Assembly (NCBI GenBank): GCA_017612805.1
Contig: JAGAFD010000010.1
Span: forward strand, 1-64,000
DNA from: Bacilli bacterium
GTDB taxonomy: Bacteria; Bacillota_I; Bacilli_A; RF39; UBA660
Direction: 5' to 3'
DNA length: 64,000 nt
The position numbers and the translations under genes were made by a program. Positions 1 through 64,000 of the stretch are shown here, piece by piece. The notes beneath the pieces are model-generated. The model saw nothing but the letters and a program-made list of their open reading frames with translations. It did not search any database and was not told the DNA's origin. How positions within the stretch are numbered: the first letter of the stretch is position 1; each line of letters starts with the position of its first letter.

Positions 1-370
1 TATGAAAGATGTATATTATAAACCAAGTGAAGTTAATCAAATGAATTTATTAGATTATTTATCAAATATAAAAGAAGATAGAACACCTGAAGATTTATTA
101 ACTCAAGTAATACTAGATTTAGGATTAACACTTGATTTGAAGATTGAAGAAAAGACTATTTTAAATAATCAAGTATATTATGTTGAAGATAATTCGTTAG
201 TAGCTTGTTTTGATGATCAAGTTGATATAAATATAATTGATGAAATAAGTAAATGTAATCCTATGAGGGTTGTATTCAAAGATGTTTCATTTAAAACAGA
301 TAAAGATAAAATAAATTTAGAAGAAAGAATTAAAAAACTTTCACCAGAAACAGAAATAAGTATTTTATAA
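1..370 (+). CDS. mod: Type III restriction-modification methyltransferase (Mod), C-terminal end
   Basis: Only the last 122 codons or so are inside the window, and the reading frame is open to the left edge, so the true start is upstream. The segment with a leucine-rich LLDYLSNIKEDRTPEDLLTQ followed by LDLGLTLDLKI and VYYVEDNSLVACFDD resembles the C-terminal region of type III adenine-specific methyltransferases, which modify the recognition sequence for their Res partner. The catalytic motifs are not in the window. The next gene is Res, starting 13 nt after this stop behind GGAGGT, as in a mod-res operon. Identification rests mainly on that context plus the tail similarity. Confidence 0.75.
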   Translation, partial: MKDVYYKPSEVNQMNLLDYLSNIKEDRTPEDLLTQVILDLGLTLDLKIEEKTILNNQVYYVEDNSLVACFDDQVDINIIDEISKCNPMRVVFKDVSFKTDKDKINLEERIKKLSPETEISIL

Positions 371-383
371 GGAGGTGTAATTG

Positions 384-3300
384 ATGAAATTAAAATTCAA
401 ACATCAATCTTATCAAGATGATGCTGTTCAATCTTTAGTTAATTGTTTCATAGGACAAAAGAAAGGTTCAAGAAAAGATTTATTAGCTAGATATAAACAT
501 ACAGTTGATACAGGTTTATTTGCACACGAAGAAGAAGTAGAAGTTGTGTCATTTGGAAACCAATCAATTACATTAACTGAATCTGAAAGAATAAAAAATA
601 TAAGAAATATTCAAAGATTGAATGATATTAATTATACAGAGAATCAACCATTAGATGAATTTTCAATTGAAATGGAAACAGGAACAGGTAAGACATTTAC
701 ATATATTAAATCAATGTATGAACTTAATAAAGAATATGGATGGAGTAAATTTATTGTAATGGTTCCATCTATTGCCATTCGTGAAGGAGTTCAAAAATCT
801 TTTGATATTACCCAAGATTATTTCCAAGAGTTATATCATAAAAAAATAAGATATTTTGTTTATAATTCTTCAAATAGTTCAAATATAGCTAATATTAATA
901 CTTTTGCTTCAGATGATTCAATACAAGTTATGATAATTAATTATCAAGCATTTAATGCTAAAGGAACTGCTAATAGAAGAATATATGAAGAATTAGATGA
1001 GTTACAATCTAGAAGACCTATAGATGTAATTAAGTCAGTTCATCCAATATTAATAATTGATGAACCACAAAAATTTGGTGATAAAACAGAAGAATTATTT
1101 AATGAATTTAAACCATTATTTAAAGTTAGATATTCTGCTACTCATAAAAAAGGTAAAGAATATAATAAGATTTATAGATTAGATGCAATTGATGCATATA
1201 ATCAAAAGCTTGTTAAGAAAATTAATGTTAAAGGTATAGAGGTATTACATAATAAATCTGAAGATACATATTTATTCTTAGATAGTGTTAATATTAGTCA
1301 AAAACATGATCCAGAAGCAATTGTTGAAATTGAGGTTAAATCATCAACTGGTGTATCAAGGAAACTTATGAAAATTAAAGCAGGCGATGATCTATATACT
1401 AAGTCAGGAGGATTACAACAATATAAAGGTTATGTTGTTAGCGAAATAGATGGTAGATATGATCAATACGATAAAGTATTCTTTACAAATGGAGTAGAGA
1501 TTCAAGTTGGTCAAGCAGTTGGTGATGTGGATGAATCTCACATTATTAGAATTCAAATAAGAGAAACTATAAGATCACATTTTGAAAAAGAAAAAGAACT
1601 TCATAAATTAGGCATTAAAGTATTATCTTTATTCTTTATAGATGAAGTAGCTAAATATAAATATTATGAAGATGGAGCAGCATTAAAAGGCGAATATGCA
1701 AAAATATTTGAAGAAGAATATAATAAAGCATTAATTGATTATAGAACTTTATTTGATGAAGAATATGTTAAATATTTAGATTCATTTGATACTGGAAAAA
1801 TTCATGCAGGATATTTTTCAATAGATAAAAAAGGACATGAAGTTGATCCTAGTATTAATGATAAAAAAGAATATTTAAGTTTTGATGAAGATGCTTATGA
1901 TTTAATTATGAAAGATAAAGAAAGATTATTATCTTTGGAAGAACCTGTGAGATTTATTTTTTCACACTCTGCATTAAGAGAAGGTTGGGATAATCCAAAC
2001 ATTTTCCAAATATGTACATTAAAGCATAGTAATTCAGAAATAAGTAAAAGACAAGAAATTGGTCGTGGACTTCGTATTTGTGTTAATAATGATGGGGATA
2101 GAATGGATTATAGTGTATTAGAAAATAATTTTCATTCAATTAATACACTAACTGTGGTTGCAAGTGAATCTTACGATAGTTTTGCTAAAGCATTACAAAC
2201 AGAAATATCAGAAAGTTTATCAGAAAGACCAAAGAATTTTACTCAAGAATCATTTGTTGGTAAGATTCTTACAAATGAAGCTGGAGAACATTATGAATTT
2301 ACTCCAGAACATTTCCAAGATTTATTAATATTTAATGTAATGAATGGATATGTAGATCAAAAAGATAATTATAGAATAACTGATAAGTTTGTTGAAGATA
2401 TGGAAAATGGTAAACTAGAAGTAATGCCAGATTTAGTTGGATTTGAAGAGCAAATAGGACAATTAATGAAGAGATTATATTCTACTAATAATACTAAACT
2501 TGTTAGTGATGAAAGAAGAGAAAACATTAAGAACCTTGTACCAAATGCTAATTTTATGAAAAAAGAATTCCAAGATCTATGGAATAAAATAAATATTAAA
2601 ACAATATACGAAGTAGATTTTGATACTAAAGAATTAATTGATAAAGCAGTTCAAGCAATAAATGGAAAACTTAATATTGCTAAAATGCAAGTTAAAATAA
2701 CTGAAGGTGAGCAAAAAGATAAAATGTCTTCTGTATCAGTTAATAGTGGCAGTTCAATGACAGAAGGAAAAACTAAAACTGAAACAGTTGAAGATTTTTC
2801 ACCATCAATGGTTGAATATGATCTTATAGGTGAAATTACAAAAGATACTGGACTAACAAGAAAAACAGTTATTGATATATTAACTAAAATAACTCCAGAA
2901 AAATTTAATTACTATCAATATAATCCAGAAGAATTTATTAGAAAAGTAAGTAATTTTATCAATCAAGAAAAAGCAACTACAATTATAGATGGTATAACAT
3001 ATCATAAAACAGAGAATAAGTTTGATAATGATATATTTACAATAAATAATGTTCGTGGAGAATTAGGAGAAAATGCTATAGATGTTAAAAAGCATATTTA
3101 TGATTTCTTGGTTACTGATTCTAAAAATGAAAGAGAATTTGCTAAGAAACTAGAATCTGGTGAAGTAACTGTATATGCAAAATTACCTAATGGATTCAAA
3201 ATACCAACTCCAGTTGGAAATTATAATCCAGACTGGGCTATTGTATTTGATAATCCATCATTTAAATATATCTATTTTATAGCTGAAACAAAGGGTAGTA

Positions 3301-3440
3301 TGGATTCCCTAGAATTAAGAGATGTGGAAAAAGCAAAAATAGAATGTGCTAAAAAGCATTTTAAATGTATAAGTAATGATGAAGTTAAATACGATGTAGT
3401 AGATAGTTACGAATCATTAATTAATTTATTAACTGCATAA
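384..3440 (+). CDS. res: Type III restriction endonuclease Res subunit
   Basis: This is the ATP-dependent translocase/nuclease subunit of a type III restriction system. It works with Mod to cut unmodified invading DNA. A helicase Walker A motif, METGTGKT, lies near residue 96, and the Walker B variant IIDEPQKFGD near residue 225 is typical of Res proteins. SALREGWDNPN and the RQEIGRGLR segment form the second RecA-like domain (motif VI). The C-terminal region has NPDWAIVF and FIAETKG near residues 947-966, a PD-(D/E)XK nuclease signature. About 1018 residues is the usual size. ATG 384 is preferred over TTG 381 because it sits 7 nt after GGAGGT. The gene ends at a bidirectional terminator facing an XRE gene. 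Confidence 0.93.
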   Translation: MKLKFKHQSYQDDAVQSLVNCFIGQKKGSRKDLLARYKHTVDTGLFAHEEEVEVVSFGNQSITLTESERIKNIRNIQRLNDINYTENQPLDEFSIEMETGTGKTFTYIKSMYELNKEYGWSKFIVMVPSIAIREGVQKSFDITQDYFQELYHKKIRYFVYNSSNSSNIANINTFASDDSIQVMIINYQAFNAKGTANRRIYEELDELQSRRPIDVIKSVHPILIIDEPQKFGDKTEELFNEFKPLFKVRYSATHKKGKEYNKIYRLDAIDAYNQKLVKKINVKGIEVLHNKSEDTYLFLDSVNISQKHDPEAIVEIEVKSSTGVSRKLMKIKAGDDLYTKSGGLQQYKGYVVSEIDGRYDQYDKVFFTNGVEIQVGQAVGDVDESHIIRIQIRETIRSHFEKEKELHKLGIKVLSLFFIDEVAKYKYYEDGAALKGEYAKIFEEEYNKALIDYRTLFDEEYVKYLDSFDTGKIHAGYFSIDKKGHEVDPSINDKKEYLSFDEDAYDLIMKDKERLLSLEEPVRFIFSHSALREGWDNPNIFQICTLKHSNSEISKRQEIGRGLRICVNNDGDRMDYSVLENNFHSINTLTVVASESYDSFAKALQTEISESLSERPKNFTQESFVGKILTNEAGEHYEFTPEHFQDLLIFNVMNGYVDQKDNYRITDKFVEDMENGKLEVMPDLVGFEEQIGQLMKRLYSTNNTKLVSDERRENIKNLVPNANFMKKEFQDLWNKINIKTIYEVDFDTKELIDKAVQAINGKLNIAKMQVKITEGEQKDKMSSVSVNSGSSMTEGKTKTETVEDFSPSMVEYDLIGEITKDTGLTRKTVIDILTKITPEKFNYYQYNPEEFIRKVSNFINQEKATTIIDGITYHKTENKFDNDIFTINNVRGELGENAIDVKKHIYDFLVTDSKNEREFAKKLESGEVTVYAKLPNGFKIPTPVGNYNPDWAIVFDNPSFKYIYFIAETKGSMDSLELRDVEKAKIECAKKHFKCISNDEVKYDVVDSYESLINLLTA

Positions 3441-3445
3441 AAAAA

Positions 3446-3469
3446 GAAGTAGAGGATTCTACTTCTTTT
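3446..3469. terminator. Bidirectional terminator between res and the XRE gene
   Basis: A perfect 8-bp stem, GAAGTAGA / TCTACTTC with loop GGAT, is preceded by A residues and followed by TTTT. It can therefore end transcripts from both sides. It overlaps the last codons of the minus-strand XRE gene. Confidence 0.8.
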
Positions 3470-3731
3470 CATCTACTCTTGAATAATTAGTAATATGATC
3501 CTTATTATATGTTAAAAAATCAGTAGCTGTTATTTTTGATTTCGAATCATATTCTCTAAGATTATCCGCAAATTTATCTACTGTAGCTAATCGTACATTT
3601 ACTTTCAAATTTTCTATTTGATTTAAATATGAAAGTGAAGTACCAAGAATTTCTGCAAACTTTTCTTGAGATAAGTTATATTGCATACGATAATACTTCA
3701 AATTAATCGATAAAATCTCAATTAGTTTCAT
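3459..3731 (-). CDS. XRE-family helix-turn-helix regulator
   Basis: This is a 90-residue protein. LKYYRMQYNLSQEKFAEILG followed by TSLSYLNQIEN is a helix-turn-helix of the Cro/CI type near residues 12-42. The C-terminal half has no recognised domain. AGGAGG lies just upstream of the ATG on the minus strand. It is convergent with res and divergent from the 3886 gene. The region between the two genes contains two direct repeats (3772-3783 and 3798-3809) that could be its operators. It may control the restriction system or the integration module of E1; the target is inferred from position only. Confidence 0.75.
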   Translation of the reverse strand: MKLIEILSINLKYYRMQYNLSQEKFAEILGTSLSYLNQIENLKVNVRLATVDKFADNLREYDSKSKITATDFLTYNKDHITNYSRVDEKK

Positions 3732-3771
3732 ATACTTACCTCCTAACTTTTATCAAGATTTATTTTATAGA

Positions 3772-3809
3772 AACACGAAAGGAATGTCTTTATAAGGAAC
3801 ACGAAAGGA
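3772..3809. promoter_or_regulatory. Direct repeat pair, candidate XRE operator
   Basis: AACACGAAAGGA occurs at 3772-3783 and again at 3798-3809, 26 bp apart, in the intergenic region between the minus-strand XRE gene and the plus-strand gene at 3886. The spacing is about 2.5 helical turns. Position and repetition suggest an operator; binding is inferred. Confidence 0.4.
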
Positions 3810-3825
3810 TTTTATCTAAATACTG

Positions 3826-3854
3826 TTTACAAAATTCATTAAATAGTCTATAGT
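3826..3854 (+). promoter_or_regulatory. Promoter for the gene at 3886
   Basis: TTTACA (3826-3831) and TATAGT (3849-3854) are separated by 17 bp and lie about 30 bp before the start codon region. This is a good match to a sigma-A promoter. Confidence 0.55.
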
Positions 3855-3885
3855 ATAGAATGAAATAATTTAATGAGGTGTCGTT

Positions 3886-4224
3886 ATGCATAAACAATTG
3901 GAAGACCTTCTAAACATATATAAAAATAATCTTAATAATTATAAATTTGAAAATGAAAGTTCAAATATTATTGAATTTGAAGAAAAACAATTTGATGATT
4001 TATTAGTTAGTATTAGTCTTAACAATATTGATTACATTTATTACATATTTTTATATATAGAGGAAGAATCAAAGATTATCTTTAAAGGATTAATAAAAAA
4101 ATCAAATGAAAATATAAAGAATATATATGATCAAGTTTTTAATGATTTATCTAGTATGGAACTAGAATCGTTTTTATCTAAATATCATGATGTTTTAGAA
4201 AAAAATTTTTTGAGTTTTAACTAA
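3886..4224 (+). CDS. Hypothetical protein, 112 aa, first gene of the E1 regulatory module
   Basis: I do not recognise this acidic, soluble protein. It starts at ATG 3886 after GAGGTG and has its own promoter. It is rich in Asn, Ile and Leu with alternating helical stretches, and has no signal peptide or membrane segment. In E2 the gene at 42403 (104 aa) occupies the same position, upstream of the promoter/terminator array, but the two proteins are not clearly similar. A regulator of excision is possible; this is inference from position. Confidence 0.55.
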   Translation: MHKQLEDLLNIYKNNLNNYKFENESSNIIEFEEKQFDDLLVSISLNNIDYIYYIFLYIEEESKIIFKGLIKKSNENIKNIYDQVFNDLSSMELESFLSKYHDVLEKNFLSFN

Positions 4225-4386
4225 TATTATAAAAAATGAATAGAAAATATACAAAAAAGTATATTTTTTATTTTGACTAAAACAACGAATATATTAGGAA
4301 TATTTATAATTTATATGAAATTTTATGGGGAATAATTGGGAATGGTATAGATGAAAAAAGTTGGGATTTATTTTGGTGATGTCAAG

Positions 4387-4395
4387 TGCTATAAT
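4387..4395 (+). promoter_or_regulatory. Extended -10 promoter P1 (E1)
   Basis: TG-C-TATAAT is a perfect extended -10. Surrounding bases (TATTTTGG upstream, TAGTAAA downstream) are shared with the corresponding site in E2 at 42787-42795. Its transcript would meet a terminator after about 40 nt. Confidence 0.55.
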
Positions 4396-4424
4396 GTAGT
4401 AAAGTGGAGTAAGTATGGGAGGAG

Positions 4425-4446
4425 ATAGTTATTTATAACTATTTTT
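4425..4446 (+). terminator. Terminator T1 (E1)
   Basis: The stem ATAGTTA / TAACTAT with loop TTTA is followed by a T run. It lies just downstream of P1, so P1 would yield only a very short RNA unless termination is overcome. Confidence 0.6.
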
Positions 4447-4472
4447 ATTTGTCAAAAAATGACAGATAATTA

Positions 4473-4500
4473 TTGACTTTTTGTAATTATGGTGTAGAAT
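4473..4500 (+). promoter_or_regulatory. Promoter P2 (E1)
   Basis: TTGACT (4473-4478) and TAGAAT (4495-4500) are separated by 16 bp. P2 drives the leader ORF at 4570. Confidence 0.6.
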
Positions 4501-4569
4501 AAAAGGCAATTAGTTGAGGAAAATCCTTAGTATAGTATCAGCAATGCTAATTATTAGAGGTGATGCACT

Positions 4570-4674
4570 ATGGTTAGACAAAACTATTATTTACTAAAAC
4601 CTAAATTACAAGATAGTGTCCTAGACTCTTCAGAAGGAGTTAGCATCACTTATTCTACAGTAAAGAAATTATAA
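4570..4674 (+). CDS. Leader peptide, 34 aa, before an intrinsic terminator
   Basis: This short ORF (MVRQNYYLLKPKLQ...) has the strong RBS AGAGGTG just upstream and ends exactly where the terminator stem begins. GTGATGC near its start can pair with GCATCAC at 4643-4649 inside the ORF. The equivalent ORF in E2 (42925-43032, 35 aa) is different in sequence but has the same place and length. This suggests a leader peptide involved in attenuation rather than a structural protein. Translation is inferred. Confidence 0.5.
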   Translation: MVRQNYYLLKPKLQDSVLDSSEGVSITYSTVKKL

Positions 4675-4720
4675 AAGAGAAGTTGTAGCTTTTATATATA
4701 GCAATCAATTTCTCTTTTTT
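4674..4720 (+). terminator. Terminator T2 (E1)
   Basis: AAAGAGAAGTTG (4674-4685) pairs with CAATTTCTCTTT (4706-4717), with one G-T pair, followed by T residues. It separates the leader ORF from the regulator gene at 4741. Confidence 0.75.
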
Positions 4721-4740
4721 AATTATCAGGAGGTTTGTGT

Positions 4741-5190
4741 ATGATTAAAAGTTCAAAAAATATTATTGGAACTATCGAATTAGAAAATTTTAATTATAGT
4801 GAAACTAAAAGAAATGTAGAACAATTATTTTCTAAATATCGAAGTTTTAAAGTAAAAGAAGAAATAATAGAAAAGAGATATAAGTCTGCTTTGTCATTAG
4901 ACAATTTAGGCATTTTTAGTTCGACAACAAGTGATCCTGTTGGAAATAAAGTTGAACAGTTAGAAAAATACACGAGCTTTACCGATTTGATTGATGAAGT
5001 ATATAGATTAAATAGAAATGATTTATCTAAGGATGAAATGATAATATATAAAAAATATTTAACTTCAAGAGTTAGAGATGATGATTTATTAGATTATTTG
5101 AACATTAATAGTAATAGCGGACTATCAAATAGAAAAAGAAGTTGCATTATTAAAGTTGCTATGTGGTTTGATTTAGAGGTATATAAATAA
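4741..5190 (+). CDS. ArpU/RinA-like transcriptional regulator
   Basis: This 149-residue protein starts at ATG 4741 behind AGGAGG. Its C-terminal half has the layout of phage late-gene regulators and sigma-like region 4 proteins: MIIYKKYLTSRVRDDDLLDYLN, then NSGLSNRKRSCIIKVAMWF, a helix-turn-helix followed by a basic helix. The gene at 43082 in E2 has the same position, length and C-terminal pattern (EEQHYYKGVFFLGNSESMIM, then RLRHIKKSCILKLALAM). These families activate or antiterminate late operons in phages; here the likely target is the downstream integration operon. The family assignment is from pattern only. Confidence 0.55.
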   Translation: MIKSSKNIIGTIELENFNYSETKRNVEQLFSKYRSFKVKEEIIEKRYKSALSLDNLGIFSSTTSDPVGNKVEQLEKYTSFTDLIDEVYRLNRNDLSKDEMIIYKKYLTSRVRDDDLLDYLNINSNSGLSNRKRSCIIKVAMWFDLEVYK

Positions 5191-5199
5191 TTATTATTG

Positions 5200-5220
5200 G
5201 CACAGAGATGTGCTTTTTTT
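5200..5220 (+). terminator. Terminator T3 (E1)
   Basis: The stem GCACA / TGTGC with loop GAGA is followed by seven T residues. It sits directly before the RBS of the next gene. Similar GCACA..TGTG hairpins followed by T runs occur at the same place in E2 (43555) and before the parB-like gene (9614). Confidence 0.65.
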
Positions 5221-5234
5221 ATTGGAGGAATAAT

Positions 5235-5519
5235 ATGAAAAGTAAATATGCTTATCCTAATATATTAAGAAAAATATATATTAGACTACACATGAAATAT
5301 TGTAAGTTGTTTCATAAAAAATATATAAGAGAATATACTGCAGTTTTTAAATATAAAAATAGAATTGATTATTTTATTAATGCTACAGGATTTAATAAAA
5401 GAGATTGCATTGAAAAAGTCAGAGATATAGTTTACAACTCTGGCTTTTTTGATGGAATAAAAAACAAAAAAGATATACAAGTAATTGTTATTGAGAATGA
5501 GGAGGATAATCATGAATAA
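5235..5519 (+). CDS. Hypothetical protein, 94 aa
   Basis: It starts at ATG 5235 behind GGAGG. The N-terminal half is strongly basic and rich in Tyr and Lys; the C-terminal part is acidic. No known domain is recognised. It overlaps the next small ORF by 8 nt, so the genes from 5235 to 9326 appear to form one operon leading to the recombinases. Confidence 0.6.
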   Translation: MKSKYAYPNILRKIYIRLHMKYCKLFHKKYIREYTAVFKYKNRIDYFINATGFNKRDCIEKVRDIVYNSGFFDGIKNKKDIQVIVIENEEDNHE

Positions 5520-5610
5520 CTATTTAAAATTTATTGAAGAAATGTATTTGAGAGGTGTTATTACTAAAGAAACATACGAAAAAGCAATAAAGAAGGTGGT
5601 TAAAGAATGA
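5512..5610 (+). CDS. Small hypothetical protein, 32 aa
   Basis: The start ATG 5512 follows GAGGAGG and overlaps the end of the 5235 gene. The product (MNNYLKFIEEMYLRG..., ending in a basic helix) resembles the short helical SHOCT-type tails found in mobile elements, but it is too short to classify. It overlaps the next ORF by 4 nt (ATGA). Confidence 0.5.
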   Translation: MNNYLKFIEEMYLRGVITKETYEKAIKKVVKE

Positions 5611-5708
5611 TTATACTTTTAATAATATTAGCATCTATTATTTCATTATTTTGTTACTGCTGTTGTGTAGTAGCAGCTAAAGCTGATGATGAAGCTGGAA
5701 TAAGATAG
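5607..5708 (+). CDS. Small single-pass membrane peptide, 33 aa
   Basis: The start codon overlaps the previous stop (ATGA). MIILLIILASIISLF followed by CYCCCVVAA is one hydrophobic, cysteine-rich membrane segment, and the tail is acidic. E2 has a membrane peptide of the same type at 43592-43735. Function unknown; conserved position in both elements supports a real gene. Confidence 0.5.
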   Translation: MIILLIILASIISLFCYCCCVVAAKADDEAGIR

Positions 5709-5718
5709 GAGGATTCTT

Positions 5719-5985
5719 ATGAATTTGATTGATTTAAAGAAAAAAATTAGTGAATCCAAAAAGATAGATTTTAATGACATAGATATAAAAGATGTGGATG
5801 AAATAACAGATATAAAAATTGATAAACGAAAATCAAGTAATGAAAGATTAGTTGATTTTTTAAATAAAACTAAAAATCCATATGTTTTTAGCATCAAAGG
5901 AAAATTAGTAAAAATTAGTTTCTCAAATACAGAAAAAACAGCAGATGATTGTTTAACGAGTGTACTCCAAAATTTATATAAATAA
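5719..5985 (+). CDS. Small protein, DUF6870-like, next to recombinases
   Basis: This 88-residue protein has DVDEITDIKIDKRKSSNERL, then KNPYVFSIKGKLVKISFS and a TADDCL motif. It is strongly similar to the 88-residue product at 43928-44194 of E2 (DIKIDKRKSSNDRLLDFL, KNPYIFKVNGRLVQIVFS, TADDCLTNVL). Proteins of this pattern commonly precede large serine recombinases in Firmicute elements and look like the DUF6870 group. It could be a recombination directionality factor; that is inference from position and size. Confidence 0.7.
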   Translation: MNLIDLKKKISESKKIDFNDIDIKDVDEITDIKIDKRKSSNERLVDFLNKTKNPYVFSIKGKLVKISFSNTEKTADDCLTSVLQNLYK

Positions 5986-6073
5986 GTCAAGTGTGCGATT
6001 TTCATAATCGCACATTCGTATTTATCTTTAAAAATTTATAAAATTTTCTTGCACATTGAAAGGAGGATTCTTA

Positions 6074-7783
6074 ATGGCTGGTAGAGGTAACAAAAAGCAC
6101 AGTTATAATACTGATGAAAATATGATATGGCATTTAGCAGCTTATGGAAGAAGATCCTTCGATGATTGTGATGACAATGAATCAAATACTATAATTAATC
6201 AAAGAAGACAAATTGAAGAATTTGTGGCTAATAACAAGAACATTATAATAGAAGATTATTATATGGATGATGGTTATACTGGAACAAACTTTAATAGACC
6301 TGGATTTAATAGAATGATGCAAGATATAACCAATGGAAAAATAAATGGAATTATTGTTAAAGATTTATCTAGATTAGGAAGAAATCATAAAGAAGCTGGT
6401 AAATATATTGAAGAAATATTTCCTATATATAATTTAAGGATAATCGCATTAAACGATAAAGTGGATTCGTATTTAGATCCTGAATCAATTAATAGCTTAA
6501 TAGTACCGATTAAAAATCTTATGAATGAAAACTATTCAAAAGATATTTCAAAAAAAGTATCAAGTGCTTATGTAACTATGGCAAAAAGTGGACAATATGT
6601 ATCTGGTACCCCACCTTATGGTTATATGATAGATCCTAATGATAAACATCATTTAATAATAGATGAAAAAGAAGCAATTGTTGTTAAAAAGATATTTGAT
6701 ATGGCTCTTAATGGTGATGGAAGAATTAAGATATGTAAGTATCTAAATAATAATGGAATACTATGTAGAAAAGAAATTCAAAGAAGAAAAAAGAAAAAAT
6801 TATCAATGGATCCATTTGATGTTTTATCAGAGTCATATTGGGGAACAACTACAATAGGAAGAATGTTATCAAGTGAAACTTATATTGGTAATCTAGTTCA
6901 ATTAAAAACTAAAAGAAGTTCATTCGGAGTTAATAAATTTGTGGTGAAAGAAAGAGATTCGTGGATTAAGACAGAAAATACTCATGAACCAATAATTAGT
7001 AAAGACGATTTTGATAAAGTACAAAAAATAATTAAATCTAATGAGTATAAGAGGAACAGAGAACCATCGAGTTATTCTATCTTTAATGGTTTATTAAAAT
7101 GTAGTGATTGTGGCAGAGCTATGATGAAACAAGAAGATAATAGAAAAAAATATAAAATATCCAATTATTTTTGTTCTACTCATTTAAGAGCGAGTAACCA
7201 ATGTACTTCTCATAAGATTAAAACTTCTGAATTAGAAGAAATAGTTTTAGAAACAATTCAATTGCAGGTGAAATTAATAATTGAATTAGATAAAAGTATA
7301 ACAAAACTAATTTTTAAAAGTTCTAAGGAAGAATATGAAGAAGAATATAAAAACAATATTAAAGTATTAGAAATAAAAATTAATAACTTAAGAGATATGA
7401 AAAGAAGATTATATGAACAATGGAAATTTCAAGATATAACAGAACATGATTTTAAGATACAATCAATAGAATTAGAAGATAAAATAAAATCTTTAACAAA
7501 AGAAATAGAATTATGTGAATCATCACATCTTGAAGCAATTAAAAAAATTAGAAAAAATGAGTATTGGATAAATCACTATAAAAGAAATAGAAAAATAAAA
7601 AAACTAAATAAAACAATTCTAAATGAATTAATTGATTCAATTATAGTTTTTGAAGAAGGTAAAGTTGAAATAGTATTTAAATATAATGATGAATATCTAA
7701 ATCTATTACATTATTTAGAAAGTGAAGGTGTTATTGTTGATGAAAAAATGGGTAGTAGGAGTTTACTTAAGACTATCGTTTGA
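6074..7783 (+). CDS. Large serine recombinase 1 of E1
   Basis: This is a 569-residue site-specific recombinase that would integrate or excise E1. The N-terminal resolvase domain carries the YxRxS motif (YGRRS, catalytic Ser 28) and DLSRLGRNH, which supplies active-site arginines. A recombinase domain with SGTPPYGYMIDP follows, then a zinc ribbon (CSDCGRAMMKQ ... C ... C) and a long coiled coil. ATG 6074, after AGGAGG, is preferred to the upstream ATG 6056. The same MxGRGNKK start occurs in the E2 homologue at 44270. The gene overlaps the second recombinase by 44 nt. Confidence 0.93.
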   Translation: MAGRGNKKHSYNTDENMIWHLAAYGRRSFDDCDDNESNTIINQRRQIEEFVANNKNIIIEDYYMDDGYTGTNFNRPGFNRMMQDITNGKINGIIVKDLSRLGRNHKEAGKYIEEIFPIYNLRIIALNDKVDSYLDPESINSLIVPIKNLMNENYSKDISKKVSSAYVTMAKSGQYVSGTPPYGYMIDPNDKHHLIIDEKEAIVVKKIFDMALNGDGRIKICKYLNNNGILCRKEIQRRKKKKLSMDPFDVLSESYWGTTTIGRMLSSETYIGNLVQLKTKRSSFGVNKFVVKERDSWIKTENTHEPIISKDDFDKVQKIIKSNEYKRNREPSSYSIFNGLLKCSDCGRAMMKQEDNRKKYKISNYFCSTHLRASNQCTSHKIKTSELEEIVLETIQLQVKLIIELDKSITKLIFKSSKEEYEEEYKNNIKVLEIKINNLRDMKRRLYEQWKFQDITEHDFKIQSIELEDKIKSLTKEIELCESSHLEAIKKIRKNEYWINHYKRNRKIKKLNKTILNELIDSIIVFEEGKVEIVFKYNDEYLNLLHYLESEGVIVDEKMGSRSLLKTIV

Positions 7784-9326
7784 TGAAAAAGGCGAAGAAG
7801 AATCCAATAGTGTAGGAAATCAAAGAAAATTAATTGATTATTATTTATTAGGAAAAAAGGATTTAACAGTTTATAAATATTATGTTGATGATGGTTATAC
7901 TGGAACTGATTTTAATAGACCTGGATACAAATCATTGCTAAATGATATAAAGAATAAAAAGATTAATGGAATAATAATTAAAGATTTATCTAGATTAGGA
8001 AGAAATTATATTTTGGTAGGCGATTTTTTAGATGAAATAGTTCCCACATATAATTTAAGGTTTATATCAGTTAATGATAATGTAGATAATTATATTAATA
8101 GAGATTCTATGGATTCATTGGAAATACCCTTTAAAAATCTTATGAATGAAAACTATTCAAGAGATTCATCTAAAAAAATGAGAAGTTCTTTAAAGGCTAG
8201 TAAAAAGTCAGGAAACTTTATAGGAAAATATGCTCCATTTGGTTATCTAAAAAATGATGATGATTGCCATAAATTTATAATAGATGATGAAGCAGCAAAA
8301 ATAATAAAACAAATATTTAAATTAGCTTTGTCTGGATTAAGTAAGCAAGAAATTATAAAAGAATTAAAAAATAAAAATATTCCAACACCTAGTGTTTATT
8401 TAAATCAAAAATACAATTTAAAATTAGTTAGAATAAGTAAAGTATGGAATACCGATATGATTGATATGATTTTAAAAAATGAAAACTATGTTGGTAATTC
8501 TGTTCAAGGAAAAAGAAAGAGAATCAGCCATAAGACACATAATATGGTAAGAATAGCAGAAGATGATTGGATTATATATAATAATCATCATAAAGCTATT
8601 ATAGATGAAAAAATATTTAATCAAGTGCAAGATGTTATGTATAACAGAAATAATAGAATTAATAATAAAGGAAATTATAATAAATATTGTGGCTTTTTAA
8701 GATGCTCTGAATGTGGTAGTAATTTGTATAGATTTACAACTAAGAAGAAATCTGGAACAGTACCTTTTTATTATTGTGGTACTTATGTTAAAACTAAGAA
8801 GTGTAATAAACATTTTATACAAGAAAAAGAATTAGATGAAGTAGTATTAGCTACTATAAATAAATATATAGAGTTAATATGTGATGTAGGGAAAAAAATT
8901 GATGATGTAGTTTATTACACAAAAGTTGAATACAACAAAGAAATAAAACAGATAAGACAAAAAGAAATAGAAAAAGAAGCTGCTAAATACAAAAAATTGC
9001 TAGATGATCTTGTAAAAGATTATCAATGCGATTATATAAATCAAGATGATTATGAAAACTTTAAAGAAAAATATTTATTTGAATTAAATAAATTAAATAT
9101 AGAAAAAGAAGATTTAAATAATAATATTAATAATTCATATAACTTAGATTGGATTAATGAATTTAAAAAAACAGGACAGGTAGAAAATATAGATAGAAAT
9201 ATTATTAATTCTTTTATTGAAAATATATTTGTTGGTGATAATAAAGAAATAGAAATCAAATTTAGATATAAAGATCAATATGAAGATGCACTAAGGTATC
9301 TAAAAAATCAAAATAATATGATATAA
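7740..9326 (+). CDS. Large serine recombinase 2 of E1
   Basis: This is a second large serine recombinase, 528 residues, encoded directly after and overlapping the first. The catalytic motif is YLRLS (Ser 13), followed by DLSRLGRNY, a recombinase domain, the zinc ribbon CSECGSNLYRF with a later YYCGTYVKTKKC, and a coiled coil. ATG 7740 with upstream GAAGGTG gives MKKWVVGVYLRLS, matching MSKWRFGEYLRLS of E2. Overlap with gene 1 is not a frameshift, because both proteins have complete catalytic domains. The pair may act together as a two-subunit integrase. Confidence 0.92.
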   Translation: MKKWVVGVYLRLSFDEKGEEESNSVGNQRKLIDYYLLGKKDLTVYKYYVDDGYTGTDFNRPGYKSLLNDIKNKKINGIIIKDLSRLGRNYILVGDFLDEIVPTYNLRFISVNDNVDNYINRDSMDSLEIPFKNLMNENYSRDSSKKMRSSLKASKKSGNFIGKYAPFGYLKNDDDCHKFIIDDEAAKIIKQIFKLALSGLSKQEIIKELKNKNIPTPSVYLNQKYNLKLVRISKVWNTDMIDMILKNENYVGNSVQGKRKRISHKTHNMVRIAEDDWIIYNNHHKAIIDEKIFNQVQDVMYNRNNRINNKGNYNKYCGFLRCSECGSNLYRFTTKKKSGTVPFYYCGTYVKTKKCNKHFIQEKELDEVVLATINKYIELICDVGKKIDDVVYYTKVEYNKEIKQIRQKEIEKEAAKYKKLLDDLVKDYQCDYINQDDYENFKEKYLFELNKLNIEKEDLNNNINNSYNLDWINEFKKTGQVENIDRNIINSFIENIFVGDNKEIEIKFRYKDQYEDALRYLKNQNNMI

Positions 9327-9327
9327 T
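9319..9327 (+). promoter_or_regulatory. Outward extended -10 promoter of E1
   Basis: TG-A-TATAAT overlaps the stop codon of recombinase 2. An identical TGATATAAT overlaps the stop of the last E2 recombinase (47510-47518), directly upstream of rbgA. It points out of the element. Confidence 0.6.
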
Positions 9328-9373
9328 GTTATTTGAAAAGTTTTTCTTAAAACTTATTTAAGGAAGTGATTTT

Positions 9374-9487
9374 ATGAAAAATAATGAAAATAATTCTGGT
9401 CTTAACAAAACCGTTATCAATTGGTTGATTACGATTTATAGTAACTTTTTGGGAAACCCTTTATTTATAAGGCTTTGCGAAGAATAA
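9374..9487 (+). pseudogene. Displaced rbgA start fragment, cut off by E2
   Basis: The ORF starts at ATG 9374 after AAGGAAGTGA. It encodes MKNNENNSGLNKTVINW, which parallels MTNNNENNELRKTVINW of intact rbgA at 47554. After the shared INW codons the frame runs into the left end of E2 and stops at 9487 after 37 codons. It never reaches the YPGHM motif. It is best read as the E1-supplied start of rbgA, separated from the rest of the gene when E2 inserted at the same site. Confidence 0.8.
9411..9445. other. Attachment junction E1/E2 (attL of E2)
   Basis: The core CCGTTATCAATTGG (9411-9424) is followed by the left arm of E2: TTGATTACG (9425-9433), seven bases, then GTAAC (9441-9445). The arm is the mirror image of the right arm at 47580-47600 (GTTAC, seven bases, CGTAATCAA). 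The centre TTGG is not palindromic, as needed for directional recombination by a serine integrase. Confidence 0.8.
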
Positions 9488-9506
9488 CATCTTGCATGTT
9501 TATTGT

Positions 9507-9555
9507 TAAAAATAGTAAAAAATAATAAAAAATAGTAAAAAATAGCTAAAAATGG
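9507..9555. repeat. Tandem 10-bp AT repeats near the left end of E2
   Basis: TAAAAAATAG-type decamers repeat about five times (TAAAAATAG, TAAAAAATAA, TAAAAAATAG, TAAAAAATAG, CTAAAAATGG). The 10-bp period keeps A-tracts in phase, which suggests curved DNA near the attachment site or a melting region. No gene is present between 9488 and 9657. Confidence 0.5.
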
Positions 9556-9581
9556 CATAAATTAACTTAGGAATTGAGGGG

Positions 9582-9600
9582 TTGATTACGACACAGTAAC
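9582..9600. repeat. Second arm-type sequence, possible old attachment remnant
   Basis: TTGATTACG recurs here, followed by five bases and GTAAC. The arm at 9425-9445 has seven bases between the same blocks. The preceding four bases are GGGG instead of TTGG, so it is not a complete core. The five-base spacing equals that of the E1 right arm (TTAAC, AAAAC, CGTTATCAA at 9402-9420). Confidence 0.4.
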
Positions 9601-9613
9601 CACCTTAATTTAG

Positions 9614-9637
9614 CACATCTTATGATGTGTTTTTTTT
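9614..9637 (+). terminator. Terminator hairpin before the parB-like gene
   Basis: The stem CACATC / GATGTG with loop TTAT is followed by eight T residues, only 20 bases before the start codon of the next gene. An almost identical hairpin lies at 43555-43575, so the same control element appears at both ends of E2. Confidence 0.6.
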
Positions 9638-9657
9638 ATGCCAAAAAGGAGGATTTT

Positions 9658-10527
9658 ATGAAAGAAGAAATTGTGAAACTTAATGTATCTGATATTTCAG
9701 ATTTTCCTAAACACCCATTCAAAATCAATAATGATTTGAATTATGAGGAACTAAAAGAAAGTATAAAAGAAAATGGTATTTTAGTACCTGCAATTGTTAG
9801 ACAAAAAGAAGATGGAAATTATGAAATGATATCAGGTCATAGAAGAAAGAAAATATGTGAAGAAAATGGTATAGAACAAATTCCATGTATAATTAAAAAT
9901 ATTTCAGATGATGAAGCTGTAATAATGATGGTTGATTCAAATTTACAAAGAGATAAAATTTTACCTAGTGAAAAAGCACAAGCATATAAAATGAAACTAG
10001 ATGCATTAAATCATCAAGGTAAAACTTTGTCCCCATTGGGAACGAAGTCATCATCTGTAGATGAAATAAATGATTCAAAAAGCCAGATATATAGATATGT
10101 AAGACTAACATATCTTATCCCAGAATTATTACAATTAGTAGATGATACTGTATTGAAAGATAAAAGAGCAGTATTAACAATGGGAATAAGACCAGCAGTT
10201 GAATTATCATATTTAACAAAAGATCAACAAGAAATGGTTTATGAAGAAATAAGTTATGAAGATCTAACACCTTCACATGTACAAGCAAAACGAATTCGCA
10301 CATTGGCAGAAAACAATGAATTAGATTCTGATAAATTAGAATCAATCTTTTTAGAGCCTAAACCCAATCAACAAAAACGAATTAGTTTTAATGAGGAAAG
10401 GATCAGAAAAGTTTTACCTAAAGATTTGAAGGATTATAAAATTGAAGATTTTATAATTAAGGCAATAGAGAACTATTCTAAGACATTGGCTTTAGAAAGG
10501 GGTGATTCAAATGATTTAGAAATTTAG
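9658..10527 (+). CDS. ParB/Spo0J-family protein
   Basis: This 289-residue protein has an N-terminal ParB domain: ESIKENGILVPAIVRQ, then YEMISGHRRKKICEENG, the conserved GHRR box near residue 60. VDSNLQRDKILPSEKAQAYK and a helix-turn-helix region follow. ATG 9658 is chosen because AAAAAGGAGG lies just upstream; the longer frame from 9622 lacks an RBS. No ParA partner is adjacent, which is common in ICEs, where such proteins may aid element maintenance or regulate genes. It is the first gene of the E2 left operon, directly after a terminator hairpin. Confidence 0.88.
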   Translation: MKEEIVKLNVSDISDFPKHPFKINNDLNYEELKESIKENGILVPAIVRQKEDGNYEMISGHRRKKICEENGIEQIPCIIKNISDDEAVIMMVDSNLQRDKILPSEKAQAYKMKLDALNHQGKTLSPLGTKSSSVDEINDSKSQIYRYVRLTYLIPELLQLVDDTVLKDKRAVLTMGIRPAVELSYLTKDQQEMVYEEISYEDLTPSHVQAKRIRTLAENNELDSDKLESIFLEPKPNQQKRISFNEERIRKVLPKDLKDYKIEDFIIKAIENYSKTLALERGDSNDLEI

Positions 10528-10582
10528 CACCCTAGAATAACTTATTTACTTAAATTATAATTAATGTAAGAGGTGGAGAAGA

Positions 10583-11206
10583 ATGAAAAAAGTTATAATT
10601 AGCTTAATCATTTTATTCCTTGCTATTGGAGGCTTCTTAGTAAATAATTTAACATCTGTAAGGAATAATGAAGAAGCTAAAACTGTACTTGATACAGTTA
10701 ATTTAGAATCCAAAGAGGATTTATCTGAAAAGGAGGATAAAGAAGATGAACCTATTACAGAAATTATTGAAAATGACAATAGTGGCAATAAAAACATTTC
10801 TAATAATGATGTATCTTCTAATAAGAACAATTTGGAGGGCAATAATGCTACTAACACTAATGTCATAAAAAAAGATGTAAATAAAACTAATATTGTAGAA
10901 CAAGAAAAACCAAAAGAAGAAATAAAAACTGTAGATCCAGAACCAACACCAGAACCTAAAGTAGAACAACATCAACAAACAGCATGGGAAAGTTTAGGAA
11001 TAAGTGAATATGATTATTATAATAAGCCAATGTGGTCTTGGGCTAGAGTTGATTATTCAATAAAAACTTATGGAAACTTTGAGCAAACACATCAAGCTTG
11101 TATTGATGCTGGAAATAATATGGAAGATATTATAAGTTTTTCTTGTACTAATATTAATAGTTATTCAGGAGATTATTTAGGTGATATGCTCAGAGTAAAA
11201 TATTAG
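10583..11206 (+). CDS. Membrane-anchored extracytoplasmic protein, 207 aa
   Basis: An N-terminal hydrophobic segment (IISLIILFLAIGGFLV, residues 4-19) serves as signal anchor. A low-complexity linker rich in Glu, Asn and Lys (residues 30-110) and a proline-rich PEPTPEPKVEQ stretch follow. A compact C-terminal domain (about 125-207) contains WESLGISEYDYYNKPMWSW and two cysteines. The fold is not recognised. The layout suggests a surface domain held away from the membrane. It sits directly upstream of the surface adhesin and sortase genes, so a role in cell contact during transfer is plausible. Confidence 0.65.
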   Translation: MKKVIISLIILFLAIGGFLVNNLTSVRNNEEAKTVLDTVNLESKEDLSEKEDKEDEPITEIIENDNSGNKNISNNDVSSNKNNLEGNNATNTNVIKKDVNKTNIVEQEKPKEEIKTVDPEPTPEPKVEQHQQTAWESLGISEYDYYNKPMWSWARVDYSIKTYGNFEQTHQACIDAGNNMEDIISFSCTNINSYSGDYLGDMLRVKY

Positions 11207-11221
11207 TGAAAGGAAATGAAT

Positions 11222-14020
11222 ATGAAATCAAAAATTTTAAAGTGTGCTATGTTTGGCATACTTTTTTTGTTATCAATTTTTAGTGTACAATCAGTACATG
11301 CTGAACAATACACAGGTCAAGCAATTTGGCCAAGTGAATGGATTAGCAATATTTATATCAAAAAAGTAAAGCCAGATGGATACACTAAATATCAACAAGC
11401 AAAATTTATTAGAAGAAGTGAAGATAATCAATTTGTATATTGTCTACAACCATATACAGATATTGATAATAATTTACCATATTATGATGTTATAAGAGAA
11501 GATTATGCAAGAGTTTTAGGATTTAGTGAAGAACAATGGGAAAGAATTTCCTTACTTGCATATTATGGATATCAATATAATCAAAATGGATATGATCATT
11601 CAGATCAAAAATGGTATGCAATAACACAAGTAATGATATGGAAAACAACAAATCCAGAATCAGATATATATTTTACTGATACATTAAATGGAAATAGAGT
11701 TTCTAAGTTTGATGGAGAAATGGCTGAATTAGAAAGTTTAGTTTCTAATCATTATAAAATTCCTAGTTTTGAAAATGGAATAGTTTTACCAATTGGACAA
11801 ACTAAAAACTTAAATGATTCTAATGGTGTATTAGGAAATTATAAAATAACTGGAACTGAAAATGTAACAGCTTCAATTAATGGTAATACATTATCTGTTA
11901 CTGCAAATAGTATTGGAGAAGGAAAGGTAACTTTTGAAAAGAAAGCTACTAAATATGAAATACCTCCAATAGTGTATTTTAGTGATCATTCTCAAAATGT
12001 ATTTAGAGTTGGGAATTATGATCCAGTAAGAACTAAATTTACATTAAAAGTTATTGGTGGAAGAGTTTCACCAGCTAAAATTGATGTAGAAACAAGAAAT
12101 AATATTCCTCAAGGTGAAGCTAAATTAGGTGGAGCTGTGTATGGAATATATAAAGTTGATGGTACTAGAATAGGACAAGTTGTAACTAATGAAGATGGTA
12201 AAAATACATCAGATTATTTACCAGAAATAGGAAGATTCTATTTATTAGAAGAACAAGCCTCAGAAGGATATTTATTAGATAGTAATAAGTATTATTTTGA
12301 AATAACAGAGGATAACTTAAATCCAACAGTTCAAGTTTTTGAACAAGTAATAAAAAGAGATTTTGAATTTACAAAAGTATATGCTAGTGCTGAAACACAA
12401 ATAATGGAACCAGAAGTAGGAATTAAATTTGGTGTATATAACAATAAAGGCGAATTAGTAAAAGAAATTACAACAGATAATCAAGGCGTATTTAGATTTA
12501 CTTTACCTTACGGACATTATACAGTTAAACAATTAACTTCTACTAAAGGACATGAAAAAATAGGAGATTTTGATATTGAAGTTAAAACTACTGGAGAAGT
12601 AGTAAAAAAAGTTATTTCAAATGCTCCAATAACAGCTAAATTAAGAGTTGTTAAAATAGATGCTGAAACAAAAGAAGTAATAAAAAGAAGTAATATTAAG
12701 TTTAAAATCTTTGATGTTAAAAATAATGAATATGTATGTCAAACAATAACATATCCAAATAAACAAACAATTTGTGAGTGGGAAACAGATGATGAAGGAG
12801 AATTTACAACTGCATATCCATTAATGACAGGGACTTATAGATTAGAAGAAGTGGATCAAGTTATAGATGGTTATTTGTGGAATAGTCAATCACATGAATT
12901 TACAATAGATGATGATTCTCAATTAAGAACTGATTCAGATTATGGAATTATATTTGATACTGCTTTTGAAAATCAAAGAGTTAAAGGTGAAATTCAGATA
13001 GAAAAAACTGGTGAAGTTGCAGAACTTACCGAGAATGGTTTTGAATTTACTACTAAATCTTTAGAAGGTGTTAAATTTGGATTATATGCTTCAGAAGATA
13101 TAATTTGGAACGATAAAACAATTTACACTAAAGATACTTTAGTAGCAGAAAAAACAACTGATAGTGAAGGTAAAATTATATTTGATGAATTATATCTTGG
13201 TAAATATTATGTTAAAGAAATTGAAACATTATCTAATTATGTATTAGATGAAAATAAATATGAAACTGAATTAGTATATAAAGATCAATATACACCAATT
13301 ATCTTTTATTCGGAAGCTGTTTTAAATATTTTAAAAACTGGTAAATTAGAATTTACAAAGACAGATATATCTGAATCTAAAACACTACCAAACACATTAA
13401 TAGAGATTTATACTGAAAATGATGAATTAGTATTCTCTGGTAGAACTGATGAAGAAGGAAAAATAACTATTGAAAGACTTCCTCAAGGAAAATACTATAT
13501 TCTTGAAAAAGAAGCTCCAGAAGGATATAAACTTAATGAAGAAAAAATGCCATTTGAAATTAAAGAAAATGGAGATATTATCAAATCAACTATGAAAGAT
13601 GAAGATATCACAGGGACATTAGAATTTACAAAATTAGATTTTTCAAATGATAATCCTTTACCAAATACCTTAATTGAAATCTACAATGCTGATACAGATG
13701 AATTAGTATTTTCTGGAAGAACCGATGAAAATGGAATAATTACGATTGAAAAATTGAAATATGGTAAATATTACATACTAGAAAAAGAAGCTCCAGAAGG
13801 ATACGAATTAAATGAAGAGAGAATGTATTTTGAAATTAAAGAAGACGGAGAAATAGTTAAATCTATCATGAAGGATAAACAAATTATTAAAGTACCTAAT
13901 ACAGAAGCTAATGATTATAAAGAATTAATATTTAGTGGAATTACATTAGTAGTTGCTGGTGTAGGACTAATTATTTTAAATAAGAAAAAAAATAAAGGTG
14001 ATTCTGATGAAAAAAAATAA
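11222..14020 (+). CDS. Thioester-domain, CnaB-repeat surface adhesin with sortase signal
   Basis: This is a 932-residue cell-wall protein with a signal peptide ending near VHA (residue 27). The N-terminal domain has FVYCLQPY (Cys 74) and WYAITQVMIWK (Gln 136), the Cys-Gln pair of thioester adhesins that bind host surfaces covalently. About six CnaB/SpaA-like domains follow, with FTK lysines and LEKEAPEGY glutamates expected to form isopeptide bonds. The last two are near copies. The tail has VPNTE, a hydrophobic helix and a KKKNK tail, a variant sortase signal. ATG 11222 fits the RBS AAAGGA better than ATG 11216. The sortase gene follows directly. Confidence 0.88.
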   Translation: MKSKILKCAMFGILFLLSIFSVQSVHAEQYTGQAIWPSEWISNIYIKKVKPDGYTKYQQAKFIRRSEDNQFVYCLQPYTDIDNNLPYYDVIREDYARVLGFSEEQWERISLLAYYGYQYNQNGYDHSDQKWYAITQVMIWKTTNPESDIYFTDTLNGNRVSKFDGEMAELESLVSNHYKIPSFENGIVLPIGQTKNLNDSNGVLGNYKITGTENVTASINGNTLSVTANSIGEGKVTFEKKATKYEIPPIVYFSDHSQNVFRVGNYDPVRTKFTLKVIGGRVSPAKIDVETRNNIPQGEAKLGGAVYGIYKVDGTRIGQVVTNEDGKNTSDYLPEIGRFYLLEEQASEGYLLDSNKYYFEITEDNLNPTVQVFEQVIKRDFEFTKVYASAETQIMEPEVGIKFGVYNNKGELVKEITTDNQGVFRFTLPYGHYTVKQLTSTKGHEKIGDFDIEVKTTGEVVKKVISNAPITAKLRVVKIDAETKEVIKRSNIKFKIFDVKNNEYVCQTITYPNKQTICEWETDDEGEFTTAYPLMTGTYRLEEVDQVIDGYLWNSQSHEFTIDDDSQLRTDSDYGIIFDTAFENQRVKGEIQIEKTGEVAELTENGFEFTTKSLEGVKFGLYASEDIIWNDKTIYTKDTLVAEKTTDSEGKIIFDELYLGKYYVKEIETLSNYVLDENKYETELVYKDQYTPIIFYSEAVLNILKTGKLEFTKTDISESKTLPNTLIEIYTENDELVFSGRTDEEGKITIERLPQGKYYILEKEAPEGYKLNEEKMPFEIKENGDIIKSTMKDEDITGTLEFTKLDFSNDNPLPNTLIEIYNADTDELVFSGRTDENGIITIEKLKYGKYYILEKEAPEGYELNEERMYFEIKEDGEIVKSIMKDKQIIKVPNTEANDYKELIFSGITLVVAGVGLIILNKKKNKGDSDEKK
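13346..13882 (+). repeat. Two tandem CnaB-repeat units inside the adhesin gene
   Basis: Units of about 270 bp begin at 13346 and 13619. Both encode LEFTK, PNTLIEIY, ELVFSGRTDE, GKYYILEKEAPEGY and a matching end, with scattered differences. Units this similar could recombine to change the stalk length. Confidence 0.75.
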
Positions 14021-14606
14021 GAGCTGGTTATTATTAATTGGCTCTTTTTTGATTCTTGGAGGTATTAGTTTAATTGCTTATGATTATTATTCTAATTTAC
14101 AAATAAATAATCAAGAAGAACAAGCAATTGAAGAATTTTATAAAATTGAAGATGAAATAGAGGATATTACAGAGGAACCTCAAGAAATAGAAGAAGTGAA
14201 AGAGCAAATTAAAATAAATTATATTGCTGTACTTAAAATCCCTAAAATTAATTTAGAAAGAGGTCTAGTAGATCCTAATAGTTATCTTAATAATGTAAAT
14301 TACAATTTGGAAATATTAAATGGAAGTAATATGCCTGATATAAAAAATGGAAATTTAATAATTGCAGGTCATTCTGGAAGTGCAAGAATTTCATTTTTTA
14401 GAAATTTAGATAAGTTAGTACTTGGTGATGAAATATATATAGATTATAAAAATAATACTTATAAATATAAAGTTGTAGATCTTTATGATATAGAAAAAAC
14501 TGGAACAGCAGAGATTATAAGAGATAAATATAAAAGTACACTTACACTAATTACTTGCAGACATAATACTAATAAACAAATAATAGTAATTTGTGAGCAA
14601 TTTTAA
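14007..14606 (+). CDS. Sortase (transpeptidase), 199 aa
   Basis: This sortase would attach the preceding adhesin to the cell wall. It has an N-terminal membrane segment (WLLLIGSFLILGGISLIAY), an acidic linker, and the catalytic domain with IIAGHSG (catalytic His) and TLTLITCRHN (catalytic Cys). The Arg normally found about eight residues after Cys appears to be replaced by Gln in TNKQIIV, although a Lys precedes it and an Arg directly follows Cys. ATG 14007 is used because AAAGGTG lies 8 nt upstream. It overlaps the adhesin gene end, so the two are translationally linked. Confidence 0.88.
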   Translation: MKKNKSWLLLIGSFLILGGISLIAYDYYSNLQINNQEEQAIEEFYKIEDEIEDITEEPQEIEEVKEQIKINYIAVLKIPKINLERGLVDPNSYLNNVNYNLEILNGSNMPDIKNGNLIIAGHSGSARISFFRNLDKLVLGDEIYIDYKNNTYKYKVVDLYDIEKTGTAEIIRDKYKSTLTLITCRHNTNKQIIVICEQF

Positions 14607-14627
14607 ATTGCTATAGAAGGAGGATTA

Positions 14628-15443
14628 ATGAATGATAATATAAAAGATTTTCAAATATTTGGTATTACAGGTTATACTGTTATGTCAAATTATCACTTAC
14701 AAGATAGGAACTTATCAATAAAAGCTAAAGGTCTTTTATCATTAATGTTAAGTCTTCCAAAAACTTGGGATTATTCAATTAATGGATTGGTTACTTTATC
14801 AAAAGATGGTAGAGATTCAATAAAGAATACTTTAAATGAATTAAAACAAGCTGAATATATACAAATAGAGGAACATAGAGAACCAAATGGACATTTTAAA
14901 TATAAATATTCAGTTTATTATCTACCATATCCTAAATGGCTTGAAATGAGTAAATTAACCGAAGGTGGATTTACCGCATCGGTTGAACCGTCATCGGTAA
15001 ACCCCAAAGAAGAAAAGAATAATATAATAAAGAATAATAATAAAAAAGATAAAATAGATAAAACACAAGACCTTTCAATGCCTTGTGAAGAAATTAAACA
15101 TAATATTGTAACTAAAGAGCTTATTAGAAGAGAATATATTTCTGAAGATGATAGTAGCTCTTTTTTATTTGATGATTTATTTAATCAATTAATGGAAGAA
15201 GGTCATAATTATAAAGATTTATTAATTATGTCTAATTATATTGTATCAAGAATAAAAGATAGACATTTTAAAGATGAGAATAATAATGATATTCAAAATA
15301 GATATGGTTATTTCAAATATGCATTAATATCTAACATTAATAGATTTGAAAATATGCCAGATGAATTATTTTCACCAGATGACTTTTTTGATGACTATGA
15401 TTGGTTAAATGATCCAGAAGATGAGGAGGACTTAGAACTATGA
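14628..15443 (+). CDS. Replication-initiator-like protein with N-terminal winged helix
   Basis: This 271-residue protein has the N-terminal segment YTVMSNYHLQDRNLSIKAKG, then LLSLMLSLPKTWDYSINGL and KDGRDSIKNTLNELKQAEYI. This is typical of helix-turn-helix replication proteins of ICEs and phages (RepA_N/DnaD-like). The middle is low complexity (KKEEKNNIIKNNNKKDK type). The C-terminal region YGYFKYALISNINRF resembles the DUF6017-like tail of such proteins. It likely binds the element origin or helps load replication proteins. AGGAGG precedes ATG 14628. It is followed by a small gene overlapping by 4 nt and then ssb. Confidence 0.75.
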   Translation: MNDNIKDFQIFGITGYTVMSNYHLQDRNLSIKAKGLLSLMLSLPKTWDYSINGLVTLSKDGRDSIKNTLNELKQAEYIQIEEHREPNGHFKYKYSVYYLPYPKWLEMSKLTEGGFTASVEPSSVNPKEEKNNIIKNNNKKDKIDKTQDLSMPCEEIKHNIVTKELIRREYISEDDSSSFLFDDLFNQLMEEGHNYKDLLIMSNYIVSRIKDRHFKDENNNDIQNRYGYFKYALISNINRFENMPDELFSPDDFFDDYDWLNDPEDEEDLEL

Positions 15444-15667
15444 AAAATATAGAGGAAATTAAATTAATGGAAATAGAAGCATTAAGTGAATTTGAAGATC
15501 ATATTGGATTAGTTTTAGCAGATATGGATATCTATAGAGAATATCTTGATAGAAAAGAGTATAAGCAATTTCAAAAGTGTTATGACTATTTAGATAATTT
15601 ATGGGAGAAGATAGAAGATATTATTGCTAAATTAACTGATGCAGATGAACGAACTAAAAAAAACTGA
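15440..15667 (+). CDS. Small acidic hypothetical protein, 75 aa
   Basis: It overlaps the replication gene by 4 nt and has GAGGAGG upstream, so it is co-translated with it. The sequence is a charged, helical pattern (ADMDIYREYLDRKEYKQFQK) with no known domain. A helper of the replication protein is possible; function not recognised. Confidence 0.6.
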   Translation: MKNIEEIKLMEIEALSEFEDHIGLVLADMDIYREYLDRKEYKQFQKCYDYLDNLWEKIEDIIAKLTDADERTKKN

Positions 15668-15769
15668 ATTTTTATAGCATTGAAAGGTGGTGGTTTATGA
15701 ATCATTAGTATTCAGTTATAGATAACCTGAATTAAATAAAAACTAAATAAAATTGAAAGGAGGATAAAC

Positions 15770-16138
15770 ATGATGAATCAATTTTGGGGAGTTGGAAGAC
15801 TTGTAGCACAACCTGAAGCAAAAGAATCTGAAAATGGTGCAAAGTATTTAAATTTTACTTTAGCAGTTCCAAGAAGCTATAAAAATGCTGATGGAGAATA
15901 TGATACAGATTTTCTAGATGTTGTTACATTTGGACCTGTTGCTGATACAACAGCAGAATATTGCCATAAAGGTGATCTTGTTGGAGTAAAAGGTCGTGTT
16001 GAAACATCAGTATATGAAAATGCTGATGGGGAAAAGAAAAAAAGTGTTCAACTTATTGCTGATAAAATTAGTTTTTTATCTAGTGCTAAGGTTAAAGAAT
16101 CTGACAATGTTAAAGTTTCAGATGGTTTAGATATGTAA
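15770..16138 (+). CDS. ssb: Single-stranded DNA-binding protein
   Basis: This 122-residue OB-fold protein begins MNQFWGVGRLVAQPEAKESE. It contains NFTLAVPRSYKN, DFLDVVTFGPVADTTAEYCHKGD and GVKGRVETSVYENADGEKK, the standard bacterial SSB core. It lacks the usual acidic C-terminal tip (DDDIPF), ending in VSDGLDM instead. AAAGGAGG lies before ATG 15770; ATG 15773 is an alternative. In ICEs such proteins protect transferred single strands. A structured region follows it before the secretion genes. Confidence 0.9.
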   Translation: MMNQFWGVGRLVAQPEAKESENGAKYLNFTLAVPRSYKNADGEYDTDFLDVVTFGPVADTTAEYCHKGDLVGVKGRVETSVYENADGEKKKSVQLIADKISFLSSAKVKESDNVKVSDGLDM

Positions 16139-16144
16139 TATATG

Positions 16145-16226
16145 AAGAAAAGCAAAGAAAAAAGAGTTAAATCGCCCGACAGCAAAATAACTCTAATGAT
16201 ATTATATCATTTCTTTGCTTTTTCTT
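16145..16226 (+). ncRNA. Three-way-junction RNA structure after ssb, ends in a T run
   Basis: The outer stem is AGCAAAGAAA (16151-16160) with TTTCTTTGCT (16210-16219), extended by AAGAAA with TTTCTT. Inside are two hairpins: AGAGTTA (16163-16169) with TAACTCT (16188-16194), and ATGATA (16196-16201) with TATCAT (16205-16210). The 18-nt loop of the first contains CGCCCGAC, unusually GC-rich here. A T-rich stretch follows. It probably terminates or processes the ssb transcript; a separate RNA function is open. Confidence 0.5.
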
Positions 16227-16251
16227 ATTATTAATTTAAGGAGGAAGGAAA

Positions 16252-16530
16252 ATGAATAATTATTTACAATTATTAAAAATAGAACACCTAGAAGGTGGAA
16301 CATATAATGTTGACTCAATTATTAAAGCAATTCAAACATTTTCTACATGGGCTTTACGAGTTGGAATAGCAGCTGCTGGTGTATCTCTTATTGTAGGATT
16401 TATTTTATATGCAGTTGTAGATGTAGATCAAAAACCGAGAGTAAAGCAAAGAATTATTCAAACTATGTTTGGTATTGTTGGAATTATACTTGCAATATCA
16501 ATCGTAAATCTAATTATAGACTTATTCTAG
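16252..16530 (+). CDS. VirB2/TrbC-like pilin-type membrane protein
   Basis: This 92-residue protein has two membrane helices, ALRVGIAAAGVSLIVGFILYAVV and IIQTMFGIVGIILAISIVNLIIDLF, separated by a short basic turn (DQKPRVKQR). Size, topology and position before the TrbL/VirB6-like gene match the small pilin-like proteins of Gram-positive and mollicute ICEs. AAGGAGGAAGG precedes ATG 16252. It would form or support the transfer channel. Confidence 0.75.
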   Translation: MNNYLQLLKIEHLEGGTYNVDSIIKAIQTFSTWALRVGIAAAGVSLIVGFILYAVVDVDQKPRVKQRIIQTMFGIVGIILAISIVNLIIDLF

Positions 16531-16541
16531 GAGGTGAATAG

Positions 16542-17942
16542 ATGTTATTAAAAGCATTAGATTTATTAAGAACATTAGGGTGGGGTTTAATCCACTTTAT
16601 TTATGATCTAATTGATTCTCTATTTGAAATTCTAAAAGGACTAAATGCTTTTGATATTATTAATTCTGTTTCTGGTAATAATAATTTTGTTACATTTCAA
16701 AAAGGTGTAATAGCAATAGCCCTAACTTTATTAGGTTTGTTTGCAGTTACTAGATTTGCAAAAAAGATTATAGATCCAGAAGAAGGATTAAGTTCAGAAG
16801 GTATTGTAAAAGAAATTGTTAAATGTGGTTTGCTTGTATTATTGAGTACATTCTTATTTGTACAAGCATCTACTTTTTCAATTAAACTTGCAGGATTTAC
16901 CTCAAATATATTTTCAAATAATAAAACAACAATATCTGATTCAATGCTAACAATGTTTATAGATTATTCAGATGGATATAAGGATAGTGATGAATTTAAA
17001 GGAGAAGACATTGCTAAAAATGTATCTAACGGTAATTTTAATGGTAAAGAAATGTATAACGATAAATATGTAACATCTCATAGATGGATTTTACCAGATA
17101 AAAAAGATTATAAATATAAAATTAATTGGATAATGTCTGTTATTGTTGGAGGATTCTTTCTTTATTCGTTATTCTTCTGTGGAATGATGTTAGCTAGAAG
17201 ACAGATTGAATTTTTATTCCTTTTTGTAATAAGTCCAATAATTTTTGCTACATCAGTAGGAAACAAAGAAAGAAGAAGTGCTGTAGTTCAACAATTAGTA
17301 TCTTTAATGTTGCAAGGTGCAGTAATAATGCTGATAATTTCATTAACAGCAATTGTAATGGCTCAAATTAATGAAACAACATTCTTTAGTAATGGATTTA
17401 AAGATATTGTCACAAAATCACTTATGTATATTGGCTGTGGTTCATTCTTATTAACAGGATCACAAGTTGTTAATAGATTTATTGGTGGCAATGTATCAGC
17501 AAATTCAGGAAGAGAACAATTAATGGCTATGATGGGATTTGGTCATAGTATGGGAGCAATTGCAACAACAGGAGCATTAGGAATTGGAGGAGCTGGATTA
17601 ATGGGAGCAGGAGCAATCACTAAAGGAGCTTCAAAAGTTGGAAATGCTGGAAATAGTGCAGTTGGAAAAGTTGGTAAAGCAGTATCATCATTCGGTTCTA
17701 AAATGGGTGGAGATAGTTCATCTTATGGAGGAATAGGAAGTAATTTAAAAATGGTAGGTGATTACATGCAAGCTTCATCAACTTTGAAATCAATGAATAA
17801 TAAAGCAAATGGTGGAGGCAGATTATCAAGATTTGGCTCTGGAATGATGAATGCTGGTAAAGAATCAATGGCATCGGCAATGTCAAATGTTATACCAACA
17901 AGAAGTATGTATCGTAGAAGATATAGAGGGAGAGATGATTAA
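16542..17942 (+). CDS. VirB6/TrbL-like conjugation channel protein
   Basis: This 466-residue membrane protein has about six hydrophobic segments (for example VIAIALTLLGLFAVTRF, YKINWIMSVIVGGFFLYSLFF and LMLQGAVIMLIISLTAIVMAQ). Its C-terminal tail is rich in Gly, Ser and Ala (ALGIGGAGLMGAGAITKGAS) and ends in arginines. This is the usual layout of TrbL/VirB6 proteins in Gram-positive ICEs. AGGAGGTG precedes ATG 16542. It overlaps the next gene by 1 nt. Confidence 0.8.
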   Translation: MLLKALDLLRTLGWGLIHFIYDLIDSLFEILKGLNAFDIINSVSGNNNFVTFQKGVIAIALTLLGLFAVTRFAKKIIDPEEGLSSEGIVKEIVKCGLLVLLSTFLFVQASTFSIKLAGFTSNIFSNNKTTISDSMLTMFIDYSDGYKDSDEFKGEDIAKNVSNGNFNGKEMYNDKYVTSHRWILPDKKDYKYKINWIMSVIVGGFFLYSLFFCGMMLARRQIEFLFLFVISPIIFATSVGNKERRSAVVQQLVSLMLQGAVIMLIISLTAIVMAQINETTFFSNGFKDIVTKSLMYIGCGSFLLTGSQVVNRFIGGNVSANSGREQLMAMMGFGHSMGAIATTGALGIGGAGLMGAGAITKGASKVGNAGNSAVGKVGKAVSSFGSKMGGDSSSYGGIGSNLKMVGDYMQASSTLKSMNNKANGGGRLSRFGSGMMNAGKESMASAMSNVIPTRSMYRRRYRGRDD

Positions 17943-18253
17943 TGTATATAACAGTACCAAGTATTAAAAAAACATTAGGAAAATATATTGAGATGAAAGA
18001 TTTATACATAGGATTACCTATGCTATTTATTTTTTTAATAATGTTTTCATTTACTAGTCATAAGATTGCTTCTTTAATATTTTTAACAATATGTATCTTC
18101 TTAATGTTACCTGTAAAAGTATCAAAGAAAAATAGAATGTATAAAGTAGCAATTTTATTTGTTAAATATTTATTTAATTGTAAGGAATATGCTTACAAAA
18201 GAAATGGAGATGATATAGATTGGAAAGACAAACTAAAGATGAAAAAACTTTAA
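17942..18253 (+). CDS. PrgI/VirB3-like membrane protein
   Basis: This 103-residue protein starts MYITVPSIKKTLGKYIEMKD and has two membrane helices, LYIGLPMLFIFLIMFSF and IASLIFLTICIFLMLPV, then a basic tail. It lies directly before the VirB4 ATPase, the usual place of PrgI/VirB3 proteins. It overlaps the VirB4 gene by 34 nt. Confidence 0.75.
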   Translation: MYITVPSIKKTLGKYIEMKDLYIGLPMLFIFLIMFSFTSHKIASLIFLTICIFLMLPVKVSKKNRMYKVAILFVKYLFNCKEYAYKRNGDDIDWKDKLKMKKL

Positions 18254-20682
18254 AAAAAGCAAAGAAAGTTGATTCTAAAAATAATAGAAAATATTCAACA
18301 GCAAATCAGATGAAAAAAAGAATTAAAAATTCTAAATCAATCACTAATATAAAAGAGATTGGAGAAGATGGATTAATTTATTTAAAATCTGGTGAAGTTG
18401 CAACATTAATTGAAGTTAAAGCTATTGATTTATCATTAACAAGTAATCACGAAAAAACACTTTTCTTTTCAATGTTAAAAGCTTTATATCAAATACCAAG
18501 TTTAAACATGAAATGTTATAAGTTAAACGAAAAACTTAATTTAAATGCAAATAAAGTGAGTTTAGATAAAAAAATAGAAAAGTTTCAAAATGATGAAGGC
18601 AAAAAACTGTTGTTAGAAGAATCAAGAAATTTAATTGATGATTTAGAAGCTAAAAACTTTACTGTATCTAGTATTTATTATTGGGTAATAATTGCTAAAG
18701 ATACAGCGATGTTAAATAAGCAATTAGATGAAATAGAGGATATTACTTTAAATATAGTTCCTAGAATTTATATAGAAAGTATTACAAATAAATTGGAAAT
18801 ATATAAATTTTTATCAAATCTTTATCTAACATCTAATACACTTGATGAATTAGTATGGGGAGATTTACCAAGTTTGGTAAGCCCAATTAATATGTCTGAA
18901 AGGACAGATAAATTAAGATTAGATAATAAAGAAGTCCAATTACTAACAGTTAAGAATGTTCCTCCATTCGTAAGTGAATTGTTTTTTGAAGATATATTTA
19001 ATTATCCAGATGTTAGAGCTTCAATTGGAATACAGGAATGTATTACACAAGATGAATTGATTAAATGGGTAAATTCACAATATCAATTCTTATTAACTGA
19101 TAGGAATACAACAAAAAAATTAAGTGATGCTACAGAATTAGATACCCAAAAAGAAAATTTTCAAGCATTAATGCAGGATATTAAAAATGGTGATGAAAAG
19201 ATTAAAGAAGTATCATTAATTTTAATTGTTGAAGGAGATAGAAAACATAGAGAAGAAGTTATTAGAGATTTAAAAAGAATAGCTGATTCTTATCAAATAA
19301 AATTAGATGTTCCTAGATTAAGACAAATGGAAGCATGGCAATGTTATGATATATCAACTAGAACATTTGATGATTATTGCTTTTATTTACCAACACTAAC
19401 TTTAAGTGCTGGTTTTCCATTTACTAAAACATATTTTAATGATCCAAATGGTTACATGTTTGGTGTAGATATTCATACATCATTACCAATATTTTATGAT
19501 CCATTTGTATTAACTAATTCAAGAACATCACATAATATGGCAATCATATCTTCAACTGGTGGAGGTAAATCTTACACTATGAAAAAGATGATTGTTAATG
19601 AATATGGTAGAGGCACAAAAATTTTTATATTTGATGCTGAAAATGAATATAAGAAAATTGTTGAATCTAATAAAGGTGAATACATAGATTTATATTCAAA
19701 AACTGGTGGAATTATAAATCCATTACAAATAAGATTTATTCCATCTGATGATGAAAATCATGATACAAAAGAAACAGATTGTCCATTAGCAAAACATTTG
19801 GGTTTCTTAGAAGCATTTTTTAAGACAGCATTTGAGAGTATTAATGAAAAAGAATTAGTAATGCTTCTTGCAGTAGTTGAAAAATTATATAACAAAAAAG
19901 GTATTTATAAAAATACATCTATAAATACACTTCAAAATATGAATCCAGAAGATTATCCTATATTTTCAGAATTATATAAGTTCTTACCTGAATATAAGAA
20001 AGAAATAAAAAGTGCTGAAAAAATTAAGATCATAGAACAACTAGATATTTTATTATCAAGATTTTTAACAGGTACTGATTCTTATTTGTTTGATGGTCAT
20101 ACTACTATTAATTTAGATAATGATTTAATTGCATTTAATTTACAAGAATTATTATATAGTGGAAATCAAAGACTTATAAATACTCAAACATTAAATCTTT
20201 TAACATATTTAAATAATAGTATAGTAGCAAATAAAATTTTAAATGATAAATTAAAATTAGAAGATAGAAAACATGTAATGATTATTGCAGATGAATTTCA
20301 TTTGTTTATAGATGAAAACAATTTTGAAGTATTGAGAAACTTTGGACAATTAGCAAGAAGAATTAGAAAATATTCTGGATCATTAGTAGTTGCAACACAA
20401 TCTGTTAAAGACTTTGTAGGTAGTCAATCCATATTAAGACATTCTACAGCCATATTTAATAATTGCCAATATCAAATGATAGGAATGTTAAAAGAAGATG
20501 ACTTACTTGCATACTTAGAATTATTTAAACAGAATCCACTTACAGATACTCAAAAGAATTTTTTGATGTCAGCTAGAAGAGGGGAATTTTTGCTTAATAT
20601 TGATTCAAAAAATAGACTTAGAATTTGGATTCGTGCAACAGAACTTGAAAGAGAAATGATGGGCGAAGGAGATTCAAAGTGA
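18220..20682 (+). CDS. VirB4-like conjugative transfer ATPase
   Basis: This 820-residue ATPase powers the type IV secretion channel at the cytoplasmic face. Walker A is SSTGGGKSYT near residue 445, Walker B is VMIIADEFH near residue 686, and a VATQSVKDFVGSQSILRHST motif follows as in VirB4/TraE proteins. RLRQMEAWQCYDISTRTFD is typical of the Gram-positive branch. No ATG has a suitable RBS, so TTG 18220 (GGAGATGATATAG upstream) is chosen; an internal ATG lies at 18310. The start is inside the upstream gene. Confidence 0.92.
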   Translation: MERQTKDEKTLKKAKKVDSKNNRKYSTANQMKKRIKNSKSITNIKEIGEDGLIYLKSGEVATLIEVKAIDLSLTSNHEKTLFFSMLKALYQIPSLNMKCYKLNEKLNLNANKVSLDKKIEKFQNDEGKKLLLEESRNLIDDLEAKNFTVSSIYYWVIIAKDTAMLNKQLDEIEDITLNIVPRIYIESITNKLEIYKFLSNLYLTSNTLDELVWGDLPSLVSPINMSERTDKLRLDNKEVQLLTVKNVPPFVSELFFEDIFNYPDVRASIGIQECITQDELIKWVNSQYQFLLTDRNTTKKLSDATELDTQKENFQALMQDIKNGDEKIKEVSLILIVEGDRKHREEVIRDLKRIADSYQIKLDVPRLRQMEAWQCYDISTRTFDDYCFYLPTLTLSAGFPFTKTYFNDPNGYMFGVDIHTSLPIFYDPFVLTNSRTSHNMAIISSTGGGKSYTMKKMIVNEYGRGTKIFIFDAENEYKKIVESNKGEYIDLYSKTGGIINPLQIRFIPSDDENHDTKETDCPLAKHLGFLEAFFKTAFESINEKELVMLLAVVEKLYNKKGIYKNTSINTLQNMNPEDYPIFSELYKFLPEYKKEIKSAEKIKIIEQLDILLSRFLTGTDSYLFDGHTTINLDNDLIAFNLQELLYSGNQRLINTQTLNLLTYLNNSIVANKILNDKLKLEDRKHVMIIADEFHLFIDENNFEVLRNFGQLARRIRKYSGSLVVATQSVKDFVGSQSILRHSTAIFNNCQYQMIGMLKEDDLLAYLELFKQNPLTDTQKNFLMSARRGEFLLNIDSKNRLRIWIRATELEREMMGEGDSK

Positions 20683-21620
20683 AACACAAAAAAGGAAAAA
20701 GTAAAATCTTAAAAATAGTATTGGGAAGTACAACAGGAATGGTAGTTATGTCATTAATAATTATTGTTCCTGTTTTAATGGTATTAGATTTTTTTGGAGC
20801 TAATATAACAGATAATTATGTGGAGAATAATATGGATTATGCTGATATGTATAAAGAAACATTAAATACAGCAATTAAACAAGGTTATGGTTATGTTCCA
20901 TTAAACCGTATTTTATATTTCTATTTAGAAAATGATAAATTATCTTTTTTAGAAATATATAAAGATAATGTGGATTTAGATGATAATAGATTAAAAGAAA
21001 TAAGTGAAGTATGCACTTTACCAAAATATAAAATTTATGATGTATGTAAAGAAATAGATGAAAATCAAATTGATGAAATACAGAATAAACCTTTTTCACC
21101 ACCAGTTGATTTTTCTAAAATAACAATTACATCTTTTTTTATGGAAGAAAGAATTGTTTTTGGTACAGCTGGAGTTCATCAAGCTTGGGATTTAGCAGGA
21201 GGTAATAAAACGCCAGTTAAATCTGTTTGTGATGGAACAATTAAAAAAGTAAGTTTTAAATTTAGTGAAAATGTAACTGATAAAAATGGTGGAGGAGGAA
21301 ATCAAATCTATTTAGAATGTCCTATTGATGATGAATTAACTTATACAGTTATATATGCACATTTATATCCTGGTACAGCAAAAGTAAAAGAAGGTGATTC
21401 TGTTAAAGCTGGTGATGAACTTGCTGGAATAGGAACTACAGGATATTCAACAGGTCCACATTTACATTATCAAGTTGAAGTAGATGGTAATGTTGTAGAT
21501 GGAATGAGTCTTATAGATTTTTCTGATAAGAAACCATATAATCCTGGAGGATTAACACCTGGAGGACAAAACCCATACCAACCATTACAACCTACGGTAC
21601 CAACATTAAAAAGCCCATAG
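20679..21620 (+). CDS. M23 peptidase of the conjugation apparatus
   Basis: This 313-residue protein has an N-terminal membrane segment (GMVVMSLIIIVPVLMVLDFF), a stalk, and a C-terminal LytM/M23 domain. HQAWDLA and GPHLHYQV supply the zinc ligands (HxxxD and HxH), and GIGTTGYSTGPH is typical. It would open the peptidoglycan during assembly of the transfer channel, as VirB1-like proteins do. GTG 20679 overlaps the VirB4 stop (GTGA) and has GAAGGAG upstream. The tail is rich in Pro and Gly. It ends before the structured region at 21664. Confidence 0.85.
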   Translation: MKHKKGKSKILKIVLGSTTGMVVMSLIIIVPVLMVLDFFGANITDNYVENNMDYADMYKETLNTAIKQGYGYVPLNRILYFYLENDKLSFLEIYKDNVDLDDNRLKEISEVCTLPKYKIYDVCKEIDENQIDEIQNKPFSPPVDFSKITITSFFMEERIVFGTAGVHQAWDLAGGNKTPVKSVCDGTIKKVSFKFSENVTDKNGGGGNQIYLECPIDDELTYTVIYAHLYPGTAKVKEGDSVKAGDELAGIGTTGYSTGPHLHYQVEVDGNVVDGMSLIDFSDKKPYNPGGLTPGGQNPYQPLQPTVPTLKSP

Positions 21621-21663
21621 TTTAACACATTAAAAATTATTATAAATAAAGAGATTAATAAAT

Positions 21664-21821
21664 AACACAGCCCACAATAGTGGGTTAATTTTGCAAGTGC
21701 AAAATAGGTTTGATATCACACAGAACTCTTGTTTTTAAACAAGTTCTTATGTGTGATGATATCAACTTCTTATGCTCTTGAATTATTTTTATAAATAATT
21801 CTTTAAAATATGGGCTGTGTT
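21664..21821 (+). ncRNA. Multibranched structured element upstream of the mobilisation genes
   Basis: A perfect 11-bp stem, AACACAGCCCA (21664-21674) with TGGGCTGTGTT (21811-21821), closes a region with three hairpins: ATTTTGC/GCAAAAT (21688-21705), a long one from TGATATCACACA (21711-21722) to 21764 with one bulged A, and GAATTATTT/AAATAATTC (21780-21801). A competing hairpin CCCAC/GTGGG (21671-21684) shares bases with the outer stem, so two states are possible. There is no ORF. It fills the only large gap (21621-21855) in the transfer region, so an RNA or oriT role are both possible. Confidence 0.55.
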
Positions 21822-21855
21822 ATACCCATTAAGACCCACTTAGAAAGGAACAAAA

Positions 21856-22035
21856 ATGCATAGATATTTATTAAGATTAAAAGATGTATTATTTCAAAGA
21901 ATCAAAGTTGAATCTGATTCTAGAGGAATTAGTATTAATGATATGATTAATGAATTAATAGAAATAGGATTATTAAAAATTTATGAAGAGGAGGGAAAAC
22001 ATGGAAAAATTAAGCCTAAGCAAATTAATAGCTAA
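21856..22035 (+). CDS. Small ribbon-helix-helix DNA-binding protein, 59 aa
   Basis: The ORF begins MHRYLLRLKDVLFQRIKVES, followed by SRGISINDMINELIEIGL. This beta-strand plus helix-turn-helix layout is typical of Arc/MetJ/CopG-type proteins. GAAAGGAAC lies upstream. It overlaps the next gene by 35 nt in a different frame. It sits directly after the structured region and ahead of the relaxase, so it may bind oriT as a relaxosome accessory factor, or be a repressor of the mobilisation operon. Confidence 0.65.
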   Translation: MHRYLLRLKDVLFQRIKVESDSRGISINDMINELIEIGLLKIYEEEGKHGKIKPKQINS

Positions 22036-22426
22036 TGACATTGTTAATTATGGAATGGATAAGACAATGGGATTTCAATATGTTGTAAGTTTAAGTGATT
22101 TTTTAGATGAGTATGATGAAGAATCAAGGGATTATATTAAATCACATATTAAAGAAATAATTAATGATGTTGAGCAAAACGAAAATGTTGCAGATCTTCA
22201 TTATGATGAAAAAGAGCAAGATTTTGATATGGTATTTTATTTTGATGGATTAATGAACAAGCTAGACAAAATTATTTATGAAATAGGAAGAGAAAATGGA
22301 ACTGAATATGAATTAGAAGATGTCAGAAATATTTCCTATGATTTGGAAAATAGTGATAGCTTTAAAGATTTAATAAATGAACATCTAAGTAAAAAGGAAT
22401 ATATGGATATGGGAACAGAAATGTAG
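22001..22426 (+). CDS. Hypothetical acidic protein of the mobilisation operon, 141 aa
   Basis: It starts at ATG 22001 behind GAGGAGGG. The product is highly acidic (runs such as DEYDEESRDYIKSH, then NGTEYELEDVRNISYDLENSD) and predicted mostly helical, with no signal or membrane segments. No family is recognised. Tight packing between two ribbon-helix-helix genes suggests a mobilisation-linked role. An acidic surface could mimic DNA, but that is speculation. Confidence 0.6.
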   Translation: MEKLSLSKLIANDIVNYGMDKTMGFQYVVSLSDFLDEYDEESRDYIKSHIKEIINDVEQNENVADLHYDEKEQDFDMVFYFDGLMNKLDKIIYEIGRENGTEYELEDVRNISYDLENSDSFKDLINEHLSKKEYMDMGTEM

Positions 22427-22434
22427 AGGTGCTT

Positions 22435-22749
22435 ATGATTAGAATACATATAACAATTCCAGAGGAATTAGATGAAAGAATAAGATTGTATGGTAAAGAA
22501 AATAATTTAATATTATCACATTGTGTTAGAGAATTAGTAAATAAAGGATTAGATAATGTTTCAATAAACAAGAAATTTGATCAAACTAATTCTATGATTG
22601 ATAAAATGTTTTCAAGACAATTATATATTAGAGATTTGATTGAGCAATTTTATGCAGATATGGAGATTGAAAATCATTTAAATCCAAAAAATAATAAAGC
22701 ATTACAATCTTTTAAATCTGAAAGATATAAGGATAAATATAATGACTAA
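22435..22749 (+). CDS. MobC-like ribbon-helix-helix relaxosome protein
   Basis: This 104-residue protein starts MIRIHITIPEELDERIRLYG, then KENNLILSHCVRELVNKGL, a clear ribbon-helix-helix. A helical C-terminal half (DQTNSMIDKMFSRQLYIRDL) could contact the relaxase. ATG 22435 after GAGGTG is preferred over GTG 22429. It overlaps the relaxase gene by 8 nt, the usual arrangement of accessory nicking proteins. Confidence 0.7.
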   Translation: MIRIHITIPEELDERIRLYGKENNLILSHCVRELVNKGLDNVSINKKFDQTNSMIDKMFSRQLYIRDLIEQFYADMEIENHLNPKNNKALQSFKSERYKDKYND

Positions 22750-24019
22750 TACACCAAAAGTTGTAGTCGTAAATAAATTTACACCAAGTTATAGAAATCT
22801 TAACTATAATTATCCATCACAAAAAGCTGTATATAATTCAACGATGAATATGTTTGATTATTTTGCAGATGTTAAGAAAAAAGCATTTTTTATGTTAGAT
22901 TATTTTCAAGGAAAAATTGGAAAAGATAAGGAAATGAATATAATGTTTGAAAATGGTGAATATGCAACTCAAGAGCAAATTGAACAAAGAAAAAAACAAT
23001 ATGCTAAATATATTGAAAATTCAAATATTGATAAACTTGTTATTTCATTTCCAGAAGGATATCTAGAGCAAAGTGTAGATATACAAAAATTTGAAAAAGC
23101 ACTAGCAAAACATATTATTCCTATGTTTTTAAAGAAATGTGGATATGCAGATATTAAAAATATGAGTTATCAATTTGCATTACATACAGATCAAGATAAT
23201 TTACATTTTCATTTATCTTTTGCAGAAAAGAAACCAAACTATAAATCTTATGGTAAAAAACTTCAATATAGAAATGCAGGATTACTAAGTCAAAAAGAAT
23301 TAGCATTTCTAAAAAATGAAGTTGAACATTATATTGAAAAAGAAAAAGTATTTACACCTTTATTAACAAAGACTAATAAAGAAATAGAAGAATTAAAAAA
23401 ATATTTTAATCCAAAGGATAAAAACTTTTTATTAAAAGATAAGGAAGATATTTTACTAGAAGAGAAAATAGTTAAACTTGGTGAAATGATTTCTGAAAAA
23501 AGAGTATATGAAGAACAAAAAATTAAATATAATTCTATTAAAGATAAAGAAATAAAAAAACTAACTAACGAGATTAAAAAGTATTTATTTCTTACTAAAG
23601 AATCAGAGCTGAAGGAAGATTATAAGAATTTTAAATCTTCTTTAAATGAAATTAATAATTATTTTATTAAAATTGCTGAAAGTAATAATATAAAAGAAGT
23701 AGATAATTCATTAATAAAAAGTAAGGAAAAATATTTGAATAATTATGTTTTAAATGCGATTGTTAATCACGCATATTATAAAAATAAAAAGATAACAGAA
23801 AATGATGTTATACAAGAAATAGTATATAAAGAATATAAAAGAAGCAAGTCTAAATCTAAATTGAGTATAGTTACTAATTATTTATCAAATGCTAGTAGAA
23901 ATTTGCAATTTAAGAATAGATATCAAATAAGACAAGCAGTAAAAAATATAAATGATGAGTTAGAAGATGCTCAAAGAGATTTTGAAAAATTATTCCAAAG
24001 TGATAAAGAATATTCATAA
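22742..24019 (+). CDS. Relaxase, MobP-like
   Basis: This 425-residue protein would nick oriT and stay bound to the transferred strand. The metal-binding motif is FALHTDQDNLHFHLSFAEKK, a histidine triad of the H-x6-H-x-H type. KLVISFPEGYLEQS and IIPMFLKKCGYADIKNMS precede it, and SYGKKLQYRNAGLLSQ follows, as in MobP-type relaxases of Firmicute ICEs. An N-terminal tyrosine cluster (YRNLNYNYPSQKAVYNS) may hold the catalytic tyrosine. The C-terminal half is coiled coil. It overlaps the upstream accessory gene. Confidence 0.82.
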   Translation: MTNTPKVVVVNKFTPSYRNLNYNYPSQKAVYNSTMNMFDYFADVKKKAFFMLDYFQGKIGKDKEMNIMFENGEYATQEQIEQRKKQYAKYIENSNIDKLVISFPEGYLEQSVDIQKFEKALAKHIIPMFLKKCGYADIKNMSYQFALHTDQDNLHFHLSFAEKKPNYKSYGKKLQYRNAGLLSQKELAFLKNEVEHYIEKEKVFTPLLTKTNKEIEELKKYFNPKDKNFLLKDKEDILLEEKIVKLGEMISEKRVYEEQKIKYNSIKDKEIKKLTNEIKKYLFLTKESELKEDYKNFKSSLNEINNYFIKIAESNNIKEVDNSLIKSKEKYLNNYVLNAIVNHAYYKNKKITENDVIQEIVYKEYKRSKSKSKLSIVTNYLSNASRNLQFKNRYQIRQAVKNINDELEDAQRDFEKLFQSDKEYS

Positions 24020-24049
24020 AATATGTTATAATGAAAGAGGTGAAGCAAT

Positions 24050-24409
24050 ATGAAAAAATCAATTGGAAATTTTAAAGGAGATAATCTTTATCTAACAATT
24101 GCGAGTTATCAAAATAATAAAAGAATATATGTTGCAGTTGAAACAGAAGATGAATTATATGCAGATATTACTATTAATTTACCAGATATGATGTTACCAG
24201 ATGATGATTATATTTTTGTTAATGGTGATATGACTAAAGATTTAAGAGAATTTTTAGAAGAAAAAAATATAATTGGAGAAACATTTACAACTGTTCCATA
24301 TAATATGGGTTCATATGATATGGCTAAAGTTGATTTTGATGTTTTAAAAGAATATGATCCAGATGGATTTAAAGAATATGAGAAAAATTCAGATGATATA
24401 GAACTCTAA
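24050..24409 (+). CDS. DUF4313-like protein, 119 aa
   Basis: The sequence with NLYLTIASYQNNKRIYVAVE, DELYADITINLPD, then DYIFVNGDMTKDLREFLEE and NMGSYDMAKVDF fits the DUF4313 group of small ICE proteins. It has no signal peptide or membrane segment. Function is unknown; such genes lie between relaxase and coupling-protein genes. It ends at a strong terminator (24400-24423). Confidence 0.65.
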   Translation: MKKSIGNFKGDNLYLTIASYQNNKRIYVAVETEDELYADITINLPDMMLPDDDYIFVNGDMTKDLREFLEEKNIIGETFTTVPYNMGSYDMAKVDFDVLKEYDPDGFKEYEKNSDDIEL

Positions 24410-24423
24410 TGAGTTCTTTTTTT
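24400..24423 (+). terminator. Terminator after the DUF4313-like gene
   Basis: The stem AGAACTC / GAGTTCT with loop TAAT is followed by six T residues, and it overlaps the end of the coding region. Confidence 0.75.
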
Positions 24424-24439
24424 GTGGAAGGAGGAAAGT

Positions 24440-24871
24440 ATGGGATATAGATCAGATGTTAGAATAATGACAACAAAAAAAGGATATAATGAATTAAAAA
24501 AATATACCGATAAATATTTACAAGATAAAAAATACACTTTTGGAAATTTATTGGATAATACAGATATAAATGAAGAAACTAAATATGCTAAGTATATTGG
24601 TTGGGATTCTATAAAATGGTATGATGGTTTTGAAGGGTATGAAGATGTAGATGCCATTATGAATGGATTAGATCATCTTGAAGAAAATAACTATTCATAC
24701 AGATATGCACGAATAGGTGAATCATACGATGATTACGATGAAAAATACTTTGAAAGTGATATTGAAGATGAACAAGATTTAGAATATCCAAGCATGACAA
24801 GATATTTTGAAGATGATTACATAACTCATCAAATGAAACTAGATGCTGGAGAATTAGAAATGGAGGTATAA
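24440..24871 (+). CDS. Hypothetical protein, 143 aa
   Basis: It starts at ATG 24440 behind GGAAGGAGG. The N-terminal half begins MGYRSDVRIMTTKKGYNELK and has GWDSIKWYDGFEGYEDVDAI; the C-terminal part is very acidic (ESYDDYDEKYFESDIEDEQD). Proteins starting MGYRSDV are common in phages and ICEs and have no assigned function. It begins a small operon of three genes after a terminator. Confidence 0.65.
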   Translation: MGYRSDVRIMTTKKGYNELKKYTDKYLQDKKYTFGNLLDNTDINEETKYAKYIGWDSIKWYDGFEGYEDVDAIMNGLDHLEENNYSYRYARIGESYDDYDEKYFESDIEDEQDLEYPSMTRYFEDDYITHQMKLDAGELEMEV

Positions 24872-24873
24872 GT

Positions 24874-25458
24874 ATGGATAAAATATTTGTAAATTGTGGT
24901 GGTTCATTATATCAATATGATTCTAAAAAAGATGTAATGGACTTTTTTGAAGATTGTATATATGGAAGCGAAGGGTCAGAAAGAGATAGATATACTAATA
25001 TTTATTTTTCAGTAAAAGAACATTTAAATGATAGTAAGAGATGTTTTACTGATGGAACATCACATGTATATGATAGTAATATTGATCCAGATGAAATAGA
25101 TAGTTTAGATGAGAGTATATTAAAAACTCATTTTAATATATCTAAGTCTGATTTATTAGAATTTAAAGCTAATAGATGTCTATCAATTAATCATAGTAGA
25201 ATTTATCCAAGAACAATGGAAAGATATAACAATTTTGAAGAACTATACGATGACTACTTATCTAAATCAAAAGATAAGTATTTTTATTTGTTTGAAGACA
25301 ATAAAATTATATGTTTTGATACAACAGCAGATGGTTCTGATAAATATTGGTGTGAGGAATTTCCTATTAAAGATTATGAATATGCAAATAAGTGGTTAAA
25401 TGGTGAAATTGAATATGGAGATTATTTAAATTCTAAAAAGGAGGATATTGAAATATGA
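24874..25458 (+). CDS. Hypothetical protein, 194 aa
   Basis: It starts at ATG 24874 behind GGAGGT. It is soluble and acidic, with KIFVNCGGSLYQYDSKKDVM near the N-terminus and KYWCEEFPIKDYEYANKWLNG near the C-terminus. No domain is recognised. Its start lies 2 nt after the previous stop and its end overlaps the DUF2958 gene by 4 nt, so the three genes are translationally linked. Confidence 0.6.
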   Translation: MDKIFVNCGGSLYQYDSKKDVMDFFEDCIYGSEGSERDRYTNIYFSVKEHLNDSKRCFTDGTSHVYDSNIDPDEIDSLDESILKTHFNISKSDLLEFKANRCLSINHSRIYPRTMERYNNFEELYDDYLSKSKDKYFYLFEDNKIICFDTTADGSDKYWCEEFPIKDYEYANKWLNGEIEYGDYLNSKKEDIEI

Positions 25459-25793
25459 AATTATTAACAAAAGAAATAGAAGAAAAATTCAATAAATATC
25501 CATTTGGTTCGCAAGATGGATTAGGTGGTAAATCTGAAGTATTGGTAAAATATTTTAATCCTTGTGGAGCTGGCACATGGTTAATTACTGAGGCAGAAAA
25601 AGAAGATAATGATTGGATTTTATTTGGATATTGTAATATTACAGATTGGGAATGGGGAACTGTTTCTTTAAATGAATTACAAAATTATAAAGGTCCACTT
25701 GGATTAGGAATTGAAAGAGATTTATATACTGGTAATAGCAAATATATAGAAGATTTTGTTGATTATCCTTATGATAAAGAACCAGAATTATAA
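25455..25793 (+). CDS. DUF2958-family protein, 112 aa
   Basis: KLLTKEIEEKFNKYPFGSQD, then VLVKYFNPCGAGTWLITEAE and FGYCNITDWEWGTVSLNEL match the DUF2958 family, small proteins that are very common in conjugative elements and have no proven function. AAAAGGAGG precedes the ATG. It overlaps the previous gene by 4 nt and is followed 8 nt later by the coupling protein. Confidence 0.8.
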   Translation: MKLLTKEIEEKFNKYPFGSQDGLGGKSEVLVKYFNPCGAGTWLITEAEKEDNDWILFGYCNITDWEWGTVSLNELQNYKGPLGLGIERDLYTGNSKYIEDFVDYPYDKEPEL

Positions 25794-25801
25794 GAGGAAA
25801 T

Positions 25802-27916
25802 ATGAATACTTTATATGTAATAATTGCTATATTAATTGTTATTTTCTTAATTGGATTTATATATATAGAACCTATCTTAATGAAACATAAAGTTAAAAAT
25901 GATAATGAATATGGTTCAGCAAGATTTAGTACAGATGCAGAAATAAAACAAAACTTCAACAAAGAAAATGTAAATCACATAAAAGAGGCAGGTTTTCCTG
26001 TTTCTTTTAGTAAGAATTTAAAGTACATATATTTTGATAGAGAAACACCACATTATGTGTATTTAGGTTCTACTGGATCTGGTAAATCTGTGACTGCTGT
26101 AATTCCAACATGTACTTTTATTTCTAAAGCAAAGAAAAAAAGAAGTGTTTTTATCACCGACCCGAAAGGGGAGATTTATCAAACAACATCACAGATGTTT
26201 AAAAATCGTGGATATAAGATTATTACAATTGATTTTAGAAATCCAGAGTTATCAAATAAGATTAATATTCTTGAACCAATAATTGAAGAATATGAAGAGT
26301 ATATGAAATATGAAAAAAAATCAATTGAAATGCAAAATAAGATATCTCTATTAACTAATCAAAATAGTGAATTAAAAGCAAAATTAAAATCAATAAAACT
26401 AAGTGCAATTAATATTTCTAGAATTAATAATAAAATTGCCGATAATCAAAATATTATTAATGAACTTAATAATGAGAAAATGAATTACACAAATAATTCC
26501 ATGTCACATTATGCTGAAACTAATAGACTTATATCATCACTTGCAACAATGGTTATGCAAGAAAAAGTTGAACAAAAAGATCCATTTTGGAATGAATCAG
26601 CTAAGAATTTATTAGAAGGTTTAATTGGATTCTTTTTAGAAGAATATAAGGAAGGTAACATTACACGAGAAAAAATAACGATGACTTCTATTCGTAAGTT
26701 TCAAAATAGTTCTATGGAAGAAAATAATAATAAAAAATTTAAAGATTATATAAATAAAAAAGAATATGGTAGTAAATCAAAAGATGCTCTTGTAAGTATT
26801 TTAAGTGCTAGTGACAATACCTATAAATCAATTACAGCAGTATTTGGTCAAAAAATGAATATATTTGATGATATAAATGTAGCTAATGTAACAAGTATAA
26901 GTGATTTTAAATTTAATGAATTAGGTAAAGAACCTGTTGCTTTATATGTTATAGTACCTGATGAAGATAAGACATACTTTACTTTAGTTACAATAATTGT
27001 AGGTTTATTATATAGAGATTTAGTTAAACTTGCTAATAGTACAGAAAAGAAAAAACTACCGTATGAAATTGATTTTATACTAGATGAATTTGCAAACTGT
27101 CCTCCACTTGCAGATATTGAAGCAATTGTTTCAGTTGCAAGATCAAGAGGTATGCATTTTCATTTCTTCATTCAATCATTTTCTCAATTAGATAATGTAT
27201 ATGGCAAAGAAGTAGCACAAATTATTCTTGATAACTGTGGATTAGTTTATTTAAAAACAAATACACAAGAAACGGCAGAAGCTATTTCAAAGAGATTAGG
27301 AAAGAAAACTATAGAATCAAATAGTGTAAGACAATCAATGTCTTTATTAAATTATAATGGTGATAGATCTACTAATTTAATTGGTAGAGATTTAATGACA
27401 CCTGAAGAAGTAAAACAATTACATTATAAAACTATAATATTTCCTATAATTGGCTTTCCAATATTTAGAGATACAATTCTATATAATAAATTTAGTTGCT
27501 ATGAATCCGGCAAAGTAGAACGAGAAGCTTGTCCTTTAAAAAACTTATCTTATACTTATTTTACTGTTGAAAATATAAATCATGAAGTTCCTAATAAAAA
27601 GAGAGGAGCTACTAAAGATGAAAAAGAATATTATGCTCAATTAGAACTTGCAGATAAAGAAAATTTAAGACCAGTTGAACTAATTATAGAAAAGATATTT
27701 AAATTGGATTATGATATAAAATACAATGTCGAAGCTAATCATAGGGTTCACATGTCTGTAAAAATTAATAGAGAATTAAAACAAAGAGAAAAAACATTAT
27801 TAAGTACAAAAATAAAAACAGAATTTTATCATACTGAAATAAAAGAGGAAGAAGAAAAAACAATTATTAATATATATAATGAGAATCCTAATTTAAGTTT
27901 AGGTTTAAGAGGTTAG
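25802..27916 (+). CDS. VirD4/TraG-type coupling protein
   Basis: This 704-residue membrane ATPase connects the relaxase-DNA complex to the secretion channel. An N-terminal helix (LYVIIAILIVIFLIGFIYI) is followed by GSARFST. Walker A YLGSTGSGKSVT lies near residue 86-97, SVFITDPKGE near residue 116, and Walker B DFILDEFANCPPL near residue 424, followed by ARSRGMHFHFFIQSFSQL, all typical of TraG/VirD4. A coiled-coil insert of about 60 residues (about 170-230) is present. A terminator follows at once. It is the last conjugation gene of E2. Confidence 0.92.
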   Translation: MNTLYVIIAILIVIFLIGFIYIEPILMKHKVKNDNEYGSARFSTDAEIKQNFNKENVNHIKEAGFPVSFSKNLKYIYFDRETPHYVYLGSTGSGKSVTAVIPTCTFISKAKKKRSVFITDPKGEIYQTTSQMFKNRGYKIITIDFRNPELSNKINILEPIIEEYEEYMKYEKKSIEMQNKISLLTNQNSELKAKLKSIKLSAINISRINNKIADNQNIINELNNEKMNYTNNSMSHYAETNRLISSLATMVMQEKVEQKDPFWNESAKNLLEGLIGFFLEEYKEGNITREKITMTSIRKFQNSSMEENNNKKFKDYINKKEYGSKSKDALVSILSASDNTYKSITAVFGQKMNIFDDINVANVTSISDFKFNELGKEPVALYVIVPDEDKTYFTLVTIIVGLLYRDLVKLANSTEKKKLPYEIDFILDEFANCPPLADIEAIVSVARSRGMHFHFFIQSFSQLDNVYGKEVAQIILDNCGLVYLKTNTQETAEAISKRLGKKTIESNSVRQSMSLLNYNGDRSTNLIGRDLMTPEEVKQLHYKTIIFPIIGFPIFRDTILYNKFSCYESGKVEREACPLKNLSYTYFTVENINHEVPNKKRGATKDEKEYYAQLELADKENLRPVELIIEKIFKLDYDIKYNVEANHRVHMSVKINRELKQREKTLLSTKIKTEFYHTEIKEEEEKTIINIYNENPNLSLGLRG

Positions 27917-27942
27917 TCTTTATGGCTAACCTTCTTTTTTTT
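27911..27942 (+). terminator. Terminator of the conjugation operon
   Basis: GGTTAG (27911-27916) pairs with CTAACC (27926-27931), followed by TTC and a run of T residues. It overlaps the stop codon of the coupling-protein gene. Confidence 0.7.
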
Positions 27943-27952
27943 GCAATTTTTT

Positions 27953-27981
27953 TTGACAAAGCTCGACATAGGTGTTATACT
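27953..27981 (+). promoter_or_regulatory. Strong promoter for the UAGUA-repeat RNA
   Basis: TTGACA (27953-27958), 17 bp, TATACT (27976-27981) is a near-consensus sigma-A promoter. No coding ORF with an RBS follows; the structured RNA at 27986 does. Confidence 0.7.
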
Positions 27982-27985
27982 TATA

Positions 27986-28146
27986 TTGTTGTTAGCTACT
28001 GAAGTAGTATTGTAGTAGGTAGTAATGTAGTATGGTAGTATAGTAGTAGAAGTATTGTAGTAATGCAGTAAAGAAGTATTGTAGTATTGTAGTATAGCTA
28101 ACAACAAAGCAGTAGATCGTCTGCTAGTACAGGGACGATTTTTTTT
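27986..28146 (+). ncRNA. UAGUA-repeat non-coding RNA closed by a perfect 13-bp stem
   Basis: TTGTTGTTAGCTA (27986-27998) pairs perfectly with TAGCTAACAACAA (28095-28107). Between them lie about 96 bases made of imperfect GTAGTATT/GTAGTA repeats, nearly free of C, so this loop should be open. A terminator hairpin ATCGTC/GACGAT with eight T residues (28116-28146) ends the unit, and a near-consensus promoter begins it. AGCAG/CTGCT (28108-28112 with 28121-28125) could compete with the terminator. There is no plus-strand ORF with an RBS. It fills most of the gap 27917-28253. Confidence 0.6.
28116..28146 (+). terminator. Terminator of the UAGUA-repeat RNA
   Basis: ATCGTC (28116-28121) pairs with GACGAT (28134-28139), followed by eight T residues. 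Confidence 0.65.
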
Positions 28147-28182
28147 GTGCACTAGAAGATTACCTCGAATCTTTACACGAGA

Positions 28183-28211
28183 TTGACAAAAATGCCATTT
28201 TATGCTAGAAT
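28183..28211 (+). promoter_or_regulatory. Promoter for the ANL enzyme gene
   Basis: TTGACA (28183-28188), 17 bp, TAGAAT (28206-28211), about 40 bp before ATG 28254. GGAGGGG is the RBS. Confidence 0.65.
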
Positions 28212-28253
28212 AATGGGCATTAAAAAAGCGAAGGAGCTTTTGGAGGGGTTTAT

Positions 28254-30044
28254 ATGGGAAATAAGTATTGGAGAAGTACTCCAATCAAGGAGTTTAATGC
28301 TGAACAAACGATGTATTCGTTAGTTACTGATGAAGCAAAAAATGATTTAGATTTAGAAGCTGTAGGATTTATGGGTTCTTCTATGAAGTATGGAGAATTA
28401 TTTGAATCTGCAGATGCTTTAGCAAAATCATTTAAAGCTATGGGAGTTAAAGAAGATGACAATGTTGCAATTTTAACAATAAACATGCCATTAGTACAAC
28501 AATGCTTATTATCATTAAGTAAAATTGGGGCAACAATGTCTTGGATAGATTTAAGAACACAAGAAAGAGATATGGTTACATATATTAATAATACTAACAG
28601 TAAAGTTGTAGTAGTATTTGAAGATATGTTACCAGTTGTTCAAAATATAATTGATGATATAACAGCAGAACGAGTTGTAGTTGTATCACCAAAACAATAT
28701 TTAAATCCAGCTATTAGAGTTTTAGCTAATTTAAAAGATAAAAAAGAAGGTAAAAAGATTGTTATGCCTTCTGATGATAGATTTGTTACATATTCTGACT
28801 TTATAAAAGAAGGAAGACATACTGCTGATGTAAGTACTGCTAACTTTAAACTTGATAGACCATCACTTATTGTTCAATCAAGTGGTAGTACAGGTAAAGC
28901 AAAACAAATTGTTCATACTGAAAGAAATATAAATTCTCAAGTACAAAAAATGGCTTACATGGATTTTCCGTTTTATAAAGGAAATACAATGTTCGTTGCA
29001 GTTCCACCATTTATTATTTATGGTTTAGCTACTTCTACATATAGTAGTTTAGCATTTGGAATGAAAGCTGAAATGTGTCCATTTGTTGATGAAAACATAG
29101 TTTATAATAATTTAGGTAAATTTGATGTTTCATTTGCTGTACCATTACATTATAGATATGTTTATGAACAATTAACTAAATTAAGAAGTGATATTGATCA
29201 ATTACAAAAAAGTAATGATTTAGCTTCTAAAAAAGAATTAAAAACAAAATTAAAAGAATTAGATAGAATTTTAAAAGGTTTAGATAGAGCACAATTATTT
29301 GGATCAGGTGGAGATAAAATCACTTGTGAAGAAGTTGTTAATATGCAACATGCATTTAATGTTCCAATTGCTAATGGATTTGGTAACAATGAATGTATGG
29401 GACCTACAATAGTTTCACCTATGTATGTTAATAAACCAGGAACTGTTGGAGTGCCATTACATGGTATTGAAGTTAAATTTGTTAATCCAGAAACTGGTGA
29501 AGAAGTAAAACAAGGTGAAGTTGGTGAATTATATGTTTCATCAGATAGTTCATTCAAAGAATATTTAAATAATCCAGAAGAAACTAATAAAGTTAAAATT
29601 ACCGATGAAAATGGAAAACAATGGATAAAAACTGGTGACTTATGTGTTATGGATCAAGATGGATTTATAACTCCAGTTGGTAGAAGTAGAAGATTAATTA
29701 TTAGTGATGGATTTAAAATTGCACCAGATACAATAGAAGATGTAATTACTGCATTACCTTATGTAAAAGAATGTATTGTAGTTGGTGTTCCAGATGAAAA
29801 ACTTGGTACTGTTCCAATGGCATTCGTTGAGGTTGCTGAAAATGTTGATTTCAATGATGTAGCTGAAGAAATTAAAAATAAATGTGCTGAAACAATTCCA
29901 GCATATGAAATTCCTAAATACTTTGAACAAGTTGATGAAATCCCATATACTCCAAATGGAAAACATGATTTTAGAAAACTTGAAGAATTAGGAAAAACAA
30001 AAGTTGAAGAATTAAAAGGAACTGTTAAAGTTTTAAAAAAATAA
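28254..30044 (+). CDS. ANL-superfamily adenylate-forming enzyme
   Basis: This 596-residue enzyme would activate a carboxylic acid as an acyl-adenylate, usually for transfer to CoA or a carrier protein. The P-loop VQSSGSTGKAKQIVHT lies near residue 204, NGFGNNECMGPT corresponds to the A5 motif, and KTGDLCVMDQDGFITPVGRSRR near residue 462 holds the conserved Asp and hinge. YTPNGKHDFRKL carries the catalytic Lys near residue 571. An insert of about 35 residues rich in Lys and Leu (about 305-345) is present. No thioesterase, carrier or reductase is adjacent, so the substrate cannot be read. It has its own promoter and terminator, as a monocistronic cargo gene of E2. Confidence 0.88.
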   Translation: MGNKYWRSTPIKEFNAEQTMYSLVTDEAKNDLDLEAVGFMGSSMKYGELFESADALAKSFKAMGVKEDDNVAILTINMPLVQQCLLSLSKIGATMSWIDLRTQERDMVTYINNTNSKVVVVFEDMLPVVQNIIDDITAERVVVVSPKQYLNPAIRVLANLKDKKEGKKIVMPSDDRFVTYSDFIKEGRHTADVSTANFKLDRPSLIVQSSGSTGKAKQIVHTERNINSQVQKMAYMDFPFYKGNTMFVAVPPFIIYGLATSTYSSLAFGMKAEMCPFVDENIVYNNLGKFDVSFAVPLHYRYVYEQLTKLRSDIDQLQKSNDLASKKELKTKLKELDRILKGLDRAQLFGSGGDKITCEEVVNMQHAFNVPIANGFGNNECMGPTIVSPMYVNKPGTVGVPLHGIEVKFVNPETGEEVKQGEVGELYVSSDSSFKEYLNNPEETNKVKITDENGKQWIKTGDLCVMDQDGFITPVGRSRRLIISDGFKIAPDTIEDVITALPYVKECIVVGVPDEKLGTVPMAFVEVAENVDFNDVAEEIKNKCAETIPAYEIPKYFEQVDEIPYTPNGKHDFRKLEELGKTKVEELKGTVKVLKK

Positions 30045-30051
30045 TAAAATG

Positions 30052-30091
30052 AAAACTATAATGTCAAATTATAGTTTTTTTGTGATATAAT
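30052..30091 (+). promoter_or_regulatory. Terminator followed at once by an extended -10 promoter
   Basis: AAAACTATAAT (30052-30062) and ATTATAGTTTT (30068-30078) form an 11-bp stem ending in T residues, which terminates the ANL gene. The T run leads directly into TG-A-TATAAT (30083-30091), a promoter for the kinase gene. The same fusion of terminator and extended -10 occurs at 32261-32296. Confidence 0.7.
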
Positions 30092-30115
30092 GGTAATGAT
30101 AGGGTGTGGTAATAG

Positions 30116-32272
30116 ATGAAAGGTACAATATTTTTAACTGTATCAGCTCTGATTTATACAGTAGCAACAACATTTATATTTTTTAAAAAAGATACTATAA
30201 ATAAATTAGAAAATAGAATATTTAAAAAACTTTTAATAGCAACAATTTGTGGAATGTTTTTTGAATTATTAATAATTCCATTCGCAGAAGTTCCTATATT
30301 TAGTACTTTGATACCAAGATTTTTCTTTGTATGTTTAATTATATGGTTAATGATATTCTTTATGTATACATTTGCTGTAACTACATTTAAAGAAGATGTG
30401 CCAGAAGAAGAAAATATTAAAAAATATAAAGTATCTCATATTGTTTTTATGATTATTAATTTAGTACTATGTATTTTAGTTTATACTTTACCAATGGAAT
30501 TTGTATCTGTTGGAGATTCTAAATATATTACTGGACCAGCAACTAATGTGTTATTTGCAACAAATGGAGTTTATGTAACTTTAATGAGTATTTTAGTATT
30601 AACTCATTTCAAAAAAGTTCATAAAAAAGGATATATACCAATAATTGCTTTAATAATATTATTACTTCTTGTTGGAGTTATTCAAAGTTCGCACCCTGAA
30701 ATGTTACTTGCTAATGGAGTATTTGGATTTATTATATATCTTATGTATCACACTATTGAAAATCCGGATTTAAAAATGTTAAGACAAATGGAAATAGCAA
30801 AGAACCAAGCTGAAAGGGCAAATAATGCTAAGTCTGATTTCTTATCAAGTATGAGTCATGAAATAAGAACTCCATTAAATGCAATTGTTGGATTTAGTGA
30901 AGATATTCAAAGTCATAAAGATACATGTGATCCTGAAATCGTTGAAGATGCAGATTATATAATGGAAGCATCTAAAACATTACTTGAAATAGTAGGTAAT
31001 ATACTTGATATAAATAAAATTGAAAGTAATAAAATGGAAATAACAGAAGTTAAATATAATTTTAAAGAAGAAATAGAACAACTTGGTAAAATAGATGCAA
31101 CTAGAATTGGTGAAAAGAATATAAACTTTAAAATGAATTTAGCACCAGATATTCCATATGAATTAATTGGTGATAAAACTCATATCAAAGAAATAGTTAA
31201 TAATTTACTTACAAATGCAATTAAATATACAGAACAAGGTGAAGTAGAGTTAAATGCAAAATGTATAAATAGAAATAATATATGTAACTTAATTATAAGT
31301 GTTAGAGATACTGGTAAAGGTATCAAAGCCGAAAATATAAATAAGTTATTTACTAAATTTGAAAGATTAGATGCTGAAAAGAATTCAACTACAGAGGGAA
31401 CAGGTTTAGGACTTGCAATAACAAAAGCACTTGTTGATATGATGGGTGGTAAGATAAATGTTCAATCGCAATTTGGTAAAGGTTCTATCTTTGTAGTACA
31501 AATACCACAAAAAATAAGTCAAATGGCAAATCCAGATCAAACTGTTCAAATTAATATAGCACCAATCAAACAAGCTATGACACAACAACCAGTTGAACAA
31601 CCTAAAGTTGAAAATATTATGCCTCAACCAAAAATTGAAACTCCTGTTCAACAACCAACTGTTTCAGTAGTTACACCTACAGAATCAGTAACATCAGGAT
31701 ATGATGGTAAAAAAATATTAATAGTTGATGATAATAAATTAAATATCAAAGTAGCTCGTAGAGCTTTAGAAGGATTTAATTTTGAAATTGAAGAGTGTTA
31801 TGATGGACAAGAGTGCTTAGATAAAGTTGTTAATGGTAATGAATATGATTTAATCTTAATGGATATTATGATGCCTAATATGAGTGGTGAAACAGCAATA
31901 GCTAAATTAAAAGAAAAACCAAACTTCAATATTCCAACAATAGCCCTAACAGCTGATGCAGTTGCTGGAGCTAGAGAAAAATATTTAAGTGAAGGATTTG
32001 TTGATTATATTGCTAAACCATTTAATAAAGATCAAATAAAAGAAAAATTAGATTTAGTATTTGGTGGAGATAGTTCATCACCAGTTAATCAATCAGAAAT
32101 TTCTAATACAGAAGATGAAGTTGTAAAAGCATTTTCTGATATGTCAAAACCTATAAAGGAAATAGATGTACCAGAAACAGCACCAAAATATGATCCAACA
32201 GTTGATAGATTTAAAGATGCTGAAGTTCATGTAATAGCTGATAATACTAATAAAAATGAGAGTAATGAGTAA
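30116..32272 (+). CDS. Hybrid sensor histidine kinase with C-terminal receiver domain
   Basis: This 718-residue membrane kinase has about seven hydrophobic helices over residues 4-215 as sensor. The dimerisation domain SDFLSSMSHEIRTPLNAIVG carries His 248, the ATPase domain has LLTNAIKYTEQG, DTGKGIKA and GTGLGLAI, a proline/glutamine-rich linker spans about 460-520, and the receiver domain ILIVDDN to LILMDIMMPNMSG carries the phosphate-accepting Asp near residue 583. KPFNKDQIKE is the conserved Lys region. A 60-residue acidic tail follows. No separate response regulator or Hpt protein is nearby, so the output is unknown. It has its own promoter and terminator. Confidence 0.92.
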   Translation: MKGTIFLTVSALIYTVATTFIFFKKDTINKLENRIFKKLLIATICGMFFELLIIPFAEVPIFSTLIPRFFFVCLIIWLMIFFMYTFAVTTFKEDVPEEENIKKYKVSHIVFMIINLVLCILVYTLPMEFVSVGDSKYITGPATNVLFATNGVYVTLMSILVLTHFKKVHKKGYIPIIALIILLLLVGVIQSSHPEMLLANGVFGFIIYLMYHTIENPDLKMLRQMEIAKNQAERANNAKSDFLSSMSHEIRTPLNAIVGFSEDIQSHKDTCDPEIVEDADYIMEASKTLLEIVGNILDINKIESNKMEITEVKYNFKEEIEQLGKIDATRIGEKNINFKMNLAPDIPYELIGDKTHIKEIVNNLLTNAIKYTEQGEVELNAKCINRNNICNLIISVRDTGKGIKAENINKLFTKFERLDAEKNSTTEGTGLGLAITKALVDMMGGKINVQSQFGKGSIFVVQIPQKISQMANPDQTVQINIAPIKQAMTQQPVEQPKVENIMPQPKIETPVQQPTVSVVTPTESVTSGYDGKKILIVDDNKLNIKVARRALEGFNFEIEECYDGQECLDKVVNGNEYDLILMDIMMPNMSGETAIAKLKEKPNFNIPTIALTADAVAGAREKYLSEGFVDYIAKPFNKDQIKEKLDLVFGGDSSSPVNQSEISNTEDEVVKAFSDMSKPIKEIDVPETAPKYDPTVDRFKDAEVHVIADNTNKNESNE

Positions 32273-32296
32273 TCATTACTTTTTTTGTGGTATAAT
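32261..32296 (+). promoter_or_regulatory. Terminator plus extended -10 promoter before the macrodomain gene
   Basis: AGTAATGA (32261-32268) and TCATTACT (32273-32280) with loop GTAA form a perfect terminator over the kinase stop codon, followed by T residues and TG-G-TATAAT (32288-32296). Confidence 0.75.
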
Positions 32297-32318
32297 GTTA
32301 TATAAGAGTGGTGATAGT

Positions 32319-33074
32319 ATGGGAAAGCTTTATTTATTAACTGGTGATTATATATTAAATTCCAAAGGTAAAGATGCCATTGTAAATGCTACAAATAAGT
32401 ATATGGCTTATGGAAGTGGAATCTGTGGAGTTATTTATCAAAATGCAGGACATAGTTTAGAAGAATATTGTCATAATACATTCCCAACTGATATGGTTAA
32501 TAATGAAGTTAGAATAACACCAGGATTTAACCTAAATATGGATATAATCCATGTGTTAGCCCCAAAAGCTTATGAAGAATCTAATCCAATAGAAGAATTA
32601 CTCAAAGGATATAAAAATATGCTTGATGAAATTTTAAAACATAATTATAAAAATGTTTTATTATGTAGTTTAGGAACAGGTATTCATGGATATAAACATG
32701 AAGATGTTGCAAGACCACTAATATTTTTATTAAATAACTTTTGTAAAATAAATGATGTTAATTTATATTTAAATAATATATATCCACTTTATAAAGATAT
32801 TTATTTAAAAGAATATTTAAACATTAATGCACTTAATTTGAAAAATGATTTATCTAAATTAGATATATCAAGTATGAAACAATATTTGATTGATAATTCA
32901 TTAAGAGAAAATGATATTAAAAATAAATATAAAGAATTTGTAAAAGATAAAGAATTAGAAGATTTATGTTTAACAGAAAAATTAATTTGTTTGCAATATA
33001 CATTAGATAATTTTGATGTTAACAAAGATCAAATAATGATATTAGTAGAAAGTATGGGTGATTTAGATGAATGA
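32319..33074 (+). CDS. Macrodomain protein (ADP-ribose binding or hydrolysing)
   Basis: This 251-residue protein has an N-terminal macrodomain: LLTGDYILNSKGKDAIVNAT, then NKYMAYGSGICGVIYQNAG (nucleotide loop) and LLCSLGTGIHGYKHEDVARPL (phosphate loop). Macrodomains bind or remove ADP-ribose. The C-terminal 90 residues are helical and unassigned. ATG 32319 has GTGGTG upstream; the longer frame from 32256 runs through a terminator and is rejected. It overlaps the GmrSD-like gene by 8 nt, so the two are co-translated. No DarT-type transferase is adjacent. Confidence 0.85.
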   Translation: MGKLYLLTGDYILNSKGKDAIVNATNKYMAYGSGICGVIYQNAGHSLEEYCHNTFPTDMVNNEVRITPGFNLNMDIIHVLAPKAYEESNPIEELLKGYKNMLDEILKHNYKNVLLCSLGTGIHGYKHEDVARPLIFLLNNFCKINDVNLYLNNIYPLYKDIYLKEYLNINALNLKNDLSKLDISSMKQYLIDNSLRENDIKNKYKEFVKDKELEDLCLTEKLICLQYTLDNFDVNKDQIMILVESMGDLDE

Positions 33075-35556
33075 TTTATTGTCATTAACTGATTTATTTA
33101 ATAGAGCAATATTTAGAATACCAGATTATCAAAGAGGATATTCTTGGGGAGATTTACAGTTAGAGGAGTTTTGGAGTGATATTTTAAATTTATTACCTGA
33201 AAGAGAACATTACACAGGTATGATTTCATTAAAAAAATTAGATAAAGAATATACTGATAAGGAACAATGGAATGATGAAAGATGGTTATTAGATAATTGG
33301 AATTATAATGCTTATCATGTTGTAGATGGACAACAAAGATTAACAACATTTATCATATTAATAAATGAAATAGTTAATTTTTACAAAAAAATTAATCCTG
33401 GAACAAATCCGAATCAAATTTTTGTGAATAGTATCCCATTAAATAAGATAGAAGAAGATTTTTTAGTAATATCAAAACCAGATTCAGCTGATATAATAAA
33501 GACATTTAAATTTGGATATGAAGTAGACAATCCCTCATATGAATTTTTTAAACATAAAATATTAGGTGAACCAAATTCTGGATTATTAAATGAAACATTT
33601 TATACATTAAATCTAGAAAACGCAAAAAACTTTTTTGCAGATAAATTAGAAGAAGAGTATAGTAAAAATGGTATTAAATCAATTGAAGATATATTTAAAA
33701 AAGTTACTCAAAAGTTAAAATTTAATATGTATTATATAGATAATGATTTTAATGTTTTTGTTGCTTTTGAAACTATGAATAATAGAGGTAAAAGATTATC
33801 TCATCTTGAATTGTTAAAAAATAGATTAATATATTTATCTACTGTATTTGACGAAGATGAAGACAATAAAAATGCTGTTAGAAAAAATATTAATAATACA
33901 TGGAAAGATGTATATGGTTATTTAGGAAAAAATAAAAATAAAGCATTAAGTGATGAAGATTTTCTTCAAGACCATTGGATTATATATTTTGGTTATACAA
34001 GATCCAACAAAGTAACTTATTCATCATTTTTACTTAATGATTATTTTAATCAAAATAATATTTCGGATAAATACATTATTAAAACTAAAGTAGAAGAAAA
34101 TAATGATGAATATAACGAATTAGAAAATCTAGATGTTTCTGAAATTGAAAATGTTGAAGATGAAAGTATAAGAGAAAATAAAAATGAAAAATTAACTTTA
34201 AACAGTATTAGTAAATATATCAATAGTATGAAGTCATTAATTCCTTATTGGTATATTGTTCAAAATCCAGATGATGATGAAATTGATAGTTCTATTAAAG
34301 TTATGTTGCAAAAATTAAATAGATTACAATTTGTTTATTTTAAGCCTTTAATAACTGTATTGTTATCTAAAAATGATATATCAACAGAAAAGAAAGTTGA
34401 ATGTTTGAAAAAGATAGAAAGATATATTTTCTTACACTTTAGATTAGTTAATTACCAATCAACATATAAGAACAGTTTCTTCTGGAATTTAGCCCATAAA
34501 TTTTATATGAATGAAGTTAATGTTGATCAAGTGATTGATGAAGTAAGTAAAATAGATTATTTAAGTGATAATAAAGTAGCTAATATGAATGGTATTTTAA
34601 ATAATATTACAAGATTGTTTAAAAACTATAAAGGATATTATTCATGGCCTGCAAGAACATATTTCTTGTATGAATATGAAACATATTTAATGAATAATCA
34701 AGCTAACCAAAAAATATATCCTGAAAATTTATTTAAAAAAGATGATAAGGATAAAGTTTCTATAGAACATATTTATCCTCAAACTGATACAGATGAATAT
34801 TGGGTTTCTAGATTTGGTAATTATACAGAATTAGAAAGAAAATATTTAAATGGCTCTTTAGGAAATTTACTACCTTTATCATTAAGTATTAATATTAAAT
34901 TGCAAAACTATTCATTTGATGATAAAAAACTTGGTAAGGATAGAACAAGAGGTTATATAAATGGTTCTCATTCGGAAATGCAAGTTGCAAAAGCTGATGA
35001 ATGGACTCCAGAAGAAATATTAAACCGTGGTTTAGAAATGATTAAATTTATGGAAGAACAATATGATTTTATTGTTCCAAATAAAGCAGATAGAATCAAA
35101 ATGCTAGGATTAGATTTCATGATTGATGAAGATGATGAAAATAGAGATGTAACAATAGCAGAAAATAATGAACAACAAAATATAACACAAAGAAAAGTTT
35201 CTTATTCTGAAGAAGACTATCATAGATTATCTGCAAGAACAAATCCGGCATTATTACCAATATATGAAGAATTGAATAAATATTTATTGTCACTAGGCGA
35301 TGATATTCAAAAAAATTCAACTAAACATTATATTGGTTATACTAATGGCAAATCTTTTGTTGAATTTCATTTTTGGTCTAATAATTTGTTCTTAACAATT
35401 ATGTCTGGTGAATATGATGACCCTAAACATAAAATTGTTAAATTAGATGAAAATTATAAATGGTCAAATATGAATAGACTAGATATATACGAAAATGATG
35501 ATATCGAATATATTAAAGGACTATTAAAACAAAGCTACGAAAAGACTAAAAGATGA
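33067..35556 (+). CDS. GmrSD-like (DUF262/DUF1524) nuclease with C-terminal DUF5655-like domain
   Basis: This 829-residue protein resembles type IV restriction enzymes that cut modified phage DNA. The DUF262 domain has FRIPDYQRGYSWGDLQLEEFW and VVDGQQRLTTFIIL (DGQQR near residue 87). The DUF1524 HNH nuclease has VSIEHIYPQTDTDEYW (His near residue 568) and LGNLLPLSLSINIKLQNYSF. The last 110 residues (LPIYEELNKYLLSLGDDIQ, SFVEFHFWSNNLFLTI) match the DUF5655-like tail seen on some of these proteins. Co-translation with a macrodomain gene suggests a defence pair in which ADP-ribose status may matter; that is inference. Confidence 0.87.
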   Translation: MNDLLSLTDLFNRAIFRIPDYQRGYSWGDLQLEEFWSDILNLLPEREHYTGMISLKKLDKEYTDKEQWNDERWLLDNWNYNAYHVVDGQQRLTTFIILINEIVNFYKKINPGTNPNQIFVNSIPLNKIEEDFLVISKPDSADIIKTFKFGYEVDNPSYEFFKHKILGEPNSGLLNETFYTLNLENAKNFFADKLEEEYSKNGIKSIEDIFKKVTQKLKFNMYYIDNDFNVFVAFETMNNRGKRLSHLELLKNRLIYLSTVFDEDEDNKNAVRKNINNTWKDVYGYLGKNKNKALSDEDFLQDHWIIYFGYTRSNKVTYSSFLLNDYFNQNNISDKYIIKTKVEENNDEYNELENLDVSEIENVEDESIRENKNEKLTLNSISKYINSMKSLIPYWYIVQNPDDDEIDSSIKVMLQKLNRLQFVYFKPLITVLLSKNDISTEKKVECLKKIERYIFLHFRLVNYQSTYKNSFFWNLAHKFYMNEVNVDQVIDEVSKIDYLSDNKVANMNGILNNITRLFKNYKGYYSWPARTYFLYEYETYLMNNQANQKIYPENLFKKDDKDKVSIEHIYPQTDTDEYWVSRFGNYTELERKYLNGSLGNLLPLSLSINIKLQNYSFDDKKLGKDRTRGYINGSHSEMQVAKADEWTPEEILNRGLEMIKFMEEQYDFIVPNKADRIKMLGLDFMIDEDDENRDVTIAENNEQQNITQRKVSYSEEDYHRLSARTNPALLPIYEELNKYLLSLGDDIQKNSTKHYIGYTNGKSFVEFHFWSNNLFLTIMSGEYDDPKHKIVKLDENYKWSNMNRLDIYENDDIEYIKGLLKQSYEKTKR

Positions 35557-35574
35557 TTAATTATCATCTTTTTT
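35548..35574 (+). terminator. Terminator of the macrodomain/GmrSD operon
   Basis: AAAAGATGAT (35548-35557) and ATCATCTTTT (35563-35572) form a 10-bp stem overlapping the stop codon, followed by T residues. An extended -10 TG-A-TATAAT follows at 35606-35614 for the next operon. Confidence 0.7.
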
Positions 35575-35645
35575 GTTTGAAATCCTGTGTAAAATGGCGA
35601 TTCTATGATATAATTTTATTAGTCGGTATAATAGGAGGTGATTTA

Positions 35646-36623
35646 ATGAATCTTGATGAAAAAGTTGATATTAAAGAAAATAGTATTTATAACTTAAATC
35701 CTGATTTATTAAGTATTCTCTTATATGATAACACTACAAAACGAAACATTATTTGGGCAACTGATATGTATGAAAATCGAGGGTTTGGGTATGAAACAAA
35801 TTCTCAAATTACTATTGATAAAATAACTGGAAGACTTGGGCAAGTAATTAAACCTCGAATAAAAAAAAGTAAACAAGAGCAAGACAAAAGAATTAAAGTT
35901 AAAGCTGAAGTTTTTACACCATCTTGGATATGTAATGAACAAAATAATTTAGCTGATAGTTCTTGGTTTGAAAAAATGGATATTTTTAACAAAAGTGAAG
36001 GGACAACATGGAAAACAAATAAAAATAAAGTACAATTTTCTAACAATAAAACATGGCATGATTATGTAGATAGTGTAAGGCTTGAAATATCTTGTGGTGA
36101 AGCACCATATTTAGTTAGTAGATATGATACAACGACTGGTGATATAATACCAATTATTGATAGGATAGGATTATTAGATAGAAAACTTAGAATTGTGAAT
36201 GAGAATACTAATGATAAAAATGAGTGGTATGAGAATGTATTAAAGGCATATAAAAGTATTTATGGATTTGAGTGGCAAGGGGATAGTTTATTAATTGCAA
36301 GAGAAAATCTTTTATATACATTTATGGATTACTATATTGATAGATTCAATGAAGAACCTAATATACAGCAATTAAAAGAAATTGCCACTATTATTTCTTG
36401 GAATATATTCCAAATGGACGGTTTAAAATTTGTTATTCCAAACAGTTGTAAAAATGAAATCAAAATTAATTATACTTTGTTTGGTGAAGAAAAAATAGAA
36501 AATGAATGTTTAGGGTGTAAAAAAGGAAATATAAAAACTCATAATGGCATTTATGTGAAGATTATGAATTGGAATACGAATAAGCAAATTAAATTTTTGT
36601 CTTTATTCAATAGAAAGAAGTGA
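35646..36623 (+). CDS. Restriction-modification accessory protein with methylase-like motifs
   Basis: This 325-residue protein has VKAEVFTPSWICNEQNNLAD (FTP, motif X-like of N6-adenine methylases) and RLEISCGEAPYLVSRYDTTT (motif I-like CGxAPYL). GFEWQGDSLLIARENLLYTF and ISWNIFQMDGLKFVIPNSC follow. No NPPY catalytic motif is present. Proteins of this type are annotated as subunit M next to large helicase-methylase proteins. The next gene, starting 9 nt downstream, encodes such a protein with NPPYQ, so the two probably form one complex. ATG 35646 is preceded by AGGAGGTG. Confidence 0.72.
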   Translation: MNLDEKVDIKENSIYNLNPDLLSILLYDNTTKRNIIWATDMYENRGFGYETNSQITIDKITGRLGQVIKPRIKKSKQEQDKRIKVKAEVFTPSWICNEQNNLADSSWFEKMDIFNKSEGTTWKTNKNKVQFSNNKTWHDYVDSVRLEISCGEAPYLVSRYDTTTGDIIPIIDRIGLLDRKLRIVNENTNDKNEWYENVLKAYKSIYGFEWQGDSLLIARENLLYTFMDYYIDRFNEEPNIQQLKEIATIISWNIFQMDGLKFVIPNSCKNEIKINYTLFGEEKIENECLGCKKGNIKTHNGIYVKIMNWNTNKQIKFLSLFNRKK

Positions 36624-36632
36624 GGAGTATAA

Positions 36633-39600
36633 ATGAATGAGAATGAAATATTATTAAATAAAGTGTTAGTTGGCAGGGTTAATCCAAAAATTTATGCTTT
36701 CTCAACTAATACAATACCTAATTATTTAAAAGTAGGAGATACTTATAGACCAGTATCAGTTAGATTAAATGAGTGGAAAGAAGTGTACCCAGAATTAAAG
36801 AAAGAATATGAAACTGATGCTGTAATTGATGATAAATTGTTCTTTAGAGATTATTCTGTTCATCAATTCTTAGAAAATGATCTTCATAAAAAAAGAATTA
36901 ATCCTGATGATTTTCCAAATATAGATTATATATCAACTGAATTCTTTAAAGATACAAAGGTTATTGATGTGCAAAAAGCTATTGATGATATAATTGAAAA
37001 TCCTAATAATTATAAATTATACGATGCGAGAGATTTATCAGTATACAGAACTGTATATCCTAGAACAAAGGATTTTGCTCCAAGAGAAAATCAACAACTA
37101 GTAATTGATAATTTTAAGAGAGTATATAAAACAAGAAAAAATTTATTAATGTATGCTGTTATGAGATTTGGTAAATCATTTACGGCTATGTGTTGCGCAA
37201 GAGAAATGAATGCTAAAGTTGTATTAATTGTTTCAGCAAAAGCTGATGTATCTGATGAGTGGCAAAAAACTGTTCAAGAACATAAGTATTTTGAAAACTT
37301 TGAATTTATTGATAAAAATATATTAAAATTAAGCAATACAGAAATTAAAAGGAGATTAGAGCAAAATAAAAGTGTTGCATTATTTTTAACATTACAGGAT
37401 CTTCAAATTGAAAAAGAAATACACAAAGAATTATTTGAAAACACCATTGATTTAATGATAATAGACGAATCTCACTTTGGAGCTAGAGCAAGTAAATATG
37501 GGAAAATAATTAAAGATGCAAAAAGTATCGATGAATCAAATGATGAAAAAGATGATGAAATTATTTCTTTTGAAAAAGCTGATAATCAAATTAGGAATAT
37601 TGAAAGAATATTAAAAATTGATGTTAAGCTTCATTTATCAGGAACACCATATAGAATTCTTTTAAGTGATGAGTTTGAAAAAGAAGATATAATTGCAAGA
37701 GTTCAATTTTCAGATATAATTGAAGCACAACATGAGTGGGATAAAAAGTATTTAAATGAAGAAAAATATGATGAATGGGATAATCCATATTATGGATTTC
37801 CACAAATGGTAAGATTTGCTTTTACACCAAGCAAGAATGCACAAAAAGTTTTAGCAGATTTGGAAGCAAAAGGTATATCATCTGGTTTATCAGAACTGTT
37901 GAGACCTTGTTCAACAATTAAAATTAATGATGACTATAAAAAATTTATTCATGAAAATGAAGTGTTTGAGTTATTAAGTGCAATTGATGGTTCTAGTGAA
38001 GATGAAAATATTTTGAGTTTTTTAAATTATAAAAAGATTAAAGAAGGAAAAATGTGCCATCATATAGTAATGGTTTTGCCTTTTAAAGCATCTTGTGATG
38101 CAATGGAACATCTAATATTAAATAATAAAGATAAATTTATTAATTTAAATAAATATGAGATACTAAATATATCAGGATTGGATAGTAGAAAAAAATATAA
38201 GAATACTGAGATTATAAAAAATAAGATAGAGCAATTTGAAAAAAATAATAAAATGACAATTACTTTAACTGTGAATAGAATGCTTACAGGAAGTACAGTA
38301 AAAGAATGGGATACAATGATTTTTTTAAAAGGAACTTCATCACCACAAGAATACGATCAAGCAGTATTTAGACTTCAAAATCAATTTATAAAAGATTATA
38401 TAATTGATACTGATGAAGACACAACAGAAACAAAAATTATTAAGTATAACATGAAACCCCAAACATTACTTATAGATTTTGATCCAAATAGAATGTTTAT
38501 TCTAGAGGAAGAAAAAGCATTTGTATCTAATTCTAGTGATGAATTAACGGGTAATGATTTATTAAAATCAAAATTAACTAAAGAATTATCAATATCTCCT
38601 ATAATTGTTATGAACAAGAATAAAATTCATGAAGTTGATGCTTTAGAAATAATGAATTTGATTAGAGATTATTCTAAAGATAAAGGTGTCATGGACGAAG
38701 TTTATAATATTCCTTCAGATTTTCGCTTATTACAAATTGATACAATCAAAGATATGATTGCTAAGCAGGGGGAAATTGGAAGTAAAAATCCATTTCAAAC
38801 TAGGTATGAATTTGATGGTGAAGGAGAAGATTATGACACTGGAGATGAAATTTTAGAACCTGGTGAAACACAGCAAAAAGAAAAACAAAATAAAAATATA
38901 ACTGATGAAAAAGCCAATCTAGAAAAAATTATTGATTTAAAATTTAAAACATATTACATGAGAATTTTATTTTATGCTGCTCTTACAAAAACTAAAGTTG
39001 ATAACATAAGAGATATTATAGATTCTATTAATAATGAAGAAAATATTAGAATATTTAATAATCTAGATTTAGATCACGAAATTTTAGAAATATTTATAAA
39101 ACATATGAATCCTGATATTCTAAAAAAATTGGAATATAAGATTTCTTCAATTAATGAATTATCTAATGATAAGACTTTAACTAAGTTGGAAAGAGCTATA
39201 GTTGCTTTAAATAAGTTTGATAGAATTTCAGATGCTGAAGTAATGACACAACAATCTGTATGTAATGATATGTTGAACACTATTGGCAAACAAGCAATAA
39301 TAAAAACTATTAAATCTGGCGGAAAGATATTAGATATTGCAAGTAAGAAAGCTGAATTTACTATTGCTATTGTAAATATGTTAATTGAAAATGGTGTAAA
39401 TAAAGATGATTATTGCAATTTACTATATTCTATACCAACTTCAAAAATAGCATATGAATTTACAAGAAAAATATATGAGATATTAGATTTAAATGTTGAT
39501 AATATTGCTGAAAATATAACTTCTTATGATTTGTTGCAAGTAAGAGATGGTAACAATATTAAATATGATGCAATATGCAATTATTTAACAAGAAATGTTA

Positions 39601-40679
39601 AATTTAAAGATATAAGTATGGAAGAAAATATATTTAATTCGAAAGGAGATGGTAATGTGAAATTTGATATTATCGTTGGAAACCCTCCTTATCAAGAAGA
39701 TGATGGAGGAGCAGGAGCAAGTGCTAGACCAATCTATAATCATTTTGTTAATATATCTAAAAAATTAGAACCTAATTATTTATCGTTAATTATACCATCT
39801 CGTTGGTATGTTGGAGGTAAGGGATTGGACGATTTTAGAAAATGTATGGTAAATGACTCTGAAATAAAAGAAATCCATGATTGTTTAACTCCAGATGATA
39901 TTTTTCCTAATACTAATAATCGTGGTGGGGTTTGTTATTTGCTATGGGATAGAAGTTATAATAATCAAGAAAATTTAGTTAAAGTTGTTTCACATTCAAA
40001 TAATAAAATAATAAATTCTTCAATTAGACCATTAAAGTTAATCGATGATGATATTTTTATCAGAGATAGTAAGTCTAAAACAATTTTAGATAAAGTAACT
40101 AATTATGATTTTGATAGTTTTGAAAATATAGTGTCTTCAAGAAAACCTTTTGGCTTAGATGGTAATTATGCCAAAAAACATAAAGACAGTATTAATGAGA
40201 CTAGCACTAATACTTTAAAATGCTATATCAAAGGTAAAAATGAAATATTTGTTAATCCAAATGATGTACAATCTCATCAGGAATGGGTTAATAATTGGAA
40301 GGTATTTATTCCAAGAGCTAATAATATAGGTACAGAATTAAATGATGATAATTTAAATTCATTTGTTGGTGAACCTAAAACTATTTGTAGTGAATCATAT
40401 ATTGTTGTTGGAGCAGACTTATTATTAGATAAAGTAGGAGCAAATAATTTGTCTAAATATTTACAAACAAAATTTTTAAGATATTTGCATATGCTTTTAA
40501 AAAGTAGTCAAGATGCTACATCTAAAACATTTAGTTTTGTTCCAATTCAAAATTTTGGAAATGATTCGGATATTGATTGGAATAAATCTATTGATGAAAT
40601 AGATGAACAATTATTCAAAAAATATAAATTATCAAAAGATGAAGTAGAACATATAGATAAATCGATTAAAAAGATGTAA
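36633..40679 (+). CDS. Fused T5orf172-type nuclease, helicase and N6-adenine methyltransferase
   Basis: This 1348-residue protein combines three activities. Residues about 18-50 (PKIYAFSTNTIPNYLKVGDT, RPVSVRLNEWK) resemble the T5orf172/GIY-YIG-like domain. A superfamily 2 helicase follows, with YAVMRFGKSFTA as Walker A near residue 176, LMIIDESHFGAR as Walker B, LHLSGTPYRI, and LTVNRMLTGSTVKEWDTMIFL in the second lobe. The C-terminal third is a methylase with GGKILDIASKKAEF near residue 895 and FDIIVGNPPYQED near residue 1014, then a target-recognition-like region. It looks like a restriction-modification enzyme of the Eco57I/type ISP style. It works with the upstream gene. Confidence 0.85.
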   Translation: MNENEILLNKVLVGRVNPKIYAFSTNTIPNYLKVGDTYRPVSVRLNEWKEVYPELKKEYETDAVIDDKLFFRDYSVHQFLENDLHKKRINPDDFPNIDYISTEFFKDTKVIDVQKAIDDIIENPNNYKLYDARDLSVYRTVYPRTKDFAPRENQQLVIDNFKRVYKTRKNLLMYAVMRFGKSFTAMCCAREMNAKVVLIVSAKADVSDEWQKTVQEHKYFENFEFIDKNILKLSNTEIKRRLEQNKSVALFLTLQDLQIEKEIHKELFENTIDLMIIDESHFGARASKYGKIIKDAKSIDESNDEKDDEIISFEKADNQIRNIERILKIDVKLHLSGTPYRILLSDEFEKEDIIARVQFSDIIEAQHEWDKKYLNEEKYDEWDNPYYGFPQMVRFAFTPSKNAQKVLADLEAKGISSGLSELLRPCSTIKINDDYKKFIHENEVFELLSAIDGSSEDENILSFLNYKKIKEGKMCHHIVMVLPFKASCDAMEHLILNNKDKFINLNKYEILNISGLDSRKKYKNTEIIKNKIEQFEKNNKMTITLTVNRMLTGSTVKEWDTMIFLKGTSSPQEYDQAVFRLQNQFIKDYIIDTDEDTTETKIIKYNMKPQTLLIDFDPNRMFILEEEKAFVSNSSDELTGNDLLKSKLTKELSISPIIVMNKNKIHEVDALEIMNLIRDYSKDKGVMDEVYNIPSDFRLLQIDTIKDMIAKQGEIGSKNPFQTRYEFDGEGEDYDTGDEILEPGETQQKEKQNKNITDEKANLEKIIDLKFKTYYMRILFYAALTKTKVDNIRDIIDSINNEENIRIFNNLDLDHEILEIFIKHMNPDILKKLEYKISSINELSNDKTLTKLERAIVALNKFDRISDAEVMTQQSVCNDMLNTIGKQAIIKTIKSGGKILDIASKKAEFTIAIVNMLIENGVNKDDYCNLLYSIPTSKIAYEFTRKIYEILDLNVDNIAENITSYDLLQVRDGNNIKYDAICNYLTRNVKFKDISMEENIFNSKGDGNVKFDIIVGNPPYQEDDGGAGASARPIYNHFVNISKKLEPNYLSLIIPSRWYVGGKGLDDFRKCMVNDSEIKEIHDCLTPDDIFPNTNNRGGVCYLLWDRSYNNQENLVKVVSHSNNKIINSSIRPLKLIDDDIFIRDSKSKTILDKVTNYDFDSFENIVSSRKPFGLDGNYAKKHKDSINETSTNTLKCYIKGKNEIFVNPNDVQSHQEWVNNWKVFIPRANNIGTELNDDNLNSFVGEPKTICSESYIVVGADLLLDKVGANNLSKYLQTKFLRYLHMLLKSSQDATSKTFSFVPIQNFGNDSDIDWNKSIDEIDEQLFKKYKLSKDEVEHIDKSIKKM

Positions 40680-40680
40680 A

Positions 40681-40705
40681 AAATAGAGGTGTATTCCTCT
40701 ATTTT
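40681..40705. terminator. Bidirectional terminator between the R-M gene and the XRE gene
   Basis: AAATAGAGG (40681-40689) and CCTCTATTT (40696-40704) form a stem with A residues before and T-rich sequence after it. The layout mirrors that at 3446-3469 in E1. Confidence 0.75.
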
Positions 40706-41127
40706 ATTATTTCATAAATTGATAGTTTATGTTTTAAACATATAGTGTATAATGTTAATGAAGTAACTAGATATTTACCTGTTTCATATCCACTATAAGT
40801 TGCTTGTGTAATCATACATTCATCAGCTATTTGTTTTTGTGTTAAACCTAATTTTGTTCTAACATTTTTTAAGTTTAATCCAATGTCTTTTTTATTAATT
40901 TTACCAACTTCTTTATAGTTATTATTACTTCTGATTAATCCTGTAACATAATCTAGTGAATATTTATATAGATTAGAGAATTTAACTAATTTTGGAAGCG
41001 GCATAGTATCATGGTTATTTTCCCAACCTGCAACAGTTTTTCTTGATACACCAAAAACATAACCTAACTCATCTTGTGTCATTTCTAATTCTTCTCTACA
41101 ATATTTAAGATTATTATCTAACATCAT
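40699..41127 (-). CDS. Regulator with two XRE helix-turn-helix domains
   Basis: This 142-residue protein has two Cro/CI-type domains in tandem: LKYCREELEMTQDELGYVFG with SRKTVAGWEN, then LKNVRTKLGLTQKQIADECM with TQATYSGYETGKY. ATGATG at 41127 is chosen because AAGGTG lies 7 nt upstream on the minus strand; the frame from 41154 has no RBS. It is convergent with the restriction-modification gene and divergent from the membrane-protein gene at 41266, the same layout as the XRE gene of E1. It probably represses the divergent promoter near 41201. Confidence 0.8.
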   Translation of the reverse strand: MMLDNNLKYCREELEMTQDELGYVFGVSRKTVAGWENNHDTMPLPKLVKFSNLYKYSLDYVTGLIRSNNNYKEVGKINKKDIGLNLKNVRTKLGLTQKQIADECMITQATYSGYETGKYLVTSLTLYTICLKHKLSIYEIIK

Positions 41128-41200
41128 ATCTATCACCTTATATAATTTTCCCATTATTTTTAAAAGTATTAATAAATCGCTGGGTCATTTTATATTTGTG

Positions 41201-41209
41201 TGGTATAAT
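41201..41209 (+). promoter_or_regulatory. Extended -10 promoter for the gene at 41266
   Basis: TG-G-TATAAT at 41201-41209, about 57 bp upstream of the start codon, in the divergent region next to the double XRE gene. Confidence 0.55.
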
Positions 41210-41265
41210 TTATATATGTGATCAAAAGCAGTATCGTGATTACAAGAAACGAAAGGAGGATAATT

Positions 41266-41562
41266 ATGTATTTAAGTTTTAAAGATTTTATGTTAATTGT
41301 TTTAAAGTCAATAATTGTTACATCAATAATATTTGGTCTTGGTGCTTTAGGAGCATTAGATTATCATCTTGGTATTAGTTATTGTAATCTTATGAATATT
41401 CCAAAAGATTTAGCTTTTACTATGGTTAGTCCTGGAATGGCAATTGAAATTGGAATATTGTTATTTGTTTTTGAATTTGCTATTTTATTTATATTAGTAA
41501 GAAGATTAAAAAGATTTAAAGCAATTGATAGATTCTGTGATTTTATCAGTCTTGAATTTTAA
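41266..41562 (+). CDS. Small two-helix membrane protein, 98 aa
   Basis: It starts at ATG 41266 behind AAAGGAGG. It has two hydrophobic segments, FMLIVLKSIIVTSIIFGLGAL and IEIGILLFVFEFAILFILV, and a basic C-terminal end (RRLKRFKAIDRF). No family is recognised. It is followed 20 nt later by a membrane-anchored XRE regulator, so the two may form a small signalling pair. Confidence 0.6.
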   Translation: MYLSFKDFMLIVLKSIIVTSIIFGLGALGALDYHLGISYCNLMNIPKDLAFTMVSPGMAIEIGILLFVFEFAILFILVRRLKRFKAIDRFCDFISLEF

Positions 41563-41582
41563 TACATTAATAGGAGCTTATT

Positions 41583-42293
41583 ATGAAAGATGAACAAATT
41601 GGAAAGTATTTTTCCAAACTAATGAAACAACACAAAATAAGTAGAGAAGAGTTGGCAACTAAGATTAATGTATCTACTAGACAAATCAAAAAAATTGAAA
41701 ACGGTATTATTACTTGTAGTTATGAAACATTAGAAAAAATCTGCAATGAATTCAATATTACAGTTAATCAATTAGTGATGGGAAAAGAAGAATTAACAAG
41801 AGATGAAGGAAATGAATCTTTTGTTAAAATAGTTAAATATTATAAAGATAAAGCTAAAAGATTATATAGTTTAATGTTTTTAATACCTGTAATATTAATA
41901 TTAATATCTATACCTATATTTATGTTTATGCATGAAAATAGGGATTTGGCTTATGAATTAAATTCTGATTCAGAAAACTTTAAAATAGAACACCTTATGT
42001 TTTTAAGAGATGATGGATATTATTATTTAATTCCAGGACAATTAACTATAAAAAATTCTGAAATAACAAATGATAGTATTGCAGATGTAACATTAATGGG
42101 TGGAGATAGATTGATTTATTCTTCAAATAGATATATAACTGAATCATCAACTGAGAAAAAAGGATACGATGAATTATTTCCAAAAGAAGTTGTAAGTAAT
42201 ATAGATAATTGGTATTACAAAATTACATATTCTATTAATGGTAAAGAAAAAACAGATATAATAAAATTTAATGTAGAAGATTTAAATAAATAA
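41583..42293 (+). CDS. Membrane-anchored XRE-family regulator
   Basis: This 236-residue protein has an N-terminal helix-turn-helix, MKQHKISREELATKINVSTR with QIKKIENG, near residues 14-42. One membrane helix follows (LMFLIPVILILISIPIFMFM, about residues 97-116), then an external domain of about 120 residues with IEHLMFLRDDGYYYLIPGQL. DNA binding inside and a sensor domain outside suggest that a surface signal could control the element, for example contact or a secreted factor. No sensing ligand can be inferred. Confidence 0.8.
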   Translation: MKDEQIGKYFSKLMKQHKISREELATKINVSTRQIKKIENGIITCSYETLEKICNEFNITVNQLVMGKEELTRDEGNESFVKIVKYYKDKAKRLYSLMFLIPVILILISIPIFMFMHENRDLAYELNSDSENFKIEHLMFLRDDGYYYLIPGQLTIKNSEITNDSIADVTLMGGDRLIYSSNRYITESSTEKKGYDELFPKEVVSNIDNWYYKITYSINGKEKTDIIKFNVEDLNK

Positions 42294-42402
42294 TATTTAT
42301 TCATTGTATAAAAGTTTTAAAATATAATAGAATAATATTGAATAATCAAAAGTATTTGTTATAATACTTAGTACACAAATTTAATCGTTTGAGGTGATAA
42401 AT

Positions 42403-42717
42403 ATGGTAATTGGTGGATTTATGAAAGATTTAAAGAAAAGTGTTATTAGTATTTCAAAAGATGATAAAGAAATCGTTGATAGTTATCAGAGTTATTTTTT
42501 AGATGGATATATCGGACTAGTATTTAACAAATATACAGATAGTGATAAATATGAAGTATATATTTATATCAAAACATCAAATGAAATAGCTTCACCATTA
42601 TTGTATAAAACATCAAACGATATAAATGTTATGAAAGAATATTATACTGAACTTTTAAATTATATCCAAAAAGAAGAACCAGATATTATTATGAATCGTT
42701 GTATTTCAAAGGATTAA
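42403..42717 (+). CDS. Hypothetical protein, 104 aa, first gene of the E2 integration module
   Basis: ATG 42403 follows GAGGTG and is preferred to GTG 42394. The protein is soluble, with KKSVISISKDDKEIVDSYQS and YEVYIYIKTSNEIASPLLYK; no family is recognised. Position matches the 112-residue protein of E1 at 3886, just upstream of the repeats and promoter/terminator array. A regulator role is inferred. Confidence 0.55.
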   Translation: MVIGGFMKDLKKSVISISKDDKEIVDSYQSYFLDGYIGLVFNKYTDSDKYEVYIYIKTSNEIASPLLYKTSNDINVMKEYYTELLNYIQKEEPDIIMNRCISKD

Positions 42718-42727
42718 ATTAAAAAAA

Positions 42728-42762
42728 GATACCCAAAAGGATACCCAAAAAGACCCCAAAAG
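42728..42762. repeat. Tandem GATACCCAAAA repeats upstream of P1 (E2)
   Basis: GATACCCAAAAG, GATACCCAAAAA and GACCCCAAAAG lie head to tail (periods 12, 12 and 11 bp), about 25 bp upstream of the extended -10 P1. Iteron-like repeats here suggest a binding site for an activator or antiterminator. Confidence 0.6.
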
Positions 42763-42786
42763 GACACTTGATTTTGGCATCTAGTA

Positions 42787-42795
42787 TGATAAAAT
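42787..42795 (+). promoter_or_regulatory. Extended -10 promoter P1 (E2)
   Basis: TG-A-TAAAAT with flanks shared with P1 of E1 (ATTTTGG upstream, ATAGTAAAATG downstream). Confidence 0.5.
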
Positions 42796-42810
42796 ATAGT
42801 AAAATGAAAT

Positions 42811-42840
42811 AATTAGCTGAAGAGGTTAATTATTTTTTTT
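42811..42840 (+). terminator. Terminator T1 (E2)
   Basis: AATTAGCT (42811-42818) and GGTTAATT (42824-42831), with two G-T pairs and loop GAAGA, followed by a long T run. It lies 15 bp after P1, as in E1. Confidence 0.6.
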
Positions 42841-42924
42841 GCATTAATTTGTCTTGCATTTTTTTTGAAAAGTGATATTATATAAGGCAATTAATGATTT
42901 TGTTAGGGATTGAAGGTGGTCTTT

Positions 42925-43032
42925 ATGAGATTTGATCAACTGGAGAAATCACAATTATCGTTATCGCAAAACTTAGTAAAACATAAGGGCAAACACCCTA
43001 AAATCCTAATATATAAGAAGAGCAGTATTTAA
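42925..43032 (+). CDS. Leader peptide, 35 aa, ending inside a terminator stem
   Basis: MRFDQLEKSQLSLSQNLVKH... begins at ATG 42925 after GAAGGTGG and its last codons form the 5' arm of terminator T2. It is highly basic (many Lys). Same place and size as the E1 leader at 4570, with unrelated sequence. Ribosome position at the end of this ORF could decide whether the terminator forms. Confidence 0.5.
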   Translation: MRFDQLEKSQLSLSQNLVKHKGKHPKILIYKKSSI

Positions 43033-43059
43033 TTCTTATGAATTTTCTGCTCTTCTTTT
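43015..43059 (+). terminator. Terminator T2 (E2)
   Basis: AAGAAGAGCAG (43015-43025) pairs perfectly with CTGCTCTTCTT (43047-43057), an 11-bp stem with a 21-nt loop. Confidence 0.75.
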
Positions 43060-43081
43060 ATTTAACATGGGGGAGGTCATT

Positions 43082-43513
43082 ATGAAATTATTAAGTAATG
43101 AAGTAATCAAAAAATATGATTACCAAAAAACAAGATCTAAGGTAAATGAATTCATGGAAGAATTTGAAGAAAGTTACTTTAGATACATTAGTGTATTGCC
43201 ACCGAGCATTACATCACATCTAAGTGAAATCAAAGTGCAAACAAGTATGTCATCGACATCTGCATTAGAAAGATTTGTTATCAAGAAAATGGAACTAGAA
43301 GAGGAATTTCTTGAAAGTTTGGATTTAGTTCTTAAAATAGTTGATGATATGACCTATGAAGAACAACATTATTATAAAGGTGTATTTTTCTTAGGCAATT
43401 CTGAAAGCATGATTATGGAGGAATTACAATGTGCAGAGAAAAGATTAAGACACATTAAAAAGAGCTGTATATTAAAACTTGCTTTAGCTATGGATAAAGC
43501 AGTATTAAAATAA
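43082..43513 (+). CDS. ArpU/RinA-like transcriptional regulator (E2)
   Basis: This 143-residue protein starts at ATG 43082 behind GGGGGAGG. Its C-terminal half (MTYEEQHYYKGVFFLGNSES, MIMEELQCAEKRLRHIKKSC) resembles ArpU/RinA late regulators of phages and sigma-like helix-turn-helix proteins. A Ser/Thr-rich stretch lies in the middle (VQTSMSSTSALERF). It is the E2 counterpart of the 4741 gene. It is flanked by terminators T2 and T3, which suits a factor that activates or antiterminates the recombinase operon; this role is inferred. Confidence 0.55.
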   Translation: MKLLSNEVIKKYDYQKTRSKVNEFMEEFEESYFRYISVLPPSITSHLSEIKVQTSMSSTSALERFVIKKMELEEEFLESLDLVLKIVDDMTYEEQHYYKGVFFLGNSESMIMEELQCAEKRLRHIKKSCILKLALAMDKAVLK

Positions 43514-43554
43514 ATTTAAATTACTACAATACTTATAATTAATAATGATCAGAG

Positions 43555-43575
43555 CACATCTTATGATGTGTTTTT
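43555..43575 (+). terminator. Terminator T3 (E2)
   Basis: CACATC / GATGTG with loop TTAT and five T residues, directly before the RBS of the 43592 gene. It is nearly identical to the hairpin at 9614-9637. Confidence 0.6.
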
Positions 43576-43591
43576 ATTATGGGAGGAAATT

Positions 43592-43735
43592 ATGATAGGA
43601 AAAATTATAGGAATTATTATTTTAGTATTTATGATTTTGTTTTCAATCTGCTCTTGCAAGGTTGCTTCATGGGCTGATAAAGAAATGGAAGAAGATTTAA
43701 GAAAGAGGGAGCAAGATGAAAAAGAAGACATATAG
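43592..43735 (+). CDS. Small membrane peptide, 47 aa
   Basis: MIGKIIGIIILVFMILFSIC forms one membrane helix ending in a CSC motif. A charged tail (KEMEEDLRKREQDEKEDI) follows. GGGAGG lies upstream. It overlaps the next gene by 20 nt and corresponds to the E1 peptide at 5607. Confidence 0.55.
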   Translation: MIGKIIGIIILVFMILFSICSCKVASWADKEMEEDLRKREQDEKEDI

Positions 43736-43919
43736 AGCTATCATAGATAATGATGGTCATATATCAACTATGATTGTTGGTGGTGTTAGTAAGAAGTCAG
43801 TTACAAAAGAATTAACTGATTTTTTTATTAAAACAAAACAAATAAAAGATTATAGAAAGTTTGAAGTGCATTTAAAAGAAGTAATTTATATTGATGGTAA
43901 ATATCAATCAGTTGAGTAG
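43716..43919 (+). CDS. Small basic hypothetical protein, 67 aa
   Basis: MKKKTYRAIIDNDGHISTMI, then KSVTKELTDFFIKTKQIKDY. GAGGGAG lies upstream. No family is recognised. The position, between the membrane peptide and the DUF6870-like gene, supports a small accessory protein of the integration operon. Confidence 0.55.
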   Translation: MKKKTYRAIIDNDGHISTMIVGGVSKKSVTKELTDFFIKTKQIKDYRKFEVHLKEVIYIDGKYQSVE

Positions 43920-43927
43920 GTGATGTT

Positions 43928-44194
43928 ATGAAAACGAATGAAATAAAAAATAAACTAGAAAGTTGTAGAAACATTAATTTAGAAGATGTTAATCCTAATG
44001 AAATAGATGATATAAAAGATATAAAAATAGATAAAAGGAAGTCCAGCAACGATAGATTGCTTGATTTTTTAAGTACAGTTAAAAATCCATATATTTTTAA
44101 AGTAAATGGAAGATTGGTTCAGATTGTTTTTTCTGATACAGATAAGACAGCCGATGATTGTTTAACCAATGTTTTAAATAAGTTATACAAATGA
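43928..44194 (+). CDS. Small DUF6870-like protein of the E2 integration module
   Basis: This 88-residue protein has the same length as the E1 protein at 5719 and is closely similar along its whole length (IDDIKDIKIDKRKSSNDRLL, KNPYIFKVNGRLVQIVFS, TADDCLTNVLNKLYK). AGGTGATGTT precedes the ATG. It is the best conserved small protein of the module and directly precedes the recombinase genes, so it is the best candidate for a directionality factor. That role is not shown by the sequence. Confidence 0.7.
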   Translation: MKTNEIKNKLESCRNINLEDVNPNEIDDIKDIKIDKRKSSNDRLLDFLSTVKNPYIFKVNGRLVQIVFSDTDKTADDCLTNVLNKLYK

Positions 44195-44269
44195 TGATTA
44201 ATTTTGCACCTTATTATTTTTATATTAATTGAAATAAAATTTAATCATAATTTGAAAGGAAAGATTAAT

Positions 44270-45964
44270 ATGTCTGGTAGAGGAAATAAAAAACAAAGTC
44301 GTATTAATTCAAACAAACAATGGAAATTTGGAATATATACAAGAAGGTCTTTTGATGATCTTGATACATCAGAATCCAACACTATAACAAATCAAAAAGA
44401 ATTAGCTGTTGATTATTTAAAAGAAATAGCAAATTCTACGATAGTTGATTTTTATATAGATGATGGATATTCTGGTACTACATTTGATAGACCAAGTTTT
44501 AAAGAAATGTTTGATGATGTAATATCAGGTAGAATTAATGCAATTATAGTTAAAGATTTATCAAGACTAGGAAGAAATCATATTGAAGTTGGTAAATACT
44601 TAGAACAAATCTTTCCTTTATATGATCTAAGATTAATAGCAATTAATGATAGTGTAGATTCATTTTTAAGACCAGAATCATTAAATGATTTTATGGTTCC
44701 TATGAAAAATTTAATTAATGAAACTTATGCAAAAGATATTTCAAAAAAAGTGTCATCTTCATATTTAACTATGGCAAAGCAAGGTAAATTTGTATCTGGA
44801 ACTCCACCTTATGGTTATACTTTTGATCCAGAAGATAAACATCATTTAATTATAGATAAAGATGAAGCTGAAATTGTTAAACAAATTTTTACAATGGCAT
44901 TAAATGGCGATGGCAGGATTAAAATAAGTAAGTATTTAAATAATGAAGGTATTTTATGTAGAAAAGAAATTCAAAGAAGAAAAAAGAATAAATTACCATT
45001 AGATGATAAAAACATTAGTATTAAATATATGTGGAGTACATCTACTATAGGAAGAATGTTAGTGAGTGAAACATATATTGGTAATTTAGTTCAATTAAAA
45101 ACATATAAAAGAAGTTTTAAAGAACATAGAGAAATACCTAAAGCTGAAGAAGATTGGATTAGAGTTGAAAATACTCATGAGCCAATTATCACTAATGAAG
45201 AATTTAAAAAAGTTCAAAAATATATAAAAGAAAATACAAAAGCAAGAAAAACAACTGAAAAAGTTTATTCAATATATAATGGTAAATTAAAATGTGCTGA
45301 TTGTGGTAGGGCAATGTTAAAGCAAGATGATAATAGAGGAAACAGAAAAACTTCTAATTATTACTGTATGACACATTTGCATTTAAATAATTCTTGTTCA
45401 CCACATAAGATAAGAACAGAAGATTTAAATAATACTGTACTTGAAATGATTCAATTACAAGTAAAATTAGTTATTGAATTAGATAGAAGTGTTAAAAAAT
45501 TATTTTTTAAGAATAATAAAAATTTAATGGAAACAACATATAAAGATAACATTAGAATAGCAGAAATGAAATTAGAAAATCTAAAGAATAAAAAAAGAGA
45601 AACATATAAAGAATGGAAATTTAATTCAATAGATAAAAAAGAATTTGATTTAATTATGCGTGATATAGATTCAAAAATTAATAAACTAAATGAAGATATA
45701 GAAAGATATAATACATCATATCAGAAAGTAATTAAGAGAATTCGTAAAGAAGATTATTGGATTAATCATTATAAGAGGAATAGAAAAATTAAAAGATTAA
45801 CAAAAGAAATAATAGATGAATTAATAAAAACAATATTAATTAAAGAAGATGGTAGTGTTGTTATTACATTCAAATATCAAGATGAGTATTTAGGATTATT
45901 AAGTTATGTAGAAAATGAAGGAAGTGTTGAAACATGTCTAAGTGGAGATTTGGTGAGTATTTAA
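44270..45964 (+). CDS. Large serine recombinase 1 of E2
   Basis: This 564-residue recombinase starts MSGRGNKKQS, with ATG 44270 behind GAAAGGAAAG. The catalytic motif is YTRRS (Ser 27), with VKDLSRLGRNHIEVGKYLEQ in the resolvase domain, FVSGTPPYGYTFDPEDKHH in the recombinase domain, CADCGRAMLKQDDN plus YYCMTHLHLNNSC as zinc ribbon, and a C-terminal coiled coil. It closely matches recombinase 1 of E1. It overlaps recombinase 2 by 31 nt. Together they are expected to act on the att sites in rbgA. Confidence 0.93.
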   Translation: MSGRGNKKQSRINSNKQWKFGIYTRRSFDDLDTSESNTITNQKELAVDYLKEIANSTIVDFYIDDGYSGTTFDRPSFKEMFDDVISGRINAIIVKDLSRLGRNHIEVGKYLEQIFPLYDLRLIAINDSVDSFLRPESLNDFMVPMKNLINETYAKDISKKVSSSYLTMAKQGKFVSGTPPYGYTFDPEDKHHLIIDKDEAEIVKQIFTMALNGDGRIKISKYLNNEGILCRKEIQRRKKNKLPLDDKNISIKYMWSTSTIGRMLVSETYIGNLVQLKTYKRSFKEHREIPKAEEDWIRVENTHEPIITNEEFKKVQKYIKENTKARKTTEKVYSIYNGKLKCADCGRAMLKQDDNRGNRKTSNYYCMTHLHLNNSCSPHKIRTEDLNNTVLEMIQLQVKLVIELDRSVKKLFFKNNKNLMETTYKDNIRIAEMKLENLKNKKRETYKEWKFNSIDKKEFDLIMRDIDSKINKLNEDIERYNTSYQKVIKRIRKEDYWINHYKRNRKIKRLTKEIIDELIKTILIKEDGSVVITFKYQDEYLGLLSYVENEGSVETCLSGDLVSI

Positions 45965-47517
45965 GATTATCTTCTGAAGATAAAATAAAAGAAGGAGATG
46001 TATCTTATAGTATTGAAAATCAAAAGATGTTAGCAGAAATGGTTCTTAGTAATGAGAAAGATTCTAAAATATGCAAGTGTTATATAGATGATGGATTTAC
46101 AGGTACTGATTTTAATAGACCAGGATTTCAAGAATTAATAGATGATATCTATGCAAGGAAGATAAATGCAATTATAGTTAAAGATTTATCAAGACTAGGA
46201 AGAAATTATATAGCAGTAGGTGAATTTATTGATGAAGTCATTATTAAATATAATATAAGGTTTGTAGCAATTAATGATAATGTTGATTCATATTTAAAAC
46301 CAGAAACAATGAGTTCAATTGAAGTATATGTTAAAAATTTAATGAATGAAGGTTATGCAAAAGACACATCAAAGAAATTAAGGAGTTCTCATAAGACTAG
46401 TAAGAAGAATGGAAAGTACATTGGAATAATTGCTCCTTATGGTTATATTAAAGATGAAAATGATTGTCATAAATTTGTTCTTGATTATGGATCTGCTGAA
46501 GTTATTTCAAGAATATTTAATTATGCTATATTGGGTAAAAGTAAACAAGAAATAGTTGAAGAATTAAACAATACATGTACACTTACACCAAGTCAGTATT
46601 TTAGAGATATATTGAAATATAAAAGAGGAAGAGTTAGCACTAAATGGAATGTTAAAATGGTAGATGAGATATTAAGGAATGAAACTTATATTGGAAGTTT
46701 AGTGCAAGGGAAAAGGCAAAGAATTAGTCATAAGACACATAATATAGTAAGAGTAGCTGAAGATGAATGGATTATTGTTAAAAATCATCATGAACCTATA
46801 ATAAAAGAATCTATTTTTAATCAAGTTCAAAATATATTTTATAATCGTAATACAAAAGTTAGTTTTGATGGTACTTTTGCTCCATATTCAGGATATATAA
46901 AATGTAATGATTGTAAATGTAATCTTCATAGAAAAGTAAAAAAGAAAAATAATACAATATATTATTATTGTGGTACATATCTATCTAATAAAGGTTGTAG
47001 TAAACATTATATAACTGAAACTGAAGTTAATGAAGTTGTCTTAGAATCAATAAATATGTATGTTGATTTATTAAGTGATTTAAAAGAAAAAATAAATAAA
47101 GTATCTTTTACCAAGATTGAATATAATAATGATGTTAAAAATGCTAAGATATTAGAAATTTCTAAAGATATTGAAAAGCAAGAAAATTTAATTGAAGAAC
47201 TTAAAAATGATTATAAGAATGATTTGTTGTCTAAAGAAGATTTTGAAGATTTTCATAAACAATATATGTATGAATTAAATACATTAAGATTATTTAAAGA
47301 AGAATTAGTAAATGAAAAAGATAATAAATTTAATCTTAATTGGCTAAAAGAAATAAAAAAGTTGAATAAGATTAATACTATAACTAGAAATGTTGTAGAT
47401 GAGTTTATACAAAACATATATGTATGTGAAGATAAGAATATTAAAATAGAATTTAAGTATAAAGATCAATACGAAGAAGCTATTAAGTATCTAAAAACTC
47501 AGAAAAGTATGATATAA
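45934..47517 (+). CDS. Large serine recombinase 2 of E2
   Basis: This 527-residue recombinase starts MSKWRFGEYLRLS (Ser 13 in YLRLS), with VKDLSRLGRNYIAVGEFIDE, IGIIAPYGYIKDENDCHKF, the zinc-ribbon cysteines CNDCKCNLHRK and YYCGTYLSNKGC, and a terminal coiled coil. It matches recombinase 2 of E1. GAAGTGTTGAAAC precedes the ATG. Its stop codon lies inside the outward promoter that reads into rbgA. Confidence 0.92.
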   Translation: MSKWRFGEYLRLSSEDKIKEGDVSYSIENQKMLAEMVLSNEKDSKICKCYIDDGFTGTDFNRPGFQELIDDIYARKINAIIVKDLSRLGRNYIAVGEFIDEVIIKYNIRFVAINDNVDSYLKPETMSSIEVYVKNLMNEGYAKDTSKKLRSSHKTSKKNGKYIGIIAPYGYIKDENDCHKFVLDYGSAEVISRIFNYAILGKSKQEIVEELNNTCTLTPSQYFRDILKYKRGRVSTKWNVKMVDEILRNETYIGSLVQGKRQRISHKTHNIVRVAEDEWIIVKNHHEPIIKESIFNQVQNIFYNRNTKVSFDGTFAPYSGYIKCNDCKCNLHRKVKKKNNTIYYYCGTYLSNKGCSKHYITETEVNEVVLESINMYVDLLSDLKEKINKVSFTKIEYNNDVKNAKILEISKDIEKQENLIEELKNDYKNDLLSKEDFEDFHKQYMYELNTLRLFKEELVNEKDNKFNLNWLKEIKKLNKINTITRNVVDEFIQNIYVCEDKNIKIEFKYKDQYEEAIKYLKTQKSMI

Positions 47518-47518
47518 T
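47510..47518 (+). promoter_or_regulatory. Outward extended -10 promoter of E2 reading into rbgA
   Basis: TG-A-TATAAT overlaps the recombinase stop (47515-47517), 36 bp before the rbgA start. The same feature lies at 9319-9327 of E1. Confidence 0.6.
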
Positions 47519-47553
47519 GTATTAAGAGTTGTCGTTAAAAAGGGAGTGATCTT

Positions 47554-48435
47554 ATGACAAATAATAATGAAAATAACGAGTTACGAAAAACCGTAATCAA
47601 TTGGTATCCCGGACATATGGCTAAAACTAAAAGATTAATTAGTGAAAATTTAAAACTAATTGACGTTATTTATGAAATAGTTGATGCGCGTATTCCGAAA
47701 TCTAGCAAAATTAAAGATATTGATAGTTTAATTGCTAATAAGCCAAGGATTCTTATTATGAGTAAAAAAGATTTATGTGATCTAAATGAAACTAATAAAT
47801 GGGTTAGTTATTATGAATCTAAAGGTTACAAAGTAATTTTAGCTAACTTAAATGATAAGAATGAAATTAAAAGAATAATTGATGCCACTAATGAATTAGC
47901 TAAAGATATTTTAGCTAAAAGAGAAGCTAAAGGTATTATTAAAAAGGAAATTAGAGCGTTAGTTGTAGGCATTCCAAACGTTGGTAAATCAACTCTTATC
48001 AATAGTATGGCTGGTAAAGTAGTAGCTAAAGCTGCTAATATGCCAGGAGTTACTAAAAACTTAGTATGGTTAAATACTAAATCAAATATTTTATTATTAG
48101 ATACTCCGGGTATCTTATGGCCTAAGTTCGACAATGAAGAAATTGCTTTAAACTTATCTTCATTTACGGCTATTAAAAGTGAAGTCATTCCGGTTGATGA
48201 TGTGGCAATTCACATCCTAAGAAAGTTAAATAGTTATTATCCTAATATTTTAAAAGATTTATATAATATTGATAGTATTGATTTTGATGATATTATAACT
48301 ACTTATGAAGTTTTAGGGAAAAAATTAAATTGTTATGTTCGTGGTGGGGATGTTGATTATGATCGCATCAATAATATTATCTATAACGATATAAAAAATG
48401 AAAAAATTAAGAATATTACATTTGATAGGTTATAA
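47554..48435 (+). CDS. rbgA: Ribosome biogenesis GTPase RbgA, start replaced by E2
   Basis: This 293-residue circularly permuted GTPase is needed for late 50S assembly. INWYPGHMAKTKRLI is the canonical N-terminus; RILIMSKKDLCD is the G4 region, VVGIPNVGKSTLINS the P-loop and LLDTPGILWPKFD the G3 region, in permuted order. About 14 residues (MTNNNENNELRKTV) precede INW. They are element DNA, as is the RBS GGGAGTG and the promoter. Coding beyond 47605 is chromosomal. It overlaps rnhB (TAATG), the same gene order as ylqF-rnhB in Bacillus. Confidence 0.95.
   Translation: MTNNNENNELRKTVINWYPGHMAKTKRLISENLKLIDVIYEIVDARIPKSSKIKDIDSLIANKPRILIMSKKDLCDLNETNKWVSYYESKGYKVILANLNDKNEIKRIIDATNELAKDILAKREAKGIIKKEIRALVVGIPNVGKSTLINSMAGKVVAKAANMPGVTKNLVWLNTKSNILLLDTPGILWPKFDNEEIALNLSSFTAIKSEVIPVDDVAIHILRKLNSYYPNILKDLYNIDSIDFDDIITTYEVLGKKLNCYVRGGDVDYDRINNIIYNDIKNEKIKNITFDRL
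47580..47604. other. Attachment site, right end of E2 inside rbgA
   Basis: GTTAC (47580-47584), seven bases, CGTAATCAA (47592-47600) and TTGG (47601-47604) make the right half of the E2 attP. After TTGG the sequence is rbgA coding for YPGHM. Compare the left half at 9425-9445. Confidence 0.8.
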
Positions 48436-49076
48436 TGATGGAAATAGATTTATTAAAATATGAAAAAGCTTTATATAAAGAAGGCATTAATTTAATCGCT
48501 GGTGTTGATGAAGTAGGACGTGGACCATTATGTGGTCCCGTTGTTGCTGCATGCGTTATATTGCCTAAAAACTATCAATTAGCAGGTTTAAATGATTCTA
48601 AGAAATTAAGTGAGAAAAAAAGAAATCAATATTATGAAATTTTAAAAAAAGATGCCTTGGCAATTGGCGTAGGGATTATTTCAGAAAAAAGAATTGATGA
48701 AATCAATATTTATCAAGCTTCTAAAGAGGCAATGTTAGAAGCGATAAAAAACTTGCCAATTAAACCAGAACATGTTTTAATAGACGCCATGCCGCTTGCT
48801 ATCGATGTTCCAACAACTAGTATTATTCATGGTGATAGTCTTTCATTATCGATTGCTGCTGCATCAGTAATAGCTAAAGTAACTCGTGATAATATGATGT
48901 ATGAACTTGACAAGTTATATCCTGAGTATGGTTTTGGCAAACACAAGGGATATCCAACAAAAGCTCATTTAAAAGCTTTACAACAATTTGGAATTTTATC
49001 AAATTATCGATTTACATATAAGCCGATTAGTGATTTAATATTAAGTGGAGTTGAGATTCGTGAAATTTCTAAATAA
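48435..49076 (+). CDS. rnhB: Ribonuclease HII
   Basis: This 213-residue enzyme removes ribonucleotides from DNA and RNA from hybrids. IAGVDEVGRGPLCGPVVAAC carries the first catalytic Asp and Glu, LNDSKKLSEKKRNQYYEI is conserved, VLIDAMP gives another Asp, and IIHGDSLSLSIAAASVIAKV with TRDNMM completes the site. YPEYGFGKHKGYPTKAH is the C-terminal signature. The start overlaps the rbgA stop, so both are co-translated. Confidence 0.95.
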   Translation: MMEIDLLKYEKALYKEGINLIAGVDEVGRGPLCGPVVAACVILPKNYQLAGLNDSKKLSEKKRNQYYEILKKDALAIGVGIISEKRIDEINIYQASKEAMLEAIKNLPIKPEHVLIDAMPLAIDVPTTSIIHGDSLSLSIAAASVIAKVTRDNMMYELDKLYPEYGFGKHKGYPTKAHLKALQQFGILSNYRFTYKPISDLILSGVEIREISK

Positions 49077-51153
49077 ACATAAAATTATTAAGATCTATTT
49101 ATTATTAATTATTTCATTCTTCCTAAGTGAAGTCTTTTTTCGTTTTGTAATGGATTATAAAATTATTGATTGGGCAACATTTAGAATCTTTTTAAGTTTA
49201 AATGTTTTAGCATTAATTTTTGGTTTAATTATTTCATTATTTAACAAAGTATTTGAAAGAATTAGTGTTTTATTTTTAAGTTATGCGGTAGGAATATATG
49301 CTATATGTCAAATTGCATCATTTTTCTATTTAGGCGTTTTCTTATCATTTGGTACGGCTGGACAAGCGGGAGCTATTACCGAATATTTAGGTTTATGGTT
49401 AGCTTCCTTTAAACCCGTTTATTTTACAACTATGATTGGTCCTGTTTTAGTAACAATTTATTATATTGTGGAAATGATTTTAAATCGTAAAGCTAAAATT
49501 GCGGAAAGTTTAATTAAAAAACCAAAGCGCATTACTAAGAAAATGAAATTAGCTTTAGAAGCTGAAGCTAAAAGCTTAAAGAAAACTAAATTAATCGAAA
49601 GAATTGTTTTAGGTAGTTTAATATTAGTATCTTGTGGTTTATTTTATACCACTTTAGTATGTAAGAAAATGCAAAATGAATTACAACTTGAAAACAATGT
49701 TGATTTATTTAGAAATCCAAGTAATCCTAATATTGCGGTTAACCAATTTGGTGCTACAACTTTTGTTATCTTAGATTTAAAAACAACTCTTTTCCCAGTT
49801 AAAGAAGTTTCAGCATCAATCAATTATAAAAATAATAATCAAGTAATTACGGATATGTCACGTATTTTTGATGATACAGCATGGCAAGAATTAAATGATA
49901 ATACGACTAATAAGAATTATAAAACTTTAAATAATTACTTTATGAATCGTAATATTACCCCTAAGAATGAGTACACTGGTATGTTTGAAGGTAAGAATGT
50001 AATCTTCATTATGATGGAATCAGTTAATACGCTTGCTATTAACGAAGAATATTTCCCAAATCTATATAAATTATATAATGAAGGTTATGCTTGGGATAAT
50101 GCATATTCACCAAGAAATGCTTGTTCTACCGGTAATAATGAAATGTCAGGAATGGTAAGTTTATATACCATTTATCGTTCTTGTACTTATAATAATTATA
50201 AAAACAATAAATATTTTGAAAGCGTATTTAATTTATTTAATAATAAAGGTTATTATACAACTTCTTATCATAATTATACTGATGGTTATTATTATCGTTC
50301 AACAATCCATCCAAATATGGGATCAAGTGCTTATTATGGTGTATCTAAATTAAAGATCAAATATAGTGCTGAGTATAAAGAATGGCCAAGTGATATTCTA
50401 TTAATGCAAAAAGCTTCTGATATATTCTTAAATGGTCCAGAAGGTAAACCATTTATGGCATGGATTACCACCGTTACATCACATCAACCATATACAGTAT
50501 CTTCTGAATTTGGTGATAAATATTTAAGTTTATATAAGGATACTAAATTACCAATTGCGGTTCAAAGATATTTATCTAAATTAACTGAAGTTGATAAAGC
50601 AATTGGTGAATTATTAAGAATCCTAGAAGAACACAATCAATTAGATAATACGGTATTAGTTTTATATGCCGACCATTATCCATATGGTATTGCAACCAGT
50701 CAATTGCAAAAAGCATTTGATTATAAATTAGATGTTAACTATGAAATTGATCGTACACCATTTATTATTTATAATCCAAGTATTACCCCAGAAAAGAAAA
50801 CTGAACTTACTAGTTATATGAATATTCTACCAACAGTTGCTAACTTATTTAATCTTGATTATGATCCAAGACTTTATATGGGACAAGATTTATTTAGTGA
50901 AACATTTAATAATCGTTTAGTATTTGCTGATGGTTCATGGCAAACTGAAAAAGGTTTCTATGATGCTACTAAGGGTGTTATTAAATATTATGGTTCAGAA
51001 ACATATACATCTGATGAAATAATTAGTAATAATCAAGAAGTAAAAGATATGATTCGTATGAGTAACTTAGCAGTCACATCTGATTACTTTAATTATCTTG
51101 ATAAAGGTTTAAAGAAATATCAAAACGTTACAAATAATTCCCAAGAACAATAG
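49060..51153 (+). CDS. LtaS-like sulfatase-fold membrane phosphoglycerol transferase
   Basis: This protein of about 697 residues has five N-terminal membrane helices over about the first 200 residues, then an extracellular sulfatase-fold domain. NVIFIMMESVNTLAI supplies a metal ligand, ACSTGNNEMSGMVSLY the catalytic Thr, MAWITTVTSHQPY and VLVLYADHYPYG further metal ligands. This matches LtaS-type enzymes that build lipoteichoic or related glycerolphosphate polymers. GTG 49060 (GGAG upstream) is preferred to GTG 49045; the N-terminus overlaps the end of rnhB. Confidence 0.85.
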   Translation: MKFLNKHKIIKIYLLLIISFFLSEVFFRFVMDYKIIDWATFRIFLSLNVLALIFGLIISLFNKVFERISVLFLSYAVGIYAICQIASFFYLGVFLSFGTAGQAGAITEYLGLWLASFKPVYFTTMIGPVLVTIYYIVEMILNRKAKIAESLIKKPKRITKKMKLALEAEAKSLKKTKLIERIVLGSLILVSCGLFYTTLVCKKMQNELQLENNVDLFRNPSNPNIAVNQFGATTFVILDLKTTLFPVKEVSASINYKNNNQVITDMSRIFDDTAWQELNDNTTNKNYKTLNNYFMNRNITPKNEYTGMFEGKNVIFIMMESVNTLAINEEYFPNLYKLYNEGYAWDNAYSPRNACSTGNNEMSGMVSLYTIYRSCTYNNYKNNKYFESVFNLFNNKGYYTTSYHNYTDGYYYRSTIHPNMGSSAYYGVSKLKIKYSAEYKEWPSDILLMQKASDIFLNGPEGKPFMAWITTVTSHQPYTVSSEFGDKYLSLYKDTKLPIAVQRYLSKLTEVDKAIGELLRILEEHNQLDNTVLVLYADHYPYGIATSQLQKAFDYKLDVNYEIDRTPFIIYNPSITPEKKTELTSYMNILPTVANLFNLDYDPRLYMGQDLFSETFNNRLVFADGSWQTEKGFYDATKGVIKYYGSETYTSDEIISNNQEVKDMIRMSNLAVTSDYFNYLDKGLKKYQNVTNNSQEQ

Positions 51154-51166
51154 TTAGGAGAATGAT

Positions 51167-53191
51167 ATGAAGAACTTAGTAATCGTGGAGTCCCCAAGTA
51201 AATGTCGTCCAATTGAAAAATATTTAGGTAGTAGCTATACGGTTTTATCTAGTAAAGGACATATTAGAGATTTAGCTACTACTGGTAAATATGGACTAGG
51301 GGTTGATATCGAAAACGATTTTAAACCCAATTATGTTGCTATTAAAGGCAAAAATAAAATTATTAGTGATTTAAAAAAAGCAGTTAAAAGTAGTGATTTT
51401 GTTTATCTAGCAACCGACCCTGACCGTGAAGGAGAGGCTATTAGTTGGCATTTAAAAGATACGCTTGATATTCCTGATAATAAATATAAACGTATTACTT
51501 TTAATGAAATTACTAAAAATGTTGTTAATAATGCGATTAATGAAGCTCGTGATATCGATTATAGTTTAGTTAAGAGTCAAGAAACAAGAAGAATTTTAGA
51601 TCGTATTATTGGTTTTAGATTATCAAAATTAATGCAAGTTAAAACTGGTGGTAAATCAGCTGGTCGTGTTCAAAGTGTTGCTTTAAAACTAATTGTTGAT
51701 CGTGAACGCGAAATCGAAGCTTTTATTCCCGAAGAATATTATACAATTACCGCTAATTTCAGTGATTTTAGCGCTGATTTATTCAAATATCATGGTAATA
51801 AAATTGAAGTTAAAACGGAAAGTGAAGCTAATGATATAATTGATAGTTTAAAGAAAGCATTCACGATTGAATCAGTTGAAACTAAAGATAAAAAGATTGC
51901 ATCAAAACCAGTCTTTAAAACGTCTACATTACAACGAGATGCATCTAGTAAATATAATTTCAGTGCATCAAAAACAATGCAAATTGCCCAAAAATTATAT
52001 GAAGGTATTGATTTAGGTGACGATGTTGTCGGTTTGATTACTTATATGCGTACTGATAGTGAACGTTTAAGTGCGGAATTTATCGATGCAACCTTCCAAT
52101 TTATTAAAGATAAATATGGTGAAGCATATGTTGGTTATGTTAAAAAACCAAAGAAGACTGAAAATGTTCAAGATGCCCATGAAGGTATTAGACCAACATC
52201 AATTTTAAGAACACCTGAATCGGTTAAAATGTATTTATCAAATGATGAATATAAATTATATAGTTTAATTTATAATCGTGCACTTGCTTCATTAATGGCT
52301 GATCAAGTACTTGCTAGTACAACCGTTTTATTAGAAAATAATGGATATTTATTTAAAGCTACTGGATCAACACCAAAGTTTAGTGGCTATAAAGAAGTTT
52401 ATTCAGATTATGAAGAAGAAACTGATAAATCACTTCCAGATTTTTCTAAATATAAAAGTGATGTTTTAGTATCAGAAAGTATCGAGAAAGAACAACACTT
52501 TACTAAACCAGAACCAAGATATACGGAAGCTAGTTTAATTAAAGAAATGGAATCTTTAGGAATTGGTCGTCCATCAACTTATGCAACTATCGTAAGAACT
52601 ATTGTCGATCGTGGTTATGTAACCATTATGGAAAAGAAATTCTATCCAACGGAAATTGGTATTTTGACTACGGATAAGTTACAAGAATTTTTTAGTAATA
52701 TTATTAATGTTGAATATACTGCTAATATGGAGACGGACCTTGATTTAATTGCGGTTGATAAATGTGATAATATTGAACTATTAAAGAAATTCTACAATGA
52801 TTTTAGTTCATGTGTTGATACGGCGTATCAAGAAATGGAAAAGAAAGAACCAGAAAAAACTGGTGAAGTATGTCCGGAATGTGGTTCTGACTTAGTAATT
52901 CGTAAAAGTAAATATGGTGAATTTATTGCGTGCAGTAATTATCCAACGTGTAAATATATTAAACCTGAAGAAACCAAGGTTGAAGAAATTATGGACTGTC
53001 CTAAATGTGATGGTAAAATTGTTGCTAAAAAAACGCGTCGTGGCAAAGTATTTTATGGTTGCACTAATTATCCTAAATGCGACTTTGCATCATGGGATGA
53101 ACCAACTAGTGAAGTATGTCCGGAATGCGGTACTAATTTAGTAATTAAAAAAGGCGAAAAAGTTTGTCCTAATTGTAAGAAAGAAAAATAA
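51167..53191 (+). CDS. topA: DNA topoisomerase I
   Basis: This 674-residue type IA topoisomerase relaxes negative supercoils. The N-terminal TOPRIM domain starts LVIVESPSKCRPIEKYLGSS and has LATDPDREGEAISWHL. GLITYMRTDSERLS holds the catalytic Tyr near residue 293. The C-terminus has two complete four-cysteine zinc ribbons (CPECGSDLVIRKSKYGEFIAC, CPKCDGKIVAKKTRRGKVFYGC) and a final short one (CPECGTNLVIKKGEKVCPNC). AGGAG lies before the ATG. A terminator follows. Confidence 0.96.
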   Translation: MKNLVIVESPSKCRPIEKYLGSSYTVLSSKGHIRDLATTGKYGLGVDIENDFKPNYVAIKGKNKIISDLKKAVKSSDFVYLATDPDREGEAISWHLKDTLDIPDNKYKRITFNEITKNVVNNAINEARDIDYSLVKSQETRRILDRIIGFRLSKLMQVKTGGKSAGRVQSVALKLIVDREREIEAFIPEEYYTITANFSDFSADLFKYHGNKIEVKTESEANDIIDSLKKAFTIESVETKDKKIASKPVFKTSTLQRDASSKYNFSASKTMQIAQKLYEGIDLGDDVVGLITYMRTDSERLSAEFIDATFQFIKDKYGEAYVGYVKKPKKTENVQDAHEGIRPTSILRTPESVKMYLSNDEYKLYSLIYNRALASLMADQVLASTTVLLENNGYLFKATGSTPKFSGYKEVYSDYEEETDKSLPDFSKYKSDVLVSESIEKEQHFTKPEPRYTEASLIKEMESLGIGRPSTYATIVRTIVDRGYVTIMEKKFYPTEIGILTTDKLQEFFSNIINVEYTANMETDLDLIAVDKCDNIELLKKFYNDFSSCVDTAYQEMEKKEPEKTGEVCPECGSDLVIRKSKYGEFIACSNYPTCKYIKPEETKVEEIMDCPKCDGKIVAKKTRRGKVFYGCTNYPKCDFASWDEPTSEVCPECGTNLVIKKGEKVCPNCKKEK

Positions 53192-53206
53192 TTCTTTCTT
53201 TTTTTA
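53177..53206 (+). terminator. Terminator after topA
   Basis: AAGAAAGAA (53177-53185) and TTCTTTCTT (53192-53200), followed by T residues, over the stop codon. Confidence 0.75.
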
Positions 53207-53254
53207 TGACTTAATTGTATAATACACTTGGAATTAAAAACGAGGTGATTTAGC

Positions 53255-53911
53255 ATGAAAAACATTATGGTAAATTATAAAGCTATTAAATCATTTTTTC
53301 GCAAAAGTATTAAAGAAGGTTATGCTGTAGAAGCTAAATCGCTTTTTCAAAATGAATTATTCTTTTCTAAAGTAGTAAGTGAAATTCAATCTTTTTATGA
53401 AAAAGAGATGGAACCAAAATTAGAAAAATTTTTAGAAAAATATCCTGAATATGAATTTTTATTTATTAATGGATATCGTAATACTGCTTATCGCATGCGT
53501 AAAAACTTTTATGTATGGTTAGACCAAAATAAAGATGGTTCGCAAGGATATTTATTAGTTGATTCTAAAACCGGTAAGATTATTAGTAATAATGTTGATA
53601 AAGATGGAAGATTAGATATTAATAATATTGAAACCTTACCAAGTGATTTTTGTGATTATGAAGATATAAAAAGAGTAATGTTAAATCATCAAATTGATTT
53701 TGAATTAGGGTTAATTATTATTCAAAAAGCATATAAAAATATTTTACAAAAAGATTTATCTACAGCAACTATTATGAATAATGATATCATTCGTTATTAT
53801 GAAGATTTATTGAGATATAATGATACTAATAAGCAATTTGAACAAATTAATACTAAAACTAATTTTATTAATGACGATCATTTAGTATTACATATTATCA
53901 ATCGAGGTTAA
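53255..53911 (+). CDS. Hypothetical protein, 218 aa
   Basis: It starts at ATG 53255 behind GAGGTGATTTAGC. The protein is soluble and mostly helical. KFLEKYPEYEFLFINGYRNT and RKNFYVWLDQNKDGSQGYLL are notable, the latter including a DQNKDGS stretch that resembles an EF-hand-type loop but is isolated. No family is recognised. It ends 2 nt before the metalloprotease-like gene, with which it is probably co-transcribed. Confidence 0.65.
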   Translation: MKNIMVNYKAIKSFFRKSIKEGYAVEAKSLFQNELFFSKVVSEIQSFYEKEMEPKLEKFLEKYPEYEFLFINGYRNTAYRMRKNFYVWLDQNKDGSQGYLLVDSKTGKIISNNVDKDGRLDINNIETLPSDFCDYEDIKRVMLNHQIDFELGLIIIQKAYKNILQKDLSTATIMNNDIIRYYEDLLRYNDTNKQFEQINTKTNFINDDHLVLHIINRG

Positions 53912-53913
53912 AG

Positions 53914-54546
53914 ATGATAATTAATTTTAATGATAATGATATTACGGTAAATATTATCCGTAAAAATAATAAGAATGTTTATTTTCGTTTTAAAGATGCT
54001 AATACATTAGAAATAACTTGTCACTATTTAGTAACGGATCATGAAATTAAATCCTTGATAAAAAAGAATGAGAAAAGCTTAATTAAACTATATCAAAAAA
54101 CGGTTAATAAGATTAAAAAACATGAAGTATTTACGATTTTAGGAACCCCTTATACAATAATTATTGATGAGTCTTTAAAGAATGTTGAGATGGATATTGA
54201 TTATATTAAAACCCCATCAATGGATAAATTAAATAAATATACTAAAGCTTTATGTAAGGATGTATTTCAAACCGAAATTAATAAATATTCAAATATTATT
54301 CCTGGAATTCCTAAGTTTAGTTTAAAAATTAGGAAGATGACTACCCGTTGGGGAGTTTGTAATCCTAAATTAAAAACGATTACTTTAAATAGTGATTTAA
54401 TTTATTATAAAAGAACTTTAATTGATTATGTTATTGTTCATGAAATGTGTCATTTCTTTGAAGCTAATCATTCCAAGAAATTTTGGGAACATGTATCAAA
54501 GTATTATCCTAATTATAAAGAAGCTCGTAAAGAATTAAGAAATTAA
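53914..54546 (+). CDS. YgjP-like metal-dependent hydrolase (DUF45)
   Basis: This 210-residue protein has the zinc motif IVHEMCHFFEANHSKKFWEH (HExxH with a third His), and IRKMTTRWGVCNPKLKTITL upstream, both typical of the YgjP/DUF45 family of M48-related metalloproteins. The physiological substrate is not known. It ends at a terminator that overlaps the stop codon. Confidence 0.85.
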   Translation: MIINFNDNDITVNIIRKNNKNVYFRFKDANTLEITCHYLVTDHEIKSLIKKNEKSLIKLYQKTVNKIKKHEVFTILGTPYTIIIDESLKNVEMDIDYIKTPSMDKLNKYTKALCKDVFQTEINKYSNIIPGIPKFSLKIRKMTTRWGVCNPKLKTITLNSDLIYYKRTLIDYVIVHEMCHFFEANHSKKFWEHVSKYYPNYKEARKELRN

Positions 54547-54566
54547 TTATAATTAATTTCTTTTTT
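54539..54566 (+). terminator. Terminator after the YgjP-like gene
   Basis: GAAATTAATT (54539-54548) and AATTAATTTC (54551-54560), followed by six T residues. Confidence 0.7.
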
Positions 54567-54598
54567 ATGTTAAAATAAAGATAGAAAAGAGGCGCCTT

Positions 54599-55342
54599 AT
54601 GGAAGTTATTACATCATTAAGTAATGAAAAAGTTATTAATTGGACTAAGCTTCAACAAAAGAAATATCGTGATTTAGAAAATTTATTTATTGTTGAAGGT
54701 AATCATTTAGTTATGGAAGCCCTAAAAGCTAATTGCGTTAAAGAACTTATTTGTGAAGAAGATAAGTTAATGCCAATTAAAATTCCAATAAATTATGTTA
54801 CTAAAGAAGTATTAAATAAAATATCAACATTACCAAGTCCTCCGGATGTAATGGCAGTATGTGAAAAAATTCCGGAGCGAGATTTTGGTAATCGCCTTTT
54901 ATTAATTGATGAACTACAAGATCCAGGTAACTTAGGTACCATTATTCGTAGTGCGGTAGCTTTTAATATTGATACAATTGTTCTTGGAAAGAACAGTGTT
55001 GATCGCTATAATGAAAAAGTTATTCGTGCTTCGGAAGGAATGTTTTTTCATATTAATGTAATATCCCGTGACCTAACTGAATTTATTCCATTATTAAAAT
55101 CAAATGAATATCAAGTGTTAGGTACTAATGTTAAATATGGAACGGATTTAAAAGATATTCATTTACGTAATAAATTTGCATTTATCATTGGTAATGAAGG
55201 TGCTGGAGTTAAAGATGATTTACTAGATTTATGTGATGATTATATTTATATTCCAATGAATGAGGCTTGTGAATCATTAAATGCTGGGGTTGCTGCAGGT
55301 ATTATTCTTTATGAATTAAATAACCATTATTTTGGGAGTTAA
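54599..55342 (+). CDS. TrmH/SpoU-family RNA 2'-O-methyltransferase
   Basis: This 247-residue enzyme would methylate a ribose in tRNA or 23S rRNA using SAM. The N-terminal substrate-binding part has LENLFIVEGNHLVMEALKA. The SPOUT domain has LLIDELQDPGNLGTIIRSAV (motif 1), FAFIIGNEGAGV (motif 2) and IPMNEACESLNAGVAAGIIL (motif 3). The exact RNA target cannot be read. GAGGCGCC lies upstream. It heads an operon with rimM and trmD. Confidence 0.9.
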   Translation: MEVITSLSNEKVINWTKLQQKKYRDLENLFIVEGNHLVMEALKANCVKELICEEDKLMPIKIPINYVTKEVLNKISTLPSPPDVMAVCEKIPERDFGNRLLLIDELQDPGNLGTIIRSAVAFNIDTIVLGKNSVDRYNEKVIRASEGMFFHINVISRDLTEFIPLLKSNEYQVLGTNVKYGTDLKDIHLRNKFAFIIGNEGAGVKDDLLDLCDDYIYIPMNEACESLNAGVAAGIILYELNNHYFGS

Positions 55343-55344
55343 AT

Positions 55345-55830
55345 ATGAATAAGATATGTATTGGTAAATTAGTTAATACTCATGGTATTAAAGGGGAGGT
55401 TAGAATTATTAGTGATCTTCCCAATAAAGATATATTATTTAAAATTGGCAATCATTTATTTATTGATAATGATGACTTAGTTATTAAAACGTATCGCGTT
55501 CATAAAAACTATGACATGGTATCTTTTAATGGGATAGATGATATTAATGCAGTATTAAAATATAAAAATAAGCCTGTTTATTTAAATCGTGATGACTTAA
55601 ATATTAGTGATAATGAGTATTTAATTACTGACTTAATTGGGTTAGATATTATCTTTAATGATGATTTTTGTGGAAAAATTGAAGATTATATGTATAATAG
55701 TAGTAATTATTTATTAGTTATAAATAATAATTCAAAAAAATACTATATTCCGCTAAATGATTATTTTGTTAAAAAAGTTTCATTAGCAGAAAAGAAAGTG
55801 TATGTTGAGAATATAAAGGATTTGATTTAA
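55345..55830 (+). CDS. rimM: 16S rRNA maturation factor RimM
   Basis: This 161-residue protein starts ICIGKLVNTHGIKGEVRIIS, the conserved RimM N-terminus, and ends with a PRC barrel-like half (DLIGLDIIFNDDFCGKIEDY, YYIPLNDYFVKKVSLAEKKV). It helps 30S assembly. It lies 2 nt after the methyltransferase gene and directly abuts trmD, the usual rimM-trmD arrangement. Neither rpsP before it nor rplS after trmD is found here. Confidence 0.93.
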   Translation: MNKICIGKLVNTHGIKGEVRIISDLPNKDILFKIGNHLFIDNDDLVIKTYRVHKNYDMVSFNGIDDINAVLKYKNKPVYLNRDDLNISDNEYLITDLIGLDIIFNDDFCGKIEDYMYNSSNYLLVINNNSKKYYIPLNDYFVKKVSLAEKKVYVENIKDLI

Positions 55831-56496
55831 ATGAAAATTGATATTTTAACATTATTTCCTGATATGTTTAATGGTTTTATAACTGAATCAATTATTAAAA
55901 GAGCCATTGATAATAAACATGTAGAAGTTAATTTTATTAATTTTAGAGATTATACTAATGATCCTCATGGTAAAGTTGATGATACCCCATATGGTGGTGG
56001 AGCGGGAATGGTTTTAGCATGTCAACCAATTTTTGATTGTGTTAAAGCAATTAAAACTCCCGAATCAAAAGTTATTTTATTAACCCCTTCGGGAGTACCA
56101 TACAAACAAAAAATGGCTTATGATTTATCAAAAGAAAGTCATTTAATAATTATTTGTGGTCATTATGAAGGTTTTGATGATCGTATTGAATCAATTTGTG
56201 ATTATTTAATATCAATTGGCGATTATGTTTTAACGGGTGGAGAAGTACCAGCAATGGTTTTAGCTGATTCGATTATTCGTTTAATTCCTGGCGTTATTAA
56301 TGAACGTAGTCACTTAGAAGATTCATTTAATGAAAACTATTTATTAGATTATCCAACATTCACTAAACCAGCAGAATATGAGGGTTTAAAAGTACCAGAT
56401 GTATTAATATCTGGGGATCATCAAAAAATTGATGAATGGCGTTATAATGAAGCCGTAAAAAGAACAAAAGAACGTCGTCCTGATTTGTTAAAGTAG
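55831..56496 (+). CDS. trmD: tRNA (guanine-37-N1)-methyltransferase
   Basis: This 221-residue SPOUT enzyme modifies G37 of tRNA. IDILTLFPDMFNGFITESII, DDTPYGGGAGMVL, IIICGHYEGFDDRIESI and SIGDYVLTGGEVPAMVLADS are the conserved TrmD motifs; RRPDLL is near the C-terminus. The start codon directly follows the rimM stop. Confidence 0.96.
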   Translation: MKIDILTLFPDMFNGFITESIIKRAIDNKHVEVNFINFRDYTNDPHGKVDDTPYGGGAGMVLACQPIFDCVKAIKTPESKVILLTPSGVPYKQKMAYDLSKESHLIIICGHYEGFDDRIESICDYLISIGDYVLTGGEVPAMVLADSIIRLIPGVINERSHLEDSFNENYLLDYPTFTKPAEYEGLKVPDVLISGDHQKIDEWRYNEAVKRTKERRPDLLK

Positions 56497-56503
56497 GTGT
56501 CCT

Positions 56504-56959
56504 ATGGCTAATTATTTAATCAGAAAAAATAATGATAATAATATCATTTTAAAACAAATAAATTATGAATTTAGTTATGAATTAAATCCTAAAATGAAAG
56601 ATACTTCTACCATCAAGATTTGTAAGATTAATATCTTTAATAAGAGTATGATTGATGATTTGGTAACCAAAAAGATTTTAGAAAAATATCAACAAATATT
56701 CAAGATGGTTTATCTATATACTAGCGATAATAATGCATCTGGTGATGATGCCATTATGTGTTTAGGGGAAATTGAAAAACTTGAAAGTATTATTAGAAAT
56801 AAGTATCAAAAATATTTATCGATTGAAAAATATAAATATTTCATGCATGAGTTATATGCCCTTGGAGCAGCAGTTAATAAAAAAGCAATTATGAATCGTA
56901 TTAATAATACTTTTATGTATGATGAAGAATTAGAAGAAGAAAAACATCATACGATGTAG
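56504..56959 (+). CDS. Hypothetical protein, 151 aa
   Basis: The gene starts 7 nt after trmD with GTAGGTG upstream and appears co-transcribed. The protein is helical: MIDDLVTKKILEKYQQIFKM, then IMCLGEIEKLESIIRNKYQK and KYKYFMHELYALGAAVNKKA. No family is recognised. In many Bacillota rplS occupies this place. Confidence 0.65.
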   Translation: MANYLIRKNNDNNIILKQINYEFSYELNPKMKDTSTIKICKINIFNKSMIDDLVTKKILEKYQQIFKMVYLYTSDNNASGDDAIMCLGEIEKLESIIRNKYQKYLSIEKYKYFMHELYALGAAVNKKAIMNRINNTFMYDEELEEEKHHTM

Positions 56960-56964
56960 AATAA

Positions 56965-57125
56965 TTGATAATTAATATATTTTGTGATATAATGTATTTA
57001 TTGAAGGAAACTTCATACAATAAAAAAGTAGAGCACATAGTTTCGGAGCTGAGTGCCTACCGTTTAGATTGCAGACACTTTAATTTATAGCTTTTGCCAT
57101 AAATTAGGTGCCTTTTATTTTGTAA
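56965..57125 (+). ncRNA. Candidate antisense RNA facing the small toxin-like ORF
   Basis: TTGATA (56965-56970), 17 bp and TATAAT (56988-56993) form a strong promoter with extended TG. The predicted RNA has hairpins at 57028-57060 (GTA, GCAC and AGTT pairing with AGCT, GTGC and TAC) and TAATTTAT/ATAAATTA (57081-57106), then T-rich sequence. It is convergent with the 57204 ORF and overlaps its 3' end. There is no convincing plus-strand ORF. Confidence 0.5.
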
Positions 57126-57262
57126 CAATTATAAGAATAATTGTTAGGAATAAAATGACAATGAAAAGTTTTAATAACTTTACAATAAAAGCCCTTGTTT
57201 TCATATATCATACCTCCTTTCAATAGTAGAATGGAGGTAGGCACCCAGCAACTATATGCTCT
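57030..57262. repeat. Inverted repeats flanking the toxin-like locus
   Basis: AGAGCACATAGTT...GAGTGCCTACC (57030-57061) is matched in inverted orientation by GGTAGGCACCC...AACTATATGCTCT (57235-57262). Both convergent transcripts therefore begin with similar sequence. Confidence 0.55.
57115..57204 (-). CDS. Hydrophobic 29-aa peptide, candidate type I toxin
   Basis: MKTRAFIVKLLKLF followed by IVILFLTIILIIVTK is a basic N-terminus plus one membrane helix, typical of type I toxins. It has a very strong RBS, AAAGGAGGT, on the minus strand and its own promoter (57269-57297). A competing ATG 6 nt upstream gives a non-hydrophobic product and is less likely. No sequence similarity to Fst, Ldr or TxpA is evident, so the type I assignment rests on layout and hydrophobicity. 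Confidence 0.5.
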   Translation of the reverse strand: MKTRAFIVKLLKLFIVILFLTIILIIVTK

Positions 57263-57268
57263 GATTTA

Positions 57269-57297
57269 ATTGTAGCAAATATATGTTTGCAAAACAA
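57269..57297 (-). promoter_or_regulatory. Promoter for the 29-aa peptide
   Basis: On the minus strand TTGTTT (57297-57292), 17 bp and TACAAT (57274-57269). Confidence 0.5.
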
Positions 57298-57300
57298 TAA

Positions 57301-57327
57301 AAATACCTAGAAATTTGGTATTTTTTT
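57301..57327. terminator. Bidirectional terminator
   Basis: AAATACC (57301-57307) and GGTATTT (57317-57323) with T residues on the plus strand and A-rich sequence upstream. It separates the toxin-like locus from the DUF6512-like gene. Confidence 0.6.
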
Positions 57328-57814
57328 AATTTGAAATTCTAAATAAAAAAATTTTTAATGGTTTAATAGTTAAGCATATTTCAATTAATAAAATAATACT
57401 AATTAGAGTATATGCATGAATACTAAAAATACTAGCTTTTAAATTATATAAAACTTTAAAACCAATAAAATAACTTAATAAAATGCTTATATAAAAGATT
57501 AGAATATCATAAACCATATTGGCTTTTTTAAAGATCAATTGATAACCATAGAAAAATAATATTATAAATATTGGTATTAATAATATTTCTATTAAAACGC
57601 TTAAATAATAATTAGGATAATGACCTAAGAGATGCACTTCAACTGGAAGCACTAATAATCTTCCATTAATTCCCATTTTAATATGTTCAAAAGTTGATTC
57701 ATTTGTTGCACTAAATAATCCAACAAGCTTGTTTTTATTCGACCATTCATAAGTAAAATGTAGGAGCGTACCAAATATGGTGCTAAATACAATACTTAAA
57801 TAATTTATTATCAT
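57326..57814 (-). CDS. DUF6512-like membrane protein, 162 aa
   Basis: TIFGTLLHFTYEWSNKNKLV followed by GLFSATNESTFEHIKM fits the DUF6512 group. About five hydrophobic segments cover most of the length. Function unknown. It is the only large chromosomal gene here on the minus strand. Confidence 0.7.
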   Translation of the reverse strand: MIINYLSIVFSTIFGTLLHFTYEWSNKNKLVGLFSATNESTFEHIKMGINGRLLVLPVEVHLLGHYPNYYLSVLIEILLIPIFIILFFYGYQLIFKKANMVYDILIFYISILLSYFIGFKVLYNLKASIFSIHAYTLISIILLIEICLTIKPLKIFLFRISN

Positions 57815-57880
57815 AATAAATATATATTCGCTCTTTTAAAAAATATAATTAATTGTTATAATTTTGATAGGTGGATAGGT

Positions 57881-60721
57881 ATGAGTATAGCATTAGGTAT
57901 TAAAACTGAATATGAACTTAAGAATAGCTTAATTAAGATACCAGATTTAATTAATTATTTAACGATAAATAATTATCCAGGTTGTGGTATTTTAGATGAA
58001 TATTTATATTCTGCTATTCCTTTTATTAAAGCTTGTGAAAAAGCTAATTTAAAACCAGTTATTGGACTTCCAATTAATATTAATGATCATTTAATCTATT
58101 TATATGCTAAAAACTATAATGGCTTTAAAAACCTTCTTAAATTAAATACCTTAAAACAAACTAATGAAATTAATCTACCTAACTTAATTAAATATCAAGA
58201 TAACTTAATATTAGTTATTCCGTATGAATCAATTAATATGGAAACTGATTTAAGTTTTTATGAAGATAAATTCTATGCTTATCAAAATGAAGATGAAAAA
58301 GCTTTAATTAAAGGTAATAAATTATATTTACCAATTATTCGTTATTTTAATAATGAAGATTTTAAATATATGGAGTACTTAGCAAAACTTAATGAAACTA
58401 ATCCATATTCTAATGCCGCTTTTAAAGTTGATGAAGCGGATGATTCTAAAAAATTATTTGCAATGGTTGATCTTAAATTACCTACTAATACGCGTTATAT
58501 TCCCCAATATAAAAAGGGTGTTGATAGTGCCAAATTACTAAGTAGTTTAGCTAATAAAGGTTTAGCTAAAAGACTGAATAATAATATTCCTGAAGAATAT
58601 ATTAATCGTTTAAACTATGAACTTAAAGTAATTAATGAAATGAACTTTAATGATTATTTTTTAATAGTTTATGATTATGTATTGTATGCTAAGAAAAACG
58701 ATATCATTGTTGGTCCCGGAAGAGGTTCCGGAGCCGGTTCTTTAGTATGTTTCTCTTTAGGTATTACCGAAGTAGATCCCCTTAAATATCATTTATTATT
58801 TGAACGCTTCTTAAACAAGGATCGTATTACAATGCCAGATATTGATATTGATTTTGAATATACCAAAAGAGAAGATGTTATTGACTATGTTAGAAATCGT
58901 TATGGTTTATTAAATACTGGTAATATTATTACTTATAGTACTTTTAAAAGTAAGGTATTATTACGTGAATTAGGCAAATTATTTAACATTGATGAAACGG
59001 AATATAATCGTTTTATGAAATTAATTGATGCTGATTTATCGATAACTGATAACTTTAATAAACCTTTGATTATAAATAATTATGGTAATAATAAAACTTA
59101 TCAAGAAATTAAAGATATTGCGCTACACTTAGAAAACTTAAAAAACTTCACATCAGTTCATGCAGCTGGGGTTGTTATTTCAAGCGTTGCAATGGATGAA
59201 ATTATCCCTCTTTATTATGATGGTAAAAATTATTTAACTGGGGTTACGATGGAATACTTAGAAGAACTAGGTTTATTAAAAATGGATTTCTTAGCATTAA
59301 AGAATTTAACCATTATTAAAGATGTTTTAGCTGATTTAAAAAGTCATAATAAAATCATTAATTTAAATGAAATTGATTTAAATGATAAATTAACTTTAAA
59401 ATTATTTAATGAAGCCGATACATTAGGAGTTTTCCAATTTGAAAGTAGTGGTATGGTTAATTTCTTAAAGAAATTAAAAGTAACTTCTTTTAAAGATATT
59501 TATGATGCTCTTGCTTTATTTAGACCTGGACCAATGGATAACATTGATAATTATATTAAGTATCGTAATGGCGCTAAGATAAGTTATTTGGATCCATCAT
59601 TAGAACCAATTTTAAAAGATACTTATGGTATTATTGTTTATCAAGAACAAATTATGGAAATCTTAGTTAAATTAGCTGGTTATACTTATTCGGAAGCAGA
59701 TATTGTCAGAAGAGCTATGTCTAAAAAGAAAAAAGACGTATTAGAAAAAGAAGAAATTAAATTTATTGAAGGTTGTAAAAAACATAACATTAGTGAAAAT
59801 GTTAGTAAACGCATTTTTGCTTTAGTATTGAAATTTGCTTCTTATGGATTTAATAAATCTCATAGTGTTAGTTATGCAATGGTCTCTTTTTATGAAGCTT
59901 ATTTAAAAGCTCATTATCCATTAGTATATTTAAAATATTTACTTAATGATTCTCTAGGTGCAACCGAATTAACTAAAAAATATATTGATTATATTAAAAG
60001 TAAAAACTTTAACTTTATTAAACCAGATATTAATCTAAGTACTAATGAGTTTATGATCAAAGGCAAAGATTTAATCATGCCATTTAATATGATTAAAAAT
60101 ATCTCAAGTAAAGTATTTAGTGATATCATTGCTAATCGTGGTGATGGTTATAGAGATATTTTTGATTTTGTTAAAAAAAATAGTGATATTAAAAGTGCTA
60201 CTTTTATTAATCTAGTTAAATCAGGGATTTTTGATTCTCTAAATATTAATAAACAAACCCTAATTAATAATGCGGATATGATTATTAATTATGGTATTTT
60301 AGGTAATAGTATGGACTTATTATTAGAAAAACCAATCCTAGAACAAGCTGATGAATATGATTTAAATACATTAATTGAATTTGAACAAAGTTCATATGGT
60401 TTTTTAATTCGTGATCATCGTGTTAGTAAGTATAGTAATAAGGAATATATTAAAATTAATAATTTAGCAAATAACTTTAATAAAGAAATTAAAAATGTAT
60501 TATTAGTTGAAGATGTTAAGAAAACTAAAACTAAAAAAGGTGATGATATGTTAATTATAAATGTATCAGATGAAACCGGTAAATTAACGCTTTTCTTATT
60601 CAAACCTTTAATTGATAATTTAAGTATTAGTAAGAATGATATTGTTAGTGTGATAGGAATAGTAACAAAACGATATAATGAGTATCAAATTAGTGTAAAA
60701 AGTATTAAAAAAATAGCATAA
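57881..60721 (+). CDS. dnaE: DNA polymerase III subunit alpha, DnaE type
   Basis: This 946-residue replicative polymerase works beside PolC in low-GC Gram-positives. The PHP domain is reduced at the N-terminus. The palm has VGPGRGSGAGSLVCFSLGIT and MPDIDIDFEYTKREDVIDYV (catalytic Asp residues), followed by HAAGVVIS, LKMDFLALKNLTII, FRPGPMDNID and IIVYQEQIMEIL. The C-terminus has an OB-fold (VLLVEDVKKTKTKKGDDMLI). AGGTGG lies upstream of ATG 57881. It is shorter than typical DnaE (about 1100 residues), mainly from a shorter PHP domain. Confidence 0.94.
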   Translation: MSIALGIKTEYELKNSLIKIPDLINYLTINNYPGCGILDEYLYSAIPFIKACEKANLKPVIGLPININDHLIYLYAKNYNGFKNLLKLNTLKQTNEINLPNLIKYQDNLILVIPYESINMETDLSFYEDKFYAYQNEDEKALIKGNKLYLPIIRYFNNEDFKYMEYLAKLNETNPYSNAAFKVDEADDSKKLFAMVDLKLPTNTRYIPQYKKGVDSAKLLSSLANKGLAKRLNNNIPEEYINRLNYELKVINEMNFNDYFLIVYDYVLYAKKNDIIVGPGRGSGAGSLVCFSLGITEVDPLKYHLLFERFLNKDRITMPDIDIDFEYTKREDVIDYVRNRYGLLNTGNIITYSTFKSKVLLRELGKLFNIDETEYNRFMKLIDADLSITDNFNKPLIINNYGNNKTYQEIKDIALHLENLKNFTSVHAAGVVISSVAMDEIIPLYYDGKNYLTGVTMEYLEELGLLKMDFLALKNLTIIKDVLADLKSHNKIINLNEIDLNDKLTLKLFNEADTLGVFQFESSGMVNFLKKLKVTSFKDIYDALALFRPGPMDNIDNYIKYRNGAKISYLDPSLEPILKDTYGIIVYQEQIMEILVKLAGYTYSEADIVRRAMSKKKKDVLEKEEIKFIEGCKKHNISENVSKRIFALVLKFASYGFNKSHSVSYAMVSFYEAYLKAHYPLVYLKYLLNDSLGATELTKKYIDYIKSKNFNFIKPDINLSTNEFMIKGKDLIMPFNMIKNISSKVFSDIIANRGDGYRDIFDFVKKNSDIKSATFINLVKSGIFDSLNINKQTLINNADMIINYGILGNSMDLLLEKPILEQADEYDLNTLIEFEQSSYGFLIRDHRVSKYSNKEYIKINNLANNFNKEIKNVLLVEDVKKTKTKKGDDMLIINVSDETGKLTLFLFKPLIDNLSISKNDIVSVIGIVTKRYNEYQISVKSIKKIA

Positions 60722-60758
60722 TTTGGTATAATAAAAATTAGTGTTAGGATGTGACTTC

Positions 60759-63700
60759 ATGGAAAAAAATTTAGAACGTTTTTTAAAAAGCATTGACTAT
60801 AATGAAAATTTAGATGTTTTAAATAATGCCGCAGTTAATAAAGTTGTTTATATTAAAAAAGAAGATTTATATGAAGTCCATATTAAAAATGATATTATTC
60901 TTCCCCTTGATATTGTTTTATCATTAATTGAAAAGAGTAGTAAAGGAATTAATCAAACTGATAAGTGTTTTATCAAGTTTTGTTATGATGAAATAAAAGA
61001 AGATATCGTAATTGATTATATTAATTATTTATTTAATAAGCTTAAAAGTAAAAAAGCTTCTTTGGTATCTCTAAATAAAGAGGATTTAAAGATTGTTGAT
61101 CACGAAATAATTATTGATGTATCTTCTAAAACCGAAGTTGAAAAACTAAATAATGAATTAAAGAAACTAAAGAAACATTTAGGGGATTTTGGAATTGAAG
61201 ATTATGATATTAAAATTAATTTAAATGAAGAATTACGAAAAGTAGTTCAAGATGAAATGAAAGCTGATACAACTATTCAACCGGTTAAAGAAAAAAGTGA
61301 TATTGTATTAGGTAAAAAGATTAATGAAGATATCGAATTAACCAAAATTAATGATATTATTGATAAAGCTAATAATGTGGTTGTTGAAGCATATGTCTTT
61401 GGCATTGATACTTTAGAACGTGAAAATATCAATATTATTACAATGAAAATTAGTGATAAATCATCAAGTATTTTAGCTAAAATCTTTAAAAAAGATCATG
61501 ATGAATTTAATGATGTTATTAAAGAAATTAAAACTGATAAATGGTATCGTATTCAAGGTAATATTGAATTTGATAATTATTCCCATGATTTAGTTATGCA
61601 AGTTAGAAACATGGAACATATTAAAGATAAAAATGATGTAATTGTTGATGATGCCGAAGTTAAAAGAGTTGAATTACATGCTCATACCATGATGAGTACT
61701 ATGGATAGTGTTGTTGGCATTGATTTAGGAAAACATACGATTGATTTAGTTGATTTTGCCGTTAAAATGGGTCATAAAGCAGTCGCTATTACGGATCATA
61801 ACGGTTGTCAAGCATTCCCAATTGCGTTCCAAAACGTTAAGGGAATGAATAAAGGTAAAGATAGTGCTGATCATTTTAAATGTTTATATGGTACCGAGTT
61901 AAGTATTGTTAATGACGATGTAGATATTGTATTTAATAAAGAAACAGGTAACTATGATTTATTAAATGATGAATTTGTTGTGTTTGATACAGAAACAACC
62001 GGTTTTTATGTTGGCAAAGACCAAATGATTGAAATTGGTGCAGTTAAAATTAAAAATGGTGAAATAACTGATACTTTTGATGAACTAATTAAACCCGTTA
62101 ATCCAATTCCCAAAAAGATTACTGAATTAACTTGTATTACTGATGAAATGGTTAAGGATTGTGATAATGAACAAAACGTTACAAAACGTTTCTTAGCTTG
62201 GGTTAAAGATGCGCCAATGGTTGCTCATAATGCTAAATTCGATATTGGTTTTATCAAAAGTGCATGTGCTAAATATGACTTAGGTGAATTTAAAAATGTC
62301 GTATGTGATACGATGGGAATGGCACGTATGCTTAATCCAGATTGGCCAAATCATAAATTATCTACTTTAGTAAAAAAATATAATGTTGAATGGAATGAAG
62401 ATGAACACCATCGTGCTGATTATGATGCTTTAGGAACGGCACATTGTTTCCATAAAATGTGTAAGATTTTATATGATCGTAATATTGAAACTACCCAAGA
62501 CATTGTTAAAGATGTTAATGTTGATGAGTTAGTCAAGTTTAGTGTACCATTCCATGTTTGTGTGCTTGCTAAAAATAAAGCCGGTTTAAAAAATCTGTTC
62601 CAAATTATTAGTTTAGCTAATACTACATATTTATTCCGCAACAATGAACCAAAATTACCAAGAAATGAGTTAGTAAAACATCATGATGGGTTATTAATAG
62701 GTAGCGGTTGTATTAATGGTGAAATTTTTGAAGCTGCTAAAACTAAAGAAGATGAAGAACTATCAAATATGATGCAATTCTATGATTATATTGAGGTTCA
62801 ACCAATCAGTGCTATGAGTCATTTATTACAAATGGAATCTAGTGGTTTTAGAAGTGAGATTCAATTACAAGAACATATTAAAAAAATAATTCGTGTTGCT
62901 AAAATGGCTGGTAAGTTAGTTGTTGCAACTGGGGATGTTCATAATTTAAAAAGTGAAGATAAGATTTTCCGAGAAATAATTATTCGCCAAAAAACGAATG
63001 GTAAATTACATCCATTAAATCGCTCTGGTATTGATGTACCAGATATGCGTTTTTTAACAACGAACGAAATGTTAGAACAATTTAATTTCTTAGATCCAGA
63101 AGAAGCTTATGAAATTGTTGTTACTAATACTAATAAGATTGCGGAAATGATCGAAGAAATTGAAGTAATCAAAGATACTGGTGGAACCCCTTTCTCACCA
63201 AGAGTAAAAGCCGATGATGGGGCTTCATACTTAGATTGCCCTAAAGTAGTAACTGATTTAGTATATGAAAAAGCTGCCTCTTGGTATGGCCAAAATTTAC
63301 CATATAATATTGAAGAACGTATTTCTAAAGAATTATATGGTGATATTGTATTTAACGCTTGTAATACGATTATTAAAGAAGAAAATGATGGTTTAAGTGA
63401 TTCAGAAATAACTACTAAAACTTTTGAAAAATTACATGGTATCTTAGTTCAAGGTAAAGATGAAACCATATCTTTCTTAAAAGAATATTTTAAAAATCAT
63501 TGGGAATCGGAAGAAGAATTAACAGCAGATGCATTAGATAATCGGGTTAAAAAAGAGTTGGGTGGTATTATTGGTGGTGGATTTGATCCAATTTACTTAA
63601 TTGCTCAACGTCTAGTAAAACACTCTAATGATGGTGGTTTCTTAGTAGGATCCCGTGGTTCTGTTGGTTCATCATTTGTGGCAACCATGATGGGAATAAC

Positions 63701-64000
63701 GGAAGTAAATCCACTTCCAGCCCATTACCGTTGTCTAAATTGCCAACATAGTGAATTTGAAGATGAAGAAGGTAATGCCCTAGGAGCAACATATCCTTGT
63801 GGCTTTGACTTACCAGATAAAAAATGTCCTTGCTGCGGTAAACCATTATATAAAGATGGTCAAGACATGCCATTTGCCACCTTCTTAGGATTTAATGCTG
63901 ATAAAGTTCCTGATATTGATTTGAATTTCTCCGATTTAAATCAAGCAGATGCCCATCAATATACCAAAGTATTATTTGGGGTTGATAATGTATATCGTGC
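60759..64000 (+). CDS. polC: DNA polymerase III PolC, N-terminal three quarters
   Basis: The frame is open from ATG 60759 to the window end, so the gene continues. Features in order: N-terminal region, OB fold (VVVEAYVFGIDTLERENINI), PHP domain start (VELHAHTMMSTMDSVVGIDL), DEDD proofreading exonuclease (FVVFDTETTGFYVGKDQMIE, later AHNAKFDIGFIKS and HHRADYDALGTAH), PHP continuation, polymerase segment VGSRGSVGSSFVATMMGITE, and a zinc cluster (CLNCQHSEFEDEEGNALG, then CPCCGKPL). This order is specific to PolC. An extended -10 TG-G-TATAAT (60724-60732) lies upstream. Confidence 0.95.
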   Translation, partial: MEKNLERFLKSIDYNENLDVLNNAAVNKVVYIKKEDLYEVHIKNDIILPLDIVLSLIEKSSKGINQTDKCFIKFCYDEIKEDIVIDYINYLFNKLKSKKASLVSLNKEDLKIVDHEIIIDVSSKTEVEKLNNELKKLKKHLGDFGIEDYDIKINLNEELRKVVQDEMKADTTIQPVKEKSDIVLGKKINEDIELTKINDIIDKANNVVVEAYVFGIDTLERENINIITMKISDKSSSILAKIFKKDHDEFNDVIKEIKTDKWYRIQGNIEFDNYSHDLVMQVRNMEHIKDKNDVIVDDAEVKRVELHAHTMMSTMDSVVGIDLGKHTIDLVDFAVKMGHKAVAITDHNGCQAFPIAFQNVKGMNKGKDSADHFKCLYGTELSIVNDDVDIVFNKETGNYDLLNDEFVVFDTETTGFYVGKDQMIEIGAVKIKNGEITDTFDELIKPVNPIPKKITELTCITDEMVKDCDNEQNVTKRFLAWVKDAPMVAHNAKFDIGFIKSACAKYDLGEFKNVVCDTMGMARMLNPDWPNHKLSTLVKKYNVEWNEDEHHRADYDALGTAHCFHKMCKILYDRNIETTQDIVKDVNVDELVKFSVPFHVCVLAKNKAGLKNLFQIISLANTTYLFRNNEPKLPRNELVKHHDGLLIGSGCINGEIFEAAKTKEDEELSNMMQFYDYIEVQPISAMSHLLQMESSGFRSEIQLQEHIKKIIRVAKMAGKLVVATGDVHNLKSEDKIFREIIIRQKTNGKLHPLNRSGIDVPDMRFLTTNEMLEQFNFLDPEEAYEIVVTNTNKIAEMIEEIEVIKDTGGTPFSPRVKADDGASYLDCPKVVTDLVYEKAASWYGQNLPYNIEERISKELYGDIVFNACNTIIKEENDGLSDSEITTKTFEKLHGILVQGKDETISFLKEYFKNHWESEEELTADALDNRVKKELGGIIGGGFDPIYLIAQRLVKHSNDGGFLVGSRGSVGSSFVATMMGITEVNPLPAHYRCLNCQHSEFEDEEGNALGATYPCGFDLPDKKCPCCGKPLYKDGQDMPFATFLGFNADKVPDIDLNFSDLNQADAHQYTKVLFGVDNVYR

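Follow-up and report, generated by a model that had tools for sequence, protein, structure and literature searches.

The closest described systems are the following: (i) the mRNA leaders bound by the trp RNA-binding attenuation protein (TRAP), a multimeric protein that reads (G/U)AG every 4-5 nt; (ii) type III antitoxin RNAs and RNA anti-CRISPRs, i.e., small structured or repetitive RNAs of mobile elements that have their own promoter and terminator and whose CRISPR-like or antitoxin repeats have a length of about 36 nt; and (iii) the small RNAs (sRNAs) CsrB, CsrC and RsmZ, which are autonomous, present a repeated short motif in hairpin loops and linkers, have stems that are free to change, and differ in motif copy number between relatives. 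CsrB contains about 18 to 22 GGA elements located in loops or single-stranded parts (PMC7652899). CrcZ acts similarly: with its repeated motifs, this single RNA titrates Hfq, a global RNA-binding protein (PMC5501646).

The locus presented here lies in a window of 64,000 nt (the whole stretch of DNA that was analysed, from contig JAGAFD010000010.1 of a Bacilli bacterium). Judging from its sequence, it is most likely an autonomous small-RNA gene that gut Bacilli carry on integrative/conjugative and related mobile elements. It resembles CsrB, CsrC and RsmZ in the traits named above, with 1 to 14 motif copies among the members of its family, but its motif is GNAGUA instead of GGA and it is carried by mobile elements. 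Motif and element carriage also separate it from CrcZ, and Hfq was not found in the six carrier genomes searched. With the targets of TRAP it shares regularly spaced purine-rich repeats, which on the TRAP side serve a multimeric reader; nonetheless, its motif has 6 nt and recurs mostly every 8 nt, and the RNA stands alone. The RNA anti-CRISPRs and type III antitoxin RNAs have the same general build, but the repeats of the window RNA recur at 8 nt instead of about 36 nt, with neither a constant CRISPR-like repeat nor a recognised adjacent toxin gene.

The features of the locus are collected in Table 1. Directly upstream of the RNA gene, a VirD4-like gene (25802-27916) ends the conjugation operon; downstream, the cargo starts at 28254 and is preceded by a second promoter (28183-28211). 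A preliminary description of this DNA had proposed a near-consensus promoter, a perfect 13-bp stem around some 96 nt and a terminator, and all three were borne out: the promoter has 11/12 consensus matches, with similar promoters in the homologues; the arms enclose exactly 96 nt; and the terminator (28116-28146) reads ATCGTC-TGCTAGTACAGG-GACGAT-T8, which a standard terminator scan misses because the 10-nt loop exceeds its 8-nt limit. The array of repeats, then called GUAGUA-type, is also present, but its unit is GNAGUA, most commonly spaced at 8 nt, and not plain UAGUA. Since the +1 is expected at ~27988, transcription may begin only two bases into the 5' arm.

Table 1. Coordinates of the RNA gene and related features in the window.
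Feature	Position	Strand	Remarks
Replication-initiator-like gene (HTH_36)	14628..15443	+	Same element; lead only
Terminator of preceding conjugation operon	27909..27933	+	Intrinsic; insulates the RNA gene
Promoter	27953..27981	+	Sigma-70-type TTGACA-N17-TATACT, extended TG before -10
5' arm of 13-bp closing stem (TTGTTGTTAGCTA)	27986..27998	+	Perfect inverted repeat
Displayed array, 96 nt, 13 GNAGUA sites	27999..28094	+	Sites mostly 8 nt apart
GNAGUA starts in array	28001, 28004, 28012, 28019, 28027, 28035, 28043, 28049, 28057, 28065, 28073, 28081, 28089	+	
3' arm of 13-bp closing stem (TAGCTAACAACAA)	28095..28107	+	Perfect inverted repeat
Single-stranded linker with 14th GNAGUA site (AGCAGTAG)	28108..28115	+	Homologue consensus GUAGUAG
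Terminator hairpin	28114..28141	+	Covarying stem, invariant loop GCUAGUACAG (28123-28132)
Terminator U-tract (T8)	28139..28146	+	

The motif is strongly concentrated in this locus: the 163-nt transcript has 14 copies of GNAGTA (86/kb) vs. 1.5/kb on the same strand elsewhere in the window, where any stretch of 163 nt has 4 copies at most. The predicted transcript of ~160 nt folds better than 200/200 dinucleotide shuffles (z -4.2). The closing stem alone proves little, since an AT-rich window such as this one readily contains 13-bp perfect inverted repeats within 150 nt (6 found, ~2 expected); its weight comes from the homologues. An open reading frame on the reverse strand (27913-28284) was rejected, because the array has few reverse stop codons and an open frame is expected there.

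The RNA is independent of its neighbouring genes. In the window, it has its own promoter and terminator, with the terminator of the preceding gene upstream, and the gene downstream of the RNA lies on the opposite strand in 10/19 loci, so that in many of them there is nothing to attenuate. A competing hairpin, AGCAG/CTGCT, had been put forward as a possible control of the terminator, but its full pairing occurs in 13/19 RNAs, as would follow from the separate conservation of two motifs, and is lost in the remaining 6/19, including those with altered terminator stems. Both the orientation of the downstream genes and the loss of this antiterminator disfavour a cis-acting attenuator or riboswitch leader. 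The compact autonomous RNA gene of the preliminary description is, on the other hand, supported by the homologues, whose stems have changed while the displayed motifs were kept.

The homologues amount to 21 loci. They come from a single Bacilli family (14 genomes), from one further metagenome-assembled contig and from a viral contig of prophage-like character, and most of them sit on recognisable mobile elements. An exact-loop pattern search detected the RNA in 9/386 genomes of the family (controls: 0) and a covariance-model search in 17/385 genomes of the order, while a scan of named genomes gave seven matching contigs, mostly ruminant-gut assemblies, with L020 contributing an extra locus. 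No additional member turned up in genomes sampled from other parts of the class and phylum; one extra phylum-wide hit (L272) was set aside because it looks like a T-box terminator. The viral contig (L113) carries a short form of the RNA between an endolysin gene and the integration end. The pattern GTAGTAG plus loop had 77 matches in all in viral contigs, and those other than L113 were discarded as chance, all being without stems. The genome of the window (G000) carries a second copy of the RNA on another contig (C3:159141-159264), located between the end of a different conjugation module and a tetracycline-protection cargo gene. The cargo after this copy (L028; G000:C3, 142000-160882) has one glyoxalase-like and one PadR-like gene, along with the beginning of a ribosomal protection gene of tet(M/W/O/S) type that runs into the contig end.

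The family is previously undescribed and has no Rfam match: the window gave none at gathering scores and 8 homologous loci gave none at E<=1. BLASTN of the RNA against plasmid and phage records returned nothing significant, and a literature search found no paper with the terminator loop sequence or such an RNA. It is, very probably, a genuine conserved family of small RNAs borne by mobile elements.

Regarding these elements, several carriers (L026, L030, L032, L056, L059, L062) adjoin dacA-like genes, either truncated or whole, and some of these carriers have serine recombinases, which suggests that dacA is their integration site. In the window, two pairs of large serine recombinase genes (6056-9326 and 44204-47517) flank the conjugation and cargo region and, in consequence, two nested or tandem elements are possible. 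The window cargo (33067-35556 and 36633-40679) encodes a GmrSD-type restriction enzyme as well as an Eco57I-type restriction-methylation protein beside a macro-domain gene.

Two forms of the RNA can be distinguished: (i) long forms, found in conjugative elements, in which one 12-13-bp stem encloses 9-13 GNAGUA copies, with one more in the linker; and (ii) short forms, with 1-3 hairpins of unrelated stems that retain GNAGUA in loops and linkers. Co-variation of the stem in other elements, proposed beforehand as a check on the RNA, was indeed observed: the stems change with pairing kept. Thus, the closing stem of other long copies, including the second genomic copy, shows a compensatory change from TAGCTA/TAGCTA to TAGATA/TATCTA (C-G to A-U), and short-form stems such as AACCGAU, GCCGAU, AACCUAU and CAGUUAU carry the same loop G(C/U)AGUAAUGUAGUAU. 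The 19 RNAs contain a total of 99 GNAGUA copies vs. a mean of 3.3 and a maximum of 10 in shuffles, with 2 to 14 copies in most members, and neighbouring copies are most often 8 nt apart (35 pairs); in one relative (G295), the linker copy is the only one retained. The predicted unpaired fraction of AGUA in these RNAs is 0.52 vs. 0.28 for other positions, but in long arrays many motifs are folded by the model into weak A-U/G-U helices (0.36-0.51 unpaired) and hence are not fully open.

These data also bear on whether the locus acts as RNA at all. It could instead be a DNA element (iterons, a single-strand origin or a transfer origin) or a set of chance repeats, as its position at the end of a conjugation operon and the frequency of 13-bp inverted repeats in the AT-rich window would allow. 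This is extremely unlikely, since promoter, one-orientation hairpins with frequent G-U pairs and U-tract terminator occur together in most members, the stems covary around constant loops, and some members belong to elements without conjugation genes nearby.

The terminator hairpin is conserved in the same manner. Across the homologues, 97.4% of its stem cells are paired vs. 81.2% in shuffles, and its covariation score is 0.626 vs. 0.305; none of 500 shuffles reaches 0.626, and slid controls are far lower. The loop, GCUWGUAYAG, is nearly invariant while the stem takes many sequences. In one member, U3 and A9 of the loop are altered together, and this double change suggests a form with a bulged G, two inner pairs (C-G and U-A) and a WGUAY pentaloop (AGUAC in the window). 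A sarcin-ricin-like AGUA was rejected because UGUA is tolerated, and GUACAGGGA was rejected as a CsrA SELEX-like site because its GGA is lost when the stem covaries. The loop may be stable in itself or recognised by a factor; to our knowledge, it has no counterpart in CsrB/CsrC/RsmZ-type or other known systems.

The same hairpin is found beyond the RNA family. A hairpin-only model detected 43 sites in 32/386 genomes of the Bacilli family, some of them at the ends of protein operons and others in a second type of sRNA that contains GUUAAACCAUUUUACUUUACC. This second type, with the same terminator loop and a conserved GUUAAACCAUUUUACUUUACC (looser in some), occurs in L083, L084, L095, L096 and L065/L066 (G489, G076), in the last of which it adjoins an XRE-type regulator gene. 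The loop also ends several unrelated protein genes, apparently on mobile elements (L065 at 5700 on the minus strand, L080, L081, L064 at 7045, L067 at 3493, and L086-L094). A search of viral contigs for the loop with T6 after it had 39 matches, 8 of them with stems of >=5 bp, vs. 24 matches and none with such stems for the reversed loop. In 17 kb read of a 164-kb phage contig (IMGVR_UViG_3300001594_000002; L100, L108), 5/6 intrinsic terminators use a GCTAGTAYAG loop, with differing stems. Other unrelated viral contigs with the loop are L099, L101, L134 and L135.

Concerning the function of the RNA, it presents its motifs in loops and linkers of an autonomous sRNA, a likeness to CsrB, CsrC and RsmZ that is one of architecture only: the conserved motif is GNAGUA and the terminator GGGA is lost when the stem covaries. 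By analogy, then, the RNA would work like the CsrB-type sponges without being a member of the CsrB family. CsrA (PF02599) and Hfq (PF17209) were found in 0/6 carrier genomes searched, with positive controls, so the putative partner would be another protein. As no protein gene linked to the RNA in every locus was found, that partner would most simply be host-encoded.

A different possibility is a trans-acting antisense RNA or sRNA sponge, in which the GNAGUA copies would be repeated seeds for RNAs with UACUNC. Repeated short single-stranded motifs could indeed act as multiple seeds, and the second sRNA type with the same terminator contains UACUU-type stretches. Pairing at ribosome-binding sites, however, is disfavoured by 381 start regions sampled from part of the genome: UACUNC occurs in 2/381 of them (0.10/kb vs. 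0.80/kb in coding sequence), and strong duplexes between array and start regions number 97 vs. 123 +/- 11 for dinucleotide shuffles. Moreover, the dimeric complement in G000 is not beyond chance, and no complement of the terminator loop exists elsewhere in the window. This base-pairing role is rather unlikely. The multivalent platform envisaged in the preliminary description is supported by the homologues, which retain the displayed motifs while stems change, but the variant in which RNAs with UACUAC were the partners is not supported.

With attenuation and start-site antisense disfavoured, the remaining reading is that of a platform for protein. This is the most likely of the readings considered: the odds are about even that the RNA is a protein-binding sponge of mobile elements that titrates a sequence-specific protein. 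From the sequence analysis, we infer transcription, a protein as partner and titration as the effect. The ~160-nt transcript would consist of one or more stems that hold loops open, a linker and the terminator hairpin; its working part would be the repeated single-stranded GNAGUA with ~8-nt spacing. In this form, the RNA would capture a sequence-specific RNA-binding protein in many copies; this protein would probably be host-encoded, and neither CsrA nor Hfq, and its titration would benefit the mobile element. Neither tandem GNAGUA nor its complement is enriched elsewhere in the host genomes and, in consequence, no mRNA set from which the protein would be titrated is visible.

Control inside the element is another option: the RNA could regulate the copy number or timing of the element's own replication initiator, by protein binding or convergent transcription. 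A relative of the initiator occurs in 13/14 carrier genomes vs. 1/14 sampled non-carriers, shares a contig with the RNA in 16 loci and, in 5 loci, is convergent with an RNA that ends 20-33 nt from, or inside, the 3' end of the initiator gene. Nevertheless, the carriers were picked by the RNA, without a control gene, so this co-occurrence may only mark the element family; several relatives have no detectable RNA nearby, whereas the RNA is present but that initiator absent in L113 (which carries an unrelated replication protein) and in G295. On conjugative elements, some 13-22 kb separate the RNA gene from the initiator gene, whose product is a predicted DNA binder (HTH_36). Such internal control is, hence, quite unlikely.

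Very unlikely, too, is a decoy against a host RNA-acting defence or toxin, in which an endoribonuclease or an RNA-sensing system would recognise the motif. Elements and a prophage alike carry the RNA as an accessory gene next to cargo and defence genes, and mobile-element RNA decoys do exist, the precedent being the RNA anti-CRISPRs (PMC10651486); but, on inspection, nothing beyond the terminator resembles a constant CRISPR repeat.

The protein-platform reading can be extended, as a possible though doubtful proposal, to a network of RNA-based hijacking that involves neither CsrA nor Hfq: the family would disarm or recruit an undescribed GNAGUA-specific protein, and the terminator, with its bulged G and WGUAY pentaloop, would be a second recognition element common to element operons and phages of unrelated hosts. 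The carriers belong to a small-genome group in which RNA-based control is little known and, in those searched, CsrA and Hfq were not found. For such bacteria, a widely exchanged RNA with one motif repeated up to 14 times would be a direct bait for its putative RNA-binding protein. In turn, the terminator loop, whose sequence is kept while the stem changes and which is apparently reused by mobile elements and phages, may be an apical motif of unusual stability or one that is specifically recognised.
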